Shown here one piece after another: positions 1 to 44,064 of a stretch of DNA of 44,064 nucleotides (within the stretch, counting starts at the first letter, position 1; the number at the start of each line of letters is the position of its first letter). Source of the stretch: a virus; IMG/VR virus record IMGVR_UViG_3300029797_000003, positions 1 through 44,064 of that record. One strand, written 5' to 3'. Under the pieces are notes generated by a model that worked only from the letters and a program-made list of their open reading frames with translations, was not told the origin of the DNA and searched no databases. A program made the position numbers and the translations under genes.

Positions 1-90
1 TATTTTTGACAGGGAGCTTGCACCCACACTGCCAACTCTGAGCGCATGCCATTCATGGGTTCCCTGCTCTATGTCTTTGATTATTTCCAT
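1..90 (-). CDS. YqaJ-type viral recombinase/exonuclease, N-terminal fragment cut by the window edge
   Basis: The minus strand opens with ATG at 90 and stays open to the window edge, giving 30 residues. They contain the pattern QGTHEWHALRVGSVGAS, which matches the N-terminal signature of YqaJ/lambda-exonuclease family proteins (QGT-x-EW-x-xLR-x-G-x-x-x-AS). These enzymes degrade one strand of a DNA duplex 5' to 3' and hand the single strand to an annealing protein. The ATG lies 3 bases after the stop of the ERF annealase gene, with AGGTTTAGG just upstream, so exonuclease and annealase form a recombination pair in one operon. The catalytic residues lie outside the window, so activity cannot be judged. 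The match rests on about 17 residues. Confidence 0.68.
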   Translation of the reverse strand, partial: MEIIKDIEQGTHEWHALRVGSVGASSLSKI

Positions 91-93
91 GGC

Positions 94-729
94 CTAAACC
101 TCGTTATAATCAGCTTCGATTTTAGCTTTAATGGCCTCAAAGTCGGCAGGAAGAGTGGAATATACGTCAAACCCGTAATGTGCCATAAAAGCTTTTTTAT
201 CGTCGTGGGTATTGATCTTGTTCTTTTTGCAGAACGCCACCATCCAGTTAATATTTGCTTCCCCGATTGTAATTTTTTTTGGTGGCTCCGGCTCTCGGGT
301 TTTATTTGCGAAATATTCAGGATCGTCTTTGCTTGTCGGGATCTGAAAAAATTTAAGTAAGAAGTACCGCTCAAAATACGTCAACGCCCCGCCACCGGCC
401 ATAGACGGGTCTTGAGCATGTTTACCCGTCATAAACCAAGGGACTTCAAGCTTTTCCCCGCTTTCTGCATCTACGAATGTGTAAGCGACAGTAGATTTAA
501 ATAGAAACCCCATGGCATTTGGATTGTTCTTTGTCGGCATTGGGATTTGATCAATAGTTGAATCTGATAAAGCAGGGAAAAGCAGTAAGCCTTGGTCATT
601 CATGTGATTTCTTATCTTTTCAACCAAAACTGCGGGATCAACATACTTCGCGCCCTGATTTCCGTTTTCAGTCTTTTGCAGGTATCCTGTTGCTTTCCTG
701 ACGTTTAAAAGCTTGTCATATATACTCAT
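94..729 (-). CDS. erf: ERF-family single-strand DNA annealing protein
   Basis: A 211-residue protein with the ERF core at about residues 10-130: an N-terminal segment KATGYLQKTENGNQGAKYV and a central GGGALTYFERYFLLKFFQIP followed by an acidic stretch, as in P22 Erf relatives (G-x-ALTY-x-xRY-x-L-x-x-x-F-x-I...DDPE). Family members bind single-stranded DNA as rings and promote annealing in phage recombination. The C-terminal third is lysine and glutamate rich and less conserved. The start codon overlaps the stop of the preceding gene by ATGA, and the stop lies 3 bases before the exonuclease start, so the pair should be co-translated. The family assignment is strong; the symbol is used by analogy with P22. 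Confidence 0.88.
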   Translation of the reverse strand: MSIYDKLLNVRKATGYLQKTENGNQGAKYVDPAVLVEKIRNHMNDQGLLLFPALSDSTIDQIPMPTKNNPNAMGFLFKSTVAYTFVDAESGEKLEVPWFMTGKHAQDPSMAGGGALTYFERYFLLKFFQIPTSKDDPEYFANKTREPEPPKKITIGEANINWMVAFCKKNKINTHDDKKAFMAHYGFDVYSTLPADFEAIKAKIEADYNEV

Positions 730-986
730 GCAACACCCCTTTCAGCGTCCCACGCTTCTCCTGCCATGTCAGCGGCCAACCACTCGCATTCCCGGCGGTA
801 CTGAGTCATAATCTCGTCTTTAAGTTCCTCAACACCGTATGCCTCCTCAAAATTGATTTCCTGATCAATTAAAAGCGGCTTTCCTCCCCACAAGACTACT
901 CGGATACAAACGTCTTCTGCATCAATCGTGGCTTCAACCTCAAATTCGAGAAACCCACACTCTATAACTGCTGTGAAATCAGCCAT
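726..986 (-). CDS. hypothetical acidic protein, 86 aa
   Basis: A short protein with an N-terminal beta-rich part (alternating hydrophobic and acidic residues, FTAVIECGFLEFEVEATI) and a helical C-terminal part rich in Glu, Trp and Arg (MTQYRRECEWLAADMAGEAW). No membrane segment or known motif. It sits between a small membrane protein and the ERF annealase and overlaps both (8 bases upstream, 4 bases downstream), so it belongs to the leftward recombination operon. GGAGGTGTC lies directly upstream of the ATG as ribosome binding site. The function is unknown; a helper of the recombination pair is only a guess from position. Confidence 0.75.
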   Translation of the reverse strand: MADFTAVIECGFLEFEVEATIDAEDVCIRVVLWGGKPLLIDQEINFEEAYGVEELKDEIMTQYRRECEWLAADMAGEAWDAERGVA

Positions 987-1122
987 TAGACACCTCCTTA
1001 AATATAGCCAGGCTGCTAAAACAGAACAAAGTCAGCCCAACAAAGTTAATATAAATTGGCCCTTCTGAACCCGCTAAACAGATGCCTATAATCCATGCCA
1101 GTGTTGCGATTGATTTCTTCAT
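979..1122 (-). CDS. small membrane protein, 47 aa
   Basis: I place the start at ATG 1122, preceded by AAAAGGAG; the frame is open further upstream but the extra residues have no ribosome binding site. The product begins MKKSIATLAWIIGICLAG and has two short hydrophobic stretches (residues about 5-18 and 24-40) with little charge between them. It may be a hairpin-type membrane peptide or a secreted peptide. It overlaps the next gene by 8 bases and follows the HTH regulator in the same leftward operon. Small membrane proteins in this position often affect superinfection or host physiology, but nothing in the sequence shows that here. Confidence 0.6.
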   Translation of the reverse strand: MKKSIATLAWIIGICLAGSEGPIYINFVGLTLFCFSSLAIFKEVSNG

Positions 1123-1142
1123 GTTTTCTCCTTTTGGGACCG

Positions 1143-1167
1143 GCTGACCGCCACAGTTAGCCGCCTC
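1143..1167 (+). repeat. 25-bp direct repeat, copy 1 (downstream side of the regulator gene)
   Basis: Begins GCTGACCGCCAC and ends GTTAGCCGCCTC, and matches copy 2 at 1552-1576 at 24 of 25 positions in the same orientation. It lies between the end of the HTH gene and the ribosome binding site of the small membrane gene. Each copy is itself made of two similar 10-mers (GCTGACCGCC and GTTAGCCGCC). Confidence 0.8.
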
Positions 1168-1174
1168 CCCTTTA

Positions 1175-1381
1175 TTATTGTTTACGTTCGCCGATTGCCT
1201 GGAATGCAGAGACCAATTCATTCGGAGTTGCATTTTTCCAGGCGATTATGTCTTTCCATGTGCAAAGAGCCGCAAGTTGTTCAGCCAAAGGCCATGAGAC
1301 TCTTTTTTTGCCGGACAAGAAGCGGGATATATCGGATTGATCCCGGTTCAAAATCTCGGCTATGTCTGTCTGTCTAATCAT
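1175..1381 (-). CDS. small HTH regulator (Cro/CI-like single domain), 68 aa
   Basis: The product from ATG 1381 starts MIRQTDIAEILNRDQSDISR and contains a helix-turn-helix at about residues 4-32 (TDIAEIL...QSDISRFLSGKK), typical of Cro/CI-type DNA-binding proteins. It is one domain only, without a LexA-like peptidase part, so it is more like Cro or a minimal repressor than lambda CI. The frame extends back to TTG 1411, but a near-consensus promoter (-35 at 1411-1416, -10 at 1388-1393) covers that stretch and no ribosome binding site precedes either codon. This fits a leaderless transcript starting at or next to ATG 1381. The gene heads the leftward operon and faces the rightward early operon across about 210 bases. 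Confidence 0.82.
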   Translation of the reverse strand: MIRQTDIAEILNRDQSDISRFLSGKKRVSWPLAEQLAALCTWKDIIAWKNATPNELVSAFQAIGERKQ

Positions 1382-1385
1382 AGAG

Positions 1386-1410
1386 CGATCATAAACGATC
1401 AAACCGATCA
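1386..1410. promoter_or_regulatory. three phased CGATCA repeats inside the regulator promoter (candidate operator)
   Basis: CGATCA occurs at 1386-1391, 1396-1401 and 1405-1410, spaced 10 and 9 bases, about one helical turn. The repeats fill the spacer and -10 region of the leftward promoter, so a protein bound there would block it. Autoregulation by the 68-aa HTH protein is the simplest inference. Confidence 0.55.
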
Positions 1411-1416
1411 AGTCAA
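1388..1416 (-). promoter_or_regulatory. leftward sigma70-type promoter of the HTH regulator (leaderless)
   Basis: Read on the minus strand: -35 TTGACT (1416-1411), 17-base spacer, -10 TATGAT (1393-1388), 10 of 12 consensus bases. Only six bases separate the -10 box from ATG 1381, so transcription should start at or next to the A of the start codon, as in the leaderless cI mRNA from lambda PRM. No Shine-Dalgarno sequence is present. Confidence 0.75.
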
Positions 1417-1423
1417 TTCAAAA

Positions 1424-1494
1424 TATGACAAAATATCATTTTAATTGTGAAGTATCGGAAATGATTTGTTTTTATCGCTTGACGTTTTGTCATA
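1424..1494. repeat. widely spaced 10-bp inverted repeat in the divergent control region (candidate operator pair)
   Basis: TATGACAAAA at 1424-1433 and its exact reverse complement TTTTGTCATA at 1485-1494 lie about 61 bases apart between the divergent operons. A degenerate relative (GTGGCAAAGTAT) follows at 1535-1546. Such paired half-sites suit a repressor that bridges or loops the two promoters. The binding protein is not identified. Confidence 0.5.
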
Positions 1495-1515
1495 AAAGTT
1501 TAAAAACGGCACTTA

Positions 1516-1546
1516 TTGACATTCAAATCAGAGTGTGGCAAAGTAT
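1516..1546 (+). promoter_or_regulatory. candidate rightward early promoter
   Basis: A perfect -35 TTGACA (1516-1521) is followed at 18-19 bases by a weak -10 (AAAGTA or AAGTAT, 1540-1546). It is the best candidate for the rightward operon starting at 1593, but the -10 is poor and might need activation. An alternative -35 TTGACG at 1480-1485 has no good partner. Confidence 0.4.
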
Positions 1547-1551
1547 CAAAC

Positions 1552-1576
1552 GCTGACCGCCACCGTTAGCCGCCTC
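1552..1576 (+). repeat. 25-bp direct repeat, copy 2 (upstream of the rightward operon)
   Basis: Same sequence as 1143-1167 with one difference. Its last bases GCCTC (1572-1576) can pair with GAGGC at 1584-1588, which contains the Shine-Dalgarno sequence of the next gene, so this copy can form a hairpin that masks the ribosome binding site. Confidence 0.75.
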
Positions 1577-1592
1577 ATTTAAGGAGGCACAA

Positions 1593-1994
1593 TTGAACGC
1601 AGCAACAAAAGTATTTGCCACGCTGTCTCTCTCGGCAGCTCTCGGCAAAAAGATAGAATCCACAGCAACAACAGAAAACCTCCGGGGAGCCGGAATAGCC
1701 CTAAAATTTGCCGGCCATGAAGCCACAGGCAAATACCCCGCCGCTTCCCTTTCCGTAAAAAATATCAATGACATTATAAATGCCGTCGGCAATCTCGTTT
1801 CAAGGCCGATGAGACCCCAAGAAATCCTGTCAATGCTCATTGCCGGGCTTGGAGACATCCACGCCAAATGCAACCCCGCACGCCACGAACTCCTTGATTC
1901 TGTGATCTGTACCGCCCAAACATGTCTTGATTTTTTCCCTGATGATATCGACCATGAGGCCGCTTTTGATCGTTATTTGGAGTGGATTTCATGA
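1593..1994 (+). CDS. hypothetical protein, first gene of the rightward early operon, 133 aa
   Basis: The start is TTG 1593, chosen because AAGGAGG (1581-1587) lies 5 bases upstream and no ATG fits. The residues at 8-40 are small and hydrophobic with alternating charge, followed by a helical middle (VKNINDIINAVGNLV) and an acidic C-terminus with two Cys and several Asp. There is no membrane segment or recognised motif. It overlaps the next gene by ATGA. The position directly behind the control region is where lambdoid phages keep cro, cII or a replication regulator, but no HTH is visible here. The rare TTG start and the hairpin over its ribosome binding site suggest deliberately low translation. 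Confidence 0.75.
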   Translation: MNAATKVFATLSLSAALGKKIESTATTENLRGAGIALKFAGHEATGKYPAASLSVKNINDIINAVGNLVSRPMRPQEILSMLIAGLGDIHAKCNPARHELLDSVICTAQTCLDFFPDDIDHEAAFDRYLEWIS

Positions 1995-2245
1995 ACCACA
2001 GATCAGCAGCAAAATCCCACTTCCGTAGCAGGATGTTAGAGCGATATGGCAGAGCGCCATCAATCAAAGAAACTGATAATATCCGGCTTGCAATCAAAAC
2101 CAGGCAGTGTTTTTGGTCTCAGGATTGCGGGGATACGATCAGAGGTATTGTACACTTTGGCAATATTCACGTTGCGGTGGTGTACAGCAAGACTCTGGAC
2201 GGTATGTTAACCGCAGGGTGTCCTTTAACAGGAAATAGACGATGA
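1991..2245 (+). CDS. hypothetical small basic protein, possibly DUF4258-like, 84 aa
   Basis: Start ATG 1991, overlapping the previous stop as ATGA and preceded by GGAG at 1979-1982; a GTG three codons earlier in frame has no better site. The N-terminus RSAAKSHFRSRMLERYG, with His followed by R-x-RM-x-ER, and the C-terminal strand pair IHVAVVYSKTLDGMLTAG resemble the H..RM.ER and V..VY......I.T patterns of DUF4258-type proteins, a fold related to small RNases and toxins. The match is by eye over short stretches, and conserved catalytic residues cannot be confirmed. It overlaps the following gene by ATGA, so it is part of one translational unit. Confidence 0.65.
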   Translation: MNHRSAAKSHFRSRMLERYGRAPSIKETDNIRLAIKTRQCFWSQDCGDTIRGIVHFGNIHVAVVYSKTLDGMLTAGCPLTGNRR

Positions 2246-2604
2246 AATACAGGGAAGATTGTATCAAACTAAAAATATGCACTGAGATTTCAAAGGGTGA
2301 TCCACCCTGTAAAACATGTCGGCATTATATCCCACGTCCGGGAAGTTTAAACGCGATTAAAATCAAAACGGAGAAAACTATGGAACGCAATATTAATGGA
2401 CTCGCTGATGTATTATTTGCACAACTTGACAGACTTAACAATAGCAATCTATCCGGTAACGAATTAACAGAGGAAATAAGCCGTGCAGCCGCAGTTTGCG
2501 GAGTCTCAAAGCAGCTCCTTGACATAACAAACACCGGCATAAAAGCAAGTGTCGCTCTCGGCTCCGGACAAATGTCTAAAACGCCAAAAATGCTTGAGGG
2601 GTAA
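2242..2604 (+). CDS. hypothetical protein with Cys-rich N-terminus, 120 aa, possible second internal start
   Basis: The first 35 residues carry four Cys and one His (C7, C13, C23, C26, H28), including C-x-x-CRHY, that could bind a metal ion. The remainder (residues 47-120) is helical: GLADVLFAQLDRLNNSNLSGNELTEE is cut here only for reading, with hydrophobic heptads. An in-frame ATG at codon 47 (2380) has its own ribosome binding site (CGGAGAAAACT), so a short product of 74 residues could be made from the same frame. The first start overlaps the previous gene by ATGA and has AGGAAA in front. The function is unknown; the fused layout (metal-binding knuckle plus helical domain) is seen in many small phage proteins. 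Confidence 0.65.
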   Translation: MKYREDCIKLKICTEISKGDPPCKTCRHYIPRPGSLNAIKIKTEKTMERNINGLADVLFAQLDRLNNSNLSGNELTEEISRAAAVCGVSKQLLDITNTGIKASVALGSGQMSKTPKMLEG

Positions 2605-2606
2605 AT

Positions 2607-3407
2607 ATGGCAAACAAACAACAATATTTTCAAGAACATTTAATTTTTTTGCGGGAGGGTTATAAAGAAATGACCATCCAGGACCTTACCACAGCTTTTA
2701 ACGCTAAGTTTGGAATGGACAAGACCGAGTCTGCAATCCAAACGTTGATGAATAAAAAAGGCATAAGATGTGGCAGAAAACATGCGGAACGATTCATCAA
2801 AAGAAACAAACTGCTCACAGACGAACAAAGAGATTTTGTTGTTGACGCATATAAACGCCTTTCCATTTCGGATGTGACAACGGAGCTTAACAAAGAGTTT
2901 GGAACGAATTTTAAAGTAAAACAGCTAATTGCATATGTCGCAAATCACAATATCGAATCAGGCAGGCGTGGATGTTTCTCAGATAATAATGAGCCATGGA
3001 ATAAGGGTTTAAAAGGAAAAGGCATTTGCAAGCCCAATGCTGGATCTTTCAAACCAGGGAATATGCCTGTAACAACGCTCCCGCTGTATAGCGAACGGTT
3101 GTCAAAAGACGATATTATTGAAATTAAAGTTCCGTGTGAATCCGGCACAAAATATGTGCCAAAACAACGCTATATTTATGAGCAGACACACGGTAAAATC
3201 CCGGAAGGGTTCGTCGTTACGTTCAGGGATGGGAACCGCACGAATTTTGATCCTAAAAATTTGATTGCTATATCCAGATCAGAACTTATGGCGATGTGCC
3301 GTAACGAATATCGAAAACAGCCTAACGAATTAAAGCCAACAGTCCTGGCCCTGTCCAAATTGCAGGCCGGGATATCTGCTAAACGAAAGGAGATTGAGCA
3401 TGTATAA
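2607..3407 (+). CDS. HNH-family endonuclease with duplicated N-terminal HTH-like domains, 266 aa
   Basis: The C-terminal part (residues about 165-225) has the phage HNH arrangement: YIYEQTHGKIPEGFVVTF, then RDGNRTNFDPKNL, with H195 and N213. The usual middle His appears to be replaced by the VTF stretch, so catalysis is likely reduced or the alignment differs. The N-terminal half holds two similar blocks (residues 13-57 and 77-121), each ending in IR/ES-x-GR, which look like a duplicated helix-turn-helix that reads DNA. The linker contains NKGLKGKGICKPNAGSFKPGN, cut from a common pattern of free-standing phage HNH enzymes. It is probably a homing-type or nicking endonuclease. Two bases separate it from the preceding gene, and it overlaps the next by 8. 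Confidence 0.75.
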   Translation: MANKQQYFQEHLIFLREGYKEMTIQDLTTAFNAKFGMDKTESAIQTLMNKKGIRCGRKHAERFIKRNKLLTDEQRDFVVDAYKRLSISDVTTELNKEFGTNFKVKQLIAYVANHNIESGRRGCFSDNNEPWNKGLKGKGICKPNAGSFKPGNMPVTTLPLYSERLSKDDIIEIKVPCESGTKYVPKQRYIYEQTHGKIPEGFVVTFRDGNRTNFDPKNLIAISRSELMAMCRNEYRKQPNELKPTVLALSKLQAGISAKRKEIEHV

Positions 3408-3906
3408 GCCACTTGAGATAAAAAAGCATGAGGTCCATGGAGTCTTATGGGCCATGAAAGCTATGAGGCTACCTAAACAGTCAAAAGGAGATTCGTGGGA
3501 GCCTGGATATCTTGGCAACCCGGGCCCCAAAGATTTATCCCTTGCATCCAATCTGGTTAAATCCGGGGATGACCATGCCAAGGCAATGCGTGGGATTGTG
3601 GTCTGGATGAAAATAAAGTGTCAGGTGGGATGGCTGATTGAATTTGAAACATATCGGCATGGTGTAGAGTGTATGAGTACGACCAGCTCCATGCACGGGG
3701 AACTGAAAAAATTAAAAGGTGAAGCCCTGGCAGCGCAAAAACAAGCCGATTTACCGGCAAAAGTCTATACCCGGATACTGACTATCAGTTACCAGGCACT
3801 TCGTCATATTTACAAGGCGCGAAGGCACCACAGACATCCTGACTGGCATATTTTCTGTGACTGGATCGAAACATTGCCTTATGCGGCAGAGTTGATTTGC
3901 ATTTAA
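3400..3906 (+). CDS. conserved phage protein of unknown function, 168 aa
   Basis: Start ATG 3400, 7 bases behind AAGGAG; a TTG two codons earlier is possible. The central segment RGIVVWMKIKCQVGWLIEFE, followed by TYRHGVECMSTTSSMHGEL, has a repeated phage pattern in which a beta strand leads to E-x-x-x-x-xR-x-x-x-x-x-x-S-x-S-x-MH. This recalls proteins loosely compared to ThyX, but I see no FAD-binding motif and do not call it so. The C-terminus ends in a Tyr/His/Arg-rich helix. It overlaps the HNH gene by 8 bases and closes the first block of the rightward operon, followed by an 80-base gap with no gene. Confidence 0.65.
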   Translation: MYKPLEIKKHEVHGVLWAMKAMRLPKQSKGDSWEPGYLGNPGPKDLSLASNLVKSGDDHAKAMRGIVVWMKIKCQVGWLIEFETYRHGVECMSTTSSMHGELKKLKGEALAAQKQADLPAKVYTRILTISYQALRHIYKARRHHRHPDWHIFCDWIETLPYAAELICI

Positions 3907-3985
3907 CTGTAATATGCCTGGCCACCAGCACCACCCGGCCATTAAGTTTGATATCGCTGTGTGATAAGTTCGATCAGGAGGTTTC

Positions 3986-4216
3986 ATGGAGCAAAAACCA
4001 CCCAAAGAAAAAATAAACCCAGCATGGGCGGCGGCGAAAGGCAGGCACCCAACCTGGAACAGCATTGAGGGCAGCCGGCACCATTGGCGGAAAACGTTTT
4101 ATATCTGTGGTGTGTTGAAGGGCAAACGGGTCAAGCAAAAACGCCGGAAGTGGTCTCGGGAAACTATTAGGAAAGGAGGGTTTGAGTGTTTATTATCGAC
4201 ATCGGAAGAAGTTTAA
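3986..4216 (+). CDS. hypothetical very basic protein, 76 aa
   Basis: ATG 3986 sits 5 bases behind AGGAGG, a strong ribosome binding site. The protein is rich in Lys, Arg and Trp (KGKRVKQKRRKWSRETIRKGG), so nucleic-acid binding is plausible. No domain is recognised. Its last 31 bases overlap the next gene. Confidence 0.6.
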   Translation: MEQKPPKEKINPAWAAAKGRHPTWNSIEGSRHHWRKTFYICGVLKGKRVKQKRRKWSRETIRKGGFECLLSTSEEV

Positions 4217-4395
4217 GATTTTACGGGATATTTATCGAGTCACCTTTTGGCCACCCCGGGACCACCCTGGGAACATCCTGCGAAAATACCAGGAATATTC
4301 TTGGATCAGAAACCATTAAGAAGTTCTTAACAGTTCGTAAACAACCCATTGCCAGGGCAGGATTCCGGCGTGGGCAAAGGAGAATAAAAAGATGA
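4186..4395 (+). CDS. hypothetical protein, GTG start, 69 aa
   Basis: GTG 4186 follows AAGGAGGG (4173-4180) at 5 bases. This ribosome binding site and the ATGA overlap with the next gene are the main reasons to accept the frame. The product is basic at the C-terminus (RRGQRRIKR) with a hydrophobic N-terminus. No motif. The 31-base overlap with the previous gene is long for this region, so this is the least secure gene in the block. Confidence 0.5.
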   Translation: MFIIDIGRSLRFYGIFIESPFGHPGTTLGTSCENTRNILGSETIKKFLTVRKQPIARAGFRRGQRRIKR

Positions 4396-4586
4396 ACGAA
4401 TACAAAATTTTTACCACAATCAGCAAAGAACCTTTTGTCTTTGTCGGCAAATACCGCAGGGATCTGGAAACCGGAAACTGGCATTATTACGAGATGAAAA
4501 ACGGGGAAATCTGCCACTTCCGCAAAGAACACATGATCGCTGTATTTGGTGATACTGCCGAATCAGTGAAAGATAACAGGAAATAG
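4392..4586 (+). CDS. hypothetical small protein, 64 aa
   Basis: Start ATG 4392 with GGAG nine bases upstream, overlapping the previous stop by ATGA. The sequence alternates aromatic and charged residues in short strands (PFVFVGKYRRDLETGNWHYY, then EMKNGEICHFRKEHMIAVFG), consistent with a small beta-barrel of about five strands. Such barrels in phages can bind nucleic acid or peptides, but no specific family is recognised. It is the last gene before the structured leader at 4642. Confidence 0.65.
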   Translation: MNEYKIFTTISKEPFVFVGKYRRDLETGNWHYYEMKNGEICHFRKEHMIAVFGDTAESVKDNRK

Positions 4587-4606
4587 CCTGCTGGTGAAGA
4601 TAAGCC

Positions 4607-4635
4607 TTGACAGCAAAAACAAATAACGCTTTGAT
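4607..4635 (+). promoter_or_regulatory. sigma70-type promoter for the replication genes
   Basis: TTGACA (4607-4612), 17-base spacer, TTTGAT (4630-4635): a perfect -35 with a fair -10. Transcription would start near 4642, directly before the first hairpin of the leader at 4645. Confidence 0.6.
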
Positions 4636-4641
4636 ACAAAA

Positions 4642-4785
4642 AGAAACGCCCCTGGGAGTGGCATCCGTAAGGGGCGTTAACAGAGCTTGGGGGCTCTAAC
4701 AAATAGGTTAGAGTACATAATAGGCGGATTCTTTTTAGATTGCAAGTCTTTTCCCGGGCTCTCCACAAAAATAAGGAGAGACGCC
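4642..4785 (+). ncRNA. structured 5' leader with mutually exclusive hairpins before the replication genes (candidate cis-regulatory RNA)
   Basis: This 144-base gene-free stretch holds a series of helices. P1: AACGCCCCT (4645-4653) with AGGGGCGTT (4670-4678), perfect 9 bp. P2: AGAGC (4682-4686) with GCTCT (4693-4697). P3: CTCTAAC (4694-4700) with GTTAGAG (4707-4713), perfect 7 bp, which shares bases with P2 so only one can form. P4: CTCTCC (4759-4764) with GGAGAG (4775-4780), which buries the Shine-Dalgarno sequence of the next gene. A switch between P2 and P3 and a masked ribosome binding site are typical of attenuators or riboswitch-like leaders, but no known ligand class is recognised. On the minus strand P1 is followed by TTTCTTTTT, so it could also stop antisense transcription. 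Confidence 0.5.
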
Positions 4786-5271
4786 ATGTCAAAAATAAAT
4801 TTTCTTGAAGATCCAAAGTTATCAATGAAAGCCAAAGGGATAATGGTGTTTTTACACTCACTTCCCAAAAAAGAGGCTACAGTAGAAGAAATAATTGCTG
4901 CTGGACCGGATGGCAGAGACTCTGTATCGTCAGGAGTAAACGAACTTGTAGAACACGGTTATGTCACAAAAGAGAAAAGCAATTATGGCTATGTTTATTT
5001 AATTCGCACTCCATTAGGTGTGTATAAAATAGGTAAAACAAAAAGCCCACAAAAAAGAATTAAAAAACTCGGGGTACAACTTCCATTTGAAATTGATGTT
5101 ATACATCTAATAAGAAGTGACAATTACACAAAAGCCGAAGCAGCACTACACGATAAATATAAAAACAAGCGTGTTAATGGTGAGTGGTTCAACCTTTCCG
5201 ATATCGATGTAAAGGATATTCAGAATATCGTTGAACTGAATTTTTGTCAGGAGGTGAATAAATGTCAATAA
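4786..5271 (+). CDS. fusion of a replication-type winged helix and a GIY-YIG (T5orf172/MUG113-type) domain, 161 aa
   Basis: Start ATG 4786 behind AAGGAGAG; the frame is open further upstream but only through the leader. Residues 8-65 (KLSMKAKGIMVFLHSLP, then PDGRDSVSSGVNELVEHGYV) match the N-terminal winged helix of phage replication initiators and the same region of the next gene. Residues 67-140 form a GIY-YIG domain of the T5orf172/MUG113 kind: Y69-V-Y71, YKIGKT at 80-85, R91, E118 in A-E-A-A-LH and GEWF at 132-135. GIY-YIG domains cut or bind DNA. The protein therefore looks like an origin-type DNA-binding module joined to a nuclease. It overlaps the replication gene by 10 bases. A role in replication control or in excluding rival phages is inference. 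Confidence 0.75.
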   Translation: MSKINFLEDPKLSMKAKGIMVFLHSLPKKEATVEEIIAAGPDGRDSVSSGVNELVEHGYVTKEKSNYGYVYLIRTPLGVYKIGKTKSPQKRIKKLGVQLPFEIDVIHLIRSDNYTKAEAALHDKYKNKRVNGEWFNLSDIDVKDIQNIVELNFCQEVNKCQ

Positions 5272-6077
5272 TCAGAGTTCAAAAAAAAGAAAGATGGACA
5301 ACCGTTTCCAACGTCCATATCAATGATGATCGTTTATCCTGGAAAGCCACCGCTATTTTAACGTATCTGCTCAGCAAACCCAATGACTGGACAGTATACG
5401 TCAAGCAACTGGCAAATGCTAAAAAAGACGGCATTAAGGCCGTTTATTCTGGCATCCGGGAATTGAAGGAGTTTGGGTATATTGAGCATAAATTTATCCA
5501 TGATGTGGACGGGAAAATAAAGCATGGGGAGTACATAGTCCATGAGGAACCTATACCTGTTGAAATGCCCGTAAATAGGGTACATGAACCGTATGCCCAA
5601 AAAGGCGATACCGTTAAGGGCAAAACCGAAAAGGGCACCCTACTAAATACTAACCTTAAACAAGAACTGAAAGACAACAACGACGGACAGGAAACACCGC
5701 CGCCGCCGTTTTCAAAAGCTGGATTTGAATTGGTAACAGCCCTTGCAGGACTGATCTCTATTGTGCCTGAAGCTTTCCAGACCAAAGCAGTAGAAAAGGT
5801 CATTGAAACCGCCCTGGATGTCCATGGAGTCGATTACATCAAAAGCGCGATACAATATAGCAACGATCATTCAAACGGCCAGACAGCGGCTAAATACAAG
5901 GCATATCTGGGGAAAACCATCGAAGGCGGCTGGGCATACGGGTATGAAAGCGCATCTAATAAAAACAAAGATGTCATTGCAAACGAGTTCCAAAAAATGG
6001 ATGACAACACGCTTCGGGCCATGGCCGGTGCCGGGAATGCGTGGGCCGTAAAAGAATTGTGTCGGAGGGAGAAATGA
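5262..6077 (+). CDS. phage replication protein (winged-helix N-terminus, DnaD/DnaC-loader-like layout), 271 aa
   Basis: ATG 5262 lies behind AGGAGGTG. Residues 15-80 are a winged helix (DRLSWKATAILTYLLSKP, KKDGIKAVYSGIRELKEFGYI) typical of phage replication initiators. A hydrophilic linker with a PPPPF stretch follows, then a C-terminal helical part (about 145-271) ending GAGNAWAVKELCRREK. This arrangement matches proteins that bind the phage origin and help load a helicase; no helicase gene is present in the window, so host DnaB is the likely partner. The gene overlaps the GIY-YIG fusion gene in front and the pyrophosphatase gene behind (ATGA). The replication role is inferred from the domain and position. 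Confidence 0.75.
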   Translation: MSIIRVQKKERWTTVSNVHINDDRLSWKATAILTYLLSKPNDWTVYVKQLANAKKDGIKAVYSGIRELKEFGYIEHKFIHDVDGKIKHGEYIVHEEPIPVEMPVNRVHEPYAQKGDTVKGKTEKGTLLNTNLKQELKDNNDGQETPPPPFSKAGFELVTALAGLISIVPEAFQTKAVEKVIETALDVHGVDYIKSAIQYSNDHSNGQTAAKYKAYLGKTIEGGWAYGYESASNKNKDVIANEFQKMDDNTLRAMAGAGNAWAVKELCRREK

Positions 6078-6748
6078 ATATTGTTTCATCAAGTTTTGGG
6101 AAGGATTCAACAGCGATGATACACTTAATGTTGGAAAATGATATCCGTATAGACGAAGTTATGTATTTCGATACGGGCTGGGATTTCCCACAGATGGAAG
6201 CACATATTGCTCGGGTAGAGGAAAACACCGGTATTAAAGTTGTTCGGTTAAGATATTACCGTGAATTCGATGAGTTATTATCTCGGTGGGGTTGGCCGGA
6301 TAAATCAGGTGGGTGGTGCGCTGGTAGAAAAGCCTCCACATGTGATAAATTTTTCCGTGGGGTAAAAGGGTCTGTAGAATTTATAGGGTTTACAACAGAT
6401 GAATTACATAGGTGCAACCGTCTAAAGAAAAAATGGCCTGTGCGTTTCCCCCTTGTTGAATATGGATTCTCAGAAAAAGACGCCTTAAATTATTGTTTGT
6501 CTCTCGGGTATGATTGGGGCGGACTTTATGATATTTTCTCTCGGGTTTCTTGTTTTTGTTGTCCAAAGGCAGGACAAAAACGGATCGACAAGCTAAAATA
6601 TCATTTCCCTGACCTACACAAGCAATATTTAAAGATGGATGATATTGCCAAGGGTAAAAAATCTTCGGACAGAAAGCCAATTATTAAAACAGACTTCAAA
6701 CCAGAAAAACAGTTAAGCCTTTTCCCAAATTTTAAAGAAGCGGTTTGA
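6074..6748 (+). CDS. PAPS-reductase-like ATP pyrophosphatase (CysH/DndC superfamily), 224 aa
   Basis: I choose ATG 6074, which overlaps the previous stop by ATGA and follows GGAGGGAG; an upstream GTG in frame would lie inside the previous gene. Residues 7-12 SFGKDS are the PP-loop that binds ATP. YFDTGWDFPQ at 31-40 is the second signature of PAPS-reductase-type enzymes. C82, C90 and the cluster C160-x-C162-C163-P could hold a metal or an Fe-S cluster. These enzymes adenylate a substrate before sulfur or other chemistry, and relatives act in sulfate reduction and in DNA phosphorothioation. No dnd partners are present, so the substrate is unknown. DNA or nucleotide modification is one possibility. 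Confidence 0.8.
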   Translation: MNIVSSSFGKDSTAMIHLMLENDIRIDEVMYFDTGWDFPQMEAHIARVEENTGIKVVRLRYYREFDELLSRWGWPDKSGGWCAGRKASTCDKFFRGVKGSVEFIGFTTDELHRCNRLKKKWPVRFPLVEYGFSEKDALNYCLSLGYDWGGLYDIFSRVSCFCCPKAGQKRIDKLKYHFPDLHKQYLKMDDIAKGKKSSDRKPIIKTDFKPEKQLSLFPNFKEAV

Positions 6749-6759
6749 CTGGAAACACA

Positions 6760-6787
6760 TTGACTTTACAGACCATTGTGATACATT
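6760..6787 (+). promoter_or_regulatory. candidate promoter of the antirepressor gene
   Basis: TTGACT (6760-6765), 16-base spacer, TACATT (6782-6787). It lies in the 116-base gap before ATG 6865 and matches consensus at 9 of 12 positions. Confidence 0.45.
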
Positions 6788-6797
6788 GGAAAAAGCA

Positions 6798-6828
6798 AGT
6801 CCGGCAGATCGTGGGGACCTACCGGACT
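6798..6828 (+). repeat. hairpin in the antirepressor leader
   Basis: AGTCCGG (6798-6804) pairs exactly with CCGGACT (6822-6828) across a 17-base loop, downstream of the candidate promoter and before the ribosome binding site AAGGA. No T-run follows, so it is not a simple terminator. Leader structures or antisense RNAs control antirepressors in P22 and P1; whether that applies here is not visible. Confidence 0.45.
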
Positions 6829-6864
6829 CTATCACACAATTTAATTTCTAAGGAATTAAACCGT

Positions 6865-7242
6865 ATGACTATTGAAGACAATACCACAAGTAAGGCCACA
6901 GTTCAAAACCAAATTATTAATCAGTTCAATTATCACGGCAATGAAATCAAAGCCATTACAGATGAGAATGGAGAACCTTGGTTTATCGCTAAAGATGTTT
7001 GTTCTATCCTAAATATCGTATGGAAGGGGTCCGAAACTTTGGGAGCCCTTGATGACGATGAAAAGGATGTCGTCTCTGCCGATACCCTTGGTGGAGTACA
7101 AGAAATGATTTCAATAAATGAATCTGGTCTTTATACGCTCATCATGAGATCAAACAAGCCAGAAGCTAAGCCTTTTAGGAAAAAAGAAGATAGAGATGTG
7201 AATGCCGCCAAAAATATCAAAGATAATGCGGTGGCAGCATAA
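6865..7242 (+). pseudogene. BRO-N antirepressor, N-terminal fragment with a foreign TnpB-like tail
   Basis: From ATG 6865 (behind AAGGA) residues 18-106 form a BRO-N domain: FNYHGNEIKAITDENGEPWF, IAKDVCSILNI, and ISINESGLYTLIMRSNKPEAKPFRK is its closing part, here split by reading. Intact proteins continue with W-V-x-x-EVLP-x-IR, but at residue 107 the sequence changes to KEDRDVNAAKNIKDNAVAA, which is the usual C-terminal end of TnpB/OrfB transposon nucleases (RD-V/I-NAA-x-NI). The matching C-terminal antirepressor domain is found 130 bases further on, in pieces. The gene is therefore broken by an insertion and later deletion. The shortened BRO-N domain may still be made, with the foreign tail. 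Confidence 0.75.
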
Positions 7243-7345
7243 ACGATATGTACCGTGAGTCCCACGGGATCTTAAGCCTGTGGAGAACGTAGCTCTGGCT
7301 GGAAGATTTTTTTCAGTGAAACTACCTCTATGAAGCAGGAAGAAA
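7183..7345 (+). mobile_element. IS200/IS605 (TnpB) right-end remnant with omega-RNA-like sequence
   Basis: Begins where the BRO-N domain ends. It codes for the last 19 residues of a TnpB protein (with DVNAAKNI) up to TAA 7240-7242. It then carries non-coding sequence of the kind found at right ends of IS605-type elements: a CCGTG/CACGG hairpin at about 7251-7265, TTAAGCCTGTGGAG at about 7272-7285, and TATGAAGCAGGAAG at about 7330-7343. In living elements this region is the scaffold of the omega-RNA that guides TnpB. The rest of the element (left end and most of tnpB) is gone. Borders are estimates; the right end cannot be set exactly without a reference copy. Confidence 0.68.
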
Positions 7346-7371
7346 AGGATAGATAATATTGATTATCTTAG

Positions 7372-7671
7372 ATTTTTCAGGACGGCATAACCGGGCTCAT
7401 TTCGGAAGATCAAAAACAATACTTCACACCGTCAGTCCTCGGCAAAAAGCTTGGCCTATCAGCACAAAAGTTTAATGCTGCCCTGGAAGACGCCGGGATG
7501 CAGAAAAAAACCAGGGATCACAAAAAGCGGCTGGTGTGGATTGTTACCGACTCTGGAAAGGATTATTGCCAGTTGATTGACACGAACAAAAAGCATTCCG
7601 ACGGTACACCCATTCACCAGATCAAGTGGTGTGAGGATGTGTTCGGGGTTGTTGTGGAGGTGGCCGTTTAA
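7372..7671 (+). pseudogene. antirepressor C-terminal domain, detached fragment
   Basis: Open from just after TAG 7369-7371 to TAA 7669-7671, without a plausible start codon near its beginning (first ATG is at 7498). The 99 residues include EDQKQYFTPSVLGKKLGL, SAQKFNAALEDAGMQ, and HQIKWCEDVFGVVVEV, which together match the C-terminal DNA-binding part of phage antirepressors (YFTP-x-x-LGK-x-LG...LLE-x-AGLQ...W-x-LT-x-x-G-x-x-Y...QIKW-x-x-xVL). Same strand and order as the BRO-N fragment at 6865, so both are halves of one former gene separated by the IS605-type remnant. Confidence 0.72.
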
Positions 7672-7708
7672 CTCAAACAATCTGCGAAAAATACACGATA
7701 TTTAGACC

Positions 7709-7743
7709 CTGGTAGGAAACAAGTAAATCAGTTTTCCTACCAG
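7709..7743 (+). repeat. strong hairpin after the antirepressor remnant
   Basis: CTGGTAGGAAA (7709-7719) and TTTCCTACCAG (7733-7743) form a perfect 11-bp stem with a 13-base loop. No T-run follows on either strand, so a terminator is unlikely; a protein-binding site or RNA stability element fits better. It lies in the 262-base gap between 7671 and 7934, which otherwise holds only the promoter at 7841. Confidence 0.6.
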
Positions 7744-7840
7744 ACAGATTAAATGCTTAATGGTTTAAAACGGTTATGAGTTTCATGTCTGATTATGGAT
7801 ATTATGTAAAATTTAAATGTGAATAAGGCTATAAGCAGCA

Positions 7841-7869
7841 TTGACAAAGGCTTTACTACTGAGTAGTAT
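7841..7869 (+). promoter_or_regulatory. near-consensus sigma70 promoter with a palindrome over the -10 (candidate operator)
   Basis: TTGACA (7841-7846), 17-base spacer, TAGTAT (7864-7869): 11 of 12 consensus bases. The palindrome TACTAC-TGA-GTAGTA (7854-7868) overlaps the -10 box. Transcription should start near 7876, about 58 bases before ATG 7934. The palindrome suggests repression by a dimeric protein; which one is unknown. Confidence 0.78.
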
Positions 7870-7933
7870 TTGCTCACTGAGTTTTGACGTGACGCAAATT
7901 TCAAATATTTTAAAATAGCAAAAAGGAAAACAA

Positions 7934-8227
7934 ATGAGTGGCGGCCATTTCGATTACGGATGTTTCCGCATTTCAAGATTTGCGGAGGAATTGAAACACG
8001 AAATTGATATAAACGATGACGAGACTAAGGACGACTATGGAGATTGTCGAGGATATTTCCTTAGTGAAGAAACAATAAAAAGACTTGTGACTTCTCAGAA
8101 AATAATCGAAACAGCTGGGAAATTGGCCCGGGAAATTGAGTGGCTTTACTCCGGGGACCACGGCGAAGAATCGTTTAACAGATTGATAGATGAAATATTA
8201 AAAGGAAAAACAGATGAACAAAAATGA
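7934..8227 (+). CDS. conserved phage protein of unknown function (MSGGHFDY family), 97 aa
   Basis: The N-terminus MSGGHFDYGCFRI and the later ETAGKLAREIEWLYSGDHGE mark a small protein family seen in many unrelated phages and prophages, always near accessory or replication genes, whose function is not known to me. The protein is acidic and probably all-helical after residue 15. It has AAAAAGGAAAAC before the ATG and is the first gene behind the strong promoter at 7841. It overlaps the HU gene by 14 bases, so both are made together. Confidence 0.78.
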   Translation: MSGGHFDYGCFRISRFAEELKHEIDINDDETKDDYGDCRGYFLSEETIKRLVTSQKIIETAGKLAREIEWLYSGDHGEESFNRLIDEILKGKTDEQK

Positions 8228-8483
8228 TTTGATCAAAAAAGTAGCCGAAGTATTGGAAACAAAAAAAGACGCCCATGCAGCCGTTGACCGCATGATTGAA
8301 GCTATCACCGAAGCACTGGCCGCAAATTACAACGTCACCCTGGTAGGCTTCGGCACATTTAAAGCCGTAAAACGGCAGGCAAAAAAAGGCAGGAACCCAA
8401 AGACCGGTGAAGCCGTTGACATCCCGGCAAAGACTGTGCCCAAGTTTGTGCCGGGCAAGGCGTTGAAAGAGGCTGTGGCCTAA
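8214..8483 (+). CDS. HU/IHF-family DNA-binding protein, 89 aa
   Basis: Full-length HU fold: MNKNDLIKKVAEVLETKK helical N-terminus, LVGFGTFKAVKR strand turn, and the DNA-clamping arm RNPKTGEAVDIPAKTVPKFVPGKALKEAV, quoted here in parts as RNPKTGEAV...PKFVPGKALK. It has the usual length (about 90 aa). HU proteins bend and compact DNA; phage copies can help replication, recombination or packaging. It is translationally linked to the 97-aa gene and followed directly by a terminator, so it closes the rightward early region. Confidence 0.93.
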   Translation: MNKNDLIKKVAEVLETKKDAHAAVDRMIEAITEALAANYNVTLVGFGTFKAVKRQAKKGRNPKTGEAVDIPAKTVPKFVPGKALKEAVA

Positions 8484-8489
8484 AGCAAA

Positions 8490-8516
8490 AAGCCCCGGAG
8501 ATAACCACCGGGGCTT
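8490..8516. terminator. bidirectional intrinsic terminator between converging operons
   Basis: AAGCCCCGG (8490-8498) pairs with CCGGGGCTT (8508-8516), loop of 9. On the plus strand TTTAATTT follows; on the minus strand TTTTTGCTTT follows. It separates the rightward early genes from the leftward late genes. Confidence 0.85.
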
Positions 8517-8520
8517 TAAT

Positions 8521-8862
8521 TTAATGCCGCATACAGTCAAGCGGAGGCATCCGCTTTCGTAACCCCGCCCATGTCAAAAAACTGACTTTTTCCCTGCCAC
8601 CATCTGGGTACATGAGATACACACCTCTTTTTTTTGCACTGAATGAAAACCGATATTGTATTTTTGCGTCCACCCATTTCCCCGTTGCATCACAAAGGAT
8701 TTGCACCCGGTCAGACGTTGCCGGGTTCCCGTCCACATCAAACGCCCGGAGGTGATAAACGCTCCACGCTTTTAAGAGATTTCCAATTTCAGTTTTAAAA
8801 AAACCCGCGACAACCGGAAAAATAATTGCCGCAACCAACCAGTTATTCATTAATCCATCCAT
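8521..8862 (-). CDS. membrane-anchored protein of the lysis region, 113 aa
   Basis: Start ATG 8862, overlapping the lysozyme stop by one base (TGATG) with GAGGGGG in front; TTG 8865 and ATG 8850 are alternatives. Residues about 5-22 (NNWLVAAIIFPVVAGFF) form one membrane segment near the N-terminus, followed by a soluble domain of about 85 residues rich in beta strands (DRVQILCDATGKWVDAKIQY). It is the last late gene before the terminator and lies directly behind the lysozyme. Single-span proteins here can be holin partners, spanin parts or superinfection-exclusion proteins; the sequence does not decide between them. Confidence 0.7.
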   Translation of the reverse strand: MDGLMNNWLVAAIIFPVVAGFFKTEIGNLLKAWSVYHLRAFDVDGNPATSDRVQILCDATGKWVDAKIQYRFSFSAKKRGVYLMYPDGGREKVSFLTWAGLRKRMPPLDCMRH

Positions 8863-9497
8863 CAATCCCCCTCACGCCCAATTGCCTCAACAACCTTGAT
8901 CAAAAAACCTGACCTGTTCGGCGTCTTTTCGGCCCATAGGCTGTTTTTCATTTCTTCGGCCATGGTCTGCCAATTATTGGCCCGGACTGATGCGATCATA
9001 CCGCTAAATCCACGGAACCCGGAAAACCCAAGCTGAAACCGCATGTTGATCAGCACTGATTTTATTTGGCCCGGCAGGTCCGGCCATTCTTCCCGAAAGA
9101 TATTTTCGGATAAGTCGGCCAATGCCTCGGCCATATCATTTTCAAAAAGGATTTCTGCTTCATCCATGGATATCCCCTTTCCTGTCAGATTCCGACCATA
9201 TCCTATATGAAGCTTATCGCCTGTGTCTTTGTATGGTTTTAATGATAGGCCCTCATGCCTTTTTATTGTCTTTTCTGCTACATTTGGAACTCTGGCCTGG
9301 ACTTCCGTACCTGGGACCTGAGATCCGATATAAACCGTCATGGTCCCATGGTTTTGCACCCCTGACAACTGCGTCCCGCTATGATTTACCGCACCACGCG
9401 CAGGAGCATCAATACTGGTGGTCGTCACAAGAGGCTGAACAACAGGTATGCACCCGGCCAGACACAAACACAAAATCACATAAAAAAGATACCTCAA
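8862..9497 (-). CDS. GH24 (T4-type) lysozyme with lipoprotein signal and Thr-to-His active-site change, 211 aa
   Basis: Residues 1-16 are a lipoprotein signal (MRYLFYVILCLCLAGC) with lipobox LAGC and lipidation at C16, so the enzyme should be exported by Sec and anchored by a lipid. A 60-residue Gly/Ser/Thr-rich linker leads to the T4-lysozyme domain (about 75-205). The catalytic pair is kept: E82 in RHEGLSLKPY and D91 in YKDT. The third residue, Thr26 in T4 lysozyme, is H97 here (KLHIGYGRN); spacing E to D (9) and D to H (6) is exactly as in T4. The engineered T26H change turns T4 lysozyme into a retaining, transglycosylating enzyme, so the mechanism here may differ. The gene overlaps both neighbours and is part of the lysis cassette. 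Confidence 0.88.
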   Translation of the reverse strand: MRYLFYVILCLCLAGCIPVVQPLVTTTSIDAPARGAVNHSGTQLSGVQNHGTMTVYIGSQVPGTEVQARVPNVAEKTIKRHEGLSLKPYKDTGDKLHIGYGRNLTGKGISMDEAEILFENDMAEALADLSENIFREEWPDLPGQIKSVLINMRFQLGFSGFRGFSGMIASVRANNWQTMAEEMKNSLWAEKTPNRSGFLIKVVEAIGREGD

Positions 9498-9640
9498 TTC
9501 GCCCCCTGCTGTACCTCTACAGTCACCGGTTCATCAACCACCTGTGTTTCCGCATCATTCAAAAGTGTTACCGCCAAAACTCCAAGCGCAACGAGTACGC
9601 CCAAAATAGCCTTACCTGTTTTTGTTTTGAAAAAATCCAT
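9494..9640 (-). CDS. small single-span membrane protein coupled to the lysozyme, 48 aa
   Basis: ATG 9640 behind AAGGATGGG opens a 48-residue frame too short for routine ORF calls. It starts MDFFKTKTGKAILGVLVALG, has one membrane helix (residues 11-26) and an acidic, Gln-rich tail outside it. The stop overlaps the lysozyme ATG as ATGA, so both are translated together. Size, one span and location suit a small holin or a holin regulator, but single-span holins are diverse and no family is recognised. Confidence 0.6.
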   Translation of the reverse strand: MDFFKTKTGKAILGVLVALGVLAVTLLNDAETQVVDEPVTVEVQQGAN

Positions 9641-9649
9641 ATCCCATCC

Positions 9650-9880
9650 TTAAAATCCAAAGATCCGCGAAAGAAAGCTTCGGCCATCGTCCAAATTGCA
9701 GTCCTCCGGGTTGGCGTTCGCCCGCTTTCGTGCCGTGTCAATGTCGTTAGAAGTAAACAGCAGCGGAGCATAAGCCCCGTCTGAATACTCAACGATTGCC
9801 GGATAATATTCTAAAGCAGACCCGAATAGCCTATCTTTATTCGTCACTTTTTCGGCAATAATAATTCTACTTTTCACCAT
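9650..9880 (-). CDS. hypothetical protein of the lysis region, 76 aa
   Basis: Start ATG 9880 with AGAGGTGG in front; GTG 9883 directly before it is also possible. The N-terminal half has short strands (VKSRIIIAEKV) and the middle has EYYPAIVEYSDGAYAPLLFT; the C-terminus is Asp/Asn rich and ends in an amphipathic FLSRIFGF. No membrane segment. Nothing is recognised. It overlaps the membrane gene upstream by 14 bases and lies 10 bases from the 48-aa membrane gene, inside the cassette between fibre genes and lysozyme. Confidence 0.6.
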   Translation of the reverse strand: MVKSRIIIAEKVTNKDRLFGSALEYYPAIVEYSDGAYAPLLFTSNDIDTARKRANANPEDCNLDDGRSFLSRIFGF

Positions 9881-10259
9881 CACGCCACCTCTTGATTTGT
9901 CTGTAGCTCTTTGGCATTGTTATGAAAATCAGTGTCGGCACAGCAACGCAAATCGCTAAAATATGAGCCAAAACACATAAATAACTATCAAGAGCATCAC
10001 AACGCGCCGGAGTAAGCCAATCCGAAATCCCGGCAACACAACAGGCCAAGCTTATTAGATAGCTCCAAATGTCTATAATCCAATGCCGAATTGTATCCAT
10101 ATTAACCTTTTTTTTTGCTGCCAACTTAGCGTATTTTACAATCTTTTTATGGAAAGCGTATTTGTTTTCTATTGCTTGATTTAAACTTGTTTTATCGCAT
10201 GATATATATCCACCACCTTCTACTTCTGCCGTATAGTTAAATGATGAGCAACTTGACAT
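9867..10259 (-). CDS. two-span membrane protein, holin candidate, 130 aa (or 77 aa from an internal start)
   Basis: Two membrane helices lie at about residues 61-78 (IIDIWSYLISLACCVAGI) and 91-113 (DSYLCVLAHILAICVAVPTL), followed by a strongly basic tail (KSYRQIKRWRDGEK). This matches the class II holin plan, with both ends inside the cell. The long start (ATG 10259) lacks a good ribosome binding site, while the internal ATG 10100 has AAAGGTTAAT in front and would give exactly the two-span part, 77 aa. Two starts could give holin and a longer inhibitor, as in other dual-start holins; that is inference. The first gene of the leftward lysis cassette. Confidence 0.65.
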   Translation of the reverse strand: MSSCSSFNYTAEVEGGGYISCDKTSLNQAIENKYAFHKKIVKYAKLAAKKKVNMDTIRHWIIDIWSYLISLACCVAGISDWLTPARCDALDSYLCVLAHILAICVAVPTLIFITMPKSYRQIKRWRDGEK

Positions 10260-10281
10260 TTGCCAGGGCTGAGCAGAAACA

Positions 10282-10300
10282 ATTTCGGACCACCCGAAAT
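10282..10300. repeat. short perfect hairpin between fibre-assembly and lysis genes
   Basis: ATTTCGG (10282-10288) and CCGAAAT (10294-10300) with a 5-base loop, in the 67-base gap after the DUF4376 gene. On the minus strand TTGTTTCTG follows, a poor T-run; it may be a weak terminator that lowers lysis gene expression. Confidence 0.35.
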
Positions 10301-10326
10301 GCTTAGGGAGTAAATAAAATATTTTT

Positions 10327-10983
10327 TTATTGTTTTAGTAGAGTAAAATCAAGTTGAAAATTTTCGATATTAATTGCCTCCAGCTCATCGAAGGTTGATA
10401 CAGCGTTTATGAGTTCCGTGAGTTCCTTTTCACGGGTGAAGCAAGCTTGTACATGGTCTGCTACGGCACTTGCAATGGCTGTGATTGCTGTTGCATTAAG
10501 GGTTGCCCACCCGTTTGTACCTTTCCAGTCGATCGTTTTATTTGGATTGATTTGGATGGCATTGTAAGCGCCTGTGATCATTGCCTGGGATTCACGGTCT
10601 GTTTTGATTTCTGAACCATTGACGGTTATGCCTGTTATTTCTGCGGTGTAACGCCTCTGTGCAAGTTCAGTTATTTTTTTGGTTTTTAAGATTTCAAGAT
10701 AGTTTGCTTCTTGGATCTCTTTTGTATCACCTCCAGGGATGTCGGAAAATTTGTCTGTGATACTCCATGTGTAATGGTACTCGTTACCGATCTTGACAGG
10801 GGTGCCAAGTTCAAGTTTTTGAAATGGTGTAATGTCTGGTTTTATAGGTTTGATAATAGGGTAGAAGCCTTTAGCTATAACAGCCTCTGGTCCCCAACCT
10901 TTTGCTAGTGATGTCGGATATACTGCCTTTTCAACACCACGCCTTGATAGTTCTTGCCCTGTGGATTCATTATAATATTTCAT
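10327..10983 (-). CDS. DUF4376-type fibre-assembly/chaperone-like protein, 218 aa
   Basis: The C-terminal half (about residues 95-215) has the DUF4376 pattern: RYTAEITGITVNGSEIKTDR, SQAMITGAYNA, then DWKGTNGWATLNA and AVADHVQACFTREKEL. The N-terminal part (MKYYNESTGQELSRRGVEKA) looks like the linker of tail-fibre assembly proteins. Such genes usually follow fibre or spike genes and help fold, attach or cap the fibre. Here it directly follows the LamG fibre gene (10 bases apart). It might instead be a structural piece of the fibre tip. The domain call is good; the chaperone role is by position. Confidence 0.78.
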   Translation of the reverse strand: MKYYNESTGQELSRRGVEKAVYPTSLAKGWGPEAVIAKGFYPIIKPIKPDITPFQKLELGTPVKIGNEYHYTWSITDKFSDIPGGDTKEIQEANYLEILKTKKITELAQRRYTAEITGITVNGSEIKTDRESQAMITGAYNAIQINPNKTIDWKGTNGWATLNATAITAIASAVADHVQACFTREKELTELINAVSTFDELEAINIENFQLDFTLLKQ

Positions 10984-10993
10984 TGGTTCTTCC

Positions 10994-13102
10994 TTATATG
11001 CTGAAGTCTGATCCTGCTGTTACAGTACCATTGACTGTGAAATCCCCACCAGTGCCTAAGTTTTTACCTAAGTCATCTGGATCATCAAAGGGTAAATAAA
11101 TGAGGGGTTCAGGGATGTCACCATTGTCAATTGCTTGGGTCAGGTCTTTTGGATATCCAAGCTGGTCAACGAATAGGTTGCGGTTTGATTCTTGTGAGAA
11201 GTCTATGTAATCTGTGGTGAAGTAAACTGAAGCTATATTTCCAGATCCATCCCTTGAACTATACTGTTGAAATAACCCAATTTGATCAGCACCTGAAAAA
11301 TCTATAAACTCACCAACATCAAATATAGTAGAAGCAGCAACTTCAATACCATTTAAATAAAGATTGTCTTTTGTATTATCTGATAAATCAATACTACCAA
11401 CAAGCGTATTCCACCCTGTCACTGTGCCACTATATGATCGGTCATACTCTTGCAGACCACCATCAGAGAATAAACCTACACCCAAACTGCCACTGCTGGG
11501 AGAAACTCTAATCCTAAACGCAGGTTGAACATTTACTGTATCCGCTATAGCGAAATAAAAGGAATCAGAGAGTATATTGAAACAAATGAAGAAAGATACA
11601 ATCTGCCCATCACTACCAGAAAAAGGTGCAGTTAGTGACCCAGCAGCATCCGTTGTAACTAAGGCACTCCTTGTCCAAAACTCACTTGCCCCTCGAGCAC
11701 CAGTCAACCCGCCACCATTCAACGTAAAATCCCCACCAGTACCAAGGTTCAATCCTGGATTATTTGCAGATATAGGCATGGCAATTAACGGGGTATTGCC
11801 GGTTTCCTCAAGGACTTGTCGTATTGGTTTTGGTTTGTTGGTATTTGAATCCCAGAATGGATTGTTGGTGGAAAGGTCAATATAGTTGGTGTCGAAGTAA
11901 AGTTCGCCTATTGAGCATGTCCCAACAATAGTTGGATTATATGGATTTGAGTTAATTAAATAATTTTGCTGACCTGAAAATTTTAAATTAATATCATTAT
12001 AAATATCCCATACACCACTAATAATTTCACCATTAACAGATATAATTCTTTTTGCAGTATTCGACATATCTACAGAAATAGATATTGAAAAAAATTTATC
12101 AATAATGTTCATTAATTCAGATTCACATGTAAGATTTAACACTTTTGATCCACTTGAATTATACATTGACAGATAAAACGCAACATCGTTAAACTTTATT
12201 TCAAAATAATTATTAAGTGTTCCTACCGTACCAAATGCAAAAAATCTACTCAAAAGTTGTAAATGACCTGTAGCACTAAATGTAAACTGCTTCCCATCAC
12301 TTGCCCCTATCCCTGTGCTACTCAAATAATCATCCGTCCCATCAAACTTACTCGCCACACAGTTCCATTGGTTCGGTCCTCTGGCAGCCTGGTCAAGGGT
12401 ACCATTAACTGTGAAGTCCCCACCGGTACCCAAGTTGGTTCCAGCCGTATCAACATCGGTCATGGGGAGGTATAGAATAGGGGCAAGTGAAGCTTGTCCG
12501 TATGCTGGTTTTAGATCGTCTGTAATGAAAAGCCTACGGTTTGCTTCGATTGAAAGATCCCGGTAGGTGTAGTCGAGGAATAGGTGGGCAAGTCTGCCTT
12601 TATATTTAGTAAAGGATGCAGCAGCAAAAGACATAACAACATGTTCTGTTTGTGTAAAATCTATACTGTCGTTTGTAAATGGGGAAGGGGTATATGTAAC
12701 AAGATTATCATTAATATATAAATGGCTCTTGGTATTCAGTAAGTCTCCGCTTATTAATATATGATTCCATGTATTCTTGGCGAAACTACTATCACTCTCC
12801 CCATTTATGATAATAGTGTTAGAGGCATTTCTTGCAAGGATAGTCATAGAGCCATTACTATTAATTCTTAAAAAAAATACCCCATTTCCTACCCTGCTTC
12901 CTGTATCATAAACATATGATGTAGTACCGTCCCAATAAACCCAACAACTAAAAGTAAAAGTTTTGCTATCCGTATTACCAACAAGATCACTGGAACGACT
13001 CAAATAATCATTTTCACCGTCAAAGGATACCGCTTCAGGTAAAATTCCAGTATCTCCACCATCACTACCAGCACACATCAATAATTTATTAGATACACTC
13101 AT
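10994..13102 (-). CDS. tail fibre/spike with three LamG-like domains, 702 aa
   Basis: ATG 13102 overlaps the previous stop by one base (TAATG); the longer frame has no better site. Three LamG (concanavalin-like) domains follow each other, at about residues 25-200, 235-430 and 470-660, each beginning with a FDG-x-(N/D)DYLS-like or equivalent strand (AVSFDGENDYLSRS; ASKFDGTDDYLSST; a diverged third). Each ends in the repeated linker NLGTGGDFT(V/L)NG. LamG domains bind sugars or proteins, so this is a strong candidate for the receptor-binding fibre. The linker recurs at DNA level about every 680 bases, so the gene grew by duplication and can vary by recombination. Its neighbours are a tail beta-domain protein and the DUF4376 assembly protein. 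Confidence 0.85.
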   Translation of the reverse strand: MSVSNKLLMCAGSDGGDTGILPEAVSFDGENDYLSRSSDLVGNTDSKTFTFSCWVYWDGTTSYVYDTGSRVGNGVFFLRINSNGSMTILARNASNTIIINGESDSSFAKNTWNHILISGDLLNTKSHLYINDNLVTYTPSPFTNDSIDFTQTEHVVMSFAAASFTKYKGRLAHLFLDYTYRDLSIEANRRLFITDDLKPAYGQASLAPILYLPMTDVDTAGTNLGTGGDFTVNGTLDQAARGPNQWNCVASKFDGTDDYLSSTGIGASDGKQFTFSATGHLQLLSRFFAFGTVGTLNNYFEIKFNDVAFYLSMYNSSGSKVLNLTCESELMNIIDKFFSISISVDMSNTAKRIISVNGEIISGVWDIYNDINLKFSGQQNYLINSNPYNPTIVGTCSIGELYFDTNYIDLSTNNPFWDSNTNKPKPIRQVLEETGNTPLIAMPISANNPGLNLGTGGDFTLNGGGLTGARGASEFWTRSALVTTDAAGSLTAPFSGSDGQIVSFFICFNILSDSFYFAIADTVNVQPAFRIRVSPSSGSLGVGLFSDGGLQEYDRSYSGTVTGWNTLVGSIDLSDNTKDNLYLNGIEVAASTIFDVGEFIDFSGADQIGLFQQYSSRDGSGNIASVYFTTDYIDFSQESNRNLFVDQLGYPKDLTQAIDNGDIPEPLIYLPFDDPDDLGKNLGTGGDFTVNGTVTAGSDFSI

Positions 13103-13488
13103 TATGACACGTCCAATCCAGCCACAAAGCCCAACCAAGTGGTGCCAGCATCATTGGTGGTGAATACCAATACGTCAATACCATCAGCAGTTAATGTGGG
13201 TGCAGTGGCATCTACCCAATCAACACTCGCAGGCCAGTTTATTGTTTGGCTCCCTCCGTTGGTTAAGAATAGTGTAAAACTTCCATTAATCCCAGACTCT
13301 GGGGGATTAGAGAATGTGAATGTTTGCTCTGCTGTACTTACCGTAGCGGTAACAACATTGCCATCTTCCAGGTCAATATCGTCAGTACCGCCTCCGAGAT
13401 CCCCAAGGGCGTTAACTGTCTCCCCACCATTGCCGGAAGCACTCCCGGAACCAATTGACATAAAAATAGGACATCCTACTCCATTCAT
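13102..13488 (-). CDS. small tail/virion beta-domain protein, 128 aa
   Basis: The C-terminal 80 residues (TFTFSNPPESGINGSFTLFL, NGGSQTINWPASVDW, then TADGIDVLVFTTNDAGTTWLGF) form a beta-sandwich pattern found at the ends of many phage fibre and appendage proteins. The N-terminus is Gly/Ser rich. It is probably a fibre-associated or adaptor protein. It overlaps the LamG gene by TAATG, so both products are likely made in fixed proportion. An opposite-strand frame of similar length has no ribosome binding site and is a shadow. Confidence 0.75.
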   Translation of the reverse strand: MNGVGCPIFMSIGSGSASGNGGETVNALGDLGGGTDDIDLEDGNVVTATVSTAEQTFTFSNPPESGINGSFTLFLTNGGSQTINWPASVDWVDATAPTLTADGIDVLVFTTNDAGTTWLGFVAGLDVS

Positions 13489-13512
13489 TCCAATTTCCTC
13501 CCCTATTATTAC

Positions 13513-13800
13513 TTAATCATCCATCCTGCTACCAGGTCTCAACACCAAAGTCGCTTCGCCTGAAAGTGCCTTGGCGTACATTACGGTGTCCCCCGGTTTT
13601 TCATAGTGCGACCAGCATAAACCAACGATGCCGGCAAGAGTTTCATCGGTGCCCTCAGAATCCGTGGCAAAATAAAAAGCAACAACTCCGCCGTCATCAT
13701 CCACGGCATGCACAGAAAAACCAAAAGCATCATCATCTCCCAGGGTCACAGCTGTATATGTGCTATCATTCAATGTAAATGTTCGAGCAGATTTAATCAT
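13513..13800 (-). CDS. hypothetical virion protein, 95 aa
   Basis: ATG 13800 follows AAAGGAAAA. The protein is acidic and beta-rich (TFTLNDSTYTAVTLGDDDAF, then VVAFYFATDSEGTDE), without membrane segments. It resembles small appendage or decoration proteins of phages in composition only. Its place between the polyvalent protein and the fibre genes suggests a structural role. Not identified further. Confidence 0.65.
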   Translation of the reverse strand: MIKSARTFTLNDSTYTAVTLGDDDAFGFSVHAVDDDGGVVAFYFATDSEGTDETLAGIVGLCWSHYEKPGDTVMYAKALSGEATLVLRPGSRMDD

Positions 13801-13813
13801 AATTTTTCCTTTA

Positions 13814-16800
13814 TTAATTTTCTACGCGCATGCGTTCTCGTTTATTCGGCCTGAAGGCTCGCCTAACTCGACTCTTAATGGTTTTTGGAGTTATTGGTGA
13901 CATAATTCTTGTCAGACCATTGCTTTTAACTCTCGCATTAAATTTTAAAACTTCGTCAACAATATCCTGCCATTCTTCCGGATTTTTATCTTTTCCAGGT
14001 TTGGCATGATAGTGCACAATCCGGCTGTAGATCCTGCGCTTACGTTCTGAATACTGTCGCATTAATGTAGTTTCGTTCCATTTGATTTCACGGGGCTTGG
14101 ACAGTCTGATTGGATTCAAACCCGCCGCCCTCATAATCCCGGAACCTAAATTGCCTTTCAGTTGCTCATTGCCAAAAAACACTGGATCACCTGACCGGGT
14201 GGTTACGCCATCTGTGGTTTCTCGTATTGCCTTGACAACATTACCGGCGGCAAGCGGTGTGATTTTTTCAAGACCTTTAAGGTAGTTTCCCTGGGTCAAG
14301 TTCTGGCCGCCCTGGTAAATGTTTCGCATCATACCACCGATTGGCCCTAATAGATCCAAAGGTTCTTGTATATCAGGTAAATTAGGAGCAAGCGACCCCT
14401 TGAGGTTGATACCCGCCAATCCAGGCAAGCCATAGCGGGCAACATCGCCCCCGGTTTCACCAAAAAGAGACTCTGCTACCTGGTAAATCTTTTCTTCCGG
14501 ATCATCTTCATCCATGGCTTTAAAAATCATTTTCACAGCAGGCAATAAAATGGAACTGGCCGCGCCGCCAAATACCATTGGAGAAAGAATCATATAAGTT
14601 GCCGCCGCTGCCTGCCGCCGCCCAATCATATAAGCCATCGTTGTAAAATAATTGTGCATGAATGTTTGGAAAATATACATAGCCGATGCCGCCCGGAGCC
14701 CCCGGCCTTTCCTCAGCAATGCCGGTTGATTTTCTGCGCCATAAATTCCGTGGGCTCTATCCGATACGGTCTTTGCTTTTGACAAGGCATCCTCTTTTGA
14801 CATGCCCGGATTTTCTGCCATAATCCCTTTATATGCCGCCAAAAGAGTTGTGCCACGGTTAAATTCCTCCGTAATCTTGAAAGGAGTCATCAGCAACTCA
14901 ACCGCCCTGCCGTATTTCTGGGCCGGGCCGGATTTTAAAGCATTTACGGTTTCCATATTTAGCTGAGCCGCTACCCATCCCCTGGAAAAAATTTCCTCAA
15001 GGATGGCCCGATCATTTTTTGAAACATTACCTTTTCCCGTGACAAAAGAAGCGTAAGCCTTCCCGGCTTGAACAATATGTGTGGCAGTCCGTTTCAATGG
15101 CACCCCGCCATAAGCATTCATGGCAGCCGGAACGGTGGTTCCCATGGCCGTGATGTTGACTGCGGCAGATGACAAACGCCCACCAAGAAACCAAACACTT
15201 GCCAAACCCTTCAGGGTATTTACCACCCGATCACCGGCCTCATCATTTTTTAGCACATTTTCAACAGCATTGACGGCATCTGTATAAGCCCGTTTCTGCC
15301 GCTTAGGATCAATCATGTTGTCCTGGATGTACTGCCGGTATTCTTTATGAATGTTGCCCCGCAGTCGGGCAATTTCCTGATGTGTAGCAGCCGCCTGATC
15401 CTTATCTTTCCATTTCAGAATTTTTTCTTTTTCACGGAAAAGGGTACCGATTCTAAATAACCGGTCCTGTCTACTTGCCTCGGATTCAGTTTTAACCCCT
15501 ACCCGTTCCCGTTGTAATTCTTTAATTTTCTGATCAATGGTGACAATTCGTTCTTCTTCGGTTTTAGAATTCTTTTGAAGGGTCTCTAAATGTTCTTCAG
15601 CCATTTTTAAAGATTTATAATCCGGGTGCTGTTCTTGCCATTCATTCCAAGTATAATGCTGACCGGTAATTGCCTTGGATGTATTCAAGGCTACTTGCTG
15701 TTTGGCAAATCCGCCAGCCGCCGAGTTGATCGCCTGGGCAATGGCCTTGACCGGGTCAGTTTCATATCCTACCGGTACATCTTTCCCCACGGCATCGGAT
15801 CTGGAAATCATCCGGGCACGGCTGCCCCTGGCTCGGAGATCATCAGCCAATTGGTTGGCTATGCTCTGGGCAATCTCAAAAGAAATATCCGTTTCCTGGC
15901 CTTGAGCCATGAATAAAGCATTGGTAACAATTTCGTGCATATCTTTGGGAGCGTTGTCAAAACGATATCCGGGAGACCAACTATTTCCACGACGCCCCTT
16001 GTCAGAATAGAACTGTCCACCCAATTTCTTTAAAACAGACTCAGACCAAGCATAAACACCGCCATTAGGCAAAACATAGTCATCCCCCCGCCATTCACCT
16101 TTTAAACCCAAATCCTCAAGCTTCCGAAGTTTGGTATCTAATTTGGTTTCTGCCAAAGCCTGGTTAACCATAGCCTGGGTTGAAAGGATGCTTTTCACAT
16201 TCTGATATACATCCTCTGACATACTGCCAACCTTCTCCACTTCCACAGTATACCCTTTGGACTTCATTTTCCCGGCCAGAAAATCAGCAGTCTTTTTAAA
16301 ATCCCGATACTCAATAAAATCGTGTTCACCTTCTTTCTTTGCTAAAATTCTCCAATCACCGTTTGAACGTTGTCTCGGAAAATAATAGGAAGATCGATCT
16401 CCCATTTGTGACAGAGCAACTTTCAGGTTAATACGGACTTCACCACCTTCTGTCCGTGTCACAACGTCAGGGATTGTAAGGCCACGGTCTTCATATTCCT
16501 GGATAATAGACTCCCAAGATTCTGCGTAAAAATCATGAAGGTTGACTGTCATGGTTCTAAATGCTCGTAGCGCATCACGGCCTACCGGATCTGGATATTC
16601 ATCAATTTCGTACTGGATCGCCAAGACACGGGCTTTCTTTTTTGTTAAAATTCCTTCCTCTAAAACTGATCGCTCGCCGGTACGTTCGTTTTTTGGTGAT
16701 TTGATTGTCCATGTGCCATCTTCATCCTGAATAAGAATGGCCCCGATTTGGTTGATATCCCTGTCAATAAGATATTTTTTCAATTGGGCATAAGCCGCTT

Positions 16801-19800
16801 TATTCTGTTTTTGTAGATCTTGGAGAGTTCCGACCATGGACTCATCACCGTTTTTATATAATTCGTTTTCTTTTTGGAACTTCCACTCAGACCGTTTCAA
16901 TAATTCGTCAAATGTTCTTTTCAGGGCAGGTATTTTTTCAGAGTAATGAGACATCAAGCCCATGAGGTTTTCGATAACACCAATATCTTCTTTATAATGA
17001 GCGCCCTTATTTTTACGATTTGACCAAACGTTTTTCATTCCGGATAAAATCTGGTCATAGGTTTTTTCCTTTTCTTTGATTGGGATGGTATCCGTGTCAA
17101 CAGAGAATTGGGACGCATCTTGCTTGACCTGATTTGTTGCCTGCCTGTCATTGACATCCCGGCTATAAATATTTTCGGACTCATATTCCCTGGCAAGCTT
17201 CCGGGCGGATTGTCTCCCGATGTGAGTCAGTGCATCAAAGAAATCCATAACCTTTTGAATGATTGCGCGAACTTTTGAGCCTTCTTGGTATTGTTTCCGA
17301 TCATCCACAATTTGAGCTAAGGCATTCGAGGCGTTTTCCTCAACGTCGTTTTGCAATTTGTATTTGAATTTATTTTGTGCATCCAGGTTTTTTGCTATGT
17401 TATTGAGGATTCTCTCTTCCTCCACAGAGACCATACCAAATTCTCTTAATGCGTGGTAGTTCTCGTGAATCGGTGTTCTTCTGTCTGCGTCTTTCAGGTT
17501 GATAGTTATTGTGCCATTCTGATATTTGCCTTGAATAACGCCATTCTTCTCCATTCTGCCGGATTCTATAGCAATGCGGATATCATTACCGCCGATATGA
17601 TTCACTGTCTCTATTTTGACGCCTTTGCCGTTTGTAAACTGGATAGATAGAGTCCCGTCTTTATTAGTGGTGATCTGCTGGTTTTTGTATTGGGATTTGA
17701 TCTGATCAAGGGTTATACCTTGACCAGGGGTATGGTCTGTGGTGGTGGAATACTTCGACCGATCTTCCTCAACCCCAACAATATCCTTTGCCGCCCACAA
17801 CGCAGGATCACTCCTTTTACGCTGCCATGCACCCACGCTCGGAGCCCACCGGAAGCCATTTTTCTTTAATCGACCCCTGATATCTTCGCTCGGTTTCTCT
17901 TCATGGAAAATCTGAACCCGGTTATCTTCCACATTATCGATGATCTGGCCGCCGTCAAAATCAATCTGCGTGGTTTCTTCGTTGGTTTGCTTTTCGAGTT
18001 CGGCTATCCGGTCCCTGGTGCGTTTGATATTGGCGTTGTTATTGGATAGGGCATAGGCAGGGAACCCGACTTTTCCGGCATAATCAGGTTCGAGTAAATT
18101 CTTGGCGTCTTTTTCTTTAATGCCAAGTTTGGCAAGTTCTTCAATTTTCTGTTCGTCGGTTTTCTTTTTGGCTCGGGTAATCCGATTGGCAGACTTCATC
18201 ATCTCCTGGGCGGCTTCCAGATCAGCCAATTTTTTACTCAGCTTATCAACGGCTTTGGGATCATCACTGGAAATCACACCGGATAAATCAAGATTGCGCT
18301 TAATGGCGTTTTGGGCTTTTTTATCCCACGCCTGTAATTCTTCATACCTACGCTGCTCGGCATCAAGGGCTTTTTGATTTTTAGTTGTTGGGAATCTCGC
18401 GGCACCGGTAATCATGGAAGACATAGTTTTTGACTTGGCATCCAAAACCGCCCCGTATTTTTTCAGATAACCTTGTTTATATTGTTCAAGTTCGACTTTT
18501 AACGCCCCTTCCTGTTCAGGTTTAATCCGTTTCAGGAAATAATCCCTCACGGATTTCATATGCTGGACATACCCGGCCTGTTCCTGTTCAGCTCGTTCAT
18601 CCGGAACATGACTTGTACCTCTGTGAGCGTCATAGGCTTTTTGGTAATCCAAATCGTTTGGGAGGGGGTCAAGAATCTCTAATTTTTCAAGTTCCTTGTT
18701 CTTTTTTTCGACATGCTCCTTGATTGATTTCCGCTGACCGGCAGAGAGTTTACCTTTTAAACGAACCTCACCTTCTCTGATATCGTTGATTATTTTTTGC
18801 TTGTGAGGGAGAGGTTGACTTATTCCTGAACCGTCGGGTACTTTCCGGGCTGTTTCTCCATCTTTGGCTGTGGCACCTTGATCTGACAAGGAACTTCCGG
18901 GTACTCGATCTTTTGAGAGGACGGCAAGCAGGGAGTCGAGGTATTTTTCAAGGGCTTCCCCTTCTTTTTCACTTTCATAACGGTAAGTTTCCTTTAAATC
19001 ACCCACCCGGTCAGCTACAGCGGCCTTTGCAGCTTGAATATCTTCCTCTAAAGAGTTTGATTTCTCAAGAAATTTATCAAGCTGTCTGGGTGTTAACGTT
19101 CCTTCATCAATCTTGTCAAGGATTTCCGGACCAGTCAAATTTTCAGGCAGTGACAAGATATCAGCATACTTGTCATCTATTCTATCATTAACGGACTTTT
19201 CAACCGTATCGCGTTGACTTTTCGGTGTGGCATCCAGGTCAACAACATCGTCCATGCCGGTAGAATCAAACTCCGGATAATGCCGAACGCCTTCATAAAA
19301 AGATCGCAAATAAGGCTTAATGGTTTCTCCGACATCCTCAACCATAGCCTTTGAATATGCAGTGAAAGTCCGGGCACCGGCTTCAATATGATATCCGGCA
19401 AGCTGAATACCTGCCAACATGATTTCCGGGTCAATGCCGGAATTTAGCTGATTACCAGATAATTTTTTACGAAGAAGTTCACGGGCTTTATCGGCACCTT
19501 CTTTGGTAAAGACTTTATTTCTTTCGCCATATTTGGTAGGCGTTATTTCTTGTTTAGTTTGTTGATCCTCTGTTCTTCCGGATCTTCCGGAATCTTCATC
19601 GCGTCCTTTATCGCCCCTTGCAATATCGCCCGTTTTGCGTCCTGGGCTTCTTTTTTGGTCGGTGGGTTCTTCAAATAAGCTTTGTTGTCTGTCTTCGTAT
19701 TTGTCATTTAAAAATTCCTTGGTTGTTTCAATTAAATCTTTTGAAGTTAACTCATTCGTTGTACCAAACATTTCAGCTTGTGACAAATCAGCAATATAAG

Positions 19801-22800
19801 CCCGAAGCCTAACACCCATCGAATCAAAAAATTCACCAATACGTTTTCCGCTTCTGATATTGTCTGCTAATAATTGAGCGATGATCTTAACTTCTTCACT
19901 TGGATCACTTCCAAATAAATCCCCCTGGTCAATCGTTTGTCTTAATTTAGCCTGCAATGCGGTTCGACCATTCCCGGCTTTTATATCTGGATACTCTCTT
20001 TGGGCGCGACGTAATAACTCAATGCCTCCAACTATATCTTCAACAATACCGGTCCCAGCGAGATTATCATCAAGGCCACGAGCTTTAACAAAATTGGGGG
20101 CACCCTTTGTCAATCCATTTAAAATATTCTTGATATCTGGATTTGCTTCCTCGGCAGACAACTTAAGTAACTCTTCAGACCCATATGCCTTCTGGAAAAC
20201 AGCGGCCTGAACACGGTCAATCAACTGTTTATTCGCCCTGCCATCCTCGGTTACATATCCGGCTCGTTCCTCTGGAGACATTTTATCAAGAAACAGATCA
20301 ATAAAACCTTTATTTGTGGCGGCCATCAGGTTCCCGTCTTGGTCCGGCCGGAACATAGCCAGATCATCAGATGATAAATTGCCGGCATCCACTATGGCCT
20401 GTTCAGTGCTGCTCAATTTAGCCGTGTCTGCTTCATTGGCCTGCTGGGTGAACCGGGATAGATTGTCAATATCAGTTTGCCTGCGACGAACCAGAACCGG
20501 TTCTTTGATCGCCTTGACCTGGTCCACAGTCAACCCGAATAATTCTGCATTTTTTTGCAACCAAACCTTATACTCTGATCCGGTCTTACCACCGGCATAC
20601 GCTTTACGAATCGCCAATGTTCGGCCGTTCCCAGACTCAACAATATTTGAATCTTTCCCTACCATGGGGGCACCCTGGGCAACATTGGCACTTTCACCGA
20701 GTCTGGCAGGATTCAGTTTAGATGCCATGTTCTCCACCTGCATAAGTGAAGCTTTTCTACTACGCTCCCTGGGTTGAAGTTCAGCAGGGAAGTCAGGATT
20801 AACAGACATGTTGTCATTGTGACTTGTGATCAATTCATCCGCGTCAATCACTTCATAGTTGAAATCAATAGATGTATTGTCATTTAAATATGTGGTTCCT
20901 GAAGATCCTGTGTTTTCTGGAGTTGCTGTTTGCTCATGAGATGCGACACGTTTCAAGGATATGGTATCACCAACTGATGGTTCGTTCTTTTTATTATTCT
21001 GATCATCTACCGTCTTCTCTCGCCCAACAAATCCACCGTCAACCGCTATAGCTTCATGAGTATCGGCCATGCCTTTCTTTTTAAGGTGATTGTCCAGGAC
21101 GACTTTTGATTTCCAGGGGTTGCCTTTTGAGGTTTTGATATCTGACGCACCATCCTGAGCCTTTGCAATACGGTCACGCTCAGCCCGAACACGATCATTG
21201 TAACCAGGGGTATTTAAATCCGTTTCTTTCTCTTGTTGAAAACCAAGTTGTTGCAAAGCCTCTGTTTTGTATTGTTCTGTGACATTGGAGACATCAACTC
21301 CAAGCCGGTCAAACTCGGAAAGCTCTTTTTCTGTAAAAAGGTTGCGGCCTTTTTTTTGTGGAGAAGTAACCCCACTCGGTGCGCCGGGTTCCGTGGCGGG
21401 CGGGGTGTTGTTTTCTGTTTCTGCACTTGCCGCTTCCGGCACAACCCCGGCCTGTTCCCCCAGAGCCCCCGGCTGCCGAGCCTGCCACCGGGCATATTCA
21501 CTGACCTTGTCGTTACCGGCATACTCTTTGTCTACGGCTTCAACCGATCCGAGCTTCTTGACACGATTTTCTATAAAACGAATCTGTGCTTGGTCGGTTA
21601 TAGTGGGCTTATCTATTATTTTCTCAGAAGTGGTATTTCCCACCGGGCTATTACTATAATCGCTTATAGGTTGTGGATCATCCGCTAACGACAAGCCAAC
21701 TTGAGGATCATTTTCTTGCTTTTGTGATCCACTAATCAGATCCTTTTCAAGGACAAAGGTGTTTTTGCCATCGATCTTCTGGACAGACCAACGATTTTTA
21801 TTCTTTTTGACCAACTTCCCTGACAGGGTTTTACCTGCTTTGGTCTGCCATGTTACGGAATCGCCAGGGGTTAACTTTACTTTTTCAGACCTGATATTGG
21901 GCGTTTTCGCTTCTTCGGTAATATCTGCTTCTTCGCTAATTAGCGTATTTTCTGGAATTACCGTTGGATCAGTCTTTTCAACGCGATGTCCAGCAATATC
22001 CGTGTCAATAGATTGAGCCTGGCTATTTAACTCACGCTTGACTTGCGCCTTGATTCGCGCCTGTTCCCGCTGCTTTAAAATTTCCTGTTCCCATACCCGC
22101 CCCTGTTGCTCAGACTGTTGATTTTCATATTCTCGCAACAAGCCTTCAGCGTCCGATTGAATCGGGGGCCTATCCGGATACTCTTTAATATCGGCCTGGG
22201 CCTGTTGTAAATTCTGTTCAAATTCATCAATCTTTTGATCCCTGAAATCTTCCTGAAATTGATCAAAGCTATCTGACTCTTGACCAATCAAATTTTTCAT
22301 GGGAAGGGAGATTTTATCTTCGGACCGGCTATAACCAACCTGCGTTTCAGGCTCGGATTTATCAACACGAGATTTACTTGCCTCCCATTCCTTTCTTAAT
22401 GTTTCAACATCCGGTTGGATCGGTGGGCGTGGTTTGTAATTTTTAATGCCGGACTGAGCTTTTTTAAGTTCTTGTTCAAATGTATCTGCTTGAACATTAT
22501 AAAGAAATTCATCGAAAGTTTTAGATTCATCCGCGATAAGCTCTCTACGCTGATCAACTGTTTTTGATGTCTGTTCTTCCGGTTGTTTGTCTTCCGGAAG
22601 TTGTTCAACCATCCCTGGTTGCATTGGGGAAACATCTGAAGAACTTTGGTTCTCTGATGGAATTTGCTGTGAATCCTGTTCAGGTTTATAATCCGTAGTG
22701 GCCTCAACTTCATCTACCGGATATTCATAAATATCTTCTTCTGGAATGCCGCGTTCAACTTCCTTTTGGAATGCGTATTCCTTAATTTGGCTGTCTATAT

Positions 22801-24163
22801 TAGCCAATTCATCAACAAAAGCCTGACGGCGTTGTATTTGAGTTTCAGAGGGCTTTTTAAACCTATCGATATTTTCAATTTTTCGCTCTATGCTCTTTCT
22901 ATAATCCTGAACGGCCTGTTCGCCTTGAAGATTTCTAAGATTTTCAAAGTGTTCGTCTGCTTGAACTCCTACTATTGCTTCATCCGTATTAATGGGTTGA
23001 CCTTGAGCCACGGCAGCCAAGGCATTTTCTTGCCAAATATCAGCATCGTCCGGCGAAACCTTTCGTATATCATTCGCAATAATAGAGACAGCTTCTTGAC
23101 GTAACCTTGGGTCTACATTTGCGTCTTCAAGTTTCTTATTAATATTTTTTCGATTTAAAGTGACACCTGCTTCCCCAACCCCTAAAAAAATCATGGATGC
23201 GACAAAAGACGGCCCAAAAGCTTCTTTGGCACCATCGATAAAACTTTGATCCGTTTCATTGATCGCATTATATTGTTCGGCCTGGATACCGCCTGTCAGC
23301 ATTTCACCGCCAACCTCAAAACCGACATTGGCGGCCATTCTTCCTATTCTGGCTTTGATCCCTTCTTTCATTAACGACTTAACGCCGTTCTTCAGCGCCT
23401 GTTTGCCTGGGATAGTCAAGGCCTTTGCCCCGCCAAGCGTCGCAGCCTCAAGGGCATTCGCAGCAAATTCAATCCCGCCTTCAGCTAAACCGGAGATCAT
23501 GGCTTTTTCTTCAATCTGTTCTTTTGATATCCTGCCTTGCTTGTAAGCGTCAGAGTTCAAACCTTGCTCCACGAATGAATCATATTCAGCAAGGCCAAAC
23601 AAAGGGGCACCACTAACATATCCCACGAGACCGCCCAAAAGCGCACCCGCCGGTCCGCCGAAAGCAAAACCAGCAGCGGCAGTGGGAATAGCAGTCCCCA
23701 GGGACGTAACAGCTGAACGGGCACCTTCACGAATAGCATTCCCGATACCACTGTCGGTATGCTGTGTTTGTAAGAAAGGGTGTTCTTCTTGAAATTCCTC
23801 CATGCCTGAAATAGCACGATCAAGGAACCCTGGTGTTTTTTGCTGCTTGGGGTCCACACCACCGGATACAGGACCACCCGGCAACGCTCGCACACCTCTT
23901 AATCCCATCTCTACCAGGTCATACAAACCTCCGGCAACGGCTGTGCCTACATCACCCATGAAACCACGTTCTTGATCGGGTTGTGTGGTATCCATCTGAG
24001 GTTCATCATCAGGCCATCCAGAAACAAGACGCGACTCGTCAAAAGGCAAAGAAGAAATAGGTTTTTCCTCTTGTGCAGGCAGACCAGATTTTGCAGTATT
24101 GTTGTCTTGGCGTTCTTCCGGCCAACCACTAACAAGTCGTGATTCATCAAAGCCCACTATCAC
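13814..24163 (-). CDS. giant polyvalent protein with DdrB/ParB-like and zincin-like domains, 3449 aa
   Basis: GTG 24163 overlaps the previous stop (TAGTG) and follows AAGGAGATA. Seen in order: the peptide FDESRLVSGWP twice (residues 5-15, 41-51); a Gly/Ala-rich hydrophobic region (about 150-200); long Gln/Glu-rich helices with a 50-residue repeat in two copies (about 538-591, 622-681); an SH3-like barrel (about 768-808); a small polyvalent-associated domain (about 1017-1051); a DdrB/ParB-like domain (about 1095-1300, core ESGNGRTLAIRKAY); an LPD-type domain with AGYHIEAGARTF (about 1575-1625); a GFRWAPSVGAWQR module (about 2080-2127); a zincin-like HENYH site (2233-2237) with a later EEN; coiled coils; and a C-terminal LPD38-type region with hydrophobic helices. 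Polyvalent proteins are packed in virions and injected to act on the host. No helicase or methylase motifs were seen. Confidence 0.85.
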   Translation of the reverse strand: MIVGFDESRLVSGWPEERQDNNTAKSGLPAQEEKPISSLPFDESRLVSGWPDDEPQMDTTQPDQERGFMGDVGTAVAGGLYDLVEMGLRGVRALPGGPVSGGVDPKQQKTPGFLDRAISGMEEFQEEHPFLQTQHTDSGIGNAIREGARSAVTSLGTAIPTAAAGFAFGGPAGALLGGLVGYVSGAPLFGLAEYDSFVEQGLNSDAYKQGRISKEQIEEKAMISGLAEGGIEFAANALEAATLGGAKALTIPGKQALKNGVKSLMKEGIKARIGRMAANVGFEVGGEMLTGGIQAEQYNAINETDQSFIDGAKEAFGPSFVASMIFLGVGEAGVTLNRKNINKKLEDANVDPRLRQEAVSIIANDIRKVSPDDADIWQENALAAVAQGQPINTDEAIVGVQADEHFENLRNLQGEQAVQDYRKSIERKIENIDRFKKPSETQIQRRQAFVDELANIDSQIKEYAFQKEVERGIPEEDIYEYPVDEVEATTDYKPEQDSQQIPSENQSSSDVSPMQPGMVEQLPEDKQPEEQTSKTVDQRRELIADESKTFDEFLYNVQADTFEQELKKAQSGIKNYKPRPPIQPDVETLRKEWEASKSRVDKSEPETQVGYSRSEDKISLPMKNLIGQESDSFDQFQEDFRDQKIDEFEQNLQQAQADIKEYPDRPPIQSDAEGLLREYENQQSEQQGRVWEQEILKQREQARIKAQVKRELNSQAQSIDTDIAGHRVEKTDPTVIPENTLISEEADITEEAKTPNIRSEKVKLTPGDSVTWQTKAGKTLSGKLVKKNKNRWSVQKIDGKNTFVLEKDLISGSQKQENDPQVGLSLADDPQPISDYSNSPVGNTTSEKIIDKPTITDQAQIRFIENRVKKLGSVEAVDKEYAGNDKVSEYARWQARQPGALGEQAGVVPEAASAETENNTPPATEPGAPSGVTSPQKKGRNLFTEKELSEFDRLGVDVSNVTEQYKTEALQQLGFQQEKETDLNTPGYNDRVRAERDRIAKAQDGASDIKTSKGNPWKSKVVLDNHLKKKGMADTHEAIAVDGGFVGREKTVDDQNNKKNEPSVGDTISLKRVASHEQTATPENTGSSGTTYLNDNTSIDFNYEVIDADELITSHNDNMSVNPDFPAELQPRERSRKASLMQVENMASKLNPARLGESANVAQGAPMVGKDSNIVESGNGRTLAIRKAYAGGKTGSEYKVWLQKNAELFGLTVDQVKAIKEPVLVRRRQTDIDNLSRFTQQANEADTAKLSSTEQAIVDAGNLSSDDLAMFRPDQDGNLMAATNKGFIDLFLDKMSPEERAGYVTEDGRANKQLIDRVQAAVFQKAYGSEELLKLSAEEANPDIKNILNGLTKGAPNFVKARGLDDNLAGTGIVEDIVGGIELLRRAQREYPDIKAGNGRTALQAKLRQTIDQGDLFGSDPSEEVKIIAQLLADNIRSGKRIGEFFDSMGVRLRAYIADLSQAEMFGTTNELTSKDLIETTKEFLNDKYEDRQQSLFEEPTDQKRSPGRKTGDIARGDKGRDEDSGRSGRTEDQQTKQEITPTKYGERNKVFTKEGADKARELLRKKLSGNQLNSGIDPEIMLAGIQLAGYHIEAGARTFTAYSKAMVEDVGETIKPYLRSFYEGVRHYPEFDSTGMDDVVDLDATPKSQRDTVEKSVNDRIDDKYADILSLPENLTGPEILDKIDEGTLTPRQLDKFLEKSNSLEEDIQAAKAAVADRVGDLKETYRYESEKEGEALEKYLDSLLAVLSKDRVPGSSLSDQGATAKDGETARKVPDGSGISQPLPHKQKIINDIREGEVRLKGKLSAGQRKSIKEHVEKKNKELEKLEILDPLPNDLDYQKAYDAHRGTSHVPDERAEQEQAGYVQHMKSVRDYFLKRIKPEQEGALKVELEQYKQGYLKKYGAVLDAKSKTMSSMITGAARFPTTKNQKALDAEQRRYEELQAWDKKAQNAIKRNLDLSGVISSDDPKAVDKLSKKLADLEAAQEMMKSANRITRAKKKTDEQKIEELAKLGIKEKDAKNLLEPDYAGKVGFPAYALSNNNANIKRTRDRIAELEKQTNEETTQIDFDGGQIIDNVEDNRVQIFHEEKPSEDIRGRLKKNGFRWAPSVGAWQRKRSDPALWAAKDIVGVEEDRSKYSTTTDHTPGQGITLDQIKSQYKNQQITTNKDGTLSIQFTNGKGVKIETVNHIGGNDIRIAIESGRMEKNGVIQGKYQNGTITINLKDADRRTPIHENYHALREFGMVSVEEERILNNIAKNLDAQNKFKYKLQNDVEENASNALAQIVDDRKQYQEGSKVRAIIQKVMDFFDALTHIGRQSARKLAREYESENIYSRDVNDRQATNQVKQDASQFSVDTDTIPIKEKEKTYDQILSGMKNVWSNRKNKGAHYKEDIGVIENLMGLMSHYSEKIPALKRTFDELLKRSEWKFQKENELYKNGDESMVGTLQDLQKQNKAAYAQLKKYLIDRDINQIGAILIQDEDGTWTIKSPKNERTGERSVLEEGILTKKKARVLAIQYEIDEYPDPVGRDALRAFRTMTVNLHDFYAESWESIIQEYEDRGLTIPDVVTRTEGGEVRINLKVALSQMGDRSSYYFPRQRSNGDWRILAKKEGEHDFIEYRDFKKTADFLAGKMKSKGYTVEVEKVGSMSEDVYQNVKSILSTQAMVNQALAETKLDTKLRKLEDLGLKGEWRGDDYVLPNGGVYAWSESVLKKLGGQFYSDKGRRGNSWSPGYRFDNAPKDMHEIVTNALFMAQGQETDISFEIAQSIANQLADDLRARGSRARMISRSDAVGKDVPVGYETDPVKAIAQAINSAAGGFAKQQVALNTSKAITGQHYTWNEWQEQHPDYKSLKMAEEHLETLQKNSKTEEERIVTIDQKIKELQRERVGVKTESEASRQDRLFRIGTLFREKEKILKWKDKDQAAATHQEIARLRGNIHKEYRQYIQDNMIDPKRQKRAYTDAVNAVENVLKNDEAGDRVVNTLKGLASVWFLGGRLSSAAVNITAMGTTVPAAMNAYGGVPLKRTATHIVQAGKAYASFVTGKGNVSKNDRAILEEIFSRGWVAAQLNMETVNALKSGPAQKYGRAVELLMTPFKITEEFNRGTTLLAAYKGIMAENPGMSKEDALSKAKTVSDRAHGIYGAENQPALLRKGRGLRAASAMYIFQTFMHNYFTTMAYMIGRRQAAAATYMILSPMVFGGAASSILLPAVKMIFKAMDEDDPEEKIYQVAESLFGETGGDVARYGLPGLAGINLKGSLAPNLPDIQEPLDLLGPIGGMMRNIYQGGQNLTQGNYLKGLEKITPLAAGNVVKAIRETTDGVTTRSGDPVFFGNEQLKGNLGSGIMRAAGLNPIRLSKPREIKWNETTLMRQYSERKRRIYSRIVHYHAKPGKDKNPEEWQDIVDEVLKFNARVKSNGLTRIMSPITPKTIKSRVRRAFRPNKRERMRVEN

Positions 24164-25524
24164 TATCTCCTTCCGATGGGATTTAAATTTTCATCATAAT
24201 ATTTGCCGGTTTTAGGATTTCTGAAGTATCGTTTTTTTTCTTGCTCGTCGTAGACTTTTTCAAACTCATTTACAATTTGATTGTATCTTATCTGAGCTTG
24301 ATTTGCATAATTCGCCCGTGCCTGGGGATCTTGTTCTGCGCCAAAATTCCGATCATCATATTCATTTAATGCATTTTGCACATACTTTGCTTCGGCTTGA
24401 CGGTTTGCCAAATCACTTGCCGCCCTCTTACTGTCAGTTTGATATTTCGTACGTTCCATTGCAGCACGGTTTGCCATAGCTTGTCTCTGTGCCGCCCCTT
24501 TATTGCTGAGCGCCTGAGTGTTCAATTTGTTTTGATTGACAGACCTTTGCCTTTCCATGGTGTCTCTTTGGTCTATTTGCTTATCTATGCGGTCTTCCGT
24601 CAACCCAAGGATGGCGCCTTGTTTGGTTTTATAAAAGTCTTGTGTTCTATGGTCCCAAAAACCTCCAGTTACTGAATCTCCATCCTTTGTACTGTGAAAG
24701 GCTCTATGATCTTCAATCGGTCCACTAAGAACACCACGCCTGGGAGCCACGTCAAAGCTACCTCTCTCGTTTGGAAATATATTTCTCTGGGTGAGGTCAT
24801 TACCTCGCAACTCAAACACACCAACAGCATTCCTCTCTTGAGGATTGTTAGACCATTGGCGACTTTGCCCCTGGCTCACTGTTGTAGGAGGACTCGACAC
24901 CACTATGGGGGCTCGGTTCTGTACTGTTTGCGCTGGTGCCTGCATATTATTGTCTGACTGCCCCACTGGAACATAAAAATTTCCGTGTGGAAGCCGTTTA
25001 TACTCCATTCCTACAGGCGTGTTTCTTCGTATATCTTCGTATGCCTTATCATACCCTGCTTGAGTAATTACCTGTCTTCCTGTCTTCGAGTCGGTAGTCC
25101 AAAGGGGCTGATTAAACTCTTTGGAAACGTTTATTGGTGTCGTTCGGTTGAGATTCGGTACATTAACATCATTTGGTGTATTTGCTACATCCGTAGCCAA
25201 TGGAGTAGAAGGTATAAGGGCTGGATTAATCACTTTGGTATCTTTGAGATTGCGCTGAATCTGAGCATTATTTTGCATCCCGGCTCGACCGGTTTGAATA
25301 GCACTGTTTGTATCGATAAGACTCCCAAAAGAAAAATCTTTACCATTGGGTTTATTAAAACTGATTGGAACCCTGTTGACTTGATTTGTATTGATTAGCG
25401 GGGTCTGGTTGTCGTTTGTCATTCTACCCCTGCCGGACATAGGGCTTGCGTTCTGCGGTTTTTTTTCCTTCTTCGGTGGGGTATAATAATCCCTCATGGC
25501 TTGATATTCATTTTTGAGTGTCAT
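24163..25524 (-). CDS. Asn/Gln-rich internal virion protein candidate, 453 aa
   Basis: ATG 25524 behind AAGGAAAATAAAG. The first 240 residues are low in hydrophobic content and rich in Asn, Gln, Thr and Pro, probably disordered. Residues about 320-430 are a long Arg/Gln/Ala helix (KGAAQRQAMANRAAMERTK). The protein ends KRYFRNPKTGKYYDENLN. Such a flexible, helical protein next to the giant polyvalent protein is most simply another internal or ejected virion protein, as gp14/gp15-like proteins are in T7, but no direct similarity is seen. Its stop overlaps the start of the giant gene. Confidence 0.65.
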   Translation of the reverse strand: MTLKNEYQAMRDYYTPPKKEKKPQNASPMSGRGRMTNDNQTPLINTNQVNRVPISFNKPNGKDFSFGSLIDTNSAIQTGRAGMQNNAQIQRNLKDTKVINPALIPSTPLATDVANTPNDVNVPNLNRTTPINVSKEFNQPLWTTDSKTGRQVITQAGYDKAYEDIRRNTPVGMEYKRLPHGNFYVPVGQSDNNMQAPAQTVQNRAPIVVSSPPTTVSQGQSRQWSNNPQERNAVGVFELRGNDLTQRNIFPNERGSFDVAPRRGVLSGPIEDHRAFHSTKDGDSVTGGFWDHRTQDFYKTKQGAILGLTEDRIDKQIDQRDTMERQRSVNQNKLNTQALSNKGAAQRQAMANRAAMERTKYQTDSKRAASDLANRQAEAKYVQNALNEYDDRNFGAEQDPQARANYANQAQIRYNQIVNEFEKVYDEQEKKRYFRNPKTGKYYDENLNPIGRR

Positions 25525-25549
25525 CTTTATTTTCCTTATTCTTTAATAC

Positions 25550-27541
25550 CTAAGCACAACTTGGCCCAGACCCTTCACCTTGATAATTCGTTGTATTTGA
25601 AACAGAACAAGTTCGTGAATACGAATCTGATTCGCTGCTTGTTTCGGATTGACTGCGAGTGGTAGAAAGACCAATATTTGAGGAAACTGACGTTGAAGTT
25701 AACGCAGCTGCACCCAATTGACCGGCAATCCGGCTTAAGGCTATTATTTGTTCAGATGTTAAACCCTTCTCACCAAGCATTTTTTGTAATGCAATTTCGG
25801 CTTCTTTAATCTGTAAATCACCCTCAGCTTTGGCAGCTTCAACCCTGCCCAAGTAATCTTTTATAATGGCATCAATTTCAGCTTCATATTGTGCAGTTTC
25901 GGATTTAAAAATCTCCACGTCTAAACCAGCCGCTTTAATTTCCGTGTCTGCCTGGGCAAGAATATGCGCTGATTCCGTTTTATATTTTTCTAATGCAATG
26001 CGTAACGTTTCAATGTCTGCCTGATGACCCTTGAGTTTTATTTCAGCTTTGGTTAAAGCGGTTTCCACAATACTTTTTTGCGCATTAACCATTGTTTCAT
26101 ACGCCTGGTTATCGGCCAGGTATAATTTGACCTTTTCAGCTTCCCCGGCAATTTGGATTTGCCGGGCAGTATACTGAGACGTAATTGCGTCAACTTTTTG
26201 GGCATAAACATCAGCTTCGGTCTGATAGCCCTTGAGTTTATTTAAATCAATTTCTGACTGGATCTTTGCTGCTTCCATTTCTGTTGCATACATTTGGATC
26301 AGGGTGCTGATACCCTTAATGGTAGAATCATATGCCTGGACAAGCAAAGCATCTACCCGAATTCCCGCTTCTATCCCTTGGATTTGGGCTTTATAAAATT
26401 CAGCCTTGGAAACTTCACCCCGGATCTTCACTTCATAAACTTGCGCCAGCGCTTTGTACCCATCCCATTTCACTCCAAGATGCGACAATTCAAGTTGGAA
26501 TTGTTCATGAATGAATTGAATCGTGGCCTTTGCTGTTTCAAATGCCCGTGTTGCCACCTGATTGGCGTTATCCATCAGATTTTTTTCAAGCTGAATAGCC
26601 TGGGTGATAATAAACTGTGTGTTATTCTGAGCCAGGTTTGAGGATTGCACCAGGATGTCGTTATTCAAATCTTGATTTTTCTGATCAATACGAGACTGCA
26701 CTGCCCGAAGTTTTGCATTGAGTTGCCCAGGTGGCAGGCTAAAGCCCCTGGAAGAAAAGAAATTTAATTCTCTCTGATACGCTTCATCATTCTCAACCTT
26801 TTGGCGTTCCTGTGCCCTGGCCCAAATAGCCGCTTCCGTGTCAACATCAAGCCCAGTGCCGCCATCAATCAACCGTTGCAACAGATCTGATTCCAGTTGC
26901 CTTTTAATGTCACTGTCATATTCAGCTTCATTATGGACAAACATGGCATCCGGGGCTTTCAACGTATCTACTGGTGCCACCCCGTCAAAGGTATAATCCT
27001 TAAATTCAGGCGGGGCCGGTATGGATATATCACTGATCTTAGGAATATCCGGTAAATCGTCTTTGGAAATCGGCTTACTCGGAATCAATATCTCTGATAG
27101 TGCAGGGGCTTCTTTTGTGAAAGTCGGGAATTCTTCATCCGGCATATCCATAAAAGAGATATTCGGTCGTTCTACTGTGTATGGCGGGGTCTCAGTATTA
27201 ATATTCTCAAGATCCGACAAATCCAATGGATCTACTGTCCCAATAACCGTTTGTGGATCTGAGATAACAATCTCATTGCGAGTCGGTTTCTCAGGGGCGG
27301 TAACTTCAATGCCTGCAAGTCCGGCGTTATCAATGTCAAAGAGACCTTCAGTCACAAAATCAAATAAACCACTATCGTTTATGCTGAGAACCGTCATATC
27401 CCCAAGCGACTCAATGGCTGCCAATGATGTTGTTTGAATAGATTGGGCAAATTGCTGTGCATTGGTAGCTTGTTCCAGCACCGGAGTTGTTATATCTTCC
27501 GGCGAAATGAAATTATATGACGATGATGATATACTACTCAT
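25550..27541 (-). CDS. coiled-coil virion protein, 663 aa
   Basis: ATG 27541 overlaps the previous gene by 8 bases. The first 200 residues are rich in Pro, Asp and Glu and likely extended. From about 220 to 610 the chain is almost entirely helical with heptad repeats (for example QIQIAGEAEKVKLYLADNQ and HQADIETLRIALEKYKTES), so a long coiled coil is expected. The C-terminus is Ser-rich with two Cys. Length and shape suit a needle, tail rod or internal ejection protein of a short-tailed phage. It lies between a beta-rich virion protein and the disordered protein at 24163. No family is recognised. Confidence 0.7.
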   Translation of the reverse strand: MSSISSSSYNFISPEDITTPVLEQATNAQQFAQSIQTTSLAAIESLGDMTVLSINDSGLFDFVTEGLFDIDNAGLAGIEVTAPEKPTRNEIVISDPQTVIGTVDPLDLSDLENINTETPPYTVERPNISFMDMPDEEFPTFTKEAPALSEILIPSKPISKDDLPDIPKISDISIPAPPEFKDYTFDGVAPVDTLKAPDAMFVHNEAEYDSDIKRQLESDLLQRLIDGGTGLDVDTEAAIWARAQERQKVENDEAYQRELNFFSSRGFSLPPGQLNAKLRAVQSRIDQKNQDLNNDILVQSSNLAQNNTQFIITQAIQLEKNLMDNANQVATRAFETAKATIQFIHEQFQLELSHLGVKWDGYKALAQVYEVKIRGEVSKAEFYKAQIQGIEAGIRVDALLVQAYDSTIKGISTLIQMYATEMEAAKIQSEIDLNKLKGYQTEADVYAQKVDAITSQYTARQIQIAGEAEKVKLYLADNQAYETMVNAQKSIVETALTKAEIKLKGHQADIETLRIALEKYKTESAHILAQADTEIKAAGLDVEIFKSETAQYEAEIDAIIKDYLGRVEAAKAEGDLQIKEAEIALQKMLGEKGLTSEQIIALSRIAGQLGAAALTSTSVSSNIGLSTTRSQSETSSESDSYSRTCSVSNTTNYQGEGSGPSCA

Positions 27542-29138
27542 TGGATGCCTCTTTTATGGTTTTGATTTCTTTGAATAGCCTGAACTCATGCTTCATTCTA
27601 ATTGGCTGGTCATTATATTTAATATCCGCCAAATCCGTATAATACATAGAATCGCTATTAAGAATGGCTGTGTCATCAAATTGAACTGTCTGTGTCGCAG
27701 TTTGCATGATAAAAAAATATCTGGAAATTATATTAGTATCACGCATCAAAACACCGCCTAATAAAAATTCCAATGAACCATCTTGATAATATCTAATCGG
27801 AAAATCAGACCAGCAATCAGACTCATAAATAGAATTTAATTTGGCATCAGTGTAATGACCAATTTTATATTCCGTACCGCTTAAAACCGCTGATACTTGG
27901 CTATTTGATATTGTTTCAGTAGATATAACTTCCGGCGCACACTCGGTAGATAATGGGCAGTTTGACCAAGTAACAAACCGGTTCCCGATTGTCGTTCGAT
28001 TCCTATTTAGAAAAACAATCCCGAAATGGTCTTTATCGTATGCCGATGAATATTCTGATTGTGAATATCGTTCATTTAGCCTGCTTCGGTTGCTGGATGC
28101 CTCATAAGATGTCACTCTGGCATCATAAGTAGTGCCAGGAAAAGTAACGCCATAGGTACAATCTCTTATAGGATCATACAAAGCTGTCCAACCAGCTGGA
28201 GATATGGTCTCTCCTGAATAAGCAGATATCAACGCGGGACATTTATAACTTTCCGGGGTTGCTGTCTTGGCTTCATCACAGGAGCTTGCCGCTGTGACCC
28301 CTGCAGAATATCGCAACGTGCCAAAGGTTTCACCAGATTCATTCAAAGTCGATGATGGAATCTCAATAACGTGATCTAAGACTTCATACCCTTCTGCACC
28401 ATCCTCATAAATTATGGTTGGCTCATAGTCTCCAGTGTCACCAATGGTAAATTTTTTTTCATATCCACCAGATACATCAATTGAAAAAGTATCTTCTAAA
28501 CTATATTGATATATTGAAGTACCCGGCGTCCCATCGTAACAACATTCTTCGCACTGTGGCGAACCAGTGATTGAATTGACTTCTGTGTGGTGTGCGGAAA
28601 CCAGGCTCTCAAAAATTCGATTATTTGTACCATGCGGTGGAATTTCCCACAGTTCACGACCATTAATCGAGTAAACAAGTTTGTGCCTAAGATATGCTTC
28701 TAAGTCGTCAAACGGTCTCTCACTATACCACCCCAACCAACGCCCCCAACTAAAAGGTGCGATTTCTCCTAACGATGGTTGGGGGATAAACTCATATGGG
28801 CCATTGAATCCTGGCCCCAAACAAAGAACATACCCAATAAAAATATTGTTTTGGTCGTATGCGTCAAAGGCCGGGATATATCGATATTCAATACGCTCTC
28901 TGACCATTTCGTTTACAACGGAAACAGGTGGTACATGAATATGTGCAAAATCCTGCCCTGCCTGTCTCAACACCCGCACTGACGAACCATCATGGAATAC
29001 ATTTTGAATTTTTGGTACATCGGACAATCCCAATTGGAATTGCAGTTTTCTGGCATGAGAGGCCAAAGCACGAGCCTTTTCCAAATCCCCAGAAATGAAA
29101 AACTTCATTCCGTATAAATGGAAAATCTCTCCCTTCAT
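27534..29138 (-). CDS. hypothetical virion protein, 534 aa
   Basis: ATG 29138 overlaps the previous stop as ATGA. The first 180 residues contain aromatic and charged motifs (FNGPYEFIPQPSLGEIAPFS; WGRWLGWYSERPFDDLEAY). The middle has a CEECCYDGT cluster and beta-rich stretches, and the C-terminus is again beta-rich. No signal peptide or membrane segment. The size and position among tail and adaptor genes imply a tail-complex component. Nothing more specific can be said from sequence. Confidence 0.65.
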   Translation of the reverse strand: MKGEIFHLYGMKFFISGDLEKARALASHARKLQFQLGLSDVPKIQNVFHDGSSVRVLRQAGQDFAHIHVPPVSVVNEMVRERIEYRYIPAFDAYDQNNIFIGYVLCLGPGFNGPYEFIPQPSLGEIAPFSWGRWLGWYSERPFDDLEAYLRHKLVYSINGRELWEIPPHGTNNRIFESLVSAHHTEVNSITGSPQCEECCYDGTPGTSIYQYSLEDTFSIDVSGGYEKKFTIGDTGDYEPTIIYEDGAEGYEVLDHVIEIPSSTLNESGETFGTLRYSAGVTAASSCDEAKTATPESYKCPALISAYSGETISPAGWTALYDPIRDCTYGVTFPGTTYDARVTSYEASSNRSRLNERYSQSEYSSAYDKDHFGIVFLNRNRTTIGNRFVTWSNCPLSTECAPEVISTETISNSQVSAVLSGTEYKIGHYTDAKLNSIYESDCWSDFPIRYYQDGSLEFLLGGVLMRDTNIISRYFFIMQTATQTVQFDDTAILNSDSMYYTDLADIKYNDQPIRMKHEFRLFKEIKTIKEASNE

Positions 29139-29614
29139 CGGCGACCTTTGGTGAGCATGATCATAATGCCCTCAATGTTGTCCAGGCTAAAGTCACACCC
29201 ATCGTCGTTTTCAATTCGGATGACCCAATAAACCCCGTGTTGCGCCCGTGACATCGGTAATATCCCTCTGTGCTGAATCTGCAACACCATCTTTGGTGTT
29301 AAAGTAAAGGATGCTTCTGTACCACCGTCGGCCTTCACTGTGACTGTAATACTTCCCGATGTCTCATACCCAACATAAATTTTCCTAAATCGTTTTGACC
29401 CAAGATACCCAAAGTCTGTTGTCGGCAATTCAATGTATGAATCAATTTCGGTACCGTTATCCGTTTCCGCGTCGTCCAGAGAAAAAATCCCCTCATCATT
29501 ACAAGCCAAAGCGCGACCATCGAACAAGCACATAGAGTTAAAATTGAAATTCCGATACTGACTGGCCGCTATTTGTTTTAAATTTAAGGCGATACCAAAG
29601 CAATCGTCACTCAT
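29135..29614 (-). CDS. beta-rich virion protein, 159 aa
   Basis: ATG 29614 overlaps the previous stop as ATGA and has AAGGTGG in front; GTG three codons earlier is less likely. It contains ETDNGTEIDSYIELPTTDFG, then RFRKIYVGYETSGSITVTVK, a pattern seen at the ends of phage beta-propeller or tail-hub proteins that report strains between domains. It may be the detached C-terminal part of a tail hub, whose propeller could be the protein at 32171. This is a comparison by eye. Confidence 0.65.
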   Translation of the reverse strand: MSDDCFGIALNLKQIAASQYRNFNFNSMCLFDGRALACNDEGIFSLDDAETDNGTEIDSYIELPTTDFGYLGSKRFRKIYVGYETSGSITVTVKADGGTEASFTLTPKMVLQIQHRGILPMSRAQHGVYWVIRIENDDGCDFSLDNIEGIMIMLTKGRR

Positions 29615-30432
29615 GAGGGCCACCTTTCGTATCTTAACAATGTATCATCAAACCGACTGTGTTCTGACATTGAGGCACCCACCTCTCCGATATCCCCACT
29701 TGCAATGGGCTGCATTACCGGAACCGGGACAATAAAATTTGCTGAAAGCTCTCGTATTTCTGCTGATGCAGTAAGCACCGGGACCGGAACATTTCCAGAC
29801 ATACTGCACACAACCACCAGTTCGCACACCGCCTGCATAATGGGGGGTGGCACCACGCCTGACATGCTGCACATAGCCACGATATCCCCCAGGGCCTGAA
29901 GCCTTAAATCAGGCACTTTGCCGGACATCTTTATGATGTTTGACTCAACAGCCGCCCGAAGGACCGGCACGGGCACCAAACCCGACATTGCGCAGGTCTC
30001 ATTCCGGCTGACGGTTGCGACCAATTGCGGGACCGGCAGCTTCATTGTTTCGGCCCGGGATGCAAACCGGGTGGTCAGAGCAGGTAGCGGTAGTTTCCCG
30101 GACATACTCGCGGTTTCGTTTCGGGATACCGAACTGGAAAGTTCAGGGGTTGGGACCTTCATAGCGTCGGCCCGTGAACCAAATCGGGTGGTCAGGACAG
30201 GCAGCGGGATCTTGCCAGCAACGCCCAATCTCTCGTCAAAACTGGTGGCGAGAACAGGCAAAGGCACATTGCCGGTCATGTGGACCCGTTCTTCATTGAA
30301 TTCTGCTGTTAGGCTGAACTCCGGCACATATCCGGACACTGACATAGTACCACCGGCAGTTTCAGGGCTGGTGGCCTCTGTCTGATAAGCGCCTATACTC
30401 TCGCTTGGTTGATATGCACCGATAGCAGACAT
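29611..30432 (-). CDS. tandem-repeat virion protein, about eleven repeats of about 20 residues, 273 aa
   Basis: After 30 residues the protein consists of repeats with the core MSG-x-(V/I/L)P-x-P-x-L-x-(A/T), for example MSGKLPLPALTTRF, MSGLVPVPVLRAAV, MSGNVPVPVLTASA. Eleven units can be counted between residues 30 and 250 with spacing 19-22. Two neighbouring pairs are near-copies at protein level (GKIPLPVLTTRFGSRAD / GKLPLPALTTRFASRAE and the unit after each), so the array grew in two-unit steps. The even period and alternating polar/hydrophobic pattern suggest an elongated beta structure such as a fibre shaft. AGGAGTG precedes ATG 30432. Neighbours are a beta-helix protein and tail components. 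Function not known. Confidence 0.75.
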   Translation of the reverse strand: MSAIGAYQPSESIGAYQTEATSPETAGGTMSVSGYVPEFSLTAEFNEERVHMTGNVPLPVLATSFDERLGVAGKIPLPVLTTRFGSRADAMKVPTPELSSSVSRNETASMSGKLPLPALTTRFASRAETMKLPVPQLVATVSRNETCAMSGLVPVPVLRAAVESNIIKMSGKVPDLRLQALGDIVAMCSMSGVVPPPIMQAVCELVVVCSMSGNVPVPVLTASAEIRELSANFIVPVPVMQPIASGDIGEVGASMSEHSRFDDTLLRYERWPS

Positions 30433-31401
30433 CTATGACACTCCTAACCTGGTTTTAAACCCCTGCCCTATCATGCCGGATGTAGATTCCAATGAAAAAT
30501 CACCCCCGGCAGCATCTGTGAAGCCAGGATCAACAGCCAAAGCATTCCCGCCTTTGGTGATGTTTGTGACGTCCGTTGTGTTGCCATAATAATTATTATA
30601 ATCAACGACGAACTGGTTGACAGCACTGGAAAATTTTAATCCGTCAGTACATGAACAAACAGCATTATTCACAATAATATTATTACCATAAGTCCCACCG
30701 TTAACGGCTGTTGTACATCCATAAAACGTATTACCCATGATCAGATTGCTGCCGGCCGCCAGGACAATGCCGGAGTTGCAGGTGTCAATGATAGAGTCTA
30801 TAACTGTTATAGGGTCCATCGTAGAGTTGACGGCATGTCCTGTGAAATCGTGCAGATAGCAGTTGTTTATCATCACCCTGTCTCCAGCATTAATGCCCCC
30901 ACCACTGGAACATGTGATTTCAGTGTCAAAGAAATAATGTGGATACCCACTATACGAAATCGTAACACCATAACAGGATGATGCAGCGTTATTGATTAAA
31001 CAATTAGCAAAAATGACAGATGCCCCAGGAGATATGCCTAAAGAAGTATTGAGAGTAAACCTAAAATTACGCCACATCCAATACATCGCATGCCCAACCG
31101 AATACGACCCAGCATCAATAAGTGGGCGGTCTGTACCATCAGCATAATCGGCAGAGGTGGGCGGCTCTGCTGTTGTCCCAGACACAACACCAATACAATT
31201 AATACCGTTCCCATCTTGACCGGATCTATTCGCGCTGAGGTTACCCGTTAATGTGTATGTACCACCAGCAACATAGATGATATCCCCAGAACTGGCAGAC
31301 CCGGTCATAAAAGACACCCACTCAGCTAAACCGTATGCATTGTCCCAATCTGCTCCCGTCTTAGACCCTGCACCTGCAACTGTGACGTATTTAGTAGCCA
31401 T
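30433..31401 (-). CDS. right-handed beta-helix (pectate-lyase-like) tailspike candidate, 322 aa
   Basis: ATG 31401 behind AGGGA. The opening MATKYVTVAGAGSKTGADWD with GDIIYVAGGTYTL is the usual first turn of phage and bacterial parallel beta-helix proteins. From about residue 110 to 280 there are repeated short strands ending in Asn/Cys (VIFANCLINN, VMINNCYLHDF, VIDSIIDTCNSG, LIMGNTFYGC), as in the Asn ladders of beta helices. The C-terminus (DPGFTDAAGGDFSLESTSGM) is typical as well. Beta-helix proteins in phages are often tailspikes that cut surface sugars, but no catalytic residues are identified, so it might only be structural. Confidence 0.8.
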   Translation of the reverse strand: MATKYVTVAGAGSKTGADWDNAYGLAEWVSFMTGSASSGDIIYVAGGTYTLTGNLSANRSGQDGNGINCIGVVSGTTAEPPTSADYADGTDRPLIDAGSYSVGHAMYWMWRNFRFTLNTSLGISPGASVIFANCLINNAASSCYGVTISYSGYPHYFFDTEITCSSGGGINAGDRVMINNCYLHDFTGHAVNSTMDPITVIDSIIDTCNSGIVLAAGSNLIMGNTFYGCTTAVNGGTYGNNIIVNNAVCSCTDGLKFSSAVNQFVVDYNNYYGNTTDVTNITKGGNALAVDPGFTDAAGGDFSLESTSGMIGQGFKTRLGVS

Positions 31402-31410
31402 GGTTTTTCC

Positions 31411-32154
31411 CTAACTTACTGACGCCCCGTAATATTCCGGCATCACCAAGCTGTAAGTATCAACGGTATATGTTTTACCAGATTCAATGGACGTGGTGGT
31501 CATTGTCATGTCTCTGCCTGAACCTGATAGGCCAATAGAGCCATCCATCCGGGGTAGCGTGGTGGACTCTGCCCCCGTATCTTCGGCATTGCCAATATGT
31601 CGGAAGTGACCAGCTGTACCGGTTGCCACAGCGGTGAATTTCCATTCTGATACAGAAGGTTTCGTCATTGTTGCACTGGCAGCATCATCAAACTCAAGGC
31701 CGTTGGTAAACGATCCAGCAGAAAATGACCCACCATCAAGTGTAATAGTGCCAAGCAACGTGCCAACCTCTGCATCATCGGCAGAATCCGGCTGACTCAA
31801 TGTCCTGATTTCAATCACGCCATCTTTGAGAACGTCCCGCAATGACCCGCCCTTACCTGCTGCCAATGCGACCGCCGCGCTTGCAGATTCATCAACAATC
31901 GCTGATGTTGTCACCATGACACCCGCCGTAACGGTTGTGATAGGGATGCCATCAGAATCCGTGTCATTGCTTGTTGACCCGGTGATTACCAAATTATCCC
32001 CAGGCGCAAATCCGGTTGAAAGAAATGCGTTGCCTGAATCTCTGATTTCTTTAGAAGCTTCATCAAAAGAAATTGTAGTTTCTACCATTTGGGTAATGCT
32101 CGGTTTTTTTCCAAGTATGTCGTTTCTGAACCCTGTACTGAATTTGAGTGTCAT
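31411..32154 (-). CDS. beta-rich virion protein, 247 aa
   Basis: ATG 32154 behind AAGGATTT. The start MTLKFSTGFRNDILGKKPS is a recurrent opening of phage structural proteins of unknown role. The rest is rich in Thr, Ser, Gly and Asp with beta-strand patterns (DGVIEIRTLSQPDSADDAEV; GSFSAGSFTNGLEFDDAA), suggesting immunoglobulin-like or similar domains. No export signal. Likely a tail or head-surface component. Confidence 0.68.
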   Translation of the reverse strand: MTLKFSTGFRNDILGKKPSITQMVETTISFDEASKEIRDSGNAFLSTGFAPGDNLVITGSTSNDTDSDGIPITTVTAGVMVTTSAIVDESASAAVALAAGKGGSLRDVLKDGVIEIRTLSQPDSADDAEVGTLLGTITLDGGSFSAGSFTNGLEFDDAASATMTKPSVSEWKFTAVATGTAGHFRHIGNAEDTGAESTTLPRMDGSIGLSGSGRDMTMTTTSIESGKTYTVDTYSLVMPEYYGASVS

Positions 32155-32170
32155 TTTTTAAATCCTTATA

Positions 32171-33118
32171 TTATGGGTCAATCAACCCAACAAATTTACC
32201 GTTATAAACAAGACTCGATCCCGTCAGACCATCGGGGAACGTGCCGATTTTTTCCCATGTTAAATTTTTAAACTGCCCACCTGGGCCGCCAAAGCAAACA
32301 CCGTTATCAGAGAGCCACATTAAAGCCCGTGGTCCGGCTCCCTGTGCGATACTCACCCCGCCGTCTGGATAACTTGCGGCCTGTCCAGTGAACCATGACT
32401 CGCTGTACTCAATGGCCGGGTAGTTTGCTACTTTCGTTTGAAGTGGTTGGTCCGTATCTAAGCCGGAAAGAAAATAAACGTCATTGCTGGTGGAAACGTA
32501 AAGACCGTCTGCCACCGCCCGGACCATCCGTATATTCGATGGGAACCAAAACAGATTATCTTCAAAGTTGAACGCACCGAAGGCGTAAGGCTCTGAGAAC
32601 CATAGCGCCCCACCCTGCGCCACATAAACTCGTCCGTTGAATCCTTCTACGTGGGTACCGACTGGCGGGTCATCCAACACCCTGTCCGTATCCGGCCCGA
32701 CATAATCGCCCTTCTCCCAGGCAACAACGTCTCCGTTTCGGACAATGCCCTTTTCGTGCCCGTTGCAATAATAGATATCGTCATTGACTTGGGCATAAGA
32801 CATCCTGGCCCCGGCTGTGACTGTGGCAAGGTCTGTGGTCGTGTAATCAGGATTAAGTAGGCACAAAGAGGTGCCGGACACCACCAGGCAATCTCCGCCA
32901 TCGCAAAACAGGGAGTGAAAAGCCCCGGTAACTTGCTTGGTATATCCCTTGCGTCTGGAAAGCCTGCCGGTATCGCTGATATCAACGTCACCCGCTACCG
33001 CCAAATCCTGAACGCCTTTGGATGAAGAATAGATCCTTGCCGGGTCCAGCTTGGTATTCAAGCCGTTGGTAGATCTAAAGATGGTGGTCAGCTTACTCAC
33101 AATAATCTCCATAGACAT
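32171..33118 (-). CDS. beta-propeller-like tail protein (P22 gp10-like layout), 315 aa
   Basis: Start ATG 33118 or 33112 (two Met in the first three codons); the overlap with the upstream gene is 26 bases. Repeated four-stranded blades can be read, for example GRLSRRKGYTKQVTGAFHSL, LFCDGGDCLVVSGTSLCLL, VNDDIYYCNGHEKGIV, FNGRVYVAQGGALWFSEP, and VADGLYVSTSNDVYFLSG. This is the layout of P22 gp10-type DNA-stabilisation/tail-hub propellers, which plug the portal below the head. It is encoded directly after the adaptor-type gene, as in P22-like phages. The similarity is structural by eye. Confidence 0.62.
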   Translation of the reverse strand: MSMEIIVSKLTTIFRSTNGLNTKLDPARIYSSSKGVQDLAVAGDVDISDTGRLSRRKGYTKQVTGAFHSLFCDGGDCLVVSGTSLCLLNPDYTTTDLATVTAGARMSYAQVNDDIYYCNGHEKGIVRNGDVVAWEKGDYVGPDTDRVLDDPPVGTHVEGFNGRVYVAQGGALWFSEPYAFGAFNFEDNLFWFPSNIRMVRAVADGLYVSTSNDVYFLSGLDTDQPLQTKVANYPAIEYSESWFTGQAASYPDGGVSIAQGAGPRALMWLSDNGVCFGGPGGQFKNLTWEKIGTFPDGLTGSSLVYNGKFVGLIDP

Positions 33119-33755
33119 TGATGTAATCCGGCTCTTTTTCTGCTTCGGCCCACACCTCAAGTTCTAAAAGCCCTTGGGCATAAACTTTTTCGTGGTGTTG
33201 TGTGTTAATCTTCGGATCGTCTAACCCGTCCTCAATTTCGTCAAAGATATCCTTGCAGACGTGTGAGACAATCAATTTTCTATGCAAGTGAGCAGGAATG
33301 CAGGACGGCGTATCCGTTGAATCTGAAAGTTCCGTGGGTGCCTTATAATAATGCACAGTCAGCGTTTCCGCTTCTGCCGGAACATCCCGATAAAGCAGCT
33401 TGTTTCCGTGGACCGCTACCCGGAACACATCACCTGTTTCTATCTCAGTGTACTGTTTCAGAAAACGTTTGAAAGACGGCTCAATGGGTATGGTTTCCTC
33501 GTCCGAGTTCACCACCTGGAACAAATCCCTGTTAAAATCGTCTGGCAGATCAGTAATTCCTAAGCCTACGACCGTATCGACCGTCGCCGTCGTGTAAAGA
33601 TCCGGCAACGGTGGAGAGAGTTCATAACGCCCTGGTATCATATCGCCAGTAGCAATCTTCAAAATCGCTTCATTAATCCTCAGCCCTATCTCGGAATCAT
33701 AATCCGAATCCTGCACAATATTGCTGATCGCTGCCGTTAGCTGGGTGAGATTCAC
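33093..33755 (-). CDS. head-tail adaptor (P22 gp4-like position), 220 aa
   Basis: GTG 33755 with AAGGAGCAAGCAGA in front overlaps the previous stop as GTGA. The N-terminal helices (NLTQLTAAISNIVQDSD, GLRINEAILKIATGD) and the later ELSPPLPDLYTTATVDT, then LPDDFNRDLFQVVN, fit adaptor proteins that bind below the portal in short-tailed phages. The C-terminus has helices with DIFDEIEDGLDD. Placed between the Cys-rich protein and the propeller, it is the best candidate for the ring that joins portal and tail hub. The family is not certain. Confidence 0.65.
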   Translation of the reverse strand: MNLTQLTAAISNIVQDSDYDSEIGLRINEAILKIATGDMIPGRYELSPPLPDLYTTATVDTVVGLGITDLPDDFNRDLFQVVNSDEETIPIEPSFKRFLKQYTEIETGDVFRVAVHGNKLLYRDVPAEAETLTVHYYKAPTELSDSTDTPSCIPAHLHRKLIVSHVCKDIFDEIEDGLDDPKINTQHHEKVYAQGLLELEVWAEAEKEPDYINVYGDYCE

Positions 33756-34477
33756 TCTGCTTGCTCCTTGTATATTACATACGCCGGGTAAAGGGGTTCA
33801 CTCATAAAATCTCTTGCCGTCTGATCCCCGTTCGCATACGCAAACCGGACCCAGTTCGCCATGACGTGACGCCGCTGTTCGTCACCCTGGATATTGCGCT
33901 GTGTCAGATCAACGAACAAATCCTCTAACCGGTGTTCCAGGTTGATCTGTTCAGGCGTAACCTGCCAGTTGCGGGAGTCTCCAAACTTGTGTTCAAACTC
34001 CGTGCAGGCTCGTTTCAGGAAAACTTTGATATGTGGGCCAAGGCGCTCATGCAGGATCGCCTCAACTTCTTTTTTGCATTGCAACCCGTCTTCAAGGGAA
34101 GTGTTGTAAAAATACCCACCATACAAGGCGTTGACAGAGTACCGCTTTTCAATGCCGCACTTTGACGGACGGTCAATCTCCACCTGGATATCATGCAGCA
34201 TGAACAGTTCTTTCAGTGTTGTTGGCCGTACAACGACTTTCCAGCATTGCTGGCAGTAGGACGGAATAAACCCGTAATAATCAAACCAGACCTGATGCCA
34301 TAACGCACAATTCTGGTTCCCCTGCCGGACGTGAATCCATGGGGTCTCACTCTGCATCCGGTAGTCGGCCTCAAGCCTGCCGGATTGCGTAAACCGATAG
34401 GTGCCGTTTTGAATCAATTTGATAACAGGCTCGATAATGTCTTGCTTCACAATGTCATTGTATTTTTCTAAACTCAT
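33752..34477 (-). CDS. conserved Cys-rich phage protein of unknown function, 241 aa
   Basis: I choose ATG 34477; the frame runs back to TTG 34513, which lies within a hairpin stem. The protein contains DYYGFIPSYCQQCWKVVVRP, then PSKCGIEKRYSVNALYGGYF and CKKEVEAIL, so four or five Cys could bind zinc. It is helical after residue 140. The CQ-x-CWKVVVRP motif is one I associate with phage proteins of unknown function in other short-tailed phages, always near the capsid genes. Its role may be in assembly or host takeover; nothing decides. It overlaps the adaptor gene by GTGA. Confidence 0.68.
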   Translation of the reverse strand: MSLEKYNDIVKQDIIEPVIKLIQNGTYRFTQSGRLEADYRMQSETPWIHVRQGNQNCALWHQVWFDYYGFIPSYCQQCWKVVVRPTTLKELFMLHDIQVEIDRPSKCGIEKRYSVNALYGGYFYNTSLEDGLQCKKEVEAILHERLGPHIKVFLKRACTEFEHKFGDSRNWQVTPEQINLEHRLEDLFVDLTQRNIQGDEQRRHVMANWVRFAYANGDQTARDFMSEPLYPAYVIYKEQAE

Positions 34478-34492
34478 AGTCTTTGGCAATTT

Positions 34493-34525
34493 CCTTGGGG
34501 GAAGGCCCGACAATCCACCCCAAGG
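34493..34525. repeat. hairpin at the capsid/Cys-rich gene border
   Basis: CCTTGGGG (34493-34500) and CCCCAAGG (34518-34525) form a perfect 8-bp stem. It lies between the decoration gene (ends 34560) and ATG 34477, and a second, imperfect GC-rich hairpin precedes it on the minus strand at about 34536-34557. Together they may slow or stop part of the capsid transcripts; no clear T-run is present. Confidence 0.4.
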
Positions 34526-34559
34526 AGCAAATGCCCCAGGAAGGATCGCCGGGCAAAGG

Positions 34560-34928
34560 TTAAAGTGTTCTGGCGTGAGGATCTAACTCAACGTCAAGAA
34601 TCAAAGATGCAGACGCGGCGGAGCTTGCCACGGCAAATTTCACAACAGTTCCGGCAGCAAGCACGGTTTGTCCGGTTGATGCGTTGGGCGTATAAGTACC
34701 CGCGACACCAACAGCGGCGGCGCTGGATGAATCAACGGTATAGGCCACCGTGCCAAGGGTTGTAGACCCGGTGGTTACAGTCACCCCGGCAGATGCAGCA
34801 CTGGACATAGCCGCCTGCGGTATCGCCCGAACGTCACGGAGGACACAGCGGTAAGGCACCGCGAGATAAGTAGTCCCGGCACTGGACGCTACGGCAAGCG
34901 GGACCTGTTTAGTGGTATCAAGAAACAT
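34560..34928 (-). CDS. capsid decoration or head-fibre candidate, 122 aa
   Basis: Start ATG 34928 behind AAAGGATAATC; the longer frame lacks a site. The sequence is dominated by Ala, Ser, Thr and Val (ASSAGTTYLAVPYRCVLRDV; VTVTTGSTTLGTVAYTV) in beta-strand patterns and ends LDVELDPHARTL. Small beta proteins directly following the major capsid gene are commonly decoration proteins or head fibres. Membrane segments are absent. The call is by position and composition. Confidence 0.68.
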   Translation of the reverse strand: MFLDTTKQVPLAVASSAGTTYLAVPYRCVLRDVRAIPQAAMSSAASAGVTVTTGSTTLGTVAYTVDSSSAAAVGVAGTYTPNASTGQTVLAAGTVVKFAVASSAASASLILDVELDPHARTL

Positions 34929-34979
34929 ATGATTATCCTTTATTTTTAAACGGGGTGGCAATTAACCACCCCTAATGGT

Positions 34980-35948
34980 TTAAACAGGTTCGGACAGGTT
35001 GGTGTGTCGGCAATGGGCCGCACGATGGGATGTCACAAGCTGACCAACCCAGCGAGAGTTGGCAACCAGGGTATCGGGCTGCACCTTGTCGTATTCCCAA
35101 ACGGGCTTGGTGAACTGGTACTTGGAATGGGTTTTCAGCATCAGGTACTTGGTGTTCAACGCATCCATTCGCCCGGATGTCTGCCTGTCATCGGCAACAA
35201 TCGGGGCACCGCCAAACAGCACATTGTCAAACCCGGCATCCACCATTTTTTCGTTCTTGAACCTGACATTTGCCTGGAGAGTTCTTTCAAAGCCATCTTT
35301 CAAGGCGTCGGTAGTGATATACAGGTTCGGTTTTTTGGCCTGGTTCTGCCCGACTTTGGCCGTTCTACGGATAGTCTGCATTACCTTGTAGCTAATCGCC
35401 TCGGACGTTGTAATCACGTTGGCTTTCCACTTGGCAATGTCGGCTTCTTTCACGGACCCGTAAGCCGTGGAGGTGGATGTGTTGAACAAGTCCCCAAGGC
35501 CCAGGATATCGTTGGTCGTTGCAGCAGAGTCGTAAATGGTATCTCCCAACTGATCCCTGATAGTTTTCTGAATGCTTTTCAACTTGGTCTGCACCAAATC
35601 AACAAGCATGGCATCGCCGTTGTTCTGCACCTGATCGTCCAAGTCAATTGCATTGGACGCATAAGCACCAGCCCAGCGGAACCGGGCAGCGTTCAGGATG
35701 TCTTTTTTGCTCTGCGGGATACTGGTGGTTGCACCGTAAGCCCCGGCGTGTGACCGGTCATATTCAAACGGGATGCGAATTTTCTCGCCGCCGTCTACAA
35801 GTTCCCCGGCTGTCACCAGGGATTCCTGGAACTTCCCGCCGCTCATCAGCATATAGAGCAGCACATTTTCAATCGCGTAGATATCTACGGTCTGTTTTGC
35901 AACCCAATCGTCAGTGATTGCTTGCAATTCTGTTTTTTCTAGGGCCAT
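34980..35948 (-). CDS. major capsid protein, 322 aa
   Basis: Follows the scaffold gene and precedes the decoration gene. The N-terminal helix (ELQAITDDWVAKQTVDIYAI), the E-loop-like stretch with GGEKIRIPFEYDRSHAGAYG, the long spine helix region (AMLVDLVQTKLKSIQKTIRD), and the C-terminal P-domain strands (PNLYITTDALKDGFERTLQA; DNVLFGGAPIVADDRQ) match HK97-fold capsid proteins of short-tailed phages. Length of about 320 is normal. No protease gene is seen and the N-terminus shows no clear delta domain, so maturation is by a separate scaffold. An opposite-strand frame of 249 codons here is a shadow. Confidence 0.85.
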   Translation of the reverse strand: MALEKTELQAITDDWVAKQTVDIYAIENVLLYMLMSGGKFQESLVTAGELVDGGEKIRIPFEYDRSHAGAYGATTSIPQSKKDILNAARFRWAGAYASNAIDLDDQVQNNGDAMLVDLVQTKLKSIQKTIRDQLGDTIYDSAATTNDILGLGDLFNTSTSTAYGSVKEADIAKWKANVITTSEAISYKVMQTIRRTAKVGQNQAKKPNLYITTDALKDGFERTLQANVRFKNEKMVDAGFDNVLFGGAPIVADDRQTSGRMDALNTKYLMLKTHSKYQFTKPVWEYDKVQPDTLVANSRWVGQLVTSHRAAHCRHTNLSEPV

Positions 35949-35971
35949 AATCTATTTTCCTTATAGCTGGA

Positions 35972-36832
35972 TCATCCTCCCCGAGCCCGTTGCAAGGCAG
36001 CAAGGCCGGATGATCTCAAATCTGTTTGTGTGTAATTACCGGGTGGTTTGTTCCCGATATCTTTTGCTTTTTCGCCCGGGGTTTGGAGAACCTTCCGGGT
36101 GTTTTTGTCGCCATCGGCTACTTTAGCCATTTCCGCTTTCCCAGCTTCAAAGCCTTCGTTTCGGGCAGCCTCTACTGCCGCCTCCATTGCGGCCTGGGTA
36201 TCCATGGCCTTTTTTGCATAAAACGCTGACACATCGTCATGGAAACCGGGATACTGCGCTTTGACTTCTTCCAGCGCACCGGACTGTTGCAGGTCAAAAA
36301 AATCAGGATTTTCATTCGCAAAGGCAGACTTGGAGTTTTGCAACACTTGTTGTTTTTGCTGTTGCGCCATCGTCTGCATCGTATTTGCCTGAGCCATCTG
36401 AGAAGAAATTTGTGCTGTCTGCATCATGCCTTCAGCAATGGACAGGTCCCCTTCCTCGACAGCGTTTGAAATCTCCTGTAATTTGGCATTCAGGTCTTCG
36501 GCCTGTTCCTGGTCTTCCGGCTCTGCGTTGCTGTTCTGTATCTGCATCTGCTGGAGCTGGTTCAAGAGGATAGATTTTTCCTGCTCATACTGGCCGAGCC
36601 GGTTGCCCTGTTCACCAAGTTTTCCTTCAAGTTCTGAATAGGCTTTCTCCAGATCCTCCGTGGATTTGTACTTCCCGGCGTATATTCTATCTTCCTTGGT
36701 ATCAGCCTCTTGACTTTTTTCGGGTGCTTTCTCTTCTCCCTGGTCAGGTGTGTTGGTCTTGGTCTCTTCCGGTTCCGGCTTGTGGTTCTCCGGTGTGTCG
36801 TCGCCGATAATAACGCCGTCTGGCTTACTCAT
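35972..36832 (-). CDS. scaffolding protein, 286 aa
   Basis: ATG 36832 behind AGGAGAG. The sequence is acidic and Gln/Glu rich, with a disordered N-terminus (residues 1-48), the recurrent scaffold segment YAGKYKSTEDLEKAYSELEG, a long coiled coil (about 70-190, QQMQIQNSNAEPEDQEQAED then QMAQANTMQTMAQQQKQQ), and a basic Ser/Gly C-terminus with SSGLAALQRARGG that could bind the capsid. It matches capsid assembly proteins of T7/P22-type phages in order and composition. It is encoded immediately before the capsid gene and would be lost from the mature head. Confidence 0.83.
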   Translation of the reverse strand: MSKPDGVIIGDDTPENHKPEPEETKTNTPDQGEEKAPEKSQEADTKEDRIYAGKYKSTEDLEKAYSELEGKLGEQGNRLGQYEQEKSILLNQLQQMQIQNSNAEPEDQEQAEDLNAKLQEISNAVEEGDLSIAEGMMQTAQISSQMAQANTMQTMAQQQKQQVLQNSKSAFANENPDFFDLQQSGALEEVKAQYPGFHDDVSAFYAKKAMDTQAAMEAAVEAARNEGFEAGKAEMAKVADGDKNTRKVLQTPGEKAKDIGNKPPGNYTQTDLRSSGLAALQRARGG

Positions 36833-36893
36833 ACTTCACTCTCCTGTGGGGCCGTTTCCGGGTATCCCTGGTTCATGCCTTTTTCCGGGCGGG

Positions 36894-37178
36894 TCAATTC
36901 GTAGGAACTATCCCGGTGTCCTTCAAAAAGCGGTTATATTCTGACCTTGTTTCAATGGGCTTTTCCATTGGATCGTCAGTGTCCTGTAATTGACGACGGA
37001 TACTTTCATCCAGCCAAACAGGGTGATCGTCCTGGATGCCACCATGACCCATGGTTATGATTCGTTTCGTGAACCCGCCGCATTCTTCGCAGGCGGGTTG
37101 AGATTCAATTTCTGATAAGCGAAGGTGCATATCGAAAATGTTTCCGCATTTTTCGCATTCGTATGTGTACAAAGGCAT
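36894..37178 (-). CDS. FmdB-type zinc-ribbon protein, 94 aa
   Basis: Start ATG 37178 overlaps the portal stop (TAATG). Residues 1-45 form an FmdB-type zinc ribbon: MPLYTYECEKCGNIFDMHL, then PACEECGGFTKRII, with Cys pairs C8-x-x-C11 and C30-x-x-C33. The remainder is hydrophilic (PVWLDESIRRQLQDTDDPME). FmdB proteins are small putative regulators. Phages often carry one next to portal or capsid genes, where it may act as an assembly or regulatory factor; the role is unknown. The stop lies 60 bases before the scaffold gene. Confidence 0.82.
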   Translation of the reverse strand: MPLYTYECEKCGNIFDMHLRLSEIESQPACEECGGFTKRIITMGHGGIQDDHPVWLDESIRRQLQDTDDPMEKPIETRSEYNRFLKDTGIVPTN

Positions 37179-39037
37179 TACATTGCCCCCTGCATCGCCC
37201 GTGGCATCCCCGGCTTAGGTTGTTGTGCAGCTTCCCCGCCCGTTGCGTCCGGTCCGGTCTGTGGCTGCATTAGATATTGTTTGAGTTGCATGGCTTGTTC
37301 TTCCGGTAGTCCTGCCTCAATCATTGTTTGAAGGGCAGCATCTAACTGCGTTTCGCCCATGCGCTCTATGATTTGTTTTCTGTCTTTGATCCCGAGGATG
37401 GATAAAACCGCTGTCCGGTCTATAGCCCCGAGTTTGTAGAGACCTACGGCCTGTTCCTGATCCTGTGCAGATGTCCTGGCAATGGTAGAATCAGACTCCA
37501 CGACGTAGTTAAACCGCCGCCCGGCCAGGGCCACGCCCTGGAACTGGTGAACGTCGTCACCGACTTTGATTTGCTCAAGCTTCACGCTGAAGTTCTGGAG
37601 GAAACTCATCGCCCACCGGCCGCGCTGTCTGCATAAAAACTCTGTGGCCCTAATCTTGTGCCTGATCAACACGGCGTTACGCTCTTGCAAGGACACAATG
37701 GCACTAGCTGCTGTCACACTGGCAGGTGCCCTGCCCCGATCGGCATCTTCGATCTGGTATATCCGGTCATGCAGGTTCATCAACAGATCCAGCACATCAA
37801 AAAAGTTGCTGGGTAAGTTTGGCGTAGGCAGGTATTCAATCCGGGCATTCGGGCGGGTAGGCATCAGGACAAGGCCCGGTTTGTTGTTGATCATAGATTT
37901 GGTGATGCCGCAGCCCTTCTCAACAATCAGCGTCGGGTATAAGGCTCGATTGCAGTAAGTCACCATCCTGGACACAATTTCATTGATTTTTTTATTCAGG
38001 TCGCCGGTCTGCTCTGCTGCGGAAAAACCCCAATTGGATGTGGTATCCTCGTAGGAATTGGCCTTATAGAATGGTTTGCGGCCCCAAGCGAAGGTATATT
38101 GAATCGCCTCCTGGTCCAGTTCCAAATTGATATTCGGGTTGGGCATATCGTTCAGAAACTTGTCCCGGTTGCAGATGGAAATAACCCGGATGCCGTCAGG
38201 ATAAATTCGTTCTTCTGTTTCTACCTGGTTCCCGAGTTCGTCCAGGGCAGTGACCTTGTGCGTAGAGTAATCCTTAATCCAGCATTCAATGACCAAAGCT
38301 TCCGCGTTCTTGTCCGTGCAACCAAGATCCGTGTCTTTGGTCTGGTCATGGACAACACCAACGCCTGAATCAGCAATAACCACGTTTGGCCTGACCTGTT
38401 CCCGGTCTTCCCTGCCTAAAATCGTTTTCACGTCGTCCGGCACAATGTCATCCACACCGAAGGTTTCTTCAATCTTGTGAACCGGCACAGCAAATGCGTG
38501 TATCTCGTAGGGGATATCCTGGTGATTTTCGTAGTATCCCGGCGCAGGAAAGTAGGAATACGGGTCAAGGATAACCGGCTTGAACTCTTTTTTGTCCGGG
38601 TCCCATACCGCTTTTTCAGTAGTGATGCCGTATGTCTCGTTATTCAGCACGGACCGGCACAAACTGGCCTGCTGTTCAGTTTCGTTCCACCATTTTTTCA
38701 TTTTCATGGAAAAGACTTCATCTGCCTGGTCTTCCATGCCGTCCAGGTCCACGACTTCGGCCACAGGGTTCTTTGCCGTGATATTGGCCACAGTCCGCTG
38801 AACATTGGCAAAGAACAGATTAACCGTTACCTTGTCCTTATCCAGTCGAGCCTTGTTGCCCCAATGATTGCCCCGGAACAGCCGATAAGAAGACTTCCAC
38901 CTCTCCATCAAACCAAGGCGCTCTTTTTCGGCGAACGAATCCTCGAACAGATTCCACACCCATTTTGCTAACTGCGGGTGATCCGCAGGAGGTGGGCTTG
39001 ACAGGCTGTACTCTGATATGTCTTTGTGTTTTGCCAT
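37178..39037 (-). CDS. portal protein, 619 aa
   Basis: I choose ATG 39037 (MAKHKDISEYSL), which has TTTGGAG eight bases upstream; the frame extends 9 codons back only into a terminator. Portal signatures: ERWKSSYRLFRGNHWGNKAR and NLFFANVQRTVANITAKNPV near the N-terminus, YSYFPAPG in the clip/stem region, TSNWGFSAAEQTGDLNKKIN and DRGRAPASVTAASAIVSLQE in the middle. The C-terminal tail is Gln/Pro rich. Size and layout match portals of short-tailed phages. Portals form the dodecameric DNA gate at one capsid vertex. A strong terminator lies 15 bases before its ribosome binding site. Confidence 0.88.
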   Translation of the reverse strand: MAKHKDISEYSLSSPPPADHPQLAKWVWNLFEDSFAEKERLGLMERWKSSYRLFRGNHWGNKARLDKDKVTVNLFFANVQRTVANITAKNPVAEVVDLDGMEDQADEVFSMKMKKWWNETEQQASLCRSVLNNETYGITTEKAVWDPDKKEFKPVILDPYSYFPAPGYYENHQDIPYEIHAFAVPVHKIEETFGVDDIVPDDVKTILGREDREQVRPNVVIADSGVGVVHDQTKDTDLGCTDKNAEALVIECWIKDYSTHKVTALDELGNQVETEERIYPDGIRVISICNRDKFLNDMPNPNINLELDQEAIQYTFAWGRKPFYKANSYEDTTSNWGFSAAEQTGDLNKKINEIVSRMVTYCNRALYPTLIVEKGCGITKSMINNKPGLVLMPTRPNARIEYLPTPNLPSNFFDVLDLLMNLHDRIYQIEDADRGRAPASVTAASAIVSLQERNAVLIRHKIRATEFLCRQRGRWAMSFLQNFSVKLEQIKVGDDVHQFQGVALAGRRFNYVVESDSTIARTSAQDQEQAVGLYKLGAIDRTAVLSILGIKDRKQIIERMGETQLDAALQTMIEAGLPEEQAMQLKQYLMQPQTGPDATGGEAAQQPKPGMPRAMQGAM

Positions 39038-39053
39038 CGTTCTCCAAATAAAA

Positions 39054-39098
39054 AACGCCCCCAAGGAAAGATCATTTCGATCTATCCAAGGAGGCGTT
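39054..39098 (-). terminator. strong intrinsic terminator directly in front of the portal gene
   Basis: On the minus strand AACGCC...GATC pairs with GATC...GGCGTT over about 20 positions (three mismatches) around a GAAAT loop, and TTTTTTA follows at once. Its position between co-directed late genes suggests attenuation or antitermination: only part of the transcripts from the terminase side would reach the portal gene. It shares its AACGCC base and the upstream motif CCAAGC...TTAACGCC with the hairpin at 4645-4700 read on the minus strand. Confidence 0.75.
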
Positions 39099-39163
39099 AA
39101 GCGTGCTTGGCGTTGCCCTTACCCGTGCCTTTCAGGAGGGGATAGGGTTATGTTTTTATTTTG

Positions 39164-39274
39164 CTATACTTCTCCGGTTCGCAAAAGCCGTTCCAGCCCA
39201 CCGACTGCGTGTTTCAAGCTTCTGAGCAATACGGTTGCTATCTGTCTGGCTGTGATTTCGTGTTCTTTAATCAT
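39164..39274 (-). CDS. very small hypothetical protein, 36 aa
   Basis: ATG 39274 follows AAGGATTGATA and overlaps the zinc-ribbon stop by 8 bases. The product starts MIKEHEITARQIATVLLRSL and continues with an amphipathic helix ending LERLLRTGEV. One or two helices with alternating hydrophobic and basic residues. It fills most of the 230-base gap between the zinc-ribbon gene and the portal. Too short to assign; accepted because of the ribosome binding site and overlap. Confidence 0.5.
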   Translation of the reverse strand: MIKEHEITARQIATVLLRSLKHAVGGLERLLRTGEV

Positions 39275-39629
39275 TATCAATCCTTAATTTTCCACTCGGA
39301 GCCAAAGCCGTCCCGCAATCCGGGCAGACCAAAATTCCGTATCCGCTGTCAGGGTCCGGGTAAATGCCCTCCCATCCCCAATCTCGGTACTTCTGCTTTA
39401 GGCTGATCATGGCAGAGTTAGCCGCCTTGTCAGGGTCATATGCGTCTGTGGTTTCGTAGTGCATGCCACCGCAACCGGGGCAGATTACATCTTTGGGCTT
39501 GGCCGTGTCCTTCACCCCTACCCATCCGCCATCCTGCTCAACAGCCTGGTAGCCTTCCGGTATGTTCTTTTCGGCATAGGCCCTGGTAGAAAACGGCTTG
39601 TTCCTTGATGATAGGATTATATCAGGCAT
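39267..39629 (-). CDS. zinc-ribbon protein, 120 aa
   Basis: ATG 39629 behind AAAGGTAG, overlapping the previous gene by 8 bases; a longer frame has no site. The Cys pairs CPGCGGMHYE (about residue 53) and CPDCGTALAP (about residue 103) form a split zinc ribbon, separated by KAANSAMISLKQKYRDWGWE. The C-terminal pair is followed by a short basic tail. No family is recognised. It is the second zinc-binding protein near the portal (see 36894). Role unknown. Confidence 0.72.
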   Translation of the reverse strand: MPDIILSSRNKPFSTRAYAEKNIPEGYQAVEQDGGWVGVKDTAKPKDVICPGCGGMHYETTDAYDPDKAANSAMISLKQKYRDWGWEGIYPDPDSGYGILVCPDCGTALAPSGKLRIDND

Positions 39630-39900
39630 TTGAACTACCTTTCTTCGCAATGATATCAGCAAACTGATTCACGAAAGCCTCATTCGCAGCAGCCGTAGAC
39701 TTAGGCAGCGTAGTCCCTACGACATCCGAGTCCTGATCAAAGCCGTCATCCACGTTGAAAGAATCGCCCTTGCCCGGACCGCCCCACAAAGGCTCGTAAG
39801 AGTCCCGGCGGGTCCGGTAGACTAACCAGCCGCCCATGGCAACGCCTGATAACGTTGTGAGCCAACCTGCAAGGAATAAAATAACTGAAAACCAGTTCAT
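39622..39900 (-). CDS. small single-span membrane protein, 92 aa
   Basis: ATG 39900 overlaps the previous stop (TAATG) and has AGAGGG upstream; the frame upstream of it lies inside the previous gene. Residues 2-24 (WFSVILFLAGWLTTLSGVAM) are a membrane helix, then YRTRRDS on the inner side, and a soluble, Asp/Gly-rich tail (DDGFDQDSDVVGTTL). Membrane proteins among structural genes can affect DNA entry or exclude other phages; nothing decides here. Confidence 0.65.
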   Translation of the reverse strand: MNWFSVILFLAGWLTTLSGVAMGGWLVYRTRRDSYEPLWGGPGKGDSFNVDDGFDQDSDVVGTTLPKSTAAANEAFVNQFADIIAKKGSSNA

Positions 39901-40589
39901 TATTTTGCGCCCTCTGTAGCACTGCCCATTGTGTCTTTCTGATAATGACAATCCGTGAATTTGAGATACAGTTCCCCGGAATATTCGTCAGCACTGGCAG
40001 CTATGCGCTTCAAACGGCACGAATAAACGCTTGATACTGTTGTGTTCACAGCCGGGATATCTGCCAGCTCAGCCAAAACGTGTGAGCCTGTCAGATCCGA
40101 AGTGATTGAAATTTCTTTTGTAAACGGGGAACCTGTAGGTGCCGCCCATGTCCCGCTAATTCCAGCCGCGATGACATCCAGTTGCAACTTGATCTTTTTT
40201 CCTGTGGCATCTGTTGGCGTCATGTAATGAATATGATTATCCAAAACAGTCAAAAGCGCCATGCTGTGGCTTGTCTGGACATCGAAAAACATGTAACTAC
40301 CCACCGCAAAGCCTAATACCGGAAACTCAACGCCGTCAGTGATGCCATGATTGTAGTATCTCCACGTCGGGGCGTTTGAGGCCGGAAGTTTGACGTTTGC
40401 AATTGACACTTGCAAATCTTCATACACCGGAGTTGTCAAAATCGGGGCTTCTCCGGCCTTTGTATCTACATACGCCTTTACGCTTTGCTGGGTAGGAACG
40501 GCAATATTAGAGTCAGATTCTAGTCCATCTTCATCGAGCAGGTCGTAATATGGACGCCCCGACATTGTTGTGGGAATCTTAGCAGCCAT
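39900..40589 (-). CDS. beta-rich phage structural protein, 229 aa
   Basis: ATG 40589 overlaps the previous stop (TAATG). The start region GLESDSNIAVPTQQSVKAYVD is a pattern found in many phage appendage proteins (SD-x-x-x-PTQ-x-SVK-x-YVD). The remainder is beta-rich (VLGFAVGSYMFFDVQTSHSM; HIHYMTPTDATGKKIKLQLD). It is placed between terminase and portal genes, unusual for a fibre, so it may be a head-surface protein. It is adjacent to another beta-rich protein. Confidence 0.7.
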   Translation of the reverse strand: MAAKIPTTMSGRPYYDLLDEDGLESDSNIAVPTQQSVKAYVDTKAGEAPILTTPVYEDLQVSIANVKLPASNAPTWRYYNHGITDGVEFPVLGFAVGSYMFFDVQTSHSMALLTVLDNHIHYMTPTDATGKKIKLQLDVIAAGISGTWAAPTGSPFTKEISITSDLTGSHVLAELADIPAVNTTVSSVYSCRLKRIAASADEYSGELYLKFTDCHYQKDTMGSATEGAK

Positions 40590-41044
40590 TATGCAAGCAC
40601 CGCAGCCCCGTCAGCTTTCGTGTGGCCCTTGGCGTACCAGGCCGTGCCGTCGGTTACAATCTCCACCTCATCGCCGGGCAGAGCAGTAGTGCCAAAAGTG
40701 ATTGTCGTATGCCCTGCGTTGTAAGGCCCGTCGTCGCCGGTGTCTGTTTCCAGCTCACTGATTCCGTTGGTGATAATTTTGTTGGTGTCGGCTGTGGTTT
40801 TTTCTGTGATTATATAAGTGTTGCTGGTGCAGGCGGTCTTGATAATTACCTTGCACCGCCACCCAGCACCGGCAGATGCAATGGAGGGAAGCGTCAGGGT
40901 AAGACCGGTTAAGCTGTTAAGAAAGAAAGTTTTTCCGCAGTCCTGGTCAGCAAGAAGGGATTTGGCCGCTGTGACCACTTCCACTTTCTCCCGGCCCAGG
41001 TCAATGAATGTTTCCGGACTCATCGTCGTTACTAATTTCGTCAT
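40589..41044 (-). CDS. beta-rich phage structural protein, 151 aa
   Basis: ATG 41044 behind GAGGAAAATT. Strand pattern with Gly, Thr and Val (TFFLNSLTGLTLTLPSIASA; TYIITEKTTADTNKIITNG; DEVEIVTDGTAWYAKGHT), similar in style to small head-decoration or fibre-tip domains with a C-terminal W-Y-x-x-G. No membrane segment. It lies between terminase-associated genes and the protein at 39900, with which it shares composition. Not identified more precisely. Confidence 0.68.
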   Translation of the reverse strand: MTKLVTTMSPETFIDLGREKVEVVTAAKSLLADQDCGKTFFLNSLTGLTLTLPSIASAGAGWRCKVIIKTACTSNTYIITEKTTADTNKIITNGISELETDTGDDGPYNAGHTTITFGTTALPGDEVEIVTDGTAWYAKGHTKADGAAVLA

Positions 41045-41054
41045 GTAATTTTCC

Positions 41055-41756
41055 TCAATCTAAATTAAAAGCTGTATCGGTCCCGTCTGGATCTTCCAGC
41101 CATGGAGCCATAACTTGTAAGCTGTGTACCATTCCGCCTAATAGCCCAACCGCCGGGAAGTCTTCAACCCGTCCCTTCTCCGCATCCTGCCGTTGAAAGC
41201 CTTGCAGGTGTCCGGTAAGGATCATGTCCCCGGCCAGGTCCAGGCGCTTGCTCTTGAGCGTGTCGAATATTTGCCGGACGTACAAGGGGAAGGCGTGGCG
41301 TTCTCTCAAGTCCACCATATCTTTGAGGTATAGGCCCCTGCCTGTGCCGTGAACATCTTCCAGCGATGTGCTGACTTTGACCACCAGCGTCTGAAATTTT
41401 TCTTGATCCCCGAACCAGTTCGGCAGTATCCGTGAATCCAGGCCAAATCCGTACTTAACCCGCAAGACAACAACCTTTTGAATTAGTTCAAAAACGTTCG
41501 CATCCTCGTAAGTCTCCAACACCCGAAAACGAATTGGCTCGTTTTGCAGGCCGATGATGATAACAATCCCGGGCTTATCGGCTGTGGGATACGCAATCCC
41601 GCCAACAATGCCGCAGTAATATTTGTTTGATTCGATGTGGTGGAACACAGGAGGCGATAAAACCAAAGGCTCGCCCGTAACTGTGGCCCAATCCCGCCGC
41701 GCCCCAGCAGTTCCGGGGATGTGTGCAGGAGTTTGTATTTCAATCGCGCAGGTCAT
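41055..41756 (-). CDS. conserved terminase-adjacent protein of unknown function, 233 aa
   Basis: ATG 41756 overlaps the TerL stop as ATGA; the frame reaches further back only inside TerL. It contains beta-rich parts (YYCGIVGGIAYPTADKPGIV; VVLRVKYGFGLDSRILPNWF) and FGDQEKFQTLVVKVS, then helices. It resembles proteins that follow TerL in other short-tailed phages, which I cannot name. A nuclease role is conceivable but no catalytic residues are identified. Translational coupling to the large terminase suggests a packaging-related role. Confidence 0.65.
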   Translation of the reverse strand: MTCAIEIQTPAHIPGTAGARRDWATVTGEPLVLSPPVFHHIESNKYYCGIVGGIAYPTADKPGIVIIIGLQNEPIRFRVLETYEDANVFELIQKVVVLRVKYGFGLDSRILPNWFGDQEKFQTLVVKVSTSLEDVHGTGRGLYLKDMVDLRERHAFPLYVRQIFDTLKSKRLDLAGDMILTGHLQGFQRQDAEKGRVEDFPAVGLLGGMVHSLQVMAPWLEDPDGTDTAFNLD

Positions 41757-43294
41757 ACAAGGCCCTCGAAAAACCCTGAATGCCGGTAAAAAGCCAGGCA
41801 CAAAGCGTCTGCCAGGTTTGGAGACGGAATACCACGAATCCTCATTTTCTTTTTAGATTCAATTAAAATTTTGCCGGAATCATTAATCTCTTTTAATGGC
41901 TGCGATATTTCGGATATCAAATCAGTATTGTTTGGGATACTTATCAACTCATCAACATGGTGTTGCTTAATTTTGTTGACAACCTCATAAGTTTTCTCAA
42001 ACCGTCTACGCAGGTTCCACCACATCTTTGCACGGATATTGGCGAACATATCTTTATTCAGCTTCTCGGTGTTTTCATACAAACCGGGCAGGTCGCTACT
42101 GCCAGAGTTAACGCCATGGACCGTGAAAACAGCGCCGTTTTTTTCTACCAGAGAGTTTAATTCCCCTTTTACCCCGGCGCCAACTCCGATAGAATCAAAA
42201 TTAAGCTGGTCAAGGCCGTCCTCAAGAGCGTACCCCCACGCCTTTCTTGCCGTTTGGGTAGTATCCCCTTCTTTCCATGTTTCAATGTGCTGCACTGCAA
42301 TTCCGTAAATCTGGATATAAGCGTTTGCGTCTGCGCCTTCGTCTGCTACATCAAGCCCGGCCACCTTCTCGCCGCTGGGTTCTACCTGGAAATCAATAGC
42401 TGCTTTAACCCATTTTGCCGGAATGCAAATCCCCTCGACAGATGCATTGTAATCCCGGTCAACTTCCTGTGCCAAAATCCATGGCTCAAACATGTCTTTT
42501 TGTTTTTGGTACCACGCCTCATCTTTTCTCGGGTCATCCCGCCAATCAAAGACAAATACGGGGATTTTGCCGCCAAATCGTTTTTTATAGAATGGATTGC
42601 CGTTGCCGTTGGGTGTGCTGACATCTATTTTAACATCAGAGTTCTGAGACAATGCGGCCTCAATACGTTCAGGGCGTTCGTAGAATGCAGATTCATCCTT
42701 GAAATAGATAGTGTTACGCCCACCACGCCCGATATTATCCCCGGCCTCACCAGTAATCCGTGCGCCATTGTCTAAATTCTGAAATTTCATAAAGGCCAAT
42801 TCGTACTTTTCTGGCCTAAACTCCTTTGGCAGACTTTCAATGATCATTCTGCCCTTTTCGAGAATCGAGTCAGGATCACCAATCCGATCAACAAGGGCCT
42901 CTTTTCTGGACCCGAACCCGATCTTGACGCCATCGGCAAACAGAAAAGCCCAGATAGAGAACGCCATATTCAGCCAGGACGCCCCGACATCACGCGACTT
43001 TTCAACCAAGCCATCTGATTTTTCTTCCATCAGCTTTTTCAGCCAAAGGATGTACTCTTTTTGCCTCTGGAATAACATAAACGGCATATATGACAGCTTT
43101 TTACGCGGGTCATATGTCACCATCCAGTCTTCAATAAACTGAACCGGATTATCTTTATAAATTTCCTTATGGATAGCTAATATGCGGCCTGACGTATCAT
43201 GCCGAATGTTCAACAACCGAGTGAAGCGCTCACGGAAAACAGCGTTATAATCAGGGTTTAAAAAATCAAATTTATTTTCAAGCTTTAATAGCAT
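41753..43294 (-). CDS. terL: terminase large subunit, 513 aa
   Basis: ATPase part: the Walker-A-like KSRDVGASW at 99-107, adenine-binding helix before it, and Walker B TIYFKDESAF with D200-E201. Nuclease part from about 310: GLDVADEGADAN with D315, FDSIGVGAGV with D367, and SPNLADALCLAFY near 500 (third Asp). The order and spacing are those of complete TerL proteins that pump DNA into the head and cut it. The Walker A form with Asp (RDVGAS) instead of the classical G-x-GK(S/T) is usual in one branch of TerL proteins. ATG 43294 overlaps the small subunit gene by 17 bases. Confidence 0.92.
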   Translation of the reverse strand: MLLKLENKFDFLNPDYNAVFRERFTRLLNIRHDTSGRILAIHKEIYKDNPVQFIEDWMVTYDPRKKLSYMPFMLFQRQKEYILWLKKLMEEKSDGLVEKSRDVGASWLNMAFSIWAFLFADGVKIGFGSRKEALVDRIGDPDSILEKGRMIIESLPKEFRPEKYELAFMKFQNLDNGARITGEAGDNIGRGGRNTIYFKDESAFYERPERIEAALSQNSDVKIDVSTPNGNGNPFYKKRFGGKIPVFVFDWRDDPRKDEAWYQKQKDMFEPWILAQEVDRDYNASVEGICIPAKWVKAAIDFQVEPSGEKVAGLDVADEGADANAYIQIYGIAVQHIETWKEGDTTQTARKAWGYALEDGLDQLNFDSIGVGAGVKGELNSLVEKNGAVFTVHGVNSGSSDLPGLYENTEKLNKDMFANIRAKMWWNLRRRFEKTYEVVNKIKQHHVDELISIPNNTDLISEISQPLKEINDSGKILIESKKKMRIRGIPSPNLADALCLAFYRHSGFFEGLV

Positions 43295-43856
43295 CTTGAT
43301 AAACTCTCAGCATTTCGTCAGGAGATAGATTTTTAATACTTTTTGTGGGTGATGTATCCGGCCTGGGATTAAAGGCATCGTCGATATTAAACGTTTGACG
43401 CTCAAGGGCTATACGCTGCGCACGAACATGAGCAATGTTTTTCAGGCATATGGTTTTGTCTTTCAGGGATGTATCATCCGTTAACCCGTCCAGTTCTAAT
43501 AGCAAATTAGCTTCTGTAGCAGATAGCGCCGCGATTTCATCCCTATGCCGCAGGACAACATTAGCACCGGTTTCAGAGGCAGCATTAACAATGCCATCAT
43601 CGTCCAAGTTCGAATCTCGTACTTCTGCTCGTACCAACTTCTCTTTAATCTGCTCAGACACACGCCCAGCAAGGTTTTTCTCCCATACCTTTAATTTTGC
43701 CTGCTTACGAATAGCACCTTCGGAAACGGTGCCTTTCCACTCATCAGAGTTTTTGTGGCAAGCCTTATACTGTTGCACAATTTCACAATTGGATAAGCCT
43801 CCCATGCGATATAGAGGCTCGATAAAATCCCAATTTATGCGTTTGCGCTTAGCCAT
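43278..43856 (-). CDS. terS: terminase small subunit, 192 aa
   Basis: I choose ATG 43856, preceded by TTGGAGAGAT; the frame runs back to ATG 43904 but a promoter lies over that stretch (see 43884-43912). The N-terminus RKRINWDFIEPLYRMGG and SNCEIVQQYKACHKNSDEWK form an HTH-like region with the pattern of phage small terminases (INWDxIExLYRxGxxSxxEIxxxY). A Lys/Arg helix, IRKQAKLKVWEKNLAGRVSE, and an acidic C-terminus follow. It recognises the packaging start site and hands DNA to TerL, whose gene it overlaps by 17 bases. Confidence 0.85.
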   Translation of the reverse strand: MAKRKRINWDFIEPLYRMGGLSNCEIVQQYKACHKNSDEWKGTVSEGAIRKQAKLKVWEKNLAGRVSEQIKEKLVRAEVRDSNLDDDGIVNAASETGANVVLRHRDEIAALSATEANLLLELDGLTDDTSLKDKTICLKNIAHVRAQRIALERQTFNIDDAFNPRPDTSPTKSIKNLSPDEMLRVYQDAIKA

Positions 43857-43883
43857 ATCTCTCCAAAGAAAAAAATAAACATT

Positions 43884-43912
43884 ATTATCAATGGTTTCGG
43901 TCATTTCGTCAA
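43884..43912 (-). promoter_or_regulatory. near-consensus late promoter before the terminase genes
   Basis: Minus strand: -35 TTGACG (43912-43907), 17-base spacer, -10 GATAAT (43889-43884), 10 of 12 consensus bases. Transcription would begin near 43877, 20 bases before the ribosome binding site of TerS, so the ATG at 43904 cannot be used. Upstream, TTTCGTC and GACGAAA elements and TATCAAACGCT lie nearby and may be regulator sites. Confidence 0.75.
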
Positions 43913-44021
43913 ACCAGATAAACTATCAAACGCTTGTCAAACAGTTACGAAATAGCGACGAAACAGATATAAAACGCACACAAATTTATTTTTTTGAAAA
44001 AACTTTTGCCTTTTAAAAAAC

Positions 44022-44045
44022 AGCCCTGGTCAACCGGCCAGGGCT
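44022..44045. terminator. bidirectional intrinsic terminator at the right end
   Basis: AGCCCTGG (44022-44029) pairs with CCAGGGCT (44038-44045). On the minus strand GTTTTTT follows; on the plus strand TATATTATTTTT follows. It would shield the terminase promoter from genes beyond the window, or end a rightward transcript. The stretch 43913-44021 contains no gene. Confidence 0.75.
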
Positions 44046-44064
44046 TATATTATTTTTCGGGCAG

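Follow-up and report, generated by a model that had tools for sequence, protein, structure and literature searches.

A cysteine-free viral polyvalent protein of 3449 residues with conserved ends and an exchanged middle

The window, meaning the whole stretch of DNA that was analysed, is a virus record of 44,064 bases (IMG/VR record IMGVR_UViG_3300029797_000003), and 23.5% of it is taken up by a single real ORF of 3449 residues on the minus strand, in line with the 23% given in an initial annotation made from the sequence. Matches to terminase, portal, capsid and head-closure proteins lie upstream of this ORF and bear out the virion gene cluster described there. Hydropathy likewise recovers the hydrophobic regions that had been placed near both ends of the protein. 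The nearest relatives are found on the IMG/VR contigs L002 (5395 aa), L005 (4120 aa) and L022, and the giant gene occupies the same gene position in L002 and L005. The features of the locus are as follows.

24163..25524, minus strand: upstream gene, 453 aa, 0 cysteines; candidate co-ejected protein
13814..24163, minus strand: ORF of the polyvalent protein, 3449 codons, GTG start, 0 cysteine codons
24119..24151, minus strand: N-terminal motif FDESRLVSGWP, copy 1, residues 5-15 (ungapped self-match)
24011..24043, minus strand: the same motif, copy 2, residues 41-51 (ungapped self-match)
23588..23692, minus strand: Gly-rich hydrophobic stretch, residues 158-192 (hydropathy; like stretches in L002 and L005)
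23156..23212, minus strand: hydrophobic stretch, residues 318-336 (hydropathy)
21704..21883, minus strand: small module, residues 761-820, conserved in L002, L005 and L022
19631..20980, minus strand: DdrB-like core, residues 1062-1511, with the ddrB-ParB domain at 1095-1228 (PF18763, phrog_5143, P1 DdrB)
19214..19573, minus strand: conserved module, residues 1531-1650 (E 6e-55 to 2e-20)
17774..18607, minus strand: DUF3560-like exchangeable section, residues 1853-2130, with a C-terminal GFRWAPxxGAWQR element (phrog_6744, 2e-47; PF12083, 0.008)
17150..17761, minus strand: zincin-like section, residues 2135-2338 (conservation and profile matches; no curated-family match)
17453..17467, minus strand: HENYH motif, residues 2233-2237 (motif search, conservation)
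13817..17074, minus strand: conserved C-terminal section, residues 2364-3449, with YYFPRQR at 2593 (compare PLxRFG; identity to L002, L005 and L022)
13859..15346, minus strand: tail-700/PLxRFG domain, residues 2940-3435 (NCBIfam NF032893)
14534..14590, minus strand: hydrophobic stretch in the C-terminal section, residues 3192-3210 (hydropathy)

Elsewhere in the window, a 235-aa ORF (6041-6748) resembles by eye a PAPS reductase-type enzyme, a gene for which is also carried by phage JC1. A 194-aa ORF (4687-5271) has a GIY-YIG/T5orf172-like stretch, YVYLIRTPLGVYKIGKT, and an 89-aa ORF (8214-8483) resembles an HU-type DNA-binding protein, both by eye only.

Polyvalent proteins are recognized by multiple unrelated activities in one chain, by a virion or transfer gene context and by delivery along with DNA (Iyer et al., 2017; PMC5512222). 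The ORF lies in such a context and carries DdrB-ParB, DUF3560-like, zincin-like and tail-700 domains, so that, judged by its sequence, it was rightly called a polyvalent protein within a virion gene cluster. Scans of cellular genomes returned no relatives, PADLOC gave no match, and a PDB sequence search with the whole protein was discarded for want of a credible match. The best-defined domain is the DdrB/ParB-like core that had been proposed around GNGRTLAIRKAY (residues 1178-1189). The ddrB-ParB family PF18763 covers residues 1095-1228 at E=1.1e-34 (119.6 bits against a gathering cutoff of 27.6 bits), the core matches phrog_5143 at 3.5e-110, and P1 DdrB aligns at 36% identity across ~400 aa (E=3e-73) with the arginine of the GNGRT motif retained. 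The two proteins share the ParB-like domain and this motif inside the region of similarity, as well as an HExxH farther downstream (HELGH in P1 DdrB), but P1 DdrB has 995 aa and 2 cysteines, comes from a myovirus and is without the tail-700 section.

The domains flanking the core were read less well from the letters alone. The supposed SH3-like barrel at about 761-820 is a genuine module, conserved in four proteins (E 3e-10 to 1e-7), but a PDB search with this putative barrel gave no credible match. Pfam returns no LPD matches for the several polyvalent-associated domains that had been suggested; what the chain does contain is the tail-700 domain and a module at 1531-1650. This module recurs in 11 other giant proteins, and its residues 1545-1644 are 81% identical to L002 and 78% to L005. 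A PHROG label of “endolysin” (phrog_938) was rejected as misleading, spanning only residues 1541-1631.

Between the module and the zincin-like section the relatives part ways. In L002 the module sits before a DarB-like methylase, which shares the gap with SF2 helicase and ART domains, and in L005 the gap holds a helicase, a methyltransferase match and ART. In the 3449-aa protein it measures ~490 residues, including the DUF3560-like domain, and the dyad of methylase and SF2 helicase by which DarB is recognized was not found, Pfam returning no methylase or helicase match. The module, the zincin-like section and the C-terminus are constant in comparison with L002 and L005; the section between module and zincin is swapped. 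Retention of the module without the methylase suggests that the methylase section has been lost or exchanged. Another payload is seen in L022 (2-13330), a relative of at least 4443 aa, where an inorganic pyrophosphatase, a helicase and a phosphoribosyltransferase-like match are found. With ends that are conserved and a middle that is swapped between related viruses, the protein thus represents a type already known from phages, in an unusual version.

The assignment of the exchanged section to DUF3560 is indirect. PF12083 scores 16.7 bits (E=0.008), below its gathering score of 27.2 bits, in the 3449-aa protein; the solo relative L020 matches the family at 6e-35 (120.5 bits) and is tied to the giant through the solo proteins of phrog_6744. 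Most of the other phages in which it was found encode the domain by itself, in proteins a few hundred residues long. A PHROG “primase” label was set aside: it also stands on a solo gene of an automatically annotated phage, and Pfam gives DUF3560 and no primase family. The suggestion that the combination of domains may be new was fair, and its distinctive part is this domain, which had been left unnamed. DUF3560 is absent from the main text of the survey of polyvalent proteins (Iyer et al., 2017; PMC5512222).

The section that follows was proposed to be zincin-like on the strength of its HENYH, and is likely a zincin by motif, conservation, weak profile matches and position. The motif stands at residues 2233-2237 and is the one HExxH of the protein, against 0.03 expected by composition. 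It is kept in relatives, and together with a downstream EEN it is invariant in three proteins; the segment put forward for a third ligand, NDVEENASNALA, was located at residues 2272-2283. The section is 62% identical to L002 and 60% to L005. The fold itself did not find a match in Pfam, in NCBIfam or, credibly, by profile among PDB sequences. A weak profile match links the segment to that of the giants of the Parlo type (69.9%, P=4e-5), and the C-terminal HMM, which holds no zincin of the 3449-aa protein, aligns the section colinearly but weakly (E=0.0026). A structure model built from three sequences was discarded (pLDDT 37.5). In most of these giants, and in the virion RNA polymerase (vRNAP) of phage N4, an HExxH lies ~1,050-1,370 residues before the C-terminus; the giants of douglas, PBC5, Atu_ph08 and Y7 have no HExxH anywhere. 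In L022 the zincin-like section could not be found or aligned, and a different HExxH section (HELIH) precedes the kept C-terminus.

The C-terminal ~1,085 aa are 83% identical to L002, 77% to L005 and 65-67% to L022. The tail-700/PLxRFG family matches at E=7.3e-38 (130.5 bits), above its curated cutoff of 100. An independent comparison over 469 columns places the profile of the clade with that of the Parlo type (99.8%, E=1.9e-28), whereas a further one is circular in that profile A8 contains the sequence of the 3449-aa protein. The C-terminal HMM matches 16 other proteins in the gathered set, several of which helped to build it or are close to its builders. Against PDB sequences the C-terminal profile found no credible match. 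A model of the corresponding section of the homologue L058 (pLDDT 63.7) is nearly all helical; among viral models its strong matches are to other polyvalent proteins and its weak ones to T7-like internal core proteins, and a fold search of the PDB with it gave no significant match. On its sequence, then, the protein is a member of the known giant phage polyvalent proteins (DarB-like/PLxRFG). With those of Serratia phage Parlo and Klebsiella phage SopranoGao it shares the tail-700 domain, the 1531-1650 module, the absence of cysteine and the placing of the HExxH (1,084-1,217 residues from the end in these phages). It differs from them in having the DUF3560-like domain between module and zincin instead of methylase-helicase, a DdrB core, and a HENYH zincin of divergent type.

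The most striking property of the chain is compositional. It contains no cysteine, where the frequency in the other genes would predict 46 (Poisson 1e-20), and no other residue is so depleted, all lying within about 0.7 log2 units. Base composition is excluded as the cause since every other frame of the ORF contains 57-170 TGT or TGC triplets. Across 17 giants, hand-picked records that include N4 vRNAP, a total of 65,349 residues includes 5 cysteines; one of the phages was named a siphovirus by its depositors, so that the set may span more than one tail type. Genes fetched around the giants have about 0.5-1.5% cysteine. In the methylase-helicase section, three plasmid homologues contain 4, 3 and 8 cysteines; each of the seven phage giants with an alignment of at least 1,300 residues contains no more than 1, and a Parabacteroides element that carries a terminase gene contains 2. 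The Parabacteroides record L073, deposited as a plasmid, encodes an LPD38 protein of 4970 aa (3835-18747) in the vicinity of a terminase gene and is probably a misfiled phage or phage-plasmid. Solo DUF3560-like proteins have 0.96% cysteine, which gives 2.8 expected in the 291-residue section of the giant, where none is found. The genes upstream of the giant in L002 (312 and 620 aa) and L005 (331 aa) have no cysteine, and we consider the 453-aa cysteine-free protein of the window a candidate co-ejected partner. In N4, the ejection proteins gp50, gp51 and gp52 (PMC12633501) are cysteine-free; gp53, gp54, the portal and the tail proteins have some cysteine, and the capsid proteins gp56 and gp57 also have none, so that some other virion proteins share the property. 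Cysteine absence in N4-type vRNAPs is already known and was explained by the hindrance that disulfides would pose to injection (PMC3915230, citing Kazmierczak et al.). It is not established that the rule is unpublished for DarB-like giants, the literature covered being open-licence papers. Packaging as such needs no purge, since P1 DarB, which is packaged in a myovirus, has 9 cysteines in 2255 residues. One possibility is that near-total absence of cysteine in giants is a sequence mark of ejected proteins.

The initial annotation described polyvalent proteins as packaged and injected weapons, of which the role as a weapon would here be putative. Indirect evidence favours packaging and injection of the 3449-aa protein, namely a purge of cysteine as in N4 vRNAP, the gene order and mass spectrometry of JC1 virions, which contain a distantly related giant; by its lack of cysteine and by analogy with its relatives, the protein probably resides in the virion and enters the cell as a threaded chain along with the DNA. 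In the Bcep22-like phage JC1, the DarB-like gp69 (4515 aa) was detected in CsCl-purified virions with 51 unique peptides, as were gp64, gp67 and gp68; gp62, gp63, gp65 and gp66 are absent from the list (PMC9144972). All four detected proteins are cysteine-free, gp63 and gp65 have 3 and 4 cysteines, and gp62 and gp66 are small and cysteine-free. Like the 3449-aa protein, gp69 has the 1531-1650 module (47% identity), an HExxH (1051 residues from the end) and no cysteine. Unlike it, gp69 carries methylase-helicase and has no tail-700 match, so that transfer of packaging to the present protein is analogy as much as homology. In P1 DarB a 30-residue N-terminal leader can direct packaging (PMC9024508). 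The duplicated FDESRLVSGWP, whose ungapped self-match was reached by 0 of 200 shuffles, may be a virion-incorporation motif. Short duplicated N-terminal motifs occur in about 1/4 to 1/3 of the giants examined, with a sequence that differs per phage, and are clear in the 3449-aa protein, L005 (residues 6-60), MelJY34 (L009) and 8P (L027). A universal packaging signal was rejected on these grounds, the repeat being weaker in Atu_ph08 and ABTNL-3 and absent in most others.

Our preferred reading, which we consider probable, is that of a virion-packaged and ejected DarB-like/PLxRFG polyvalent protein with a constant delivery frame and an exchangeable payload. As the particle assembles, the giant would be brought into the head by its N-terminal leader, which bears the duplicated motif, and by the tail-700 section, and the upstream cysteine-free protein would enter together with it. 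Upon infection the giant would travel with the DNA through tail and envelope as a thread that is at least partly unfolded, and its hydrophobic ends would touch the membrane. In the cell, we would guess that the zincin-like section at the border of payload and C-terminus frees the payload by self-cleavage, and that the DdrB core and DUF3560-like domain then work on the DNA as it arrives or in the early steps of its processing. Self-cleavage before packaging is made less attractive by N4 vRNAP, which carries an HExxH domain and is packaged uncleaved (PMC5512222).

A different emphasis would make the giant mainly part of the ejection machine, resembling the T7 gp16-like internal core, with a C-terminal section that belongs to the DNA conduit and enzyme-like domains of secondary importance. 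The nearly all-helical L058 model is compatible with this, as are its weak matches to “Internal virion protein D” (E=1.6e-3) and “internal core protein” (E=2.5e-3) and the cysteine-free genes that the giant gene adjoins. However, TM-scores for these matches are 0.13-0.15, the PDB matches are not significant, and the DdrB core belongs to a conserved family with its motif retained, all of which makes the idea unlikely. At the other extreme, a non-virion protein with polyvalent domains could have come to lie among virion genes by chance, as the solo DUF3560-like genes of other phages might suggest; given the same gene position in L002 and L005, the cysteine purge and the detection of JC1 gp69 in virions, we regard this as very improbable.

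Descent from a common ancestor with N4 vRNAP, in which the N-terminal part, the zincin and the C-terminal frame were kept and the polymerase replaced, is suggested by a likeness in plan. N4 vRNAP (gp50) consists of a likely membrane-spanning N-terminal domain, the polymerase, a C1 domain with HExxH and a large, mostly helical C2 (PMC12633501). The present protein has the same order, of membrane-like N-terminus, payload, HExxH section and large C-terminus, at nearly the same size, with the HExxH at 2233 of 3449 residues as compared to 2228 of 3500. Both are cysteine-free, both genes close the virion cluster beside cysteine-free genes, and the zincin segments of the Parlo type and N4 match at 76.6%. 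The payload of N4 is an RNA polymerase, however, and the C-terminal sections are without a sequence match: hhalign of the profiles of N4 and the tail-700 clade gives 3.8%, the tail-700 HMM misses the N4 proteins, and N4 vRNAP is absent among 40 PDB fold matches of the L058 model, from a library that may lack its full-length entries. With profiles, HMM and fold search all negative, C1-C2 homology and a common C-terminal frame are not supported, and such kinship appears improbable; the two proteins resemble each other in design, and not demonstrably by descent.

How a protein of ~3,500 residues passes a narrow tail and then works is an open question for N4 (PMC12633501). We tentatively suggest, at somewhat less than even confidence, a general phage ejection format common as a design to DarB-like polyvalent proteins and N4 vRNAPs. 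Such a giant would be free of cysteine, begin with a leader, carry a replaceable payload whose C-terminal border is in most cases marked by an HExxH section, and close with a C-terminus of ~1,100 residues, and lack of cysteine would predict which large proteins thread the tail. Many giants whose payloads differ are almost entirely purged of cysteine, unlike plasmid homologues of the same enzymes, and this may then provide a sequence mark for translocated proteins; the exchange of payloads between fixed borders suggests a delivery frame that occurs in nature.
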